A DNA stretch of 36,988 bases from assembly GCA_021737445.1 (NCBI GenBank), contig JAIPDY010000002.1, positions 1 through 36,988 of the forward strand. Reading direction: 5' to 3'. The notes under the pieces were generated by a model, which saw only the letters and a program-made list of their open reading frames with translations, had not been told where the DNA came from and did no database searches. The translations under genes and the position numbers were made by a program. Below, in pieces: positions 1 through 36,988 of the stretch. This DNA comes from Desulfotignum sp. GTDB lineage: Bacteria > Desulfobacterota > Desulfobacteria > Desulfobacterales > Desulfobacteraceae. Each line of letters opens with the position of its first letter. Position 1 is the stretch's first letter.

Positions 1-17
1 TTTTCTTTCCTGTAATC

Positions 18-272
18 ATGGAACTGGGATATGATCCCATCTGGTTCGGGGTCATAATCGTCATGGTGACGGAAATGGGGGTTATCACCCCGCCGGTGGG
101 CATCAATGTGTATGTGGTCTATGGGGTGGCAAAAAATGTTCTGGATCAGGAAGTTCCCCTGGAAAAAATCTTCAAGGGCATTTTTCCCTTTCTCATCGCC
201 GTGATAGTGGGTGTGTTTATTCTCATCCTCTTTCCCCAGATCATCCTGTTTCTGCCCAATCTCATGTACTAA
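18..272 (+). CDS. TRAP transporter large permease (DctM family), C-terminal part; 5' end lies outside the window
   Basis: Hydrophobic; 'EMGVITPPVGINVYVVYGVAK...' matches the DctM C-terminal motif (TPPVGxNxYV); ORF begins at the window edge. Confidence 0.85.
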   Translation: MELGYDPIWFGVIIVMVTEMGVITPPVGINVYVVYGVAKNVLDQEVPLEKIFKGIFPFLIAVIVGVFILILFPQIILFLPNLMY

Positions 273-291
273 CCACCTGACCCCTTGTTTG

Positions 292-3111
292 TTAAAACGT
301 ATATCCAATGGAAAAATGGATTTTTCCGGAATCTTCCCCGGTTTCAGGATTAAGCCTGAATCCATACAAAAGGCCTACCGGTCCCACAGGGGTCATATAC
401 CTTAACCCCGATCCCAGGGTGAATTTAAAGCCTTCATCACTGCCGGATTTTGTGGTATCTTGCAGGGAGCCTGCATCAACAAACAGGGGCAGTTCAAAAT
501 TTTTGCCAAGGTCAATGCGCGCTTCCATGGAGCCGGCCATCCGGGTCTTGCCCCCCAAAGGGTCACCAAAGGCATCCAGAACCAGTTCATTTTCACCAAC
601 CCCCCTTACATCTGAAATCCCGCCTAAAAAAAACAGCTGATCATAAGGCAGTTCACTGTCTGCAGAAAAATTCTGGATGGTGCCGTACATGGCCTGGAAT
701 GCCAGTACCAGCCGGGAAAAGGGCTGAAAATAATATTTGGCCTTCACCTGGTATTTCACAAAATTGTCCAGATCCTCCAGGATATCCCGGGTATAGCCGG
801 CAGAGGCGTTGAAATAGAACCCGCTGGTGGGTTTTGCATAGGAATCCACCGAAGACCAGGTCACAAATGGTGTGGTTGAAACAATCCCCCGGGCGGCGTA
901 AATGTCCGGATTTAAACCGGTAATTGTTCCGGTGGCATACTGCTCTCTGGACTCAAGTTCAAAACCGGTGCCCAGTTTCAGATTTCGGGTCAGCTGTTTT
1001 TCAAACAACAGGGATGATCCATATTTGCGGGAGCCGAAGCTCTGATTTTTAAGTTCTTCTTCAGAGGCGTACACATTGAAATCAGCGTATATATGTTTTG
1101 ACAGAAGATCAAAATCCGTTATACCCAGGATAGTCTCATACCCAATGCCGGAAACCTGGGCATCCATATACAGCTTCCGGTTGGTTCCCAGCAGGTTCCT
1201 GTTGCCGGCAGACACCCCTATATAGGCATCTTTGGCTGTGTCATACCCGATGCTTGTGTCAAGAAAATAGGGTTTTTTCTCCTCCACATTGGTCAGGAAA
1301 AACACCTGGTCAAGATTTTCCCGGATACCGACAGCTTTGAAATCCGCTCTTTCAATGCACTGGATATTTCTGATCTCTTTTTGCAGGGAAACAAAACTGT
1401 TCAAAGACACAGGTTCCCCCGGTTCAAGAGTATTGTGCCGGAGTATCACCGAATCTTTCGTGTCAAAATTGCCGAATACCCATACCCCGCCCACCGTGGC
1501 CTGGGTGCCCGGTTCCACCTGGAATGTAACCTGGTAATCTTTTCCATCCGAATCTATACGTGTCCGGACATCTGCGTAGACAAACCCTTTTTCCGCAAGA
1601 AAAGAGAGAATCGCCATGCGGTCTGCATCCACCTGTGACGGGATGAACGGTTGTTTTTCCCTGGTTTGCAGCATCTGTGTGATGTCTGATGCAAACATTT
1701 CCGGCAGGCCGGAAAGCGTTACCCGGGTAACCTGCCTGCGGTATCCTTCTGCCACTTCAAATACCACATCACCCAGCATCCTGTTTTTTTTATCTGCCGC
1801 ATCCCATGCCACATCAGCAGACACCTGTGTTTGTGCAAACCCTGTGCTGGCATAATAGTTTTCCAGAATCTGTGTGTCATCCGAAACCATGTTCCGGGCA
1901 AAGGGACCGTCGTAGAAAACTCCTTTTTCCCGGGTATTCAAAAGGGCTTTAAGATCTTCGGCATCCTTGGATTCTGCTCCTTTGATGACAGAGGATCTGA
2001 CAATATAGCGGGTGTTTTCATTGATCTGTATCCGGATATGCCGGACCGGTTTTTCATTTTTCATTTCAGTATCAGCGGTAAAACTTACCTCGCAGTCCAT
2101 GTAACCGGCCTTCTTGTATCTGTCTGTGATGTTTTTGATGCTGCGCTTCAACCCGAAATCATTACGGTTGCCTTTTGTCCAGATGGTCATGTCTTTTTTT
2201 AACGTATAGGTCATGAATTCTTTGTTCCCGGTAAAGGAAACCCGGTACAGCGGACCTTCCTCTATATGGACCACCACCCTGGCGGCTTTTTTGTCTGCAT
2301 CCGTGTGCACATCATAGGTGGCGGCCGCCTCGGCAAAGCCTTTTTTTCGGTAATAGGCCACTATTTTTTTGACATCTGCTTCCAGATCCTTCTGGATGGT
2401 TCTCTTGCCTTTGCTCCAGAAAAAAAGCGGCAGTTGATAGGATTTCATGCGCATTTTAAGCCGGGTGTCGGAAAATACGGTATTGCCGGTAAATGCAATT
2501 TCCACGGTTTTCAGGGGCGCATGTTTTTTGATCTCAATCAGAATATCTCTCTGCAGTCCCTGGTAAGGTTCAGCTGTAATGTCCACTTCTGCATCCAAAT
2601 ATCCCCTGTCCCCCATCAGGGTCTTGACCGCCTGCACATTTTTTTCCATATGGTCCGGGTAAAAGGCACTGCCTGTGACAAAATCCGTGGACTTGACAAC
2701 CGCATTGCTGAATACGGGAAAAGCACCGTCCACGGTTATTTTCCTGACCAGCATAACCGGGGTCAGCCGGAAAACAAGGGGGATGGACGGTGCATCCATA
2801 TCCTGGTCCGGCACATCGATCCGGCTGAACTGCCCGGTCTGTTTCAACAGGGTGATAGTGGTATCCAGATCCTGTGCTGTGAAAAGGGTGCCTAGTTGAA
2901 ACCGGATCATCTCCATGGCCATGGGCCGCAGTTTTTCCTGTCGCTTTTCTGTGCCGCCCAAAATTTCCACACGGATCTGTGAGATGACAGGCCGGCTGTC
3001 ACCGGCATCGGCAGGGATGGCAGAACAAACCTGCCACAACACTACAAGAAAAAAAACAATGCCTGGACTGAGCAGTCTCTGCGGATATGGTTTGTTATCG
3101 GAATGGATCAT
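292..3111 (-). CDS. tamA: Outer membrane BamA/TamA-family (Omp85) protein with many POTRA-like repeats
   Basis: Signal peptide, repeated POTRA-like segments, C-terminal barrel with 'GGISDVRGVGENELVL' and terminal '...IHFSIGYTF'; lies 3 nt downstream of tamB. Confidence 0.85.
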   Translation of the reverse strand: MIHSDNKPYPQRLLSPGIVFFLVVLWQVCSAIPADAGDSRPVISQIRVEILGGTEKRQEKLRPMAMEMIRFQLGTLFTAQDLDTTITLLKQTGQFSRIDVPDQDMDAPSIPLVFRLTPVMLVRKITVDGAFPVFSNAVVKSTDFVTGSAFYPDHMEKNVQAVKTLMGDRGYLDAEVDITAEPYQGLQRDILIEIKKHAPLKTVEIAFTGNTVFSDTRLKMRMKSYQLPLFFWSKGKRTIQKDLEADVKKIVAYYRKKGFAEAAATYDVHTDADKKAARVVVHIEEGPLYRVSFTGNKEFMTYTLKKDMTIWTKGNRNDFGLKRSIKNITDRYKKAGYMDCEVSFTADTEMKNEKPVRHIRIQINENTRYIVRSSVIKGAESKDAEDLKALLNTREKGVFYDGPFARNMVSDDTQILENYYASTGFAQTQVSADVAWDAADKKNRMLGDVVFEVAEGYRRQVTRVTLSGLPEMFASDITQMLQTREKQPFIPSQVDADRMAILSFLAEKGFVYADVRTRIDSDGKDYQVTFQVEPGTQATVGGVWVFGNFDTKDSVILRHNTLEPGEPVSLNSFVSLQKEIRNIQCIERADFKAVGIRENLDQVFFLTNVEEKKPYFLDTSIGYDTAKDAYIGVSAGNRNLLGTNRKLYMDAQVSGIGYETILGITDFDLLSKHIYADFNVYASEEELKNQSFGSRKYGSSLLFEKQLTRNLKLGTGFELESREQYATGTITGLNPDIYAARGIVSTTPFVTWSSVDSYAKPTSGFYFNASAGYTRDILEDLDNFVKYQVKAKYYFQPFSRLVLAFQAMYGTIQNFSADSELPYDQLFFLGGISDVRGVGENELVLDAFGDPLGGKTRMAGSMEARIDLGKNFELPLFVDAGSLQDTTKSGSDEGFKFTLGSGLRYMTPVGPVGLLYGFRLNPETGEDSGKIHFSIGYTF

Positions 3112-3114
3112 CTG

Positions 3115-6100
3115 TTATCTGAACTCCAGTTTGAGGGTGATTTCCGTGCCGAAATCTCCTTTTGAATCATTGAACGCCCTGAGCAGGACATTTTCCAGCA
3201 TTTTGTATTCCGCAGCATTGGTATGGATGGTCTCCTGTTCTTCCGTCTGCATGGAATAGATGACTTTCAGGCGGTCTGACAACTGCTTGCCCATGGTGAC
3301 ATTCACATTTGCACCCTGGTCTCCTGATTCATCCAGCCCCAGTTTGAATTCATCCAGCGGCGTGGATGATTCCACGCCCTGGCTGACCACTTCAGAGGCT
3401 CTTTCCGTAAAAAAACCGGTATATAAGCCGCCCCCCTGCCCCAGTTCCTTTGTGGTCTTGCCGAGGACAATCAGGGACAAAATATCTTCGTGGGTTTCAG
3501 CAGGATCAGAATAGAGCCTGAATTTCAGGTTGTCTGTCTTTCCGCTGATATCCATGTGGATAACCCAGTTTCGTATCTGAGTGGTTGCATGCAAAGTGAT
3601 CTCCGGGTCGGTTTTGAACTGGTCTACAAAATCGATGACCCCTGTTTCAATCTCAAACTGTCTTTTCTGATAGACCACAGTGCCTTCCAAAATTTGGGCG
3701 CGTCCTGTAATTACAGGGTTTTTTATTGTACCAACAATTTTCACATCAGGTTCCACCAAAATAAAGGCCAGGTTGTTGTCCAGTACAAACGGGTCTATGT
3801 AATCCACATCAATATCAATGGTGGTGTTTTCAATCATGGAATTTCCGGGCTCTGACTGTTTGTTTTGTGCTGCTGGGGCCATTTTCCGGCTTTCCAGTGC
3901 CTCGGCCAGATCAAAGGTAAAATCCTTGTAATATTCACCTTTGAGCAGCAGTATGGTTCCTGTAATGGCGGATTTTTCCCTGGTTCCAAAAAAGGTTAGA
4001 TCTGTGTTAAAGGCGATTTCTACGGTATCTTCCAGGGAAAGGGCAATATTTTCTGCTGTCAGCCTGGCCCGGCCGGATACGGGGATAAATTTTTCCAGTT
4101 CCAGGTCCCCTGACATCTTCAGGCTGCCCTGGCCGAGATTTGCCTCCATATTTTCAATTGTCATGTGATGGTTGGACAAGTCTACAGAGCCGTTAAGCCC
4201 GGATATGGCAAGATTGGCCAAAGGAACCGGATATGCCAGATCCGCCAGGGTGAGCTGTGCATTGATTTCCGGTCGGGAAAAGGTGCCGTCCAGATCTGCA
4301 TCAAGCGTGACAGTACCAGTTGCCGGCTGCATGTTGTCTGTAATTTTTGGGGGCAGCAGGATGTTCACCCGGCCCCGGGAAAGCATATGGCCGGTTACCA
4401 CGGCCTGTACCCCTTGAATTCCTGCGGTTTCCAGAAAAAGGTCCAGCCGGGTATCGGCAAATGTCAGGGCCAGATCAAAATCTGCGGTATCCGGGTTGAA
4501 GGATGCTGCAAGATTTGCTGTATGATCCAGGGTCACAGACAGGCCCAGGTTTTTTTGACCTGTGTTTTTTTCATCAGGCTTTTTCAGATCCAGGACAGCC
4601 TGGATGGTTTTTACCGGTATGCGGTTTTTGACAGCAGCAGAAGGGCTGCCGGATGCATCAGCCGCAGAAGAAAGTGCTGCAGCCCCGGCATAATTTAAGT
4701 GAATATCAAGGGCGGATTCCAGCATGTCCACAAACAGGTTTTCTTTGTCCGAAGGCGTGAATGACACCGGCAGGGTGATCTCTTTTCCTGAAAGGGTCAG
4801 GGCCATATCCATCTGCCCTGCCGCTTTTTTATCCCTGTCTTTGATATCTGCAGTAACGGAAAGGGTGCCGCCCGCCTGCCCGGCTGTTTCCAGGATATGG
4901 CCTGGGATCAGGGCGGAAATATCACCTTTGGCGGTCACATGTCCCGTCAGGGTTCCGGCGGTCCCGGTGAAACCGGCTGTCTGTAAAAATGGCGCCACCA
5001 AGGTGTTGTCAAATGTCAGATCCAGGTCATAGTGCGCATTTTCCGGGTCAAGGCCGGAGATCAGGCGGATGGTGCTGCCCGCCTGCATGTTGATCCGGGT
5101 TTTTCCCAGATCGACCAGGGCCTTTATCTGTTTTACAGGCAGAAAAAAGCCACTGCTGCCGCCGGTTTTTTCCAGGTGCAGCCCCGGGGGCTGCAAATCC
5201 AGGGCAAGGTCTGATGCCAGATCAAATATCTGTATCTGATCTGGTTTTTTTGATCCGGATGCCACCGGGATTTCCAGGTTTTGTGCCAGAAGTACCAGGC
5301 GGCAGGTCTGCAGCATGCTGCCGGAAAAACCGGCATCCCCGTTCAAAGAGATCTGACCGCCATTGATCCGGGTTTTGATATCCTGGATGCGGATATGGTC
5401 CGGGGAGACCGTAACCCGGCCGTTGAGGTCTGAAACAGTGATCCGGGGGAAGGGCAGATGCCAGGCCAGATCGTTAAGGTCCATGTCTGCATTGATCACA
5501 GGTGTGTCCACCGTGCCCCCTACATCAGCTGCAACAGTCAGGCTGCCATTTAGCGCATCCAGCTGGTCTGCAACCGACGGCGGCAGGTCAGCCGGCAGTT
5601 TGCCTGCAGCCCGGACCCACCCGTCAATACCCCCATGGATACCGGTGATGCCGGCAGCCGACAGCAGCGGCCCGAAATCACTGCGGCTGAAATCAAGATC
5701 AGCTGTATACCTGTTTTTTTCCATGTCCAGTGCAGCTGAAAGTTCCGCCATATTTTCCAGGAACACAGACATGGTTTTCTTTTCCAGATCAATCTGTGCC
5801 CCGATTTTCTGAAACGGGATGTCCATGCGCTGCACCGCCCCCATATCAAGGTTGGTGCCAAGGGTGTAGTCCAGGTTTGTATCCAGATCAAATGCAATGG
5901 CGGTATCCAGATACTTCAGGGCAATTTCTGTGTCAGCCGGGGCAAGAAATTGTCCGGGATTGACCTGACCGGCGGTTTTAAAAGATACCTGGATCACCTC
6001 TTTTGGGGTAAATCCTTTGTCAAAAATCCGGGCTGTGCCGGAAGCCGTTAACTTCATGTCCTGTCCCTGGACAAGGAACCGGGTGATTTCAGCCAGGCCG

Positions 6101-7413
6101 GTGTTGTCCAGTTTTCCTTCAATATCCACAAGGTCAAGGACAATTCCGGCGGCTCCCAGATTTCGGCCTGCCAGCGCAAACTCTGCTGTGAGGGTTTCCA
6201 GGGAGATCCCCTTGCCCCGGATATGTCCACGGGAGGAAAACTGTCCTGAAAATCCGGGTATCCATGGGGATAAACGGGCAAAGTCTCCCCCCTGCTGATC
6301 AAATGACACCGCATAGGAAAGATGGTCCATATCCCGGGCCGGGTGCAGAAATCCGTCAGGAAAAAGTAATGACAGATCCGTTGATCCGGAAAAATCCATG
6401 CGGCTGTCCAGCAGGTTCACCTGTCCCTGTGCAATGGTCAGCACCTGTTCGGCCAGATCCATTGTGATATCCATGCTGCCTTTTTCAAAGGCCTGTTTCA
6501 TTTCCAGGTGCCGCCCCTTGATCTGCAGCTGCACAGACGGGTTGTTCAGGGGGCCTGTGCCGTTTATTGCCAGATCCACGGTGCCTCCCAGATCCGGCAT
6601 GTTTTCTGATATCTGTGACACAGGGGCAATATTTGCTGCTGCCGCAAGTGCCAGATCTATTTTCCGGGTGTTGAAAATATCTGCCACAGATCCGGATGCG
6701 GTGAGAACTCCCAGGCCTGAATCCAGGTCAATGGCAATATCATTTATATCATTTTCTTTCAGGGCACCGGCAGCTGTAAAGGATCTGATATCAATGGCTG
6801 TTTCCGCATTGGACAGGGAAATGCCGCTAATTTTTACAAAAAGTGCAGCTGTCTGCCGCACCAGATCGGCATCCGATATTTCAATGGTGACAGCTGCAGC
6901 TGAAACTGTGTTTTCAGGATCAGAAAAAACCAGAGAGCCGCCGGTGATCCCGGCCTTTCTGATCTTTACATTCAACGGGATGCCGGCTGCATCCTGATCA
7001 TCAGCCTGGATATCTTCAGGTGTATCATCTTTGACAACAAGGGCATCAAGGATATTTGTCCTGCCGCTGCTGTCAGCATTAATATTAAGTCTGGGCCGGT
7101 CAATGTGAAGGTTTTCTATTTCCAGAACCCTGTCAAACAAGGCACTGAGCCGGATATCCAGCCGGAGGGAATCAAATGCCAGGCAGGTGTTTCCCTGTAA
7201 ATCCTGCAGTTGCAGGTTTTCCAGCCGGAGAAATGACCCGGCTGCCAGCACATCGATACGATCGGCGGTCAGTGTGCCGGGGATCAGGGTGTTGATGTGA
7301 TCTTTCAGCAGGTTTTTTGCATGGTCCGTGCGGCTGTACCCGTAAAGCCCGGCCATCAAAGCAGCAAGGCAGATCAGAATGACAGCCCCGGTAACAACTA
7401 TTTTTTTTTTCAT
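3115..7413 (-). CDS. tamB: Translocation/assembly module TamB-like (DUF490) protein, 1432 aa
   Basis: N-terminal TM anchor, long AsmA/TamB-type beta repeats, C-terminal 'ILEGTVVYQKRQFEIETGVIDFVDQFKTDPEITLHATTQI' typical of DUF490; adjacent to tamA. Confidence 0.88.
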   Translation of the reverse strand: MKKKIVVTGAVILICLAALMAGLYGYSRTDHAKNLLKDHINTLIPGTLTADRIDVLAAGSFLRLENLQLQDLQGNTCLAFDSLRLDIRLSALFDRVLEIENLHIDRPRLNINADSSGRTNILDALVVKDDTPEDIQADDQDAAGIPLNVKIRKAGITGGSLVFSDPENTVSAAAVTIEISDADLVRQTAALFVKISGISLSNAETAIDIRSFTAAGALKENDINDIAIDLDSGLGVLTASGSVADIFNTRKIDLALAAAANIAPVSQISENMPDLGGTVDLAINGTGPLNNPSVQLQIKGRHLEMKQAFEKGSMDITMDLAEQVLTIAQGQVNLLDSRMDFSGSTDLSLLFPDGFLHPARDMDHLSYAVSFDQQGGDFARLSPWIPGFSGQFSSRGHIRGKGISLETLTAEFALAGRNLGAAGIVLDLVDIEGKLDNTGLAEITRFLVQGQDMKLTASGTARIFDKGFTPKEVIQVSFKTAGQVNPGQFLAPADTEIALKYLDTAIAFDLDTNLDYTLGTNLDMGAVQRMDIPFQKIGAQIDLEKKTMSVFLENMAELSAALDMEKNRYTADLDFSRSDFGPLLSAAGITGIHGGIDGWVRAAGKLPADLPPSVADQLDALNGSLTVAADVGGTVDTPVINADMDLNDLAWHLPFPRITVSDLNGRVTVSPDHIRIQDIKTRINGGQISLNGDAGFSGSMLQTCRLVLLAQNLEIPVASGSKKPDQIQIFDLASDLALDLQPPGLHLEKTGGSSGFFLPVKQIKALVDLGKTRINMQAGSTIRLISGLDPENAHYDLDLTFDNTLVAPFLQTAGFTGTAGTLTGHVTAKGDISALIPGHILETAGQAGGTLSVTADIKDRDKKAAGQMDMALTLSGKEITLPVSFTPSDKENLFVDMLESALDIHLNYAGAAALSSAADASGSPSAAVKNRIPVKTIQAVLDLKKPDEKNTGQKNLGLSVTLDHTANLAASFNPDTADFDLALTFADTRLDLFLETAGIQGVQAVVTGHMLSRGRVNILLPPKITDNMQPATGTVTLDADLDGTFSRPEINAQLTLADLAYPVPLANLAISGLNGSVDLSNHHMTIENMEANLGQGSLKMSGDLELEKFIPVSGRARLTAENIALSLEDTVEIAFNTDLTFFGTREKSAITGTILLLKGEYYKDFTFDLAEALESRKMAPAAQNKQSEPGNSMIENTTIDIDVDYIDPFVLDNNLAFILVEPDVKIVGTIKNPVITGRAQILEGTVVYQKRQFEIETGVIDFVDQFKTDPEITLHATTQIRNWVIHMDISGKTDNLKFRLYSDPAETHEDILSLIVLGKTTKELGQGGGLYTGFFTERASEVVSQGVESSTPLDEFKLGLDESGDQGANVNVTMGKQLSDRLKVIYSMQTEEQETIHTNAAEYKMLENVLLRAFNDSKGDFGTEITLKLEFR

Positions 7414-7639
7414 TATAAAGATTATTGTGTTATTTTTTCATTTTCAGGTTTCAGTACCATGATCATGCCCGGTATTATATCATACCCCCAAAAAATATCC
7501 CAATGACAAATTACAGGCATGCTTGAGTTCCAGCTGCAGCCTGATAGTTTGGACTATCATCTGGTAAACATACCAAAAAAATGATGGTCCCTTTCATCTG
7601 AGGGATGTTTATTTGATTTTGCTTGTTCATGAAATTGTG

Positions 7640-7661
7640 GTATATTGTTCACCCAATATAC
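7640..7661. promoter_or_regulatory. Perfect dyad GTATATTG-N6-CAATATAC, candidate operator
   Basis: 8-bp perfect inverted arms about 155 nt upstream of the liv-operon start. Confidence 0.4.
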
Positions 7662-7815
7662 TTTACACAATAAAGCCAGATGCCATAAACTGCCCGCACC
7701 TTTTGTGCTCAACCGGTACGTTGCCTGCTGCTGATCTTCCCTGCTGCTTATTATGGAAAAATGCAGACAAACCATTGCCAATCATGGTGATGTTTTCAAC
7801 ATAAGGAGAAAAGGT

Positions 7816-9084
7816 ATGAAGCGTTTCAGGTTGCATGTATGGTTTGCCCTTGTGGCATCAGCGGGAATTTTCTTTTTTTCAGGATCTGCAGTGGCCCAGA
7901 AGCCCATTATTCTGGGTGCCCCTTTGTCCACGGCCTATCTTTACGGCTGGGATGCGGAGCGGGGCATCCGGCTGGCTGTGGAAGAGATCAATGCAGCAGG
8001 CGGTGTGTCTGTGGGCGGTGAAAAACGGCCCTTTGCCGTGGAGGTGATCGATACCCGGGATCTTGAGCCCGGGGTGCCGGTGAGCGAGGCATTGATGGCG
8101 GTGGAAAGGCTGATTCTCAACAAGAATGCGGATTTCATCGTGGGCGGTCCCAACCGGTCCGAGGCGGCCCTGGCTGCCATGTCCCTTTTGTCCAAACACA
8201 AACGGGTGTCCATTGTCACCTCCGGGGTGCTCACCCCCAAGTATCACAAGACAGTGGCAGCCAATTACGACAAGTTTAAATACGCTTTCCGGATCCATGG
8301 GGAAGCAGTGAATCTCATCGGCGAAATCATTGCCAACTTTGCTGATCTCAAGGAAAAATACGGCCTGACCAAGGTGTTTATCATGGCCCAGGATGTATCC
8401 CATGCCAGGGGTGCGGCAGAGGTCATGGGCAAGGTGGCCGGCTCCAAGGGGTTTGAGGTGACGGGTACCGAGATTTTTCCCACCGGTGCCACCGATTTTT
8501 CCATGGCCCTGCTCAAGGCAAAATCCACAGGGTCACAGATTCTCAATATCTGGATGGATATGCCGGAAAGCGCCATCCTGCTCAAGCAGTGGTATGATTT
8601 GAAAATCCCGGCCCTGCCCTTCGGCTCCACCCTGGCGGCAGCGGAACAGCCCGGGTTCTGGGATGCCACCGACGGCAAGGGGGAATACACCCTGTGCAAC
8701 GTGGTCAATGCGGGCAATGCCCCGTCCGAGGCCACTCCCTGGACCATGAAATTCTACAACGCCTATGCAAAAAAATGGGGGGTGGAGCCTGAAGGCCTGG
8801 GATCTTCCTCATCCTACATGGCGGTCTATGCCCTCAAGGATGCCATAGAGCGTGCCGGCTCCATCGATGCGGACAAGGTGATAACCGCCCTGGAGCAGAT
8901 CGATATGATGGGCGTATACGGCCGGCTCCGGTTTGATCCCAAATCCCACCAGGTGATTCCATCCACGGATCCCAAAGAAGGGGCCGTGGGTTCCATCCTC
9001 CAGTGGCAGGACGGCAAACGGGTGGTGGTGTATCCCAAAAGCATTGCCATGGGTGAAATCCTGCTGCCGCCCTGGATGGAATAA
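7816..9084 (+). CDS. Branched-chain amino acid-type ABC transporter substrate-binding protein (Peripla_BP_6), signal peptide
   Basis: ORF 7753-9084 trimmed to ATG 7816 preceded by AAGGAGAAAAGGT; 'PIILGAPLSTAYLYGWDAERGIRLAVEEINAAGGV' is a LivK-type fold; followed by liv-type permeases and ATPases. Confidence 0.92.
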   Translation: MKRFRLHVWFALVASAGIFFFSGSAVAQKPIILGAPLSTAYLYGWDAERGIRLAVEEINAAGGVSVGGEKRPFAVEVIDTRDLEPGVPVSEALMAVERLILNKNADFIVGGPNRSEAALAAMSLLSKHKRVSIVTSGVLTPKYHKTVAANYDKFKYAFRIHGEAVNLIGEIIANFADLKEKYGLTKVFIMAQDVSHARGAAEVMGKVAGSKGFEVTGTEIFPTGATDFSMALLKAKSTGSQILNIWMDMPESAILLKQWYDLKIPALPFGSTLAAAEQPGFWDATDGKGEYTLCNVVNAGNAPSEATPWTMKFYNAYAKKWGVEPEGLGSSSSYMAVYALKDAIERAGSIDADKVITALEQIDMMGVYGRLRFDPKSHQVIPSTDPKEGAVGSILQWQDGKRVVVYPKSIAMGEILLPPWME

Positions 9085-9146
9085 CAGGCGAATCGTATCA
9101 GCGGATTTACTGTTCTTTTGACCCTTGAACCTGGGAAAGTTGTGTT

Positions 9147-10013
9147 ATGGAAATTCTTGTCTACGGGACCATCAATTCCGTGTCTTTGGCCCTGATGGGT
9201 CTGGGGTTTGCCATGGTCTACGGCATCAGCCGGGTGCCCAATTTCGCCCATGGTGCATTGTATATCATCTGCGGGTTCGTTACCTGGACCCTGCTCCAGA
9301 AGCTGGGCCTTCCCTATGTGCTGGCCATTGTGCTGTCCCTTGGGATCAACGGCATTCTGGGCATTCTCATGTACCGCCTGGTCCTGATCCGGGTACGGGG
9401 CATGAACATCTCGGAAATCATCAGCTCCTATGCCATCGGCCTGGCCATTCTGGAGGGCCTGCGGTACGGCGGTTTCCGGGGCATGACCTATACTTTGCCC
9501 GTGTTCATGGAGGGCATGGTGGTCATCGGCGGGGTGCCTGTTGATTATCACCGCCTCGTGATGGTGGTGATCGGCATCCTGCTGGTGGCGGGGCTGTGGT
9601 TGTTCACCCATTTCACCAAACTGGGCCTGGCCCTCCAGGGCATGGCCCAGGATGAGCGGGCCGCCCTCATGCTGGGCATCGATTCCGATTTCATGGCCAT
9701 GCTGGCCATGGGGTTCGGTGCGGTCCTGGCCGGGGTGGCGGCCATCGCCATCCTGCCGCTGGGTAACATTGTGGTGGAATCCGGGTACCAGGTGCTGATC
9801 ATGTCCATTGCCGTGTGCATTGTGGGGGGGCTGGGCTCCTGGATGGGGGCATTTTTTGCCGCTTTCATCATCGGGTATGCCCAGATTCTGAGCGTGGTGT
9901 TCCTGGGGTCGCATTTTCAGATGGTGGTGGCCCTTCTGGCCATTATCCTGACCCTGATTTTGAAACCGTCCGGCCTGTTCGGCCAGCAAAAGGAACTGGA
10001 GGACAGGGTATGA
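9147..10013 (+). CDS. livH: Branched-chain amino acid-type ABC transporter permease (LivH family)
   Basis: Hydrophobic LivH-like protein 'INSVSLALMGLGFAMVYGISRVPNFAHGALYIICGF'; stop overlaps next start (ATGA). Confidence 0.9.
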   Translation: MEILVYGTINSVSLALMGLGFAMVYGISRVPNFAHGALYIICGFVTWTLLQKLGLPYVLAIVLSLGINGILGILMYRLVLIRVRGMNISEIISSYAIGLAILEGLRYGGFRGMTYTLPVFMEGMVVIGGVPVDYHRLVMVVIGILLVAGLWLFTHFTKLGLALQGMAQDERAALMLGIDSDFMAMLAMGFGAVLAGVAAIAILPLGNIVVESGYQVLIMSIAVCIVGGLGSWMGAFFAAFIIGYAQILSVVFLGSHFQMVVALLAIILTLILKPSGLFGQQKELEDRV

Positions 10014-11023
10014 GCACACAAACAAGAAGAAAAGAGAGGATCGACCGGGGAATCAAGGTCCGGTCCGATGGGCTGTATGCATTGATGTCCTGGCGGGAGA
10101 TGGCCTACCTGATCGCCCCCCGGTTCATTCTGATTGCAGGGCTGCTGGCGTTGCCGTTTCTCATGCCGGGCCTTTACTGGCAGCGGGTCATCTCCATTGT
10201 CTGCATCTATGCCATGGTGGCGTTGAGTTTTGATTTTCTGGCCCATTATGTGGGACTGGTCTGTCTGGGCGGCGCTTTTTTCATCGGCACCGGGGGATAT
10301 ATCGCCGGCATTTTCAATGCCTATTTCGGTTTTCCCCCGGTGGTGACCATTCCTCTGGCCGCCCTTGCCGGCGGCATTTTCTGCACCCTGCTGCTGCTGC
10401 CCTGCCTGCCTTTGAGAGGTGTGTATTTTGCCATTGTCACGTTGATGTATCCCTTGTTCATGGCCCGGATCATCGAGGCATTCGACCTGTTCGGCGGCAC
10501 GGACGGCATCCTGGGCATCGACAGCTTTCCTTCCGCATTTACAGAGCAGTATTTTGTGGTGGGGATCCTGCTGGTGTTCCTCTTCGGGCTGCGGCGGATC
10601 GTGACCACGGACATGGGGCTGATCTTCACGGCGGTGATGGACAATGACCAGGCCGTGCGGGCATCAGGCATCAATATCACCCATTACAAGGCCCTGGCCG
10701 TATTTATCGCCTCGGCCATGGGGTGCCTGGCCGGGGCCTGTCTCACCCATATCTACATGTGGTCTGGCATCTCCCAGTTTGCCCTGGATTTTTCCATCCT
10801 GCCCATTGCCGCCACGGTGATCGGCGGGGCCGGTACCCTGGTGGGTCCGGTGATCGGGTGTCTCATACTGGTGCCGGTGTCGGAACTGCTGCGCGATTTC
10901 GGTACCCTGCGCATTGTGTTTTACGCCACACTGCTGGTGGCATTCATATTGTTCCGCAGCGACGGCATCATGGCGTTTGCCAAAAGAAAATATGAACAGA
11001 CTGAAAGGTGGACCCGGATATGA
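10010..11023 (+). CDS. livM: Branched-chain amino acid-type ABC transporter permease (LivM family)
   Basis: ORF 9815-11023 trimmed to ATG 10010 (ATGA overlap with livH); 'IYAMVALSFDFLAHYVGLVCLGGAFFIGTGGYIAGIF'. Confidence 0.9.
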   Translation: MSTQTRRKERIDRGIKVRSDGLYALMSWREMAYLIAPRFILIAGLLALPFLMPGLYWQRVISIVCIYAMVALSFDFLAHYVGLVCLGGAFFIGTGGYIAGIFNAYFGFPPVVTIPLAALAGGIFCTLLLLPCLPLRGVYFAIVTLMYPLFMARIIEAFDLFGGTDGILGIDSFPSAFTEQYFVVGILLVFLFGLRRIVTTDMGLIFTAVMDNDQAVRASGINITHYKALAVFIASAMGCLAGACLTHIYMWSGISQFALDFSILPIAATVIGGAGTLVGPVIGCLILVPVSELLRDFGTLRIVFYATLLVAFILFRSDGIMAFAKRKYEQTERWTRI

Positions 11024-11823
11024 GCAAGCAAACCAGACAGGACCAGCCCATTTTGCGCATGGAAAATGTTTCCAAGGTGTTCGGCGGAGTCACCGCATTA
11101 AAACATGTTGACCTGGATGTGTATGAAGGGGATGTCTTAGGCATCATCGGTCCCAACGGGTCCGGCAAAACCACCATTGTCAATTCCATTACCGGGTTTA
11201 TCACCCTGACATCGGGCCGGATCTATTTCAAGGGAGAAGATATTACCGGGAAAAAAGCCCATAAAATTGCGGATATGGGGATAACCCGAACCTTCCAGAT
11301 CATGCGGCCCTACTACAGCCTGCCGGCATTCAAAAACCTGGTGATCCCGCTGTTTTCCCCCAGGGCCAAGCGTACCGGCGGATGGCGGGGCGGCGGAACA
11401 CTTGGTGACCGCAAGACCATTGCCATTGATATCCTGGAGGAAATCGGATTTGAAAGGGACTCTTATATCCCCTTTAAAACCACCTCCACTTTGCCCACAG
11501 GATACCTGAAGCGCCTGGAGCTGGCACGGTGCCTGGCGCTTCAGCCGGAGGTCATCATCTGTGACGAGATATTTTCAGGACTTTCCATGAGTGAAATCGC
11601 CTCCATGGTACCCTTGATAGAACGGCTCCAGGATGAAGGCATCACCATTGTGATGATCGAACACCGCCTGCGGGAACTGTTCCAGGTGGCCAACCGGATC
11701 ATGGTGCTCAATTTCGGGGAAAAACTGGTGGAAGGCGCCCCTGATGATGTCATGGCGGACGAACGGGTCAAGGAAGCCTATTTCGGATCTGAAAAAATGG
11801 AGGAGGTCATGACATATGCTTGA
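11020..11823 (+). CDS. livG: ABC transporter ATP-binding protein (LivG family)
   Basis: Walker A 'GPNGSGKTT', 'MIEHRLRELFQVANRIMVLNFGEKL'; ATGA overlap with livM. Confidence 0.9.
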   Translation: MSKQTRQDQPILRMENVSKVFGGVTALKHVDLDVYEGDVLGIIGPNGSGKTTIVNSITGFITLTSGRIYFKGEDITGKKAHKIADMGITRTFQIMRPYYSLPAFKNLVIPLFSPRAKRTGGWRGGGTLGDRKTIAIDILEEIGFERDSYIPFKTTSTLPTGYLKRLELARCLALQPEVIICDEIFSGLSMSEIASMVPLIERLQDEGITIVMIEHRLRELFQVANRIMVLNFGEKLVEGAPDDVMADERVKEAYFGSEKMEEVMTYA

Positions 11824-12565
11824 AGCCACGGATCTCATGGTGTTTTACGAAAACATGCTGGCATTGAACAACATCAGCATCTTTTGCCGGGACAACCAGA
11901 TAGTGGGGGTTTTCGGTGCCAATTCCGCAGGCAAATCCACCCTGATGTATTCGCTTTCCGGCATTATGCTGGATATCCGGAAAAAAGAAAAAATGTCCGG
12001 GGGCGAGCGGATCACCCTTACCGGACAGCTCTTGTTCCAGGGGCAGGACATCATGGACATGAAACCCAGCAGCCGTGCCCGGGCCGGAATTGTACTCTGT
12101 CCGGAACGCCGGCGCCTGTTTAAGGAAAGCTCTGTCATGGAAAACCTGCGCATCGGCGGGTATCTGGCCACCAAAGCACAGGCAAAGGTCAGTCTGGAGT
12201 TTGTCATGGCCCTGTTCCCTGCCCTGACACGGCTGCAGAAACGCCTGGCCGGTTTCTTAAGCGGCGGTGAACAGCAGATGGTGGCCATCGGCCGGGCCCT
12301 CATGGCCCAGCCCAGGGTTTTGCTGCTGGATGAACCCCTGCTGGGACTAAGCCCGCTGATGCAGGCCACATTGATCAGGGCCGTCAAAAAGATCCAGGAG
12401 GAAAGCGACATCTCCATCATCGTGGCCGAGCAGTATGCCAGACCGGTGTTTCCAATAGTAGATTACGCCTATATCCTGGAAAACGGGGCCGCAGTCATGG
12501 AAGGCACCAGAGAAGAACTCATGGACAACCCGGATGTAAAATCCGCCTATTTTGGCGTGTCATAA
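11816..12565 (+). CDS. livF: ABC transporter ATP-binding protein (LivF family)
   Basis: 'GANSAGKSTLMYSLSG', 'LSGGEQQMVAIGRALMAQPRVLLLDEPLLGLSPL'. Confidence 0.9.
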   Translation: MLEATDLMVFYENMLALNNISIFCRDNQIVGVFGANSAGKSTLMYSLSGIMLDIRKKEKMSGGERITLTGQLLFQGQDIMDMKPSSRARAGIVLCPERRRLFKESSVMENLRIGGYLATKAQAKVSLEFVMALFPALTRLQKRLAGFLSGGEQQMVAIGRALMAQPRVLLLDEPLLGLSPLMQATLIRAVKKIQEESDISIIVAEQYARPVFPIVDYAYILENGAAVMEGTREELMDNPDVKSAYFGVS

Positions 12566-12577
12566 TAAGGAGTACCA

Positions 12578-14236
12578 ATGGTCGATACAATACCCCTTGA
12601 AAAAGAACTGTCCTATTCCAGGTTCGATCTGATGAGCGACACCTACCCGGACAACACCGCTGTGGTATACCTGGGAGAACGCTTCTCCTACCGCCGGCTG
12701 CGGGATATGAGTGAACGGTTTGCCGGAGGCCTGCAATCTATCGGGGTGGGCAAAGGCGACAAGGTGCTCTTGTATATCCCCAACTGCATCCAGTGGATCG
12801 TCTCCTTTCTGGGCATCCAGAAGGCAGGAGCGGTCATGGTTCCTGTGTCACCCATCTATACCTCCCATGAAATCGCCTATATGATCAAGGATTCCGGTGC
12901 AAAAACCATTATCTGCATGGACACCAATTACGGGTATGTCCAGGAAACCTTTGGCCAGACCGGTTTGAAAAAGGCTGTTGTCACCAATCTTATGGATCTT
13001 CTGCCGGTGTGGAAGCGTGTCATGGGGATGATCCTGGACAAGGTGCCGTCGGGCCGGGTGACCTATGATGACAAAGTGGTGCCATTTACATCCCTGCTCA
13101 AGGCATCTCCCATTACAGACAAGCCGGTCCTCGATCCTGTGACAGACCTGTCCTATATCCTTTACACCGGCGGGACAACCGGGTTTCCCAAGGGGGTACC
13201 GGGCAACCATATCGGCGCCACCTCCTATATCAATGATGTCACCTTTGATGTGGCAGGGGAACACCTCAAGGAGGGCGAGGATGTGTATATCGCCATCAAC
13301 CCGCTGTTCCACATCATGGCCCTGGGGTTTTTCATGGCCATCGGCCTGAACAAGGGCAACATGGTGGTGCTCATGCCCCAGCCCCAGGTGGATGCCATCC
13401 TGGAATCCATCCAGCAGTACCGGGTCCGGTGGTTTCTCGGGGTGCCGGCCCTGTACCGCATGATCCTGGAGAACGACCGGCTGGACCAGTATGACCTGTC
13501 CTCTCTGCAATATTGTTTCTGCGGCGGGGATGTACTGCCCGGCAAGGTGATGAACCGGTTCAAGCAGGCCTACGGCCTGCCCATTTACCAGGTGTACGGA
13601 TCCACGGAAGTAGGCCATGTGACCTACAGCAAAATCGGGTCTGAGCCCGCTTCCGGCTCCATTGGATATCCCTTGAAAAGCCGGGAATGCATGGTGGTGG
13701 ATCCGGTTACCCTGGAATGTGTGGAACACGGGGAGAGCGGAGAATTGTTTGTGTCTTCTCCCTATGCATTGAAAGAATATTACGGCAAGCCTGACGAAAC
13801 CCAAAAGACCTATATCAAGGTCAATGACAAGGTGTACTGCCGCATGGGGGACTATGTGTCCTGCCGGCCGGACGGCGAGCTGGTCTATATGGAACGGTCC
13901 GCTGATATCATCAAACACAAGGGATACCGGGTGTCTGCATCGGAGATAGAGGCGGTTCTCCAGGACCATCCCACGGTCATCAACGCCTGTGTCATAGGTG
14001 TGCCTGATGAAAAAACAGGGGAGCGCATCAAGGCCATTGTGGTGCTCAAGGAGGATGCCCGGGGCGTAGGAGGGGTGGAACTGATCAAATGGTGTGCCGA
14101 CCGGCTTGCCTCCTACAAGGTGCCGGGATATGTGGAATTCCGAGACATGCTGCCCAAATCCAAGGTGGGCAAGCTGCTGCGCCGGGAGGTCAGAGACAGT
14201 GAGGTGCGACGAATCACGGGAAAAACAGCAGGCTGA
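12578..14236 (+). CDS. AMP-dependent acyl-CoA synthetase/ligase
   Basis: AMP-binding motif 'YILYTGGTTGFPKGVPGNH', 'YGSTEVGH', C-terminal 'SADIIKHKGYRVSASEIE'; co-directional, 12 nt after livF. Confidence 0.92.
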   Translation: MVDTIPLEKELSYSRFDLMSDTYPDNTAVVYLGERFSYRRLRDMSERFAGGLQSIGVGKGDKVLLYIPNCIQWIVSFLGIQKAGAVMVPVSPIYTSHEIAYMIKDSGAKTIICMDTNYGYVQETFGQTGLKKAVVTNLMDLLPVWKRVMGMILDKVPSGRVTYDDKVVPFTSLLKASPITDKPVLDPVTDLSYILYTGGTTGFPKGVPGNHIGATSYINDVTFDVAGEHLKEGEDVYIAINPLFHIMALGFFMAIGLNKGNMVVLMPQPQVDAILESIQQYRVRWFLGVPALYRMILENDRLDQYDLSSLQYCFCGGDVLPGKVMNRFKQAYGLPIYQVYGSTEVGHVTYSKIGSEPASGSIGYPLKSRECMVVDPVTLECVEHGESGELFVSSPYALKEYYGKPDETQKTYIKVNDKVYCRMGDYVSCRPDGELVYMERSADIIKHKGYRVSASEIEAVLQDHPTVINACVIGVPDEKTGERIKAIVVLKEDARGVGGVELIKWCADRLASYKVPGYVEFRDMLPKSKVGKLLRREVRDSEVRRITGKTAG

Positions 14237-14269
14237 CACCATGACATGTATCTTTTGCCATAACCGGGT

Positions 14270-14697
14270 CCCGTGACAGCGCCTGCCTGCCCACGGAGAT
14301 CAATTTCAAGCCCTCCTGGTTCAAGGGCCGGGCCCACCATCTGTGCATCGTCAGAGACATCACCCGCCGGGTCGAGATGGAAAAAAAGAGCCGGAAAATG
14401 GAGCGCATGGCCTATATCGGGCATCTGACCGCATCTTTGTCCCACGAAATCAGAAACCCGTTGTCATCGGTGAAGATGAACCTGCAGATTTTAGGCAAAA
14501 ACAAGGCCTTTGCCGGCAATGACAAGCGGCGCCTGGCCATATCCGAGCGGGAGATCCACCGTCTGGAAACCATTCTCCAGCAGCTGGTGATCAACCTGCT
14601 GCTCAACGCCCTGGATTCTGTGGCGGACGGCGGCAAAATCATCATCACCACCGCTGCCCGGCATTGGATGCAGGTCACTGGACGACTTGCTTTATAA
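14270..14697 (+). pseudogene. Sensor histidine kinase remnant (PAS end + HisKA H-box fused to HATPase N-box by internal deletion)
   Basis: In-frame 'RDSACLPTEINFKPSWFKGRAHHLCIVRDITRRVEMEKKSRKMERMAYIGHLTASLSHEIRNPLSSVKMNLQIL...HRLETILQQ' joins directly to 'LVINLLLNALDSVADGGKIIITTAA', then a stop; the linker and the rest of HATPase_c are missing. Confidence 0.75.
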
Positions 14698-14743
14698 AAG
14701 CATACGTTGTAGGGTTATTTGAACCGGCAGAAAGGAAAAAAAG

Positions 14744-15475
14744 ATGGATCAGGACAAAAAAATTGCATTGCTCATCGATTGTGACAATGTAAGCCATAAA
14801 TCAATTGAGGGTGTGATCAATGAATTGTCAAAATATGGAAAAGTGAACATCAGACACGCCTATGGGAACTGGAAAAGCGACAGCATGAAAGGATGGGAGG
14901 AAAAACTTCATCCATACGCAATAAAACCTATTCAGCAATTTGTCTATACAACCGGGAAAAATGCTACAGATGCCGCAATGATAATAGATGCCATGGATCT
15001 GTTATATACCCAGAAAATAGATGCATTCGCCCTTATGACCAGTGACAGTGATTTTACTCCTCTTGTTATGAGAATACTGTCCAACGGCATAACGGTTTAC
15101 GGTTTTGGTGAGAAGAAAACACCGCCTCCGTTTGTCAAGGCATGTTCACAGTTTATATTTACTGAAAATCTGGAAACGGCAGAAGACGAAGAATATAAAT
15201 CATCGAAAAACGGAAATTCAAAAAAATCAAGAAATGAACTTCGGGGGGATACGGGACTGGTCAAATTATTGAGAACGGCGGTGGAGCAGTCTGCCGGGGA
15301 AGACGGCTGGTCACATCTTGGTCAGGTAGGTCAGTATATTTCCAACAACACCTCCTTTTCTCCGGTAAACTATGGATACAAAAAACTTGGAGAGCTGATA
15401 AGGGCCTGTGATTTATTCCAAATTCAAATGAGAAATGAAAATTCTGTCATGTACATCAAGGATAAAAAAAATTAA
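14744..15475 (+). CDS. NYN domain (LabA/PIN-like RNase) protein with C-terminal OST-HTH/LOTUS-type domain
   Basis: 'IALLIDCDNVSHKSIEGVINELSKYG', 'DAAMIIDAMDLLYTQKIDAFALMTSDSDFTPLVMRI', C-terminal 'LVKLLRTAVEQSAGEDGWSHLGQVGQYI...YKKLGELIRACDLFQI'. Confidence 0.85.
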   Translation: MDQDKKIALLIDCDNVSHKSIEGVINELSKYGKVNIRHAYGNWKSDSMKGWEEKLHPYAIKPIQQFVYTTGKNATDAAMIIDAMDLLYTQKIDAFALMTSDSDFTPLVMRILSNGITVYGFGEKKTPPPFVKACSQFIFTENLETAEDEEYKSSKNGNSKKSRNELRGDTGLVKLLRTAVEQSAGEDGWSHLGQVGQYISNNTSFSPVNYGYKKLGELIRACDLFQIQMRNENSVMYIKDKKN

Positions 15476-15498
15476 CTGAAACCGATCGGTGCCGGCAT

Positions 15499-15918
15499 CT
15501 ATTTTCTGAATTCATCCCATTTATAATCAATGAGTTCGAGCATCACCCCGTTCATTTTTCTGGGATGGATAAAGGAAAATTCGCAGTCACGGAACGGCCT
15601 GGCACCGCCGATAAACGGATAGTTTTTTTCTTCAAGCTCTGTCATGGCTTCTCTGGTGCTATCCACATTGAAACTTATGAGCATCACCCCTTCGCCCTTT
15701 TTTTCGATGAATTTTGCCACCTCCCCGTCCGGGGTCAAGGATTCCATGAGTTCAAAACCAACTTCTCCGAGCCAGTACCGCGCCACCTTTATCTTTTCAG
15801 ATGCATCAATATACACATCATCAGGCGAGGTTTTTCCCAGGACCGGTTCCCAAACCTTGCGGGCCTGATCCAGATCTTTCACTGCGATACAGATATGATC
15901 GATTTTGTTGATTTTCAA
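15499..15918 (-). CDS. VOC/glyoxalase-family protein, methylmalonyl-CoA epimerase-like
   Basis: 'INKIDHICIAVKDLDQARKVWEPVLG...HPRKMNGVMLELIDYK'; TTG start at 15918 with upstream GGGAGG favoured over ATG 15969. Confidence 0.75.
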   Translation of the reverse strand: MKINKIDHICIAVKDLDQARKVWEPVLGKTSPDDVYIDASEKIKVARYWLGEVGFELMESLTPDGEVAKFIEKKGEGVMLISFNVDSTREAMTELEEKNYPFIGGARPFRDCEFSFIHPRKMNGVMLELIDYKWDEFRK

Positions 15919-15941
15919 TTCATGCCTCCCGGCAAAAAAGT

Positions 15942-16397
15942 TCATCCGATATGCGGGTTCAGGGTCCACTTGATGAACCAGCCCTTTTCATCACGGTCCA
16001 GGCACACAATGCCGGAATTCTGAAACCGGATCACCCGCAGTTCAAGATTTTCGGCCGTCAGAAATGACACCAGCCGCTCCATATAAGGCAGATGTCCCAC
16101 AATCATCCTGTTTGACTCAGGATCGATCCGGGATCCCAGATCGGTGACATCATCCAGCGGACCAATGCCGTCTGCTTTTTCCAACGGCGGATTCACTTTC
16201 AGGATATCCTTGAAAATCTGTGCAGTCTGCTCGGCCCGGGCCTTGCCGCTGTGCACGATTTTTGACACCGGCACCTGATACATCAGGGCCACGTCGGCAA
16301 TTTTCATGGTTTCCTGCCGGCCTATGTCAGACAACCCCTTTGCCGGATCTTTTTCCTTTGACAGGCTTTGCCCGTGCTGTACCAGATAGACAGCCAT
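15942..16397 (-). CDS. Histidine phosphatase family protein (SixA-like)
   Basis: ORF trimmed to ATG 16397: 'MAVYLVQHGQSLSKEKDPAKGLSDIGRQE...IVHSGKARAEQTAQIF...MIVGHLPYMERLVSFL'. Confidence 0.82.
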   Translation of the reverse strand: MAVYLVQHGQSLSKEKDPAKGLSDIGRQETMKIADVALMYQVPVSKIVHSGKARAEQTAQIFKDILKVNPPLEKADGIGPLDDVTDLGSRIDPESNRMIVGHLPYMERLVSFLTAENLELRVIRFQNSGIVCLDRDEKGWFIKWTLNPHIG

Positions 16398-16589
16398 GAG
16401 AACCTCCCTTCTTTTGTCAGTTGTCACAGTTTTGACAATATTATCTGGTTCTCCGATACATGGCAAGTGTTGTGTTTGCCATGGATGGACCTTGCCCGGG
16501 ATATTCATGATTTTCTGAAATGGCTTTACAGGCATTGAAAATGCTGATAAGCAGTTTTCAATATTTTCTTGACTTGGGAGACGTCACCG

Positions 16590-17441
16590 ATGAAAAAAAA
16601 TAAATACGCTGATCCCTTTCTTGAAAAACAGCTGGCCAGAAAAGAATTCCCCCGGTCCAGCCGGTACGACACCGACTGGATCCTGGACAATCAGATGGGG
16701 CCCAATGCGGTATGGCTGGCAGAATGCCTGTGTGAGGCCCTGCCCCTGGAACCGGGCATGCGGGTTTTGGATCTGGGGTGCGGCCGGGCCCTGACCAGTA
16801 TTTTTCTGGCAAAGGAGTTTGACGTACAGGTGTGGGCCACGGACCTGTGGATCACACCGGACCACAACTGGCAGCGGGCCGTCAAGGCGAAGGTTGCCGA
16901 CAAGGTATTTCCCCTGCGGTCGGAGGCCCATGCACTGCCCTATCCGGCAGGGTTCTTCGATGCAGTGGTGTCCATCGATGCCTACCAGTATTTTGGCACC
17001 GATGTGCTGTATCTGGATTACCTGAGCCGGTTTCTTAAACCCGGTGGGATGCTGGGGGTTGTGATGCCGGCGTTGATGCAGGAGATGGGAGATGTCATCC
17101 CTGAACATCTGACCCGGCCCCAGGCCAACGGCAAGGTGTTCTGGGAAGATGGGTGCCGCAGCTTTAAAACAGCTGACTGGTGGCAGAAATTGTGGGAAGG
17201 CGACAGCAGCGTCACCGATGTCCGGATGGAGATTTTGCCCGATGGCTGGCGCTTTTGGCGGGATTTTGAAACCGCCCTTGAGATGGCCGACAAAAGCATT
17301 TTCCCGTCTGATGCCCAGGCCCTGGACCTGGATCAGGGGCGGTATATCGGGTTTGTCCGGGGGATGGCCCGGCGGACCCGGACCGAATCCATGAACCTGT
17401 ATGACCCTGCCATCAGTGCCCGGGTGGGAGTGGACCAGTAG
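16590..17441 (+). CDS. SAM-dependent class I methyltransferase
   Basis: 'GMRVLDLGCGRALTSIFLAKEFDVQVWATDLWI'; 'DAVVSIDAYQYFGTDVLYLDYLSRFLKPGG'. Confidence 0.85.
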   Translation: MKKNKYADPFLEKQLARKEFPRSSRYDTDWILDNQMGPNAVWLAECLCEALPLEPGMRVLDLGCGRALTSIFLAKEFDVQVWATDLWITPDHNWQRAVKAKVADKVFPLRSEAHALPYPAGFFDAVVSIDAYQYFGTDVLYLDYLSRFLKPGGMLGVVMPALMQEMGDVIPEHLTRPQANGKVFWEDGCRSFKTADWWQKLWEGDSSVTDVRMEILPDGWRFWRDFETALEMADKSIFPSDAQALDLDQGRYIGFVRGMARRTRTESMNLYDPAISARVGVDQ

Positions 17442-17477
17442 CCGGACCGGAATCTGGGCATCAAAGGAGGCAGAAAA

Positions 17478-18137
17478 ATGAAACAGATCATTGAAAATAT
17501 CTGGCATGTGGGCGACAGCGGCTGTGCTGTCTATCTGGTGGATACCCGAAGCGATGCAGGGCTGGTGCTGATCGATGCCGGCATGGACCTGGAGATGATC
17601 AGGGACATTGCGGTTAACGGCCTGGGATTTGAAGATATCCGGCACTGTATCCTGACCCACTGCCATATTGACCATACTGCGGTATGTGCCGGATTGTCGC
17701 GGGATCTGCCGGGACTTCGTTTTTATGCCCATGCACTGGATGCACCCCCCATTGAAGAATCCGGCCATGACGGGCGCACCGCCGCCGGCTGGTATGGCAT
17801 CACCTACGAACCGGTCTCCCTGTATAGACAATTTGATGCTGACACTGTGCTGACTCTCGGAAGGATGGACTTTCAGTGCCTGCACATCCCCGGACATACA
17901 CCGGGATCCATTGCCGTAATGGTGGAGTCCGCCGGCAAAAAGGTGCTGTTCGGCCAGGACCTACACGGTCCTTTCAGCGACGATTTTTTCTCAGACCTTG
18001 CTGATTACAAAAAATCCATGGACAGGCTGCTGGCGCTGGATGCTGATATTCTGTGCGAAGGGCATTTCGGCATTTTTCAGCCAAAGGAGCGGATGCGGGA
18101 ATTTATCAAGGAACACCGGGAGAGAAACCTGCGCTGA
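17478..18137 (+). CDS. MBL-fold metallo-hydrolase
   Basis: 'ILTHCHIDHTAVC' (HxHxDH-like), 'LHIPGHTPGSIAVMVE', 'LFGQDLHGPF'. Confidence 0.88.
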   Translation: MKQIIENIWHVGDSGCAVYLVDTRSDAGLVLIDAGMDLEMIRDIAVNGLGFEDIRHCILTHCHIDHTAVCAGLSRDLPGLRFYAHALDAPPIEESGHDGRTAAGWYGITYEPVSLYRQFDADTVLTLGRMDFQCLHIPGHTPGSIAVMVESAGKKVLFGQDLHGPFSDDFFSDLADYKKSMDRLLALDADILCEGHFGIFQPKERMREFIKEHRERNLR

Positions 18138-18311
18138 ATTTCAAACTGTAAAAAACACCCGGGTTCGAATCTGCTGCTCAATTTTTTCAGCGATTTATTG
18201 GCAGTGAAGTGCCTTAGAAGATGGGATTACTTGCCGATTGACATGGAAACAGGATATCTGGTACAATGCGAATCTGTCAAATAACCTGATGAGGCGCACA
18301 ACGACCCCCAT

Positions 18312-19253
18312 ATGAAACAGATCTTTATAATTTTGATGTTGCTGTCCTTTGCATATGTTCTGGAGGGCAACGAAACTGTCAGCCCGCCACTGCCTTTGCC
18401 GCTGGGAGTGAATCCGGCATCTGTCAGACCACTGGTTGACCTGGTGGATAACCATATGCAGGATCAGCTGTTGCAGCGGCTGAACCAGACCCCCCTGTGG
18501 AAAAAACTGATCCGTGAAAAGAAAATGACAGTGGGACTGGTTGATTTGGCGAATCCGTCAGAAATACGCTATGCAGGGGTGAATGGAAACGAGATGATCT
18601 ACGCGGCCAGTCTTCCCAAAATTGCGATTCTTCTGACCGCGTTTCACTGTTTTGAAAACCGGACACTCGAGCAGACCCCTGAAGTGACCAGGGACCTGCA
18701 TCTCATGATCCGGGCATCAGACAACCAGGCTGCCACCCGTATGATCGAAAGGCTTGGCATGGAACAGATTCAACAGGTTCTAACCCTGAACAGGTATGAC
18801 TTTTACGATGCGGCCCGGGGCGGGGGACTCTGGGTCGGCAAGGAATATGCCAGAACAGGCCGGCGCCTGCCTGAACCGATCAAGGGCTTGAGCCATGCGG
18901 CCAACGCGAGCCAGGTCTGCCGGTTTTACTACCAGCTGGCCATGGGAAAGCTGATCAACCGGGAAAGAAGCAGGGAGATGCTGGAAATCATGGTGAACCC
19001 AGGGATTGAACACAAGTTTGTCAAAACCCTCAAAAAAACCATGCCACAGGCCCTGGTTTTCAGAAAGTCCGGCACATGGAAAACATGGCATTCCGACTCG
19101 GTCCTGGTCTGGGGGCCTGAATGGCGGCGGTATATTGCCGTGGCACTGATTGACAATCCGAACGGGGAAACCATTCTTCGAAAACTGATCCCTGAACTTG
19201 AAGCGGTACTCAGTGAAACGGCCGCTCACAGGCATGCAGCCCGGCGTTCATGA
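18312..19253 (+). CDS. Exported serine hydrolase, class A beta-lactamase/PBP-like fold
   Basis: N-terminal hydrophobic leader; 'AASLPKIAILLTAF' (SxxK), 'IRASDNQAATRMI' (SDN), 'FRKSGTW' (KSG); ATGA overlap with next gene. Confidence 0.82.
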   Translation: MKQIFIILMLLSFAYVLEGNETVSPPLPLPLGVNPASVRPLVDLVDNHMQDQLLQRLNQTPLWKKLIREKKMTVGLVDLANPSEIRYAGVNGNEMIYAASLPKIAILLTAFHCFENRTLEQTPEVTRDLHLMIRASDNQAATRMIERLGMEQIQQVLTLNRYDFYDAARGGGLWVGKEYARTGRRLPEPIKGLSHAANASQVCRFYYQLAMGKLINRERSREMLEIMVNPGIEHKFVKTLKKTMPQALVFRKSGTWKTWHSDSVLVWGPEWRRYIAVALIDNPNGETILRKLIPELEAVLSETAAHRHAARRS

Positions 19254-22150
19254 TCCGATCCACAAAACATGGCGGCCTGCAGTATCCCTTTTTGACCCTG
19301 TTTCAAAAACTGTTCGATGTTCGGGAAGGTGAGGTGCACCGGACGGTGGGAATGTTTGTTTACCTGCTGCTGCTTGTCGCTGCCTTGATGATGATCAAAC
19401 CCGTGAGCACTGCCCTGTTTCTGACCCAGTTCGGGGCCCGGCATCTGCCCTTTGCCTATATACTGACCGCTTTGTTTGCCGCGACACTGGCGTATGGGTA
19501 TTCTGTCATGCTCAAAAAAACCGTGCTGGAGACATTGATGAAATCAACGTTGAGCAGTGCGATTTTCCTGCTGCTGGTATTCTGGGTGTTTATCCACAAC
19601 CAATGGTTTCAGGGCATGATTCTGTATCTGTTTTTTGTCTGGGCCGGGCTGACAGCCCTGATCTGTGTTTCCCAGTTCTGGCTGGCAGCCGGACACTTTT
19701 TCAACATGCGGGAAGCCAAGCGACTGTTCGGTCCCATCGGATCCGGGGCCATCATCGGGGGCATCGCCGGCGGGTATGTGACCCGGCTTCTGGCACCTGT
19801 CCTGGGCAGTGACTCTCTGATCATAGCCGGGGCAGTCTGCCTGTTTCTGTGTATCAAAATCATGGATATCATGTGGAAAACCTGCGGCCATCCGGATCTC
19901 CCTTCCCGGACAAATCTGCGGTCCCAGGCGCCGGAGGCTGAACCTTCAACAGTCATGCAGATCTTCAAATCCCGTCATCTGAGTTATCTGGCCGTGATCC
20001 TGGCCCTCAGCGTCATTGCCGCCCGCCTGGTGGACTACCAGTTCAATGCCCTTGTTTCTGCCGTGATCACCGACCCGGACCAACTGGCTGCATTTCTGGG
20101 ATTCTGGATGTCCAATCTCAATTTCATAGCCCTTCTGGTGCAGGTGTTCATGACCCGCCGGATCATTGAAAAGGCCGGTGTCGGGTCCTCCCTGTTTTTT
20201 CTGCCGGCAGCCGTGTGCCTCGGGGGAATTGTCACCCTGATTCATCCGGCGCTGTGGTCGGCGGTGGTAATCAAGCTAAGCGAAGGCGGATTCAAGAACT
20301 CACTGAACAAATCCAGCATGGAGCTGCTGTTTCTGCCGGTTCCCCTGAAGATCAAAAACCAGGCCAAGGCGTTCATCGATGTGTTCGTGGACAGTACCGC
20401 CGGGGGCATCGGCGGTGTGATCCTGGCATTTCTGGTGTTTGCCGTTGATATTTCCCCGGCACAGATCAGCTGGATCCTGTTTGGCCTGGCTGCCGTCTGG
20501 ATGGTGCTGATCCGCCATGTCAAAAAAGCGTATATTCAATCCTTCAAGGACAAGTTCGACCAGCTGGACGATACCGAAACCAGTCTGACCGGCCCGATTC
20601 CAGACAATGAACAGGTCATTGAAAAAATTGTCCAGGTGCTTGCCGGATCTGATGAAAAAGAGATATTCAAGATGCTTCAGATGATATCCGAATTTCACAA
20701 TGACAGACTGGCAGACAGTTTTGTACAGCTTTTGGATCATGACAATCCAGATATCGCTGCCGAGGCCCTGAGGCAGCTGTATTTTTCAAAACAGACCGAT
20801 GTTTCACACAAGGCCCGCGAACTGCTGGGTTCAGATCATCTGGCCCTGCAGACCGAGGCGGTCCGGTATCTGTTCCACCATGCTGCGGATCAGACCGGCT
20901 GCATGTCCACGTTTCTGGAAAACCACGATTCCCGTCTCCAGGATGCGGCACTGCTGTGCCTGGTCAGGGAAGCCAGGAAAAACAGGACCTTGAAAGCCAG
21001 ATTCGCCCCGGACCGGCTGATCGAATCCCGGCTGCACGCAGTTGCGGATATCACGGATCCGGCCCTGGCCCGGGCTGCCAAAAAAATTTGCATACAGGCT
21101 ATCAGCCTGTCCGATATCTATCCGCTGTATCCCTATCTGAACCTGTTCATGGAAGATCCGGACACCGAGGTGGTGACCGCCGCCATCCATGGGGCCGGTC
21201 AGACCGGGCATCCACAATTCATACGGGTTCTTGTCTCATTTCTGGGCAGAAAAACCGTGTTCAAAAAAGCCGCCATGGCGGCACTGACCCGCTATGGCAC
21301 CCCGCTGCTGGATCAGCTGGGAGAGCATCTGTCCAATCCCTATATTCCCTATAATATCCGGAAGCGTCTGCCGGAAGTGATTGCATCGTCCGGGAGCCAG
21401 AAAGCGGTGGACCTGCTGTCCCGTCATCTGGCCCAGACGGACCTGGGCCTCAGGTACGAGGTGATCCGTGCCCTGAACAAACTGCGGATCCGGTCCGGCA
21501 CCCTGTTTTTCGATCACATCCGGCTGGTACCCAGGATCAGGCGTGAAGCCGGGGATTATATGGATATGCTCCTGATCCTGTATGCCCACAGGCAGATTGA
21601 ATCCGATCCCGGTAAAACAAAAAAGGGAACTGCCATTTCCCGGGCCAGAGAACAGCTGATCCTGGGACTGGAAGTCCGTCTGGATGCCAGCCTTGAAAGG
21701 CTGTTTCGGCTGCTGGGCCTGAAATATCCCCCCGTGGAAATGTACAGTGCCTACAAGGGGATCCGCAGTTCGGACCGGGAGGTCCGCATGAGTGCTATGG
21801 AATTTCTGGACAATATCCTGGACGGAAACCTCAAGCATATAATCATGCCGGTCATTGAGACCGGAGGGATGGCTGCTGACATGGCCCGTCATTCCCTTGA
21901 AGAGGAGATCCCCGGGGAATATGACTCCTGCGTGGCCCTGCTCAACAGTCAGGATGATTTCTTAAAAGCCAAAACGCTCTATCTGCTGGCATTCATGGAC
22001 GATGACCGGTATATCCCCCATATGGCCGCACTGCTGGACAACCCGGCCCGGAGTGTCAGCGACATGGCCCGGTTCGCCCTCAGAAAATCGGGCCGGTTTG
22101 CACTCAGTCAGAGAAAAGCGGCTCACAGGCATCCGCCGCCGCAGATTTAG
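19250..22150 (+). CDS. NTT (ATP:ADP antiporter)/MFS-like membrane transporter with C-terminal HEAT-like repeats, 966 aa
   Basis: N-terminal ~430 aa multi-TM NTT-like ('MMIKPVSTALFLTQFGARHLPFAYILTALFAATLAYGYS', 'AKRLFGPIGSGAIIGGIAGG'), then ~500 aa of helical repeats ('DNPDIAAEALRQLYF', 'LALQTEAVRYLFHHA', 'DSRLQDAALLCLVREA'). Confidence 0.78.
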   Translation: MIRSTKHGGLQYPFLTLFQKLFDVREGEVHRTVGMFVYLLLLVAALMMIKPVSTALFLTQFGARHLPFAYILTALFAATLAYGYSVMLKKTVLETLMKSTLSSAIFLLLVFWVFIHNQWFQGMILYLFFVWAGLTALICVSQFWLAAGHFFNMREAKRLFGPIGSGAIIGGIAGGYVTRLLAPVLGSDSLIIAGAVCLFLCIKIMDIMWKTCGHPDLPSRTNLRSQAPEAEPSTVMQIFKSRHLSYLAVILALSVIAARLVDYQFNALVSAVITDPDQLAAFLGFWMSNLNFIALLVQVFMTRRIIEKAGVGSSLFFLPAAVCLGGIVTLIHPALWSAVVIKLSEGGFKNSLNKSSMELLFLPVPLKIKNQAKAFIDVFVDSTAGGIGGVILAFLVFAVDISPAQISWILFGLAAVWMVLIRHVKKAYIQSFKDKFDQLDDTETSLTGPIPDNEQVIEKIVQVLAGSDEKEIFKMLQMISEFHNDRLADSFVQLLDHDNPDIAAEALRQLYFSKQTDVSHKARELLGSDHLALQTEAVRYLFHHAADQTGCMSTFLENHDSRLQDAALLCLVREARKNRTLKARFAPDRLIESRLHAVADITDPALARAAKKICIQAISLSDIYPLYPYLNLFMEDPDTEVVTAAIHGAGQTGHPQFIRVLVSFLGRKTVFKKAAMAALTRYGTPLLDQLGEHLSNPYIPYNIRKRLPEVIASSGSQKAVDLLSRHLAQTDLGLRYEVIRALNKLRIRSGTLFFDHIRLVPRIRREAGDYMDMLLILYAHRQIESDPGKTKKGTAISRAREQLILGLEVRLDASLERLFRLLGLKYPPVEMYSAYKGIRSSDREVRMSAMEFLDNILDGNLKHIIMPVIETGGMAADMARHSLEEEIPGEYDSCVALLNSQDDFLKAKTLYLLAFMDDDRYIPHMAALLDNPARSVSDMARFALRKSGRFALSQRKAAHRHPPPQI

Positions 22151-23436
22151 GGCAGGTGCCTGATGATGGTATCGATCTGGGTGGCCAGGGTCTGATGGTC
22201 CACGGCTGAGTTTTTTTTCAGCACGTTGGTCATCAGTGCGACCAGGTAGATCCGTGAATCCGGGTGTTCGACGATGGCCACCGAATTCATCACGTTTTCC
22301 TGGTTGCCCATGTATTTTCTGCAGGTAAACCCCGGTTCCGGCACACACCGGTACAGGCTGCCGGATTTGAAATACACGGCAGCGCCCCCAAGGGCCGGGG
22401 AGGAGGCATACCGGATCCGCCGGGCCGTGGTGTACATCAGGCGCTTGATTTCCAGGCTGGACCAGGGATCCACCAGCCGGCCCTGTTCCAGGGCCACCAG
22501 AAATTTGAGCAGTCCTGCGGGCGTGGCCCGGCTGTCCCCTGTGCCGGGAATCCGTTTTTTTCCTTCACTGGTAAACAGGCTGCCCAGATGAAAGTCCTGC
22601 CGGGAGAGACCGGCCCGGGTCAACGGTTCGTTCACCACCTCTTCGGCCAGATCGGACAGGGCTGTTTTTGGCATTGTGGCAAAAAAATGGTCTTCGGTTT
22701 CCCGATCAGGCGGATAGCCGGACCCGAAATGGCGCATCAGGATGAGCTCCTTCCACAGCACGCTGGCCGCGGCGTTGGCGCTGGCCGAAATCATGTGATC
22801 CGCCCATTCATACAGGGAGAACTGGTCCTCGGTCCGGACGGGCCGGCTGCTGTATTCACCGGTTTCCGGCACAAACAAGGGGATGGTGTGGTGATCAGAA
22901 ATGATCCAGGGCCCGGCCGTAACCATCCGGGTTTTCAACAGGTGCCGGCGATCTTCCACATCATCGGGAAACAGGCGCTGCAGCTGGGCGAACAGCCCGG
23001 CAGCCACGGCCAGCTTGCCGACACTGCCCACTGGAAATCTGCGGTCGGCCTGCTGCCATGCCATCCTGGCCGGACGGCCCGGTGAGATATCCAGTATAAC
23101 CAGGGAATAGCTTTCATCCCGGTCAGGGAACAGGGACCGGATCTGTTTCTGGAAACCGGGGTCGATCAGGGCACCGGCTTCTGACAGATCCAGGGGGGTG
23201 GATGTCAGGTGAAGTGTGATCTGTTCCGTGGCAAGCCTGGCACCCGGCGGCAGCACCGGTTTTTCGGTCTGGCCGGATAACACAGGCGCCAGACGTTGCA
23301 GCCGGCGGATCCCGGTGGTGTCATACCCGTCCACTGGATAGGCCCGGGCAGATGCCAGGGACAGGAACAGGCTGATGCACAGGCAGGCGAGTCCGGTCAT
23401 TAAAACAGGAATTGAATGGGGATAGCGGTCTGTCAC
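22147..23436 (-). CDS. Second exported serine hydrolase, class A beta-lactamase-like, 429 aa
   Basis: GTG start with AGGAGGTGA; signal peptide; 'PVGSVGKLAVAAGLFAQL' (SxxK), 'SASANAAASVLWKEL' (SxN), 'YFKSGSLYR' (KSG). Confidence 0.78.
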   Translation of the reverse strand: MTDRYPHSIPVLMTGLACLCISLFLSLASARAYPVDGYDTTGIRRLQRLAPVLSGQTEKPVLPPGARLATEQITLHLTSTPLDLSEAGALIDPGFQKQIRSLFPDRDESYSLVILDISPGRPARMAWQQADRRFPVGSVGKLAVAAGLFAQLQRLFPDDVEDRRHLLKTRMVTAGPWIISDHHTIPLFVPETGEYSSRPVRTEDQFSLYEWADHMISASANAAASVLWKELILMRHFGSGYPPDRETEDHFFATMPKTALSDLAEEVVNEPLTRAGLSRQDFHLGSLFTSEGKKRIPGTGDSRATPAGLLKFLVALEQGRLVDPWSSLEIKRLMYTTARRIRYASSPALGGAAVYFKSGSLYRCVPEPGFTCRKYMGNQENVMNSVAIVEHPDSRIYLVALMTNVLKKNSAVDHQTLATQIDTIIRHLP

Positions 23437-26363
23437 GGGGTCACCTCCTGATGCAGTAAAACGGTTTTCGGGGTCTGGTTCATCCGGTCCAGTGACTGCA
23501 GATAGGCCAGCATTCCGGCTTTCTTGTTTTCGACAAACGGACGGATCTGAAACAGGCGCAGAGATCCGTTGATAAATCCCAGCTCGATGTCATAGGGGCC
23601 ATCTCCTTCGATCCCGGGCGTGCCCGGAATCGTCTGCCGGACCCGGTGGACAAGATCCCGGATGGCCTGCCGGTCATCGGGTGTCAGCACCGGCTGATCA
23701 AAATGAACCGCTGCCCTTTCCACCCCGCCGGACGCCGGCAGCCTTGTGGCCTTGGGCTCCCTGGACGGGGAAAAAAGAATGTCCTGTCCCGTGCCGGTCA
23801 TCAGATAGGTCTCAGCGGCCTGCCCTTCCACAGCCCCTCCGGCGCCCCGGCTGAAGGCGGCCGTGACATCTTCTCCGGAACCGGACACAATGCCGTGGGT
23901 GATGACCACTCCTGACCGGTCCACATTCACCGTGGGAAGCAGCAGGATGGAGGGAAACACGTTTTCCGGATTTTCAAGGTATTTCTGGCGCCACATATAG
24001 CTTCTTTCGCTGTAGGGAGAGGCCCATACATCCCGGATAGCCTGAAGAATGGCCGTCTGATTCCTGACATTGAAAACGGTGAGGTTCAATCCGGCGCCGG
24101 TAAAATCGCTGATGTCTTCCATGTTGGTGTCACTGCGGATAAACACCGGCACCTCGCCCAAAGGGGCCTGGAACACCGCCTGGAACTGCTCTGCCAGGGC
24201 AATTTCCAGTCCGGACAGCAGCGGCATGGTGCGGATGGCGGACTGAAGCTCTGCCAGCTCTGCCATCTGCCCGGTCTCCCCATTGGCACGGCGGTCCAGG
24301 GCCCGGGTCAGAAACTGCCAGTAACTGCCGCCGGTGCCGGGCATGGGCTGGTCCATGTGCTGCCGGAATATGCCAAAGGGGATCACTATACCCTCTCCCA
24401 CAAAATCAGGAAAAAGGTGTTTCAACTCCCCCAGGTTCGCGGCCTTGGGACCGCAGATCCGGCCGGAATCAACCGCCCTCAGGTCACTCAGGCGGATCAA
24501 TGCGGTTTGTTCAAGCACGATCTTTTCAGTGGGCACCCGGAACCGCTCCTGTTTTCTCTCCCGTTTCCGGACCAGCCGGCGCTCTTCTTCTGTCAGCCGG
24601 TGATCCGGCTTGAGCACAATCACCCCGCCCGGGGATACTGCATAGAACAGGGTCTGCCCGGCCCAGGGCACCAGGTTGTCCAGGCCCTGCCGGGAGACCA
24701 CGGTATTGGGAATGCCCAGGTTCCTGGCCAGCAGCTGGACATGGGAGACCAGGTTGCCTTCGGAAACCGTGAACATCCCGGCCACCGGCTTGAGTTCCGG
24801 CGGAATGGTGCCAAAGCCGTAAATCTTTGCCGGATCGGTCTCTTTCATGGCGTTGCCCGTGCCGGGGATTTCCAGAACACCGTAAGCCAATCCCGCGTTC
24901 ATGCCCCGAAAGTGGCGGGATGGAACCCCGTCGGGCAGTTGATGGGTAATGCCGGAAAAATGCTGCACCATCCCGGCCAGTATTCCCAGGGTGTCCCCCA
25001 GTGGCAGCAGGATCGAGGACCGGACCCGGTCATCCATGAATCCGGCCGTTTGGGGTTCGAACCCGGAGAACCGCTGGATTTCCGGCAGATAAACGGACTG
25101 AATCATGGCGGTTCCCCAGTCGACCGTCCGTGTCAGCTGTTCAGCCTTCAGGCGGAACAGCTCAAACGGCAGGGCGTTCTCCTGCGGTGACGGCTGAAAG
25201 CGTTCCACTGCCTCCCATTCCCAGATTTCCAGGTATCCGCACCCGGCAGCGGCCTTGATCAGGACCCGGCATTTGTCCATCAGCTCTTCCAGGGTCCGGG
25301 GCTCCCAGGTACGGATGGTTGAAAACAGGATATGCTCCATGTCAATGGAGATATCCATCAGGGGGAGTCTGAGCTGGGGGGGCGCTTGTGTCACTGTCGA
25401 ACGGATCTTGAAAATCAGGTCTGCCATGTCCTGGAACGGGTTGGCGGTTCCGGTGGGGTATGCAGTGCCGCCCCGGGCCAGGTATTCTTTTGATACGGCC
25501 AGGGCGGACCGGTTTTCAGACAGAGCGGCCAGGCTCATGGATTTTGCCGCCAGCAGTCTGTCGAGGCGGTGGATAGGTTTAACCGCATACTCGGCCTCAA
25601 GGTTCAGGAGCAACTCCTTGAACAGGGCAGCCTGCCGGCTGTCAAGTCCCTGTACCCTGCTTTTCACAAAATCTTTGACCCGGTCAAGGTCCCCGGCATC
25701 GGGCTGACCGTGAATCTTGACCCGCAGGTCCGTGAAATCGGGAATCTGGTCGGACAGGGTTTTGGATACGGCCCGGATGGTGTGCAGCCGGTCCTGGTTC
25801 TGAGAGAAGTGGGGGATGGTCCGGCAGGCCTCCCGGATCACAAAAAACCGGTCCTGGATTTGTTCGGGCCTGCCCAGCACATGGTCCAGGAACCGCCCGC
25901 CCCAGGCTGCCTCATCCTCTGCCTGGATCGCCCCCCGGTAATATCGGGCCCGGCGGTAGATCCACCCGTCATCCACCTGGAACAGATACCGGACCAGTGC
26001 CTGCTGCTTTATCCGGGAATGATCTGCGGCCGCATCCCAAATGACGTCATGGGAAGTTCCGGACAGCACCAGGTCCAGATAGATCTGCCGGGTGCCGGCA
26101 AGGTCGGAAACCCACTGTTTGGGCAACCCGTGCTGTAATCCACCGGGCACTGGACACCGCTGTGCAGCGGGCAGCACCCGCCCGTCCGGGCAGAACCATT
26201 TGATGGCCTGGTACGGGCCTCTGGGATCTTTTTTCAACGCCTGAACCATGGATGCGATCTCCGGATCGGTCAGGGCCAGGGCCGGGGATTGCCAGAAAAT
26301 CACCAGGCAGAGCAGGGCCTGGCATACGAATACCAGCCATGTTGTTTTCAATCGTTTATTCAT
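23433..26363 (-). CDS. Exported PEP/pyruvate-binding (PPDK_N-type ATP-grasp) protein with glucan-water-dikinase-like domain order
   Basis: ORF 23433-26498 trimmed to ATG 26363 (signal peptide 'MNKRLKTTWLVFVCQALLCLVIFWQSPALA'); 'VSEGNLVSHVQLLARNLGIPN' (phospho-His-like), then 'CGPKAANLGELK', 'VFIRSDTNMEDISDFTGAGLNLTVFNV', 'YDIELGFINGSLRLFQIRPF' (PPDK_N). Confidence 0.8.
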   Translation of the reverse strand: MNKRLKTTWLVFVCQALLCLVIFWQSPALALTDPEIASMVQALKKDPRGPYQAIKWFCPDGRVLPAAQRCPVPGGLQHGLPKQWVSDLAGTRQIYLDLVLSGTSHDVIWDAAADHSRIKQQALVRYLFQVDDGWIYRRARYYRGAIQAEDEAAWGGRFLDHVLGRPEQIQDRFFVIREACRTIPHFSQNQDRLHTIRAVSKTLSDQIPDFTDLRVKIHGQPDAGDLDRVKDFVKSRVQGLDSRQAALFKELLLNLEAEYAVKPIHRLDRLLAAKSMSLAALSENRSALAVSKEYLARGGTAYPTGTANPFQDMADLIFKIRSTVTQAPPQLRLPLMDISIDMEHILFSTIRTWEPRTLEELMDKCRVLIKAAAGCGYLEIWEWEAVERFQPSPQENALPFELFRLKAEQLTRTVDWGTAMIQSVYLPEIQRFSGFEPQTAGFMDDRVRSSILLPLGDTLGILAGMVQHFSGITHQLPDGVPSRHFRGMNAGLAYGVLEIPGTGNAMKETDPAKIYGFGTIPPELKPVAGMFTVSEGNLVSHVQLLARNLGIPNTVVSRQGLDNLVPWAGQTLFYAVSPGGVIVLKPDHRLTEEERRLVRKRERKQERFRVPTEKIVLEQTALIRLSDLRAVDSGRICGPKAANLGELKHLFPDFVGEGIVIPFGIFRQHMDQPMPGTGGSYWQFLTRALDRRANGETGQMAELAELQSAIRTMPLLSGLEIALAEQFQAVFQAPLGEVPVFIRSDTNMEDISDFTGAGLNLTVFNVRNQTAILQAIRDVWASPYSERSYMWRQKYLENPENVFPSILLLPTVNVDRSGVVITHGIVSGSGEDVTAAFSRGAGGAVEGQAAETYLMTGTGQDILFSPSREPKATRLPASGGVERAAVHFDQPVLTPDDRQAIRDLVHRVRQTIPGTPGIEGDGPYDIELGFINGSLRLFQIRPFVENKKAGMLAYLQSLDRMNQTPKTVLLHQEVTP

Positions 26364-26389
26364 TACCACCTCATGATCATCATGATTTG

Positions 26390-26515
26390 TCATTTTGCCC
26401 CCAGGGATGCGGTGATCAGGCAGGCACCGCGTGAAACCAGTGCCGCACCAGGGATGGTCCACACCCATACCAGTATAATATTGCCGGCAACGCCCCACCG
26501 CACGGCCGAACGCCG
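26390..26515 (-). pseudogene. C-terminal remnant of an inorganic phosphate transporter (PiT family)
   Basis: Minus-strand frame reads 'RRSAVRWGVAGNIILVWVWTIPGAALVSRGACLITASLGAK*', matching the PiT C-terminal pattern (RLSAVRWGVAGNIVxAWxLTIPxAAL); no start or upstream domains. Confidence 0.65.
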
Positions 26516-26676
26516 GGATATAAGTATGTATCCACTATTTCATAGGTGGAAGCGGAATCTACGCGTGACCGGGATTCGGTGTCCGTGATGGCCCCGGCAA
26601 ACTGAACAGCAGGGCCGGTTACAAGATACTGTGCAGCCATAATGAAAACCAGTAAGCACCTGACAGTTATTTTCAT
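26416..26676 (-). other. Small signal-peptide ORF (86 aa) whose 3' half overlaps the PiT remnant in another frame; likely chimeric/degenerate
   Basis: 'MKITVRCLLVFIMAAQYLVTGPAVQFAGA...' preceded by AAAGGTGAAAAACT; no recognised domain. Confidence 0.4.
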
Positions 26677-26845
26677 AGTTTTTCACCTTTTGTATGCTGC
26701 CTGATTCAGCGGATCATTTTCAGGCTTTGAAGATGTGGTAAAGGAAACACTACAAGGCTGACTGACAGATAAACGTACAAAAAAAGGGACATATTGTCAG
26801 CAGGCTGTCAATTTAAGAAATATTCTTTTTAACTGCCAGTGTCAA

Positions 26846-26893
26846 ATGAAACTTGATATTACCGTTTCATACAATATCATGAAACAGTGGTAA
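26846..26893. promoter_or_regulatory. Nested dyads: ATGAAAC/GTTTCAT/ATGAAAC alternating, TGATATT..AATATCA and TTACC..GGTAA
   Basis: Direct reading: ATGAAAC (26846-26852), GTTTCAT (26864-26870), ATGAAAC (26879-26885), TGATATT (26854-26860)/AATATCA (26873-26879). Confidence 0.5.
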
Positions 26894-26946
26894 AATGGTA
26901 TATATTGTATTATACCTGTCAAAAAATATCATATAGAATGGATGTA

Positions 26947-26960
26947 ACCGGATATCCGGT
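26947..26960. repeat. Perfect 14-bp palindrome ACCGGATATCCGGT
   Basis: Self-complementary sequence in the AT-rich intergenic region. Confidence 0.8.
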
Positions 26961-27016
26961 ATTATCGCATTCCAGCAGGAGGTCTCCATTGAACCCGCTT
27001 AAAAAAGACCGGCCTG

Positions 27017-27274
27017 ATGTTTCTTTTTCGAGACACTCCCTGTTTCAGGTCCTGCTCCCGTCAGGGGGGGGAGGAGACGGCTTTTACAAACGTGGACCGC
27101 TCCCGGGTTTTTGACATTCCGGGGGAGGATTTTTCTGCAGCTTCTGAAAGACTGTCCATTGATTGCGGTCAACCTGTGCCGGTTCTACTGCCGGGGAGAT
27201 CCGGGCTTACCAGAGGGCATCTGATTCTTCGGCATGAAAATCCAAACGGCCTGAAATGCTCACATACTGTGTGA
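27017..27274 (+). pseudogene. Fragment resembling an STN (secretin/TonB-receptor N-terminal) domain
   Basis: 'EETAFTNVDRSRVFDIPGEDFSAASERLSIDCGQPV' resembles STN 'fdIPaqpLxxALexLxxqsG'; frame broken from a better upstream start at an 8-G run (27064-27071). Confidence 0.35.
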
Positions 27275-27339
27275 ATTGTCAAGGCGTGAAAGACATAAAT
27301 CCTGAGAAAAGAGTCAGAAGCTTGTCATTAAATGGATTG

Positions 27340-27447
27340 TCATTTCCACGCTGGCCTCTCTTTTTCCCCTTCAATGCTGTCATACACGGCCTTGGTCAGT
27401 ATCTGGGTGTTTCCTGATTGACTGGCATATAAAATCAGTGATGTCAT
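27340..27447 (-). pseudogene. Flavodoxin-family N-terminal fragment (35 aa)
   Basis: 'MTSLILYASQSGNTQILTKAVYDSIEGEKE' with the FMN phosphate-loop motif SQSGNT and AGGAGG ribosome-binding site; ends at a stop after 35 codons. Confidence 0.7.
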
Positions 27448-27610
27448 CTGTTTCCTCCTGTTGGTATGCGTACGTTCCACATCCGGTCAGCCGGTCTGGC
27501 TTTAACAACAGCAACAATACCAAACCCGTTATCGGTTGTATCTTCATATCGTCTCCTGAAATAAAGGAATCGTTTCTTATCGCCTTTTTTTTATAATCAT
27601 CGCATACTGA

Positions 27611-27880
27611 TCACGATTTCGCAATGCAACGCCTGTGATTTATGATGATGACAAATTCAGGAATACCGCCCATCTGGAAGGGGCGATTCCCATGAGCGAG
27701 TTTCTCAGAATGAAGCCGGACCTGGCATTGGATACCCGTATCATCTTTTACTGAGGGTGACCCGGCGACAGCTCTGCGGCAAGGATTGCCGCACAATACA
27801 TGGCAGACGGGTACACACGGATTCAGGTGCTGGATAACGGGATAGCCGGCTGGAAGGAAGCAGGTTTCAACATCCTGTAA
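27611..27880 (+). CDS. Rhodanese-like domain, candidate selenoprotein with two in-frame UGA (Sec) codons; 5' end undefined or truncated
   Basis: Frame reads 'SRFRNATPVIYDDDKFRNTAHLEGAIPMSEFLRMKPDLALDTRIIFY(UGA)G(UGA)PGDSSAARIAAQYMADGYTRIQVLDNGIAGWKEAGFNIL*'; UGA at 27752-27754 and 27758-27760, TAA at 27878-27880; homologues typically have FYCxCPxxxSAARxA. Confidence 0.7.
27775..27793 (+). promoter_or_regulatory. Candidate bacterial SECIS apical hairpin
   Basis: TGCGGCA-AGGAT-TGCCGCA: 7-bp perfect stem, 5-nt loop with G at loop position 2; loop begins 21 nt after the second UGA and 27 nt after the first. Confidence 0.6.
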
Positions 27881-28039
27881 TCTGATGATTTATGGACTGC
27901 CGGATCTGCAGGTCATCTTGTTGCTCTTATGTACCTGATTTACTGCTTGAATTTTCCTTGAAAAGGTGGTAGTAGATCTCGCTTTCAAAAAGAGATTTAC
28001 AAACAATGTAACCGGAAATGGTAACAGGAGATAGACTGG

Positions 28040-29659
28040 ATGCGCGTGGTCCTCGTTTTTCCGCCCAGGGCCAGCGCTACCTATGTGCCCCTGGGAATTG
28101 CATCTTTGGCGGCGTTCATTGCATCGGCCGTGCCCGGTACCGGGGTCCGGCTGGCTGATCTGAACATTGATACCTGGATCCGGCTTGCAAACGCCGACCC
28201 CCATGGCCAGGATCTCATGGATTTTGTCCGGGGCAAAACCGGCACCTTTACGGATCCCGGCCAGACCCTTTCAATTAAACCGGTATGGGACCGCCTCAGA
28301 AGACAGATGTCTCTGCTGTGCCGCCAGGCTGAAACCTTTGTTGCCACCGGGGAGGCGGATACCCTCTTTTTGTCACTGCTTGGCAGCCATACCCGGCAGA
28401 TCATGGCATCTGATCCCGAACTGGTGTGCATTTCCGTGCTTTTCCCTGAGCAGATGCCTTTTGCCGCTGCCCTGGCCCGCACCCTCAGGCAGGCCATGGG
28501 AAAAAAATCCGGCACCCGGTGCCGGGTGGTGATGGGCGGCGCCATGATGTCAGCCCTGTCGGTGCAGGACCTGCTGACTGCAGTCCCGGAAATAGATGCC
28601 GTTGTCAGCGGTGAGGGGGAAGATGCAGTGGCCGCCCTTTGCACCGGCATACCATTTTCAGATATCTCAGGGCTGACGTTCAGGCAGGAAAATGAGATCA
28701 GAACCAATCCCAAATCCCCGGCCATTTCTCTCAAAAACCTTGCAGCCCCTGATTTTTCACAGCTGCCCCTGGATGCCTATTTCAATCCTGTCCCGGTACT
28801 GCCGGTGCTGTTTTCCAGGGGATGTGCCTGGCGCAAATGCCGGTTCTGCTCCCACAACTTCTCCTTTGGCGGCTATCGCAGAAAACCGGTTGAAGCATTT
28901 GTGTCGGAACTGGCTGAATATCAAAGGACTCTGGGGGCTTGCCATTTTTATTCAGCAGATGAATATATTCTGCCCCGGGACATGGATGCCATCTGTGAGG
29001 AGATCCTGGCCAGGGGGCTGAAGATCTCTTTTCATATTCTGGGCAAACCCACGGCCGACTGCACCCCCGGCAGCCTGGCCCTGTGGTCCGCCGCCGGATG
29101 CCGGTGGATCGGCTGGGGCATTGAATCCGGTTCCCAGCGGCTGCTGGATCTGGTCAACAAGGGCACCTGTGTCCGGGATGTCCAGACCGTGCTGAAAGAT
29201 TCGGCTGCCGCCGGCATTTCCAATCTGGGACTGATGATTTTCGGCCTTCCCACCTCCACCGACCAGGACCTGGACCAGACCCTGGCATTTCTAAGCGATG
29301 CCTATGATAGTCTGGACGGTCTGACCGCCAGTGCCTTTGTGCTTTTTGACAACACCCATTTTGCAAGGAACGCTTACCGGTACGGCATGCACATTGACGG
29401 ACCCGGCATACTGATCAACAGCGGCAGCTCCGCTGTCCGGAGTACCCGCCTCAAATTCAGGGAACTGGCATCCAGCGGCTCGCTGCGGTTGCCCCGTGGG
29501 GCATTGGAGGTCTCCCGGTGGCAGCGGTACCGCAGATGGCTGGGTGAGGTGCCCCTGCTGGAACAGCTGCCCCCGGAACACTGGCTGATTCATGTAAGCG
29601 GCAGATGGTTGCCTGCGGTGCCTGCCCTGCCGTTTTCTTCAGACACGGAGACTGCCTGA
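28040..29659 (+). CDS. B12-binding domain radical SAM protein
   Basis: N-terminal B12-binding-like 'VVLVFPPRASATYVPLGIASLAAFI', cluster motif 'FSRGCAWRKCRFCSHN', 'WGIESGSQRLLDLVNKG'; ribosome-binding site AACAGGAGATA. Confidence 0.88.
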   Translation: MRVVLVFPPRASATYVPLGIASLAAFIASAVPGTGVRLADLNIDTWIRLANADPHGQDLMDFVRGKTGTFTDPGQTLSIKPVWDRLRRQMSLLCRQAETFVATGEADTLFLSLLGSHTRQIMASDPELVCISVLFPEQMPFAAALARTLRQAMGKKSGTRCRVVMGGAMMSALSVQDLLTAVPEIDAVVSGEGEDAVAALCTGIPFSDISGLTFRQENEIRTNPKSPAISLKNLAAPDFSQLPLDAYFNPVPVLPVLFSRGCAWRKCRFCSHNFSFGGYRRKPVEAFVSELAEYQRTLGACHFYSADEYILPRDMDAICEEILARGLKISFHILGKPTADCTPGSLALWSAAGCRWIGWGIESGSQRLLDLVNKGTCVRDVQTVLKDSAAAGISNLGLMIFGLPTSTDQDLDQTLAFLSDAYDSLDGLTASAFVLFDNTHFARNAYRYGMHIDGPGILINSGSSAVRSTRLKFRELASSGSLRLPRGALEVSRWQRYRRWLGEVPLLEQLPPEHWLIHVSGRWLPAVPALPFSSDTETA

Positions 29660-29830
29660 ACACATGCCATCACAGGTCTGCTGCAGCCGGAAACAGGTAA
29701 AAAATACAGATACTGAATCTGCAAAAACTGTGCGCATCATTCATGCCGGTTTTTCAGCAGTCTGGGTTCTGAAAATTTTTTTATTCCGGATTTAAAATCT
29801 TTAAAAATTTGTTGTTTTTTCCTTTTGTCA

Positions 29831-29858
29831 TTGCTTGTAAAATTCATGGGTATAAAAT
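29831..29858 (+). promoter_or_regulatory. Candidate sigma70-type promoter TTGCTT-N16-TAAAAT
   Basis: In an AT-rich leader 44 nt before the mttB-like start. Confidence 0.35.
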
Positions 29859-29901
29859 AAAAAAATATTATAACTTCGGAATGTTAAAAAGGAGACGTTT
29901 C

Positions 29902-31338
29902 ATGGGCATGCACACTGATGAACTGTATTTCAAACCCAGGCTGCAGGTGATCAACCAGGACCAGATGGGGCAGATCCACATGGCCACACTGGATGTGCTG
30001 GAGCACACCGGTATTAAACTTACCCATCCCAGGGCCCAGGCGCTGCTGTCAGGGGCCGGTGCCAGGGTTGAAAAGGACCGTGTAAGGATTCCTTCCTGGA
30101 TGGTGGAACAGGCCATCCGGCAGGCACCCAAAAGAATAGTGCTTGGCAGGCGCACAGGAGAGCGTACCGTGATCCTGGAGCGGGACAAATCCTGGTTCGG
30201 GCCCAGCCTGGACTGCATCGATTACATGGACCCGGCCACACACCAGCGCAGCCGGTTTGAAAGCCGGCATGTGGAGGTCACGGCAGCCCTGTGCGACGCT
30301 TTGCCCGGGTTTGACTGGTGCATGACCATCGGCATGGCCGATGATGTACCGGCGGACACGGCAGACCGGATTGTGGCCAGAAAAACCCTGCAATTTTGTG
30401 AAAAACCCCTGGTGTTCTGCTGCAAGGACACCAACAGTGTGGCAGACATCTATGAAATGGCCCTGCTGCTGTGCGGCGGAAAGGACAATTTTGAAAAAAC
30501 CCCGTGCATTGTACACTATTCCGAGCCCATCTCCCCGCTGGTGTATTATGATCCCGCAGTGGACAAGATCCTTTTTTGTGCTGAAAAAGGCATCCCCCTG
30601 ATCAATTTTCCCGCCCCCCAGGCCTGCGGAACTGCGCCGGCCACCTTTGCCGGCACCATTGTCCAGGCCAGTGCTGAATCATTGAGCGGCCTGGTCATGC
30701 ACCAGCTGGCCAATCCGGGTGCCCCGTTTATTTACGGTGCCTTTACCACCATCATGGACATGAAGACCTCAATCTTTTCCTACGGGGCCATTGAGTTGAG
30801 CCTCATGACCGCGGCCCTGGCCCAGATGGCCCAGCATTACCAGCTGCCTTTTTTCGGCACAGCCGGTGCCACGGATGCCAAGTTCTGTGATGCCCAGGCC
30901 GGGGCGGAAGCCGCATTCCAGTGTCTGAGCGCTGCAGCCGCAGGTTCCGGCCTGGTGCATGACTGCAGTTCCTGGATGGACCACGGCAATCTGGTGTCTC
31001 CCGAATTCATGGTGCTGGTGAATGATATTGTGACATCAGTCAAACACTATATGGAGGGGATTGCCGTCACACAGGAGACCCTGGCCCTGGATATTATCGA
31101 TAAGGTCGGCCCGGGCGGGCATTATCTCCGGGAAAAGCACACCATGGATCACTTCAGGAAGATCAAATATTCGGATCTGTTTGAACGTCAGATCCATGAG
31201 AAATGGAAAAACAACGGGGCCAGAAAACTGGAGCAGCGCCTCCAGGAGCTGACTTTGGAAAAGATGAAGCACCGGCCGGCACCTTTATCAGAAGCAATCA
31301 TCAAAGAACTGGACCGTATGCAGGCGGCCTGGAAATAG
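29902..31338 (+). CDS. Trimethylamine methyltransferase (MttB) family protein, non-pyrrolysine type
   Basis: MttB-like: 'ATLDVLEHTGIKL', 'PAPQACGTAPATFAGTIVQASAESLSGLVMHQLANPGAPFIYG', C-terminal 'GGHYLREKHTMDHFRK'; no internal amber codon; start chosen after AAAAAGGAG. Confidence 0.85.
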   Translation: MGMHTDELYFKPRLQVINQDQMGQIHMATLDVLEHTGIKLTHPRAQALLSGAGARVEKDRVRIPSWMVEQAIRQAPKRIVLGRRTGERTVILERDKSWFGPSLDCIDYMDPATHQRSRFESRHVEVTAALCDALPGFDWCMTIGMADDVPADTADRIVARKTLQFCEKPLVFCCKDTNSVADIYEMALLLCGGKDNFEKTPCIVHYSEPISPLVYYDPAVDKILFCAEKGIPLINFPAPQACGTAPATFAGTIVQASAESLSGLVMHQLANPGAPFIYGAFTTIMDMKTSIFSYGAIELSLMTAALAQMAQHYQLPFFGTAGATDAKFCDAQAGAEAAFQCLSAAAAGSGLVHDCSSWMDHGNLVSPEFMVLVNDIVTSVKHYMEGIAVTQETLALDIIDKVGPGGHYLREKHTMDHFRKIKYSDLFERQIHEKWKNNGARKLEQRLQELTLEKMKHRPAPLSEAIIKELDRMQAAWK

Positions 31339-31351
31339 CCGGAAACCGGGA

Positions 31352-32302
31352 TCAGCCGAACCGTCCGGTGATGTAATCCTGGGTCAGCTGGTGCAAAGGA
31401 TTGAGGAAGATCTGTTCCGTGGGACCGATCTCAATGAGATCTCCCAGGTGGAAATAGGCGGTGCGCTGGGATACCCGGGATGCCTGCTGCATGGAATGGG
31501 TGACAATGGCAATGGAGTAGTCCCGGCGAAGTTCATCAATCAGTTCTTCAATGATGGCCGTGGCAATGGGATCCAAAGCGGAACAGGGCTCATCCATGAG
31601 GATCACTTCCGGGTTGACGGCAATGGTTCTGGCGATGCACAGCCGCTGCTGCTGGCCCCCGGACAGGCCGGTGCCAGGCTGATCCAGCCGGTCCTTGACC
31701 TCGTTCCACAAGCCGGCCCGGATCAGTGATTTTTCCACCAGCTCTTCTGTTTCGCTCCGGTTGGTGACAAGTCCGTGGATTCTGGGGCCATAGGCCACAT
31801 TGTCAAAAATGGATTTGGGAAAAGGGTTGGGTTTCTGGAAAACCATGCCGATCTGTGCCCGCAGCGGCACCACATCCACATCCCTGTCATAAATATTTTT
31901 ACCTTCCAGAAAGATGCGCCCCTCCACCTTGCAGCCGTCAATGGTGTCGTTCATGCGGTTCAAACAACGGATGAATGTGGATTTGCCGCATCCGGACGGA
32001 CCGATCATGGAGATGACCTCATTGGAACCAATATCCAGGGACACGGCATTTATGGCTTTGCTGGCACCGTTATCATAATATACACTGACCTCTTCGCACC
32101 GCATTTTGGGATTTTCAACGTTTTTTTCTCCAACGGTGTTCCGGTTTTCCTTATTCACCAGACGGTAACTGCGCTTCTGGGAAGGGACATTTTCCGGTCC
32201 GGTCTGTTCAGCCGTATGCCTGGCTTTTGCCGGGACAGTTGTGTAATCTGTATTCATTGCAAATTTCTTTATATGTAACATTTTCAGGTTGCATGACAGC
32301 AT
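31352..32302 (-). CDS. pstB: Phosphate ABC transporter ATP-binding protein PstB with ~50 aa N-terminal extension
   Basis: '[24 protein letters not shown]', '[26 protein letters not shown]', '[36 protein letters not shown]'; start could also be 32257 (MNTDYTT...). Confidence 0.92.
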
Positions 32303-32381
32303 TTACACCAGTTCATAGAGACACCAGCAGACGTCAACAAAAAGATAATTTACCTGATCTGCATTAGGAAATCTTTAATCT

Positions 32382-32399
32382 TTTGTTAAATTAATGTTA
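32382..32399. promoter_or_regulatory. Candidate Pho-box-like element TTTGTTAAATTAATGTTA
   Basis: Two TGTTA half-sites with exact 11-bp spacing (32384 and 32395), upstream of pstB. Confidence 0.35.
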
Positions 32400-32533
32400 G
32401 GATCTGTTCCAGCCGATTTTTTGCTGTCTCCTGCTTTAAATACAATCCCATGACCGGTATAATGAAAATACGCCTGGAAACCTGACCGGCTGCCCGTGGC
32501 AGAAAAGATGCAAAAACAGGAGGTACCTTTACA

Positions 32534-33280
32534 ATGAAAATTGCCATATTATCAGATATTCACGGTAACCTTGAAGCGCTGCAGACAGTTCTGGCAGAAA
32601 TTCACAGCCTGCACCTGGATGAAGTGATCTGCCTGGGGGACAACATCGGATATGGCCCGGATTCCCAGGCTGTCATGGATATTTTGGAAGGGCAGAAGAT
32701 TGCATCTGTTATGGGCAACCATGAAATGGCGGTGAAAAACAGGGCCAATCTGGCGTGGTTCAACCCCATGGCCCGAAAAGCTTTGGAAATAACACTGGCA
32801 CAATTGTCCGGGACTGCTGTTGCAAAAATCTGCAAACTGCCCTTTTTTCTGGTGAAACATGGCCTGCGGTTTGTCCATGGCGTGCCGCCTGCGAATATAT
32901 TTTTATATCTTTTCCAGGTGCCGGAAAAAAAACTGATCCAGAAGCTGGACCAGTTGCAAGAACATATCTGCTTTGTGGGGCATACCCATGATCTGGGCAT
33001 CATTTCCTGGGACGGTGCCTGCCTGACAAAAGACAAATTGGTCCCCGGAATTTGCCGGCTTGATGAAAATAAAAAATATATCATCAATGCCGGCAGTGTG
33101 GGCCAGCCCAGAGATGGCACGCCTGAAGCCAAATTTCTGGTGTATGACACGCAAACCCGCCAATTGTCTGTCAGGGCGGTTAATTATCCTTTTGCTGACA
33201 CCGGCAAAAAAATTATTGCTGCCGGTATCCCGAAAATGTATGCTGAAAAACTGGCTGTGGGTGCTGACATTAAAGGATAA
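32534..33280 (+). CDS. Calcineurin-like metallophosphoesterase
   Basis: 'AILSDIHGNLEAL', 'CLGDNIGYGP', 'VMGNHEMAV', 'CFVGHTHDLGI'. Confidence 0.9.
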   Translation: MKIAILSDIHGNLEALQTVLAEIHSLHLDEVICLGDNIGYGPDSQAVMDILEGQKIASVMGNHEMAVKNRANLAWFNPMARKALEITLAQLSGTAVAKICKLPFFLVKHGLRFVHGVPPANIFLYLFQVPEKKLIQKLDQLQEHICFVGHTHDLGIISWDGACLTKDKLVPGICRLDENKKYIINAGSVGQPRDGTPEAKFLVYDTQTRQLSVRAVNYPFADTGKKIIAAGIPKMYAEKLAVGADIKG

Positions 33281-33295
33281 CAAAGAGAGATTGAG

Positions 33296-34735
33296 ATGAA
33301 AAAGATCGGCAGATTCACCATCACAGGCCTGCTGGGCAAAGGGGGCATGGGCAGGGTATATAAGATAGCCTATCCTGTCACCAAAAAAATCGCCGCCTTA
33401 AAGCTGCTGGAACCATCTTCTCTGCTGGCCGGTCTTACACCAGAAAAAGCGCTGGAAGAGATGTTCACCAAAGAAGCCGTCACCATGGCTGCCATCCGGC
33501 ATCCCCATGTGGTGGATATCCTGGATTTCGGGCGGACAGGAAACCAGCTGTATTATATCATGGATTATTTTTGCAACAACCTGGGAACCCTTATGGGTGA
33601 ATCCTTTGAAGAGGATGACACCCGGGTTGTTCCCATTGAAAAAGCGGTGCCCTATACCACCCAGATATTGAGAGGCCTTGTGTGTCTCCATTTTTCCGGT
33701 ATTATCCACAGAGATATCAAGCCTGCCAATATGTTGATCACAGACCTGGATACGGTGAAAATTTGTGATTTCGGCCTGTCCCTGCGCCAGGGTGAACGGC
33801 TAAAGCGGCATGGTAGCATCCGGGTGGGTTCCCCCTATTACGCAGCCCCGGAACAGGAGGCAGATCCGGACAATGTTGATGTTACGGCAGATCTGTATGC
33901 CGTGGGCATCATGCTGTACAAGATGCTCACCGGCCGGCTGCCCCAAAAGAGCGGTTCCCCGGCATCGCAGATGAACCCGGATCTGGATGTGTCCTGGGAC
34001 CGGTTTTTTGCCAAAGCCCTTGATCCGGATCCGGCCGGGCGGTTCCCAGGGGCGGATACCATGTGCCGGGACCTGGAAGGACTGGCCCGGGCCTGGAAGA
34101 CAAAAAAAGAGCAAATCTGTTCCATGCCGGCAGAGCTGGAACAAAAAAACGACCATGTGCCCAAAAAAGCACAACAGCCAAAAGCAGGCCCGGCCGCATC
34201 CGGCCGTGAAAAAAGTGACGGGCAGGGATCAGGACATCCGGCATCTGACATCAAAAAGCCGGCTCCGGTGCGTGCCGTTCCCGGAAAAATCCCCTTGAAC
34301 AAGGCCCGTGCTTTTTTTGATCTGGACCGGTTCATGCAGCCCCGCCGATATATTGCCAATGATTTTTTTGTGCCCAGCGACGGCCTGGTGCATGACCGGC
34401 ATACCGGTCTTGTGTGGCAGCAGTCCGGCACCTGGTTTCCTGTTACCTGGTTTCAGGCCAAAACCTATGTAAAACAGTTGAATTTCCGGCAGTTTGGGGG
34501 ATATACAGCATGGCGCCTGCCCACCATCCATGAACTGCTCACCCTTGCCGTGCCCCCGGCAAAAGGCCGTGACCATTGCATCTCACCAATATTTGATGCA
34601 GAACAGAAGTGGCTGTGGGGAGCAGATAAAAGCACATTTGTGTCAGCCTGGTACATGAATCTGGAGATGGGATTTGTGGGCAGAAATGATTTTACCGGTT
34701 TTTACCATGTCAAGGCTGTGTGTTCAGCCTTTTAG
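33296..34735 (+). CDS. Ser/Thr protein kinase with C-terminal DUF1566 (Lcl-type) domain
   Basis: 'GLLGKGGMGRVYK', 'HRDIKPANMLI', 'KICDFGLSL', 'YAAPEQ'; C-terminal 'DGLVHDRHTGLVWQQSG...AKTYVKQLNFRQFGGYTAWRLPTIHELLTL' is DUF1566-like. Confidence 0.88.
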   Translation: MKKIGRFTITGLLGKGGMGRVYKIAYPVTKKIAALKLLEPSSLLAGLTPEKALEEMFTKEAVTMAAIRHPHVVDILDFGRTGNQLYYIMDYFCNNLGTLMGESFEEDDTRVVPIEKAVPYTTQILRGLVCLHFSGIIHRDIKPANMLITDLDTVKICDFGLSLRQGERLKRHGSIRVGSPYYAAPEQEADPDNVDVTADLYAVGIMLYKMLTGRLPQKSGSPASQMNPDLDVSWDRFFAKALDPDPAGRFPGADTMCRDLEGLARAWKTKKEQICSMPAELEQKNDHVPKKAQQPKAGPAASGREKSDGQGSGHPASDIKKPAPVRAVPGKIPLNKARAFFDLDRFMQPRRYIANDFFVPSDGLVHDRHTGLVWQQSGTWFPVTWFQAKTYVKQLNFRQFGGYTAWRLPTIHELLTLAVPPAKGRDHCISPIFDAEQKWLWGADKSTFVSAWYMNLEMGFVGRNDFTGFYHVKAVCSAF

Positions 34736-35239
34736 CGCCGGGAGAATCTTTTTTTTTGCCTTGGCCCAGGCAAGCCGCAGCGAGATATAAATCAGGATGA
34801 ACGGTGCGACAAAATTCAATTCCAGCCCCCCGGTCCAGTCCGGCATGATAAAGCTCATATCCCCGAACCGTTTGTCCAGCCAGGCAACGGCAAAAAATGC
34901 CGGCCACAGGGCAGCCATGCCCATTGCCATGAGCAGGAAAAAAGATTTGCCGTAGGCCTCGTTGGCCAGTTTGTTTATCCCTTTATAGGCTGTTTCATCC
35001 CCGGCCTGCTTGGCCTTCATGGATTGTTCATGGTAATACATGGTGTCATCCAGGTTGGTGGAAACCGCAGACCGGTTGATCCGGCCGGCAACGGCCATGG
35101 TGACCTCTCCGATGAGCACGGCCCAGGCCGCCAGGCAGAAGGTACCCATCCACCATCCGGCCATGGGGTTGTCAAACATCCGGAAGGGATAGATCAGTAC
35201 CGGATCGATCACATTGAGTATGCCCTGTATGGAATCCAT
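34724..35239 (-). CDS. Conserved membrane protein with TM-charged/helical loop-TM layout (possibly DUF106-like)
   Basis: Hydrophobic segments flank a polar 'SVSTNLDDTMYYHEQSMKAKQAGDETAYKGINKLANEAYGKS'-type stretch; co-directional with the TauE/SafE gene. Confidence 0.6.
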   Translation of the reverse strand: MDSIQGILNVIDPVLIYPFRMFDNPMAGWWMGTFCLAAWAVLIGEVTMAVAGRINRSAVSTNLDDTMYYHEQSMKAKQAGDETAYKGINKLANEAYGKSFFLLMAMGMAALWPAFFAVAWLDKRFGDMSFIMPDWTGGLELNFVAPFILIYISLRLAWAKAKKKILPALKG

Positions 35240-35264
35240 ATCTATCTTTTAAAAAGCGGTTCTG

Positions 35265-35298
35265 CCGGGGCATCACATACAGCATCTGCCAGCCCCGG
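35265..35298. repeat. Inverted repeat CCGGGGC-N20-GCCCCGG
   Basis: 7-bp perfect arms in the TauE-membrane protein intergenic region. Confidence 0.6.
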
Positions 35299-35315
35299 GT
35301 ATGCAGCAGATAAAA

Positions 35316-35364
35316 CAACGGGTGATCAGAGACCGGATGACTGTCCGCCCCTGAGCACCCGTTG
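35316..35364. repeat. Long hairpin CAACGGGTGATCAG...CTGAGCACCCGTTG
   Basis: 13 of 14 stem positions pair; an internal CGGA/TCCG hairpin may form in the loop. Confidence 0.7.
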
Positions 35365-35416
35365 AAACGATATCGTGTACCCCTCTATATTTCAGGCATA
35401 CACAGCGACCTGTCCA

Positions 35417-36730
35417 TTAAAACGGCGGTACCAGGCTGTATCCCAGAAACCCTTTGGTAGTATACCGTATACCCACATAAAAGGCAAGAATGATAAAGAT
35501 CCACTTGAGCACTTTTTCCGGGATGAATTTGGAGGTCCGGGGTCCGATCATGGAGCCGATGAAAATACCGATCAGCTCAACACCGATGAAACCCCAGGCA
35601 ATTACCACGCCTTTTCCCACCATATAGGAAAATATGGATACGATCATGCCTATCAGCACGACCAGGGCCGAGGTGCCGGCCACCAGGAACATGGGCAGGC
35701 CTGCCACGGAGGTCAGAAACGGTACATAGAGAAACCCGCCGCCAATACCCAGAAACGATGCCAGGGCTGCGATGAAAATACCGCCGAGCATTGGCACATA
35801 GGCTTTGAAGGCAAATTCCTGTCCGTAAAAGGTGAACCGGATATTGCCGATCTTGAAAGCCATACCCCAGCCCGCAAGCACCAGAATATAGGCGACCCAT
35901 TTGGCTGCGGGAATCAGGTTGATCCACAGAGCGGACAGCACCACCAGACCCACAGCCACCCACATGAAGGTCCAGGACCCCTCGATGACTTTAACGCCCT
36001 GCTCCGAGGTGTCAGTTTTTTCTCTGGCTGCTTTTTCAAAAGCCTTGGCCGCTGCCTTGGCCTGTTTTTTGCCGGCAGATCCCCGTGGGGTCATTTCATA
36101 AATCAAAAACCCGCCCAGAACAAATACGATCAGTCCGAAAATACCGATATAGTCTTTCAGAGAGATTTTACCGGCGGTCAGCTCCGGTATCAGCCAGGAA
36201 CCGCCAACGCCCCCGATGGCCAGACAGACACCCAGAGGCAGCACCAGACGTCCCATGCGGTAATAGTTCAGTGAGGAGATCAACCCGCTGATTCCCACCA
36301 GCCACTGGTTTGACACCCGGATGGAGTCGGTAAGCAGGTTGTTCACCGGGTTGCCCTTGCCAAAGGACTTGGCATAATCGGCCAGACCGAAAATCGTGAT
36401 ATGTCCCACGCCGGCCATGATACCGCCGAAGGCCCCCACGGTGGAAAAAATCCAGCCCACCCAGATGGCCCACAAAAAGCCCAGAATAAGGTTGGGGTCA
36501 GGGGCACCCGGGATGCCCAAGAATCCCGGTTCATCTCCGGGTGTGATAACTTCTCTGGTTTTTGCGGCAAATTCCGGATCGTCAAGACTTGATGCAATGG
36601 CTGTTTTCATTTTGTCAGACATGCCCGGCGTGGTCAGGCCTGCGCCTGTCTGTGCCATGGCCACTGCCACAAAAGAAACCACAATCATCAGCGCGGTTGC
36701 AAGATAAAACCTGGTTCGGTTCACCATCAT
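35417..36730 (-). CDS. TauE/SafE-family sulfite/sulfonate exporter-like permease
   Basis: 'GFLWAIWVGWIFSTVGAFGGIMAGVGHI', 'ALASFLGIGGGFLYVPFLTSVAGLPMFLVAGTSALVVLIG' typical of TauE/SafE. Confidence 0.88.
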   Translation of the reverse strand: MMVNRTRFYLATALMIVVSFVAVAMAQTGAGLTTPGMSDKMKTAIASSLDDPEFAAKTREVITPGDEPGFLGIPGAPDPNLILGFLWAIWVGWIFSTVGAFGGIMAGVGHITIFGLADYAKSFGKGNPVNNLLTDSIRVSNQWLVGISGLISSLNYYRMGRLVLPLGVCLAIGGVGGSWLIPELTAGKISLKDYIGIFGLIVFVLGGFLIYEMTPRGSAGKKQAKAAAKAFEKAAREKTDTSEQGVKVIEGSWTFMWVAVGLVVLSALWINLIPAAKWVAYILVLAGWGMAFKIGNIRFTFYGQEFAFKAYVPMLGGIFIAALASFLGIGGGFLYVPFLTSVAGLPMFLVAGTSALVVLIGMIVSIFSYMVGKGVVIAWGFIGVELIGIFIGSMIGPRTSKFIPEKVLKWIFIILAFYVGIRYTTKGFLGYSLVPPF

Positions 36731-36988
36731 TTTCCCTCCTTTGGTTTGTTACAAATAAAAAATTAATTTAGTTTGAAACGTGGATACAGTTTTTTGTAAA
36801 CCGGTTCATTACATTCACATTGCCGGATATAATCAGCAATATTAATGCCATGGCACCTCATGCCGCCATGTTATTTTCTAACTGTTCAGGTTTACAGAAA
36901 TTTTTGGGCGGAATAAAAATAAATAACCGATTCAGCCTGTAAGTGTATGCAAGAGGGCGACGCAATAAAACATATGCGGTGCATGCAT

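Follow-up and report, generated by a model that had tools for sequence, protein, structure and literature searches.

A locus in the analysed DNA of Desulfotignum sp. (the window, 36,988 nucleotides) raises the question of whether ATP can be used, and by which route supplied, outside the cytoplasm. The periplasm is commonly regarded as a compartment free of ATP, and kinases residing there are therefore expected to be without fuel. The locus encodes two serine hydrolases, a carrier-like protein and a dikinase-like protein with an export signal; the intact ATP-grasp and phosphohistidine motifs of the latter, kept together with the carrier across phyla, make the assumption of an ATP-free periplasm directly testable. 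The features of the locus are as follows.

P1, 18312..19253, plus strand: 313 aa, predicted exported PBP-A/class A-type SxxK serine hydrolase (ORF list, Pfam, alignments)
P2, 19250..22150, plus strand: 966 aa, NTT (TLC ATP/ADP carrier) domain followed by a C-terminal HEAT-repeat domain
P3, 22147..23436, minus strand: 429 aa, GTG start, predicted exported PBP-A-like SxxK serine hydrolase
P4, 23433..26363, minus strand: 976 aa from the ATG at 26363, predicted exported dikinase-like protein
Codon of P4 His541, 24741..24743, minus strand: placed by alignment (PF00391; PEP synthase 8a8e)
P4 ATP-grasp domain (PPDK_N, residues 637-948), 23520..24455, minus strand: Pfam, profile alignment and fold comparison
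Stretch upstream of P4, 26364..28039, strand not given: gene remnants (six-frame reading)

Layout of the locus and its recurrence in other genomes

An earlier note on this DNA had given the positions of the four open reading frames, of the translational coupling within each pair and of the overlapping stops where the pairs converge, and all of these are correct. P1 and P2 are coupled by an ATGA overlap (19250-19253) and P4 and P3 by a GTGA overlap (23433-23436), with an AGGAGG visible upstream of P3; P2 and P3 converge, and their stops overlap by 4 bp across 22147-22150. The longest open reading frame of P4 covers 23433-26498 on the minus strand, where the GTG at 26498 represents an in-frame upstream extension. 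The ATG at 26363 is the better start because the signal peptide follows it directly, and this boundary, already adopted in the earlier note, is the most likely one. The remnants in 26364..28039, which we take to be a C-terminal frame of PiT type and pieces resembling rhodanese, suggest a rearranged insertion zone upstream of P4.

A single 4-bp overlap means little, and chance was ruled out for the layout because the whole arrangement repeats in other phyla. At least 569 relatives of P4 were obtained in a scan of approximately 85,000 species genomes, and the layout statistics were drawn from the best 80 of these at least 569 loci, which are distributed among Desulfobacterota, KSB1, Calditrichota, SAR324, Bacteroidota (many) and Rhodothermia. 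Adequate flanking sequence (at least 5.5 kb after P4) was available for 65 loci of this set; all four genes were found in 57 of the 65, convergent in every case, a conservative count as one more locus (L082) holds all four genes and missed the overlap limit of the script. P4 and P3 overlap or lie at most 10 bp apart in 60 of 73 loci from the same best 80. No fifth conserved gene recurs around the module in the loci examined, beyond lineage-specific neighbors. A comparison of neighborhoods across Desulfobacterota had been proposed beforehand; the layout is indeed conserved, but the system is not mainly one of this phylum, Bacteroidota loci being dominant among the best 80 of at least 569.

Among 59 relatives of the source genome, full-length P4 occurs in G000, G030, G029, G020 and G042, and P1 and P4 coincide in the same 5 of the 59. 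The convergent layout is repeated in G030, G029 shows a collinear P4-P3-NTT-P1 order with an NTT devoid of HEAT repeats, and the two gene pairs of G020 are separated by about 20 kb.

Co-occurrence extends beyond physical linkage, as judged from raw counts uncorrected for shared ancestry. In a sample of 297 evenly drawn Bacteroidota genomes, P4 was detected in 11 and P1 in exactly those 11 and no other; in G590 and G474 the parts of the module are far apart or on separate contigs. Specific NTT-HEAT matches (E < 1e-138) were present in 9 of these 11 genomes and in none of the rest of the 297. The other two gave weaker or non-specific NTT matches only, G595 encoding just a short NTT and G611 having NTTs that resemble those of G607, a genome without P4. 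When 14 P4 genomes, mostly chosen for the absence of a linked NTT, were checked, all 14 encoded an NTT-HEAT protein (13 at E < 1e-170); the SAR324 genome G405 contains distant NTT-HEATs only.

The match between P1 and P4 is looser in a wider sample of 345 Desulfobacterota genomes, four of which (G332, G246, G137 and G064) encode a strong P1-family protein without P4. In G277, P4 occurs without a P1 match on a contig that stops where P1 would lie, and in G327, which has P4 and an NTT, searches of the genome found no P1 match. In this last genome only, a periplasmic-type 5'-nucleotidase adjoins P4. The idea that P1 is strictly confined to the module was rejected, P1-family proteins standing alone in the four genomes named above, as was an exclusive link of NTT-HEAT proteins in general to P4, many others occurring without it.

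A lack of co-occurrence in other genomes, or degenerate catalytic residues in homologs, had been named in advance as grounds for abandoning the idea of a system; the four families do co-occur, and the catalytic residues are intact in the family alignments. The module is thus conserved, its parts occur together even where some of them are unlinked, its active-site motifs are intact and export signals are present; P1-P4 almost certainly constitute a functional unit.

Domains and active sites of the four proteins

P4 (PPDK_N, 70.7 bits vs a Pfam cut-off of 27) consists of a signal peptide, a mostly helical N-terminal region (approximately residues 33-470), a phosphohistidine-type domain and a C-terminal ATP-grasp domain, the last two as predicted earlier. 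For the helical region no recognized relative or known fold was found. In an alignment of 50 P4 sequences, the motif EGNxxSHVQLLARNLGIPN includes the invariant His541, which falls on the SH of the mobile His domain when aligned with PEP synthase 8a8e; K640, R743, E749, D750, E927, Q939 and R941 are also invariant, and PF00391 was found in 47 of the 50 members. The profile of these members matches 8a8e twice, by the ATP-grasp and the His domain in swapped order (E 9e-31 overall). In the predicted structure model (pLDDT 87), the nearest fold to the ATP-grasp domain is that of rifampin phosphotransferase (5hv6_B; TM 0.84, normalized by target length). Both domains are homologous to those of PEP synthase, PPDK and rifampin phosphotransferase, which are cytoplasmic enzymes; in contrast to these, P4 has its domains in reversed order with respect to PEP synthase and PPDK, and neither the PEP/pyruvate-binding barrel nor the rifampin-binding domain was found in it.

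The order of domains in P4 is that of glucan, water dikinase (GWD), where the phosphohistidine domain is followed by a C-terminal PPDK_N, which refines the former label of dikinase-like protein. The motif SHVxxxARN presumably resembles that of GWD, and the catalytic His and ATP-grasp residues are invariant in the 50 sequences. Unlike GWD and PWD, P4 is bacterial, predicted to be exported and devoid of starch-binding modules: no sugar-binding module was recognized in it and no CBM match was obtained for the 50 members, while similarity to GWD1_pHisD is marginal (7 of 50 members, best 0.017). GWD and PWD convert ATP into AMP and Pi via phospho-His (PMC7569903). Judged by homology, P4 probably performs phospho-His dikinase chemistry, and nucleotide binding by components of the module is likely.

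All members inspected of P4 (79/79), P3 (70/70) and P1 (62/62) have a signal-type hydrophobic N-terminus. This test is not sharp, as 42-51% of control open reading frames pass it (42% of those without internal transmembrane segments), and it was therefore counted only as a family-wide pattern. With the signal peptide recognized on P4, the export proposed for it in the earlier note is very probable.

P2 was assigned to the TLC ATP/ADP transporters (PF03219, 28.5 bits vs a cut-off of 21) and to HEAT_2 (55.5 bits vs 27.7), the NTT membrane domain (approximately residues 1-436) being fused to a C-terminal HEAT-repeat domain. The former aligns with solved ATP/ADP carriers, along its length with 9j3n (E 2e-29) and over most of the domain with 9j3j (7e-24), which bears out the resemblance to ATP:ADP antiporters noticed before; the conserved E and K positions of module NTTs (E155, K157, E358, K369, K373) align with those carriers. 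HEAT-less NTTs accompany P4 in G029, G020 and G327 and the carrier motifs are kept, and transport therefore looks like the retained part. In a phylogenetic tree, a single branch sets the NTTs of genomes with P4 apart, with weak to modest support (91/53), a join made unsure by long branches; this grouping distinguishes them within the NTT-HEAT clade, whose architecture P2 shares (PMC5381601). NTT-HEAT fusions are described there as widespread in free-living bacteria and uncharacterized (Major et al., 2017, PMC5381601), so P2 may move something else. On balance, nucleotide supply by P2 is somewhat more likely than not.

P1 and P3 belong to Beta-lactamase2 (PF13354; 60.3 and 37.3 bits, respectively, vs a cut-off of 22). 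The motifs S100LPK103, S136DN138 and K252SG254 of P1 are invariant or nearly so (27 aligned sequences, 62 family members); those of P3 are S138VGK141, S219AN221 and K357SG359, and SxxK, SxN and KSG are retained throughout both alignments. Both score far below the cut-off of 200 with the class A beta-lactamase model NF033103 (16 bits for P1 and 24.3 for P3), and P1 has no invariant Glu between SxN and KSG that would correspond to the Omega-loop Glu found in beta-lactamases. In the PDB, the P1 profile matches PBP-A alone by sequence, and PBP-A also has the fold nearest to the AlphaFold model of P3 (pLDDT 92.7). The earlier description of one class A beta-lactamase-like hydrolase per pair thus holds for the motifs, but by the PDB matches both enzymes are better called PBP-A-like, nearest to a DD-peptidase, than true beta-lactamases. 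PBP-A of Thermosynechococcus, a DD-carboxypeptidase and endopeptidase, has a class A fold lacking the beta-lactamase Glu (PMC11189452). P1 and P3 differ from it by low identity (about 16% for P3) and by family-specific motifs, the invariant GGGLWVGK at 170-177 of P1 and YPxDGY plus two invariant Cys (364 and 372) in P3.

Possible use of ATP in the periplasm and alternative readings

An accessory four-gene periplasmic dikinase module, powered by ATP and acting on an envelope polymer, is the best explanation, with the chances for and against it evenly poised. P2 in the inner membrane would exchange cytoplasmic ATP for spent nucleotide, delivering ATP to the periplasm. P4, leaving the cytoplasm by its signal peptide, would take up this ATP with its C-terminal ATP-grasp domain; His541 of the swivelling phosphohistidine domain would be phosphorylated from the beta-phosphate, the gamma-phosphate passing to water and AMP being released. 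The phosphoryl group could then be transferred from His541 to an acceptor held by the helical N-terminal region; trimming or preparing this acceptor would be the task of P3 and P1. For the reaction of P4, deduced by homology, the model is GWD/RPH chemistry, in which the beta-phosphate goes to His and the gamma-phosphate to water before phosphoryl transfer (PMC7569903, PMC4844700). The acceptor may be a peptidoglycan-derived or other envelope polymer; the peptidase activity of PBP-A (PMC11189452) is the ground for guessing at peptidoglycan or a comparable polymer that bears peptides, and a peptidoglycan-related acceptor is proposed tentatively. We infer the substrate, the roles of the hydrolases, the direction of transport, including ATP export by P2, and the activities of P4 and P2. 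A point against the model is that a dikinase yields AMP, whereas the NTTs known so far chiefly swap ATP for ADP; in the neighborhoods examined, the conserved genes of the module do not include an AMP recycler.

Other functions would account for part of these data. The locus could be an antibiotic- or toxin-inactivation island in which a drug is phosphorylated by P4 outside the cytoplasm, as by rifampin phosphotransferase inside it, and the hydrolases open beta-lactams or similar compounds; their class A type, the patchy distribution and the fold of the P4 ATP-grasp would allow this. However, P4 reaches 47.8 bits with the rifamycin phosphotransferase model NF041857 (cut-off 999) and its domain order is unlike that of RPH (PMC4844700); the low beta-lactamase scores and the lack of an invariant Omega-loop Glu counterpart in P1 also argue against it, no resistance genes recur in the module neighborhood and this reading is quite improbable. 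A plasmid-borne resistance island was rejected, P4 having no match on any of 72,556 plasmids searched. P4 might alternatively be an ATP-dependent ligase or activator, its phospho-His activating a carboxyl or similar group, with the SxxK enzymes as transpeptidases or transacylases that build an envelope polymer or secreted metabolite. SxxK enzymes of the class A-type fold are able to act on acyl donors, and the PPDK_N region is common to P4 and the prodigiosin/undecylprodigiosin ligases PigC and RedH (50.2 and 54.3 bits). Those scores, though, are far under the cut-offs of 1300-1350 set for the ligases, P4 does equally well or better with models of PEP synthase type and biosynthetic genes do not recur around the module, which leaves a ligase unlikely.

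In a scavenging function for nucleotides or phosphate, P2 would import external nucleotides and P4 act on extracellular ones. Characterized parasite NTTs import ATP (PMC5381601) and the 5'-nucleotidase of G327 adjoins P4, but the module is mostly carried by free-living bacteria whose genomes are large, a dikinase uses up nucleotide rather than releasing it, and two conserved PBP-A-like enzymes would be left unexplained; scavenging is very unlikely. Little probability is likewise given to P2 being a non-transporting sensor-scaffold whose HEAT repeats recruit partners, with P4 as a phospho-relay protein instead of a metabolic enzyme. Links of other NTT-HEAT proteins to cyclic-nucleotide-binding domains (PMC5381601) and a cNBD-HEAT protein near P4 in G327 would agree with this role; the conserved carrier motifs of module NTTs, and the three genomes where P4 accompanies an NTT without HEAT, speak against it.

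For the proposed periplasmic dikinase module, the combination of a secreted ATP user, a carrier-like protein and two PBP-like enzymes suggests that ATP is sent outside the cytoplasm for envelope modification. The broader proposal, in which a dedicated carrier takes ATP across the inner membrane in free-living members of several bacterial phyla and so fuels a secreted water-dikinase that phosphorylates an envelope polymer, has somewhat less than an even chance of being right. If true, the periplasm would have its own ATP economy, run by a compact accessory module, and the bacterial envelope may prove to bear a phosphate modification; a functional setting would also be gained for NTT-HEAT proteins, the description of which did not settle their role (PMC5381601).

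The component families are known. The module had no PADLOC match to a known defense system, and searches of open-access papers for periplasmic ATP, periplasmic kinases or the gene set gave no description of it, in line with the earlier suggestion of a possibly undescribed system; the consulted part of PMC5381601 makes no mention of NTT-HEAT proteins linked to an exported dikinase and two hydrolases. By analogy only, AXER/SLC35B1 of the endoplasmic reticulum (PMC6113206) is a dedicated ATP/ADP exchanger that feeds ATP-using proteins in a non-cytosolic compartment, although it is eukaryotic and belongs to protein families unrelated to those of the module.

Distribution of the module and its P1 family

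Neither full-length P4, the exported dikinase-like protein, nor full-length P1, an exported PBP-A-like SxxK hydrolase, was found in any of the 12 congeners searched (G001-G012), and the four-gene module is therefore accessory, having probably been either acquired by transfer or widely lost. In other Desulfobacterota (G332, G246, G137 and G064; loci L182-L185), P1-family hydrolases occur while the rest of the module is absent, and P1 is duplicated in tandem at two Lutibacter loci (L143 and L145).

The sequence upstream of P4

26364-28039, gene remnants upstream of P4, from a reading of the frames

One frame of this stretch reads AVRWGVAGNIILVWVWTIPGAALV, which by its appearance we take to be the C-terminal end of a PiT-type phosphate transporter. 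The plus strand carries what are presumably rhodanese-like fragments. These remnants suggest that a rearranged insertion zone lies upstream of P4.

A variant locus in genome G327

L074 4021-17774, variant P4 locus

Here P4 is followed by an ATP/ADP-carrier-type nucleotide transporter (NTT) devoid of C-terminal HEAT repeats, two proteins with related N-termini, of which one contains the motif SHGC, and a cNBD-HEAT protein. P4 also has a divergent neighbour, which encodes a 5'-nucleotidase (PF02872, PF00149).

Other genes of the window

292-7413, adjoining Omp85-family and TamB-family genes, an ordinary envelope pair
14744-15475, putative RNA-binding nuclease that combines an NYN with an OST-HTH/LOTUS domain
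33296-34735, Ser/Thr protein kinase domain and Lcl C-terminal domain in a single protein

Follow-up and report, generated by a model that had tools for sequence, protein, structure and literature searches.

A rhodanese-like reading frame with two UGA codons in its active-site loop raises the question of whether such a gene encodes a protein with two selenocysteines (Sec, U) or is simply decaying. The frame lies in a 36,988-nt stretch of a Desulfotignum sp. contig, referred to here as the window. Comparison with related genomes indicates that the window very probably holds a 5'-truncated, non-functional copy of a gene whose intact relatives encode a stand-alone rhodanese of about 105 residues with putative Sec64 and Sec66.

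Reading frame of the window copy

The retained gene and its codons of interest are as follows:

27638..27880, + strand: retained part of the U-x-U rhodanese gene (residues 26-105 and the stop), placed by homology to relatives
27752..27754, + strand: UGA 1 (putative Sec64), on the site of the canonical catalytic Cys of rhodaneses; TGA in 21 of 21 intact relatives, position taken from alignment to solved rhodaneses
27758..27760, + strand: UGA 2 (putative Sec66), a Sec position used also by C-x-U relatives
27878-27880, + strand: stop codon TAA of the rhodanese frame, read in the sequence

Read from 27611 to the stop, the frame translates as SRFRNATPVIYDDDKFRNTAHLEGAIPMSEFLRMKPDLALDTRIIFYUGUPGDSSAARIAAQYMADGYTRIQVLDNGIAGWKEAGFNIL. 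The active-site loop is FY-U-G-U-P, with the UGAs on both chalcogen positions. A sequence-only reading of this DNA had described this frame, both TGA positions and the TAA, and the Pfam Rhodanese match (PF00581) of the truncated copy agrees with it (33.9 bits; gathering cut-off 22.2). The start of its segment, 27611, has to be moved: homology starts at about 27638, and 27611-27637 is intergenic sequence joined by a deletion. The retained frame carries no further stop and keeps both UGAs and the hairpin described below. Its sequence has decayed little by substitution: four changes are found in no relative (two non-synonymous, two synonymous), too few for assessing decay or dating the loss. No second copy of the rhodanese gene was found in the source assembly, which is 89% complete, so an intact second copy could be missing from it.

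Intact relatives

The two-TGA protein was found in 22 of 86 genomes of the same family, the window's own included, and the others are 59-90% identical to the window copy. These 21 intact relatives, from other Desulfobacteraceae, are full-length, at about 103-105 codons, and all have FY-U-G-U. They begin M...RISAADAK...LLVCIYDDDKF; a GGAGG-type ribosome-binding site precedes most of them, and Cys25 is invariant in the family. Named carriers of the intact gene include Desulfotignum, Desulfobacula and Desulfospira joergensenii. Median pairwise dS among the 21 is 1.7 and dN/dS is 0.12. Their 2205 codons include 42 TGA, every one at codon 64 or 66, which excludes chance.

One candidate explanation was decay of an ordinary Cys-x-Cys gene in which both TGAs arose as chance nonsense mutations, as a truncated copy amid gene remnants might suggest. 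It was ruled out, since the same two TGAs stand in 21 intact, constrained relatives, and the hairpin covaries; we give it practically no credence. The sequence-only reading had likewise thought random decay improbable, and these relatives, with the same two TGAs and TGA nowhere else, bear it out.

A wider subfamily of 86 members spans Desulfobacterota, Nitrospirota, Planctomycetota, Acidobacteriota and others. It comprises 55 C-x-U, 28 U-x-U (window copy counted) and three C-x-C proteins. The earlier proposal that the UGAs fall on active-site Cys positions holds, as each of the two sites is Cys or Sec in homologues, with Sec at both in 27 further members; its FYCxC as the common homologue motif does not, the commonest being FY-C-x-U. 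A separate multi-rhodanese protein (L036, G048:C789) has two successive FYCGGxTU-KLSHKSA motifs, each with an in-frame UGA, and is a candidate multi-Sec rhodanese of a type other than the U-x-U family.

A single hairpin downstream of the two UGAs

27775..27793, + strand: bSECIS-like hairpin UGCGGCAA-GGA-UUGCCGCA, based on covariation in relatives, synonymous-codon shuffles and energy

An ungapped alignment of 44 subfamily genes shows a six-pair hairpin 3' of UGA 2. In these genes 92% of the hairpin cells are paired; column shuffles give 75% and slid versions 23-63%. Double-sided changes number 46, versus 17 in shuffles. Two of the pairs link third codon positions and covary (UA 17/CG 13/GC 13; CG 24/AU 16). 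For wobble-wobble covariation of this kind, protein constraint alone is an insufficient explanation. Synonymous-codon shuffles never matched the observed pairing in either the U-x-U or the C-x-U group. The hairpin is absent from all three C-x-C homologues.

The published bacterial SECIS model places the apical loop 16-37 nt from the UGA (PMC13188914, Fig. 2). We used this distance, a G within the first two loop positions and the model energy of -7.5 kcal/mol for comparison. The window hairpin (-11.9 kcal/mol) has the loop GGA, with the apical G in place, located 28 nt past UGA 1 and 22 nt past UGA 2. In the U-x-U genes the loop starts 27-28 nt past UGA 1 and 21-22 nt past UGA 2. Both distances lie inside the 16-37 nt range, so a single hairpin is compatible with each UGA. 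Considered individually, five of the 28 U-x-U hairpins fall slightly short of the model's energy.

UGA 2 lies at the same distance from the hairpin as it does in C-x-U genes, which places the SECIS for UGA 2 and could mean that Sec is inserted there only, with UGA 1 serving as a regulatory stop or being read as another residue (Cys, Trp). We consider this improbable. UGA 1 is kept in all 21 intact relatives despite a dS of about 1.7, it falls inside the model's range, all other subfamily members have Cys where it stands, and Cys and UGA have been exchanged at position 64 more than once on the tree. Insertion of Sec at both UGAs remains the preferred reading.

The source genome also carries the Sec machinery, which the sequence-only reading had named as a check. 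tRNA-Sec (74 bits), selA (595 bits) and selD (349 bits) score over their cut-offs. The selB match reaches 226 bits, under its cut-off of 242, and starts at profile position 67 because its reading frame runs into a contig end. The genes that a bacterial selenoprotein requires, selA, selB, selC and selD, are present.

Loss of the gene start in the window

The orthologous locus of a Desulfotignum MAG (G068, L039) was compared with the window by local matches, as a global alignment misplaced the upstream part. It aligns as three pieces (window 27504-27590, 27586-27646 and 27638-29765), which in G068 are set apart by about 441 and 263 bp. The junctions and the gene that anchors the locus are:

27586..27590, + strand: other junction, with about 441 bp absent relative to G068; remnant of a sugar-dehydrogenase-like reading frame
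27638..27646, + strand: deletion junction ATTTATGAT, a 9-bp direct repeat, with about 263 bp missing between the copies relative to G068
28040..29659, + strand: B12-binding/radical SAM protein, syntenic 3' neighbour and locus anchor, outside the selenoprotein

The ATG of the rhodanese gene, its ribosome-binding site and about 25 codons lie within the gap of about 263 bp. The earlier caveat that the segment could be a 5'-truncated relic is thereby confirmed, the start region being deleted relative to the orthologous locus. This junction was seen in the window only; in our judgement, repeats of just 9 bp would not readily mislead an assembler. The junction of about 441 bp is unlikely to be an assembly artefact, because the contiguous state of 27506-27646 is common to the window and a second genome (G065). 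A third genome (G069) is without the rhodanese gene at the same site. The G065 state and the absence in G069 indicate that the locus varies between related genomes.

The window copy has neither a start codon with a ribosome-binding site nor a complete domain. Its first possible start is GTG 27635, which lacks a Shine-Dalgarno sequence and follows an in-frame TGA at 27608. From the predicted fold, strand 1 and helix 1 are gone, as is most of strand 2. The open frame, the retained UGAs and hairpin and the mere four unique substitutions would suit a gene that still functions, as an N-terminally shortened selenoprotein read from GTG 27635 or inside another transcript. With the ribosome-binding site, ATG and first codons deleted and a substantial part of the fold missing, we regard this as very improbable. 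The window copy is probably a dead member of its family that has lost its start.

Several observations were made on the flanks. The start of a lipoprotein-like gene (MKIQPITGLVLLLLL...) lies at 27504-27550 on the - strand; the gene is complete in G068 (L039), at 185 aa, and in the window its frame enters unrelated sequence, making it another remnant. A short frame at about 27340-27447 on the - strand (MTSLILYASQSGNTQILTKAVYDSIEGEKERP) resembles a flavodoxin N-terminus by eye and is probably a further gene remnant. An MttB-family trimethylamine methyltransferase-like protein (Pfam MTTB, 307 bits) is found at 29809-31338 on the + strand. In another relative (G066, L013/L042), an intact rhodanese gene has an internal fragment of the radical-SAM gene (matching window 29146-29213) directly after it, so that the flank is rearranged there too.

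Origins of the U-x-U motif

The Desulfobacteraceae U-x-U proteins form one clade (support 100/99). Outside it, U-x-U is found in three further lineages as well as in two Nitrospiraceae and in one Desulfonatronospira, which has a C-x-U near-twin. On the 85-row tree the U-x-U label has to change six times; well-supported branches demand only two changes. With 105 columns the tree is short and resolves poorly, so that it makes several origins of U-x-U likely without fixing how many. Two Desulfonatronospira MAGs carry near-identical orthologues (L137/L142, tree distance 0.03), one with UGA and the other with TGT at the first of the two active-site positions; this recent Cys/Sec exchange is useful for asking what the second Sec adds.

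Comparison with known selenoproteins

A 2026 selenoprotein catalogue describes five rhodanese forms, with motifs UxxS, UxxG, CxU, UxxG and UxxxxU (PMC13188914). No U-x-U rhodanese is found in that catalogue or in NCBIfam, and the open-access literature, to which the search was confined, yielded no U-x-U or two-UGA bacterial rhodanese; 'UXU' occurs there for animal SELENOP only. The nearest curated model is NF041203 (rhodanese_LYCAU), listed as form 3, C-x-U, in the catalogue table (PMC13188914). It shares with the U-x-U family a single rhodanese domain and a Sec two past the catalytic-Cys position, but has one Sec and belongs to another subfamily. Against its cut-off of 115 bits the window copy scores 41.1 and intact U-x-U proteins 40-46; the best E-value over 32 scanned members is 1.5e-19. 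Closer still are uncurated C-x-U 'LVCAYDD' rhodaneses (such as L038, L089 and L114), which share the subfamily, the hairpin and Sec66 with the U-x-U proteins and have Cys at 64.

TsoB, which is rhodanese/DsbD fusion-like (NF045694, UxxxxU), also combines rhodanese homology with two Sec, but it is a much larger fusion (model of 572 positions) with another Sec spacing, and matches reach at most 20 bits. The UxxU bacterial selenoproteins (Prx-like, MerP-like and FmdB-like; PMC13188914) have two nearby Sec in unrelated folds and at wider spacing. The single-domain rhodaneses GlpE and YgaP are alike in fold and length (TM 0.67-0.76) but have no Sec and 27-30% identity. Animal SELENOP likewise has two nearby Sec in one U-x-U motif, in an unrelated fold, and the animal SECIS sits in the 3'-UTR. 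Given its absence from the catalogue and scores far under the NF041203 cut-off, the U-x-U rhodanese family seems undescribed, with the window copy as a dead member of it, whereas rhodanese selenoproteins as such are known.

Fold and proposed chemistry

The AlphaFold model of the G068 orthologue is a rhodanese fold (pLDDT 87.5, TM 0.76 to GlpE), and alignment to solved rhodaneses puts position 64 on the canonical catalytic Cys site. From the alignments, hairpin and tree we think it likely that a single SECIS hairpin directs Sec insertion at two UGAs one codon apart, giving a diselenide-capable U-x-U motif that arose several times from C-x-U. In the proposed mechanism, SelB recruited by the one hairpin would insert Sec at both UGAs in turn. 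U64 would accept sulfane sulfur/persulfide or an oxidant, U66 would resolve the U64 adduct as a diselenide, and a thiol reductant would re-open the U64-U66 diselenide. In the window lineage, deletion between the two 9-bp repeats took away the gene start.

A redox or sulfane-sulfur relay is the likeliest chemistry for the pair, judging from sequence. In the main alternative, U-x-U would serve the intact protein for binding or trapping soft metal ions instead of for sulfur transfer or redox exchange. C-x-U, U-x-C and U-x-U motifs of animal SELENOP are reported to bind Cd (PMC11818150), and Cys25 too is invariant here. We consider metal binding unlikely, although less so than the other alternatives above: the pair sits in the active-site loop of the rhodanese, where U64 takes the place of the catalytic Cys, and conserved metal-resistance neighbours were not found at the loci examined. 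The gene neighbourhood itself is not conserved; neighbours vary by genus and the most widespread neighbour cluster occurs in seven of 19 loci. The neighbourhoods therefore do not decide between a redox/sulfur relay and metal binding.

Implications

The majority of catalogued bacterial selenoproteins contain a single Sec. Adding another UGA one codon on should raise the risk of premature termination, and the existence of the family suggests that Sec at both rhodanese chalcogen sites brings a gain over the Cys-Sec pair. Standard gene callers halt at the first UGA, so U-x-U proteins are probably shortened or missed in annotation. A conserved two-UGA family with one hairpin, apparently of more than one origin, is nature's own test of the reach of a single SECIS/SelB complex and of the number of times it can act. 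Desulfospira joergensenii, in culture as DSM 10085 and carrying an intact gene (L102), opens this question to experiment.

Follow-up and report, generated by a model that had tools for sequence, protein, structure and literature searches.

A predicted SECIS hairpin behind two closely spaced UGA codons in a rhodanese-like gene of Desulfotignum

Geometry of the hairpin

Does the short hairpin that follows two in-frame UGA codons in a Desulfotignum sp. contig direct selenocysteine (Sec) insertion, and if so, at which of the two codons? The window, by which we mean the whole 36,988-nucleotide stretch of contig JAIPDY010000002.1 that was analysed, reads TGA GGG TGA CCC GGC GAC AGC TCT GCG GCA AGG ATT GCC GCA at positions 27752 to 27793. 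On the plus strand, the first UGA (UGA1) occupies 27752 to 27754 and the second (UGA2) 27758 to 27760; they are followed, on the same strand, by the 5' arm of the stem (TGCGGCA, 27775 to 27781), the apical loop (AGGAT, 27782 to 27786) and the 3' arm (TGCCGCA, 27787 to 27793). The arms are fully complementary, which bears out the perfect 7-bp stem with a 5-nt loop described in an earlier note, and a recount in the sequence placed the start of the loop 27 nt past UGA1 and 21 nt past UGA2, the two spacings given there. The published model of bacterial SECIS (bSECIS) elements requires an apical loop of 3 to 9 nt with a G within its first two positions, an upper stem of 4 to 16 bp, a UGA-to-loop spacing of 16 to 37 nt and a minimum free energy of -7.5 kcal/mol or lower (PMC13188914). 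The window hairpin lies within all four limits for UGA1 and UGA2 alike, with a 5-nt loop (AGGAU, containing the G), a 7-bp stem, spacings of 27 and 21 nt and a folding energy of -11.9 kcal/mol. This energy is that of the hairpin alone, with a z score of -2.9 against dinucleotide shuffles; for a longer, 49-nt piece, z was only -1.5.

Geometry alone is weak evidence. Fourteen of the 1440 TGAs on both strands of the window, about 1%, have a perfect 7-bp, G-loop hairpin downstream at SECIS distance, compared with 0 to 2 per approximately 530 TGAs in six shuffled controls, and geometry as sole proof of a SECIS was rejected on this ground. The caution that the Ala codons contribute to the palindrome was also fair, as resampling codons with the protein fixed and at the codon usage of the window gave a 7-bp stem with a P of about 0.009. 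A terminator reading of the hairpin was discarded, since a T-run is absent after the stem and no terminator was found. An Rfam scan of the window gave no match. The SECIS question was settled by comparative evidence and not by geometry.

Conservation of the stem-loop and Sec machinery

A first search, run on 145 related genomes and on public genomes, added 21 home-clade genes in which both UGAs occur, 59 to 90% identical over the shared part. Wider alignment-based searches, covering 395 genomes from the phylum and 389 from the order, brought the family to 69 distinct sequences, 25 with a U-x-U motif (the window copy counted) and 44 with C-x-U. UGA2, a predicted Sec codon, was kept in 69/69, and the first position was TGA or a Cys codon (TGC/TGT) in all, under a collection pattern that itself demanded Sec or Cys at both positions; four loci outside this pattern (L087, L089, L114 and L128) were left uncounted.

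With columns numbered from UGA1, the stem comprises pairs 24-42 to 30-36 and the loop columns 31 to 35. Over the 69 sequences, pair 27-39 was C-G in 24, G-C in 22 and U-A in 18, having changed no fewer than 14 times along the tree, and pair 30-36 was C-G in 36 and A-U in 28. Both of these pairs join codon third positions, so that most of their changes leave the protein unaltered. Pairs 28-38 and 29-37 were formed in every sequence. The mean number of pairs formed was 6.19 of 7, versus 4.59 +/- 0.11 (sd) when the proteins were fixed and codons resampled, and only 2.0 to 4.3 when the stem arms were slid out of place. The second loop base, column 32 (27783 in the window), was G in 69/69, across Gly, Arg and Ser codons. 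Among the 21 intact genes of the home clade, third-position entropy was 0 at each of the five codons in the hairpin; over the 23 remaining degenerate third positions the mean was 1.28 bits, with no invariant site among them. In three C-x-U genes (L038 to L040) the stem forms in a register shifted by one base, around an AGGU loop, so the covariation count slightly understates conservation. The stem-loop was kept in 25/25 sequences with both UGAs and in nearly all of the 44 with UGA2 only. The earlier note had named the lack of a conserved stem in UGA-containing homologues as the result that would tell against a SECIS; we found the opposite, a stem-loop at the same place maintained through compensatory changes. 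That the palindrome is an accident of the Ala-Ala-x-x-Ala-Ala codons, with no RNA function, is the reading favored by the resampling probability and by the comparable hairpins downstream of other TGAs of the window, but we give it almost no credence, since on the alignment it is already refuted by covariation at third positions, by the zero wobble entropy at the hairpin and by a loop G that persists whichever amino acid is encoded.

The source genome is metagenome-assembled, with best matches to Desulfotignum/Desulfobacula. Profile matches in it included selA (595 bits) and selD (349 bits), and a tRNA-Sec (74 bits) was also found by ARAGORN. The selB gene was represented by two SelB winged-helix domains; it lacks its start, at what seems to be the end of a contig, and its score lies below the NCBIfam cut-off. 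A formate-dehydrogenase-like gene of the same genome (L133, G000:C106:168-926) has one in-frame TGA and likely encodes a further selenoprotein. Stem covariation, an invariant loop G, a conserved frame and the presence of SelA, SelB, SelD and tRNA-Sec in the host all uphold the earlier SECIS reading. On each of the sequence tests the window hairpin behaved as a SECIS would, and we consider it highly likely to be a bacterial SECIS element.

The element resembles that of E. coli fdhF in being a short coding-region stem-loop after UGA, with a loop of 5, an early loop G and a spacing of 16 to 37 nt. The fdhF tip AGGUCU, read from the K-12 genome, matches the tip of most home-clade relatives letter for letter, whereas the window loop is AGGAU; in fdhF, 17 nt separate the UGA from AGGUCU, whereas in the rhodanese family the A lies 20 nt after UGA2. 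A further difference from fdhF is that one element is placed for two UGAs six nucleotides apart.

Could both UGAs instead be nonsense mutations in an ordinary dead rhodanese gene? The window copy is indeed broken by a 270-bp 5' deletion. However, the break is the deletion and not the UGAs, TAA or TAG was not seen at the UGA positions, and 24 other genes have both UGAs at the same positions; 21 of these genes are intact, with a Shine-Dalgarno (SD) sequence and an ATG. We regard a pseudogene origin of the UGAs as very improbable.

A rhodanese with two predicted Sec residues and one hairpin

With TGA translated as U, the frame reads ...TPVIYDDDKFRNTAHLEGAIPMSEFLRMKPDLALDTRIIFYUGUPGDSSAARIAAQYMADGYTRIQVLDNGIAGWKEAGFNIL*, in which the active-site stretch is IIFY-U-G-U-PGDSS. 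The protein matched Pfam Rhodanese (PF00581) with an E value of 4e-8 and 33.9 to 35.1 bits, relative to a gathering cut-off of 22.2, and the intact product would be a small rhodanese-fold protein of sulfate-reducing bacteria, about 105 residues long, with a U-x-U active-site loop. An AlphaFold2 model of an intact relative (L016) showed a single rhodanese domain with a pLDDT of 91, in which the first U sits in the loop that joins strand 60-63 to helix 67-81. In the alignment with solved rhodaneses, this U takes the column of their catalytic-position Cys (YC), so that UGA1 is a predicted Sec codon at the catalytic position (Y-U-G-U). The model lies near several solved single-domain rhodaneses; among them, E. 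coli GlpE (PDB 1gmx) shares the fold (Foldseek E 1.3e-5, TM 0.74) and the position of the first active residue but has Cys instead of Sec and a different active-site loop. A redox or a sulfur/selenium-transfer role, with a pair capable of forming a diselenide or selenenylsulfide, would be expected from the modelled site.

Among the C-x-U relatives, all 40 of the 40 members scanned matched NF041203 (rhodanese_LYCAU, form 3, CxU), with which the U-x-U protein has the rhodanese domain in common and the C-x-U relatives the C-x-U site itself. The U-x-U protein scored 39.9 to 41.3 bits, under the curated cut-off of 115, and lacks the C-x-U motif of that family, since its catalytic Cys is also Sec; it differs too in a conserved LLVCxYDD strand. 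By its sequence, it is classed as a rhodanese but not as a member of NF041203. Other double-Sec proteins, which carry both residues within a short UxxU or UxxxxU motif (Prx-like UxxU, NF041115 and TsoB NF045694), appear in Table 1 of PMC13188914 and differ in the spacing of the Sec residues and in having other folds or several domains. The same table, an inventory of 119 selenoprotein families from 2026, does not include a U-x-U rhodanese, nor was one found in the open-access literature, to which our search was confined and outside which an earlier mention, in subscription papers, is possible. Signal and protein are each of a known type; what is new is their double-Sec form, which the inventory lacks. 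The U-x-U genes make up an additional subfamily, absent from the list and models checked, which genome annotation would otherwise cut at the UGA.

The 22 home-clade U-x-U genes formed one strongly supported group on the tree. Three further U-x-U genes (L074, L082 and L127), in which single-base sequencing errors are possible, were nested among C-x-U genes outside the home clade; in them the catalytic residue seems to have changed from Cys to Sec independently. The tree requires a minimum of four switches between U-x-U and C-x-U, and, as it is unrooted, their more economical direction, from Cys to Sec, is only the probable one. Two genomes (G043 and G076) each have a U-x-U copy together with a C-x-U rhodanese copy (L031/L129 and L029/L130, respectively).

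The earlier suggestion that one hairpin could serve both UGAs gained support from the C-x-U relatives, whose lone UGA is served by this hairpin, likewise 21 nt away. No other conserved hairpin was found in the 20 nt between UGA1 and the stem. A GGG-UGA-CCC pairing around UGA2 was considered as a hairpin for UGA1 and rejected because it is not kept in relatives. Because the ribosome must pass UGA1 before reaching UGA2, because the C-x-U genes have the same element at the same distance and because a second hairpin was not found, one hairpin very probably serves both UGAs, with SelB delivering Sec twice from a single element.

It could be argued that the hairpin acts for UGA2 only and that UGA1 ends translation, or is read otherwise, as a regulatory stop. 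UGA2 is universal in the family and UGA1 is not, and 21 nt is the standard spacing of the family. Nevertheless, UGA1 stands at the catalytic position, which is a Cys in relatives, its spacing of 27 nt is inside the range of the bSECIS model, and UGA2 would never be reached unless UGA1 were read; we consider a regulatory stop unlikely, though less so than a dead gene.

In the preferred reading, by which both codons are decoded, SelB carrying Sec-tRNA-Sec would bind the G-containing loop, deliver Sec first at UGA1 and, after the ribosome had moved two codons, again at UGA2, in two loading rounds on one hairpin. The hairpin would primarily be the element of UGA2, which lies 21 nt away and is present in all family sequences; UGA1, at 27 nt, would most simply have been added by a change of TGC or TGT to TGA at the catalytic Cys codon, apparently several times. 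The efficiency of Sec insertion in E. coli is only 30 to 40% per UGA (PMC4513850), so two UGAs under one SECIS would be costly. On balance, we lean toward a history in which one SECIS is used twice in succession, SelB reloading two codons on, and in which C-x-U lineages repeatedly gained the second Sec by one base change, as the hairpin was already in range, giving a diselenide-capable U-x-U site. The U-x-U rhodanese offers a small, compact natural example of one hairpin placed behind two UGAs, in which SelB reloading is testable with short reporters, and the C-x-U and U-x-U relatives form a ready-made mutant series for the Cys-to-Sec step at the catalytic residue.

The probably truncated window copy and its neighbours

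The remaining U-x-U rhodanese-like gene in the window (27635 to 27880, plus strand) runs from family residue 25-26 to the stop codon TAA at 27878 to 27880 and has no start codon preceded by a ribosome-binding site. Relative to L045, from Desulfotignum sp. S14.Bin031, approximately 270 bp comprising the ribosome-binding site, the ATG and codons 1 to 25 are missing, while the DNA further upstream is the same. At the junction, 27638 to 27646 (plus strand), lies the 9-bp repeat ATTTATGAT, copies of which lie at 1731-1739 and 2001-2009 of L045. An upstream ATG, an SD-like sequence and an LVCIY strand are present in 21/21 home-clade relatives and all are gone from the window copy, and by the L016 model, the deletion takes two strands and one helix from the fold. 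No in-frame start with a ribosome-binding site precedes a full domain in the window copy. The first remaining in-frame ATG (27692 to 27694, plus strand) encodes a conserved internal Met (AIPMSEF) and has the SD-like sequence GGAAGGGG just before it; translation from this ATG could yield a C-terminal fragment of some 62 residues. A weak sigma-70-like site (TTCGCA-17-TATGAT, 27618 to 27646) is kept in the window and in L045, with the -10 box of the window at the deletion junction; sites of that kind are expected by chance here.

The window branch has accumulated 8 synonymous and only 4 nonsynonymous substitutions, so the loss is either recent or an assembly error. The deletion is known from one metagenome assembly, in which a minority strain or an assembly error is possible, and the low amino-acid decay fits a gene that is in fact intact in this genome and was shortened by the assembly. 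Against such an artefact, a clean 9-bp direct repeat marks the junction, as is usual for deletions, the missing N-terminal segment was not found elsewhere in this assembly, and another genome (G035) holds a different remnant; we judge it a minority possibility, and the strongest of the alternatives weighed here. Unless it is an assembly error, the window copy is probably a recent 5'-truncated remnant, and its hairpin probably a fossil of a working one that no longer directs a complete product. It would show a U-x-U gene in the course of loss. The G035 remnant (L131/L058, C993:8722-8874) retains an intact start and the first approximately 53 codons, followed by unrelated sequence, and is without both UGAs and the hairpin. 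As it differs from the remnant in the window, the gene seems to be lost now and then in the family.

No constant neighbour gene was seen within 1.5 kb across the U-x-U clade, and synteny was only local, among close relatives. The next gene downstream in the window encodes a B12-binding radical SAM protein (28040 to 29659, plus strand), and the same coding sequence follows in L045 and L016. After it, at 29809 to 31338, lies a gene for an MttB-family methyltransferase, apparently not of the pyrrolysine type because an in-frame stop is absent. Elsewhere in the window, positions 14744 to 15475 encode an NYN nuclease domain and, joined to it, an OST-HTH/LOTUS domain, and positions 23433 to 26498 encode a 1021-residue protein in which the pyruvate-phosphate-dikinase ATP-binding domain occupies only the C-terminal third.
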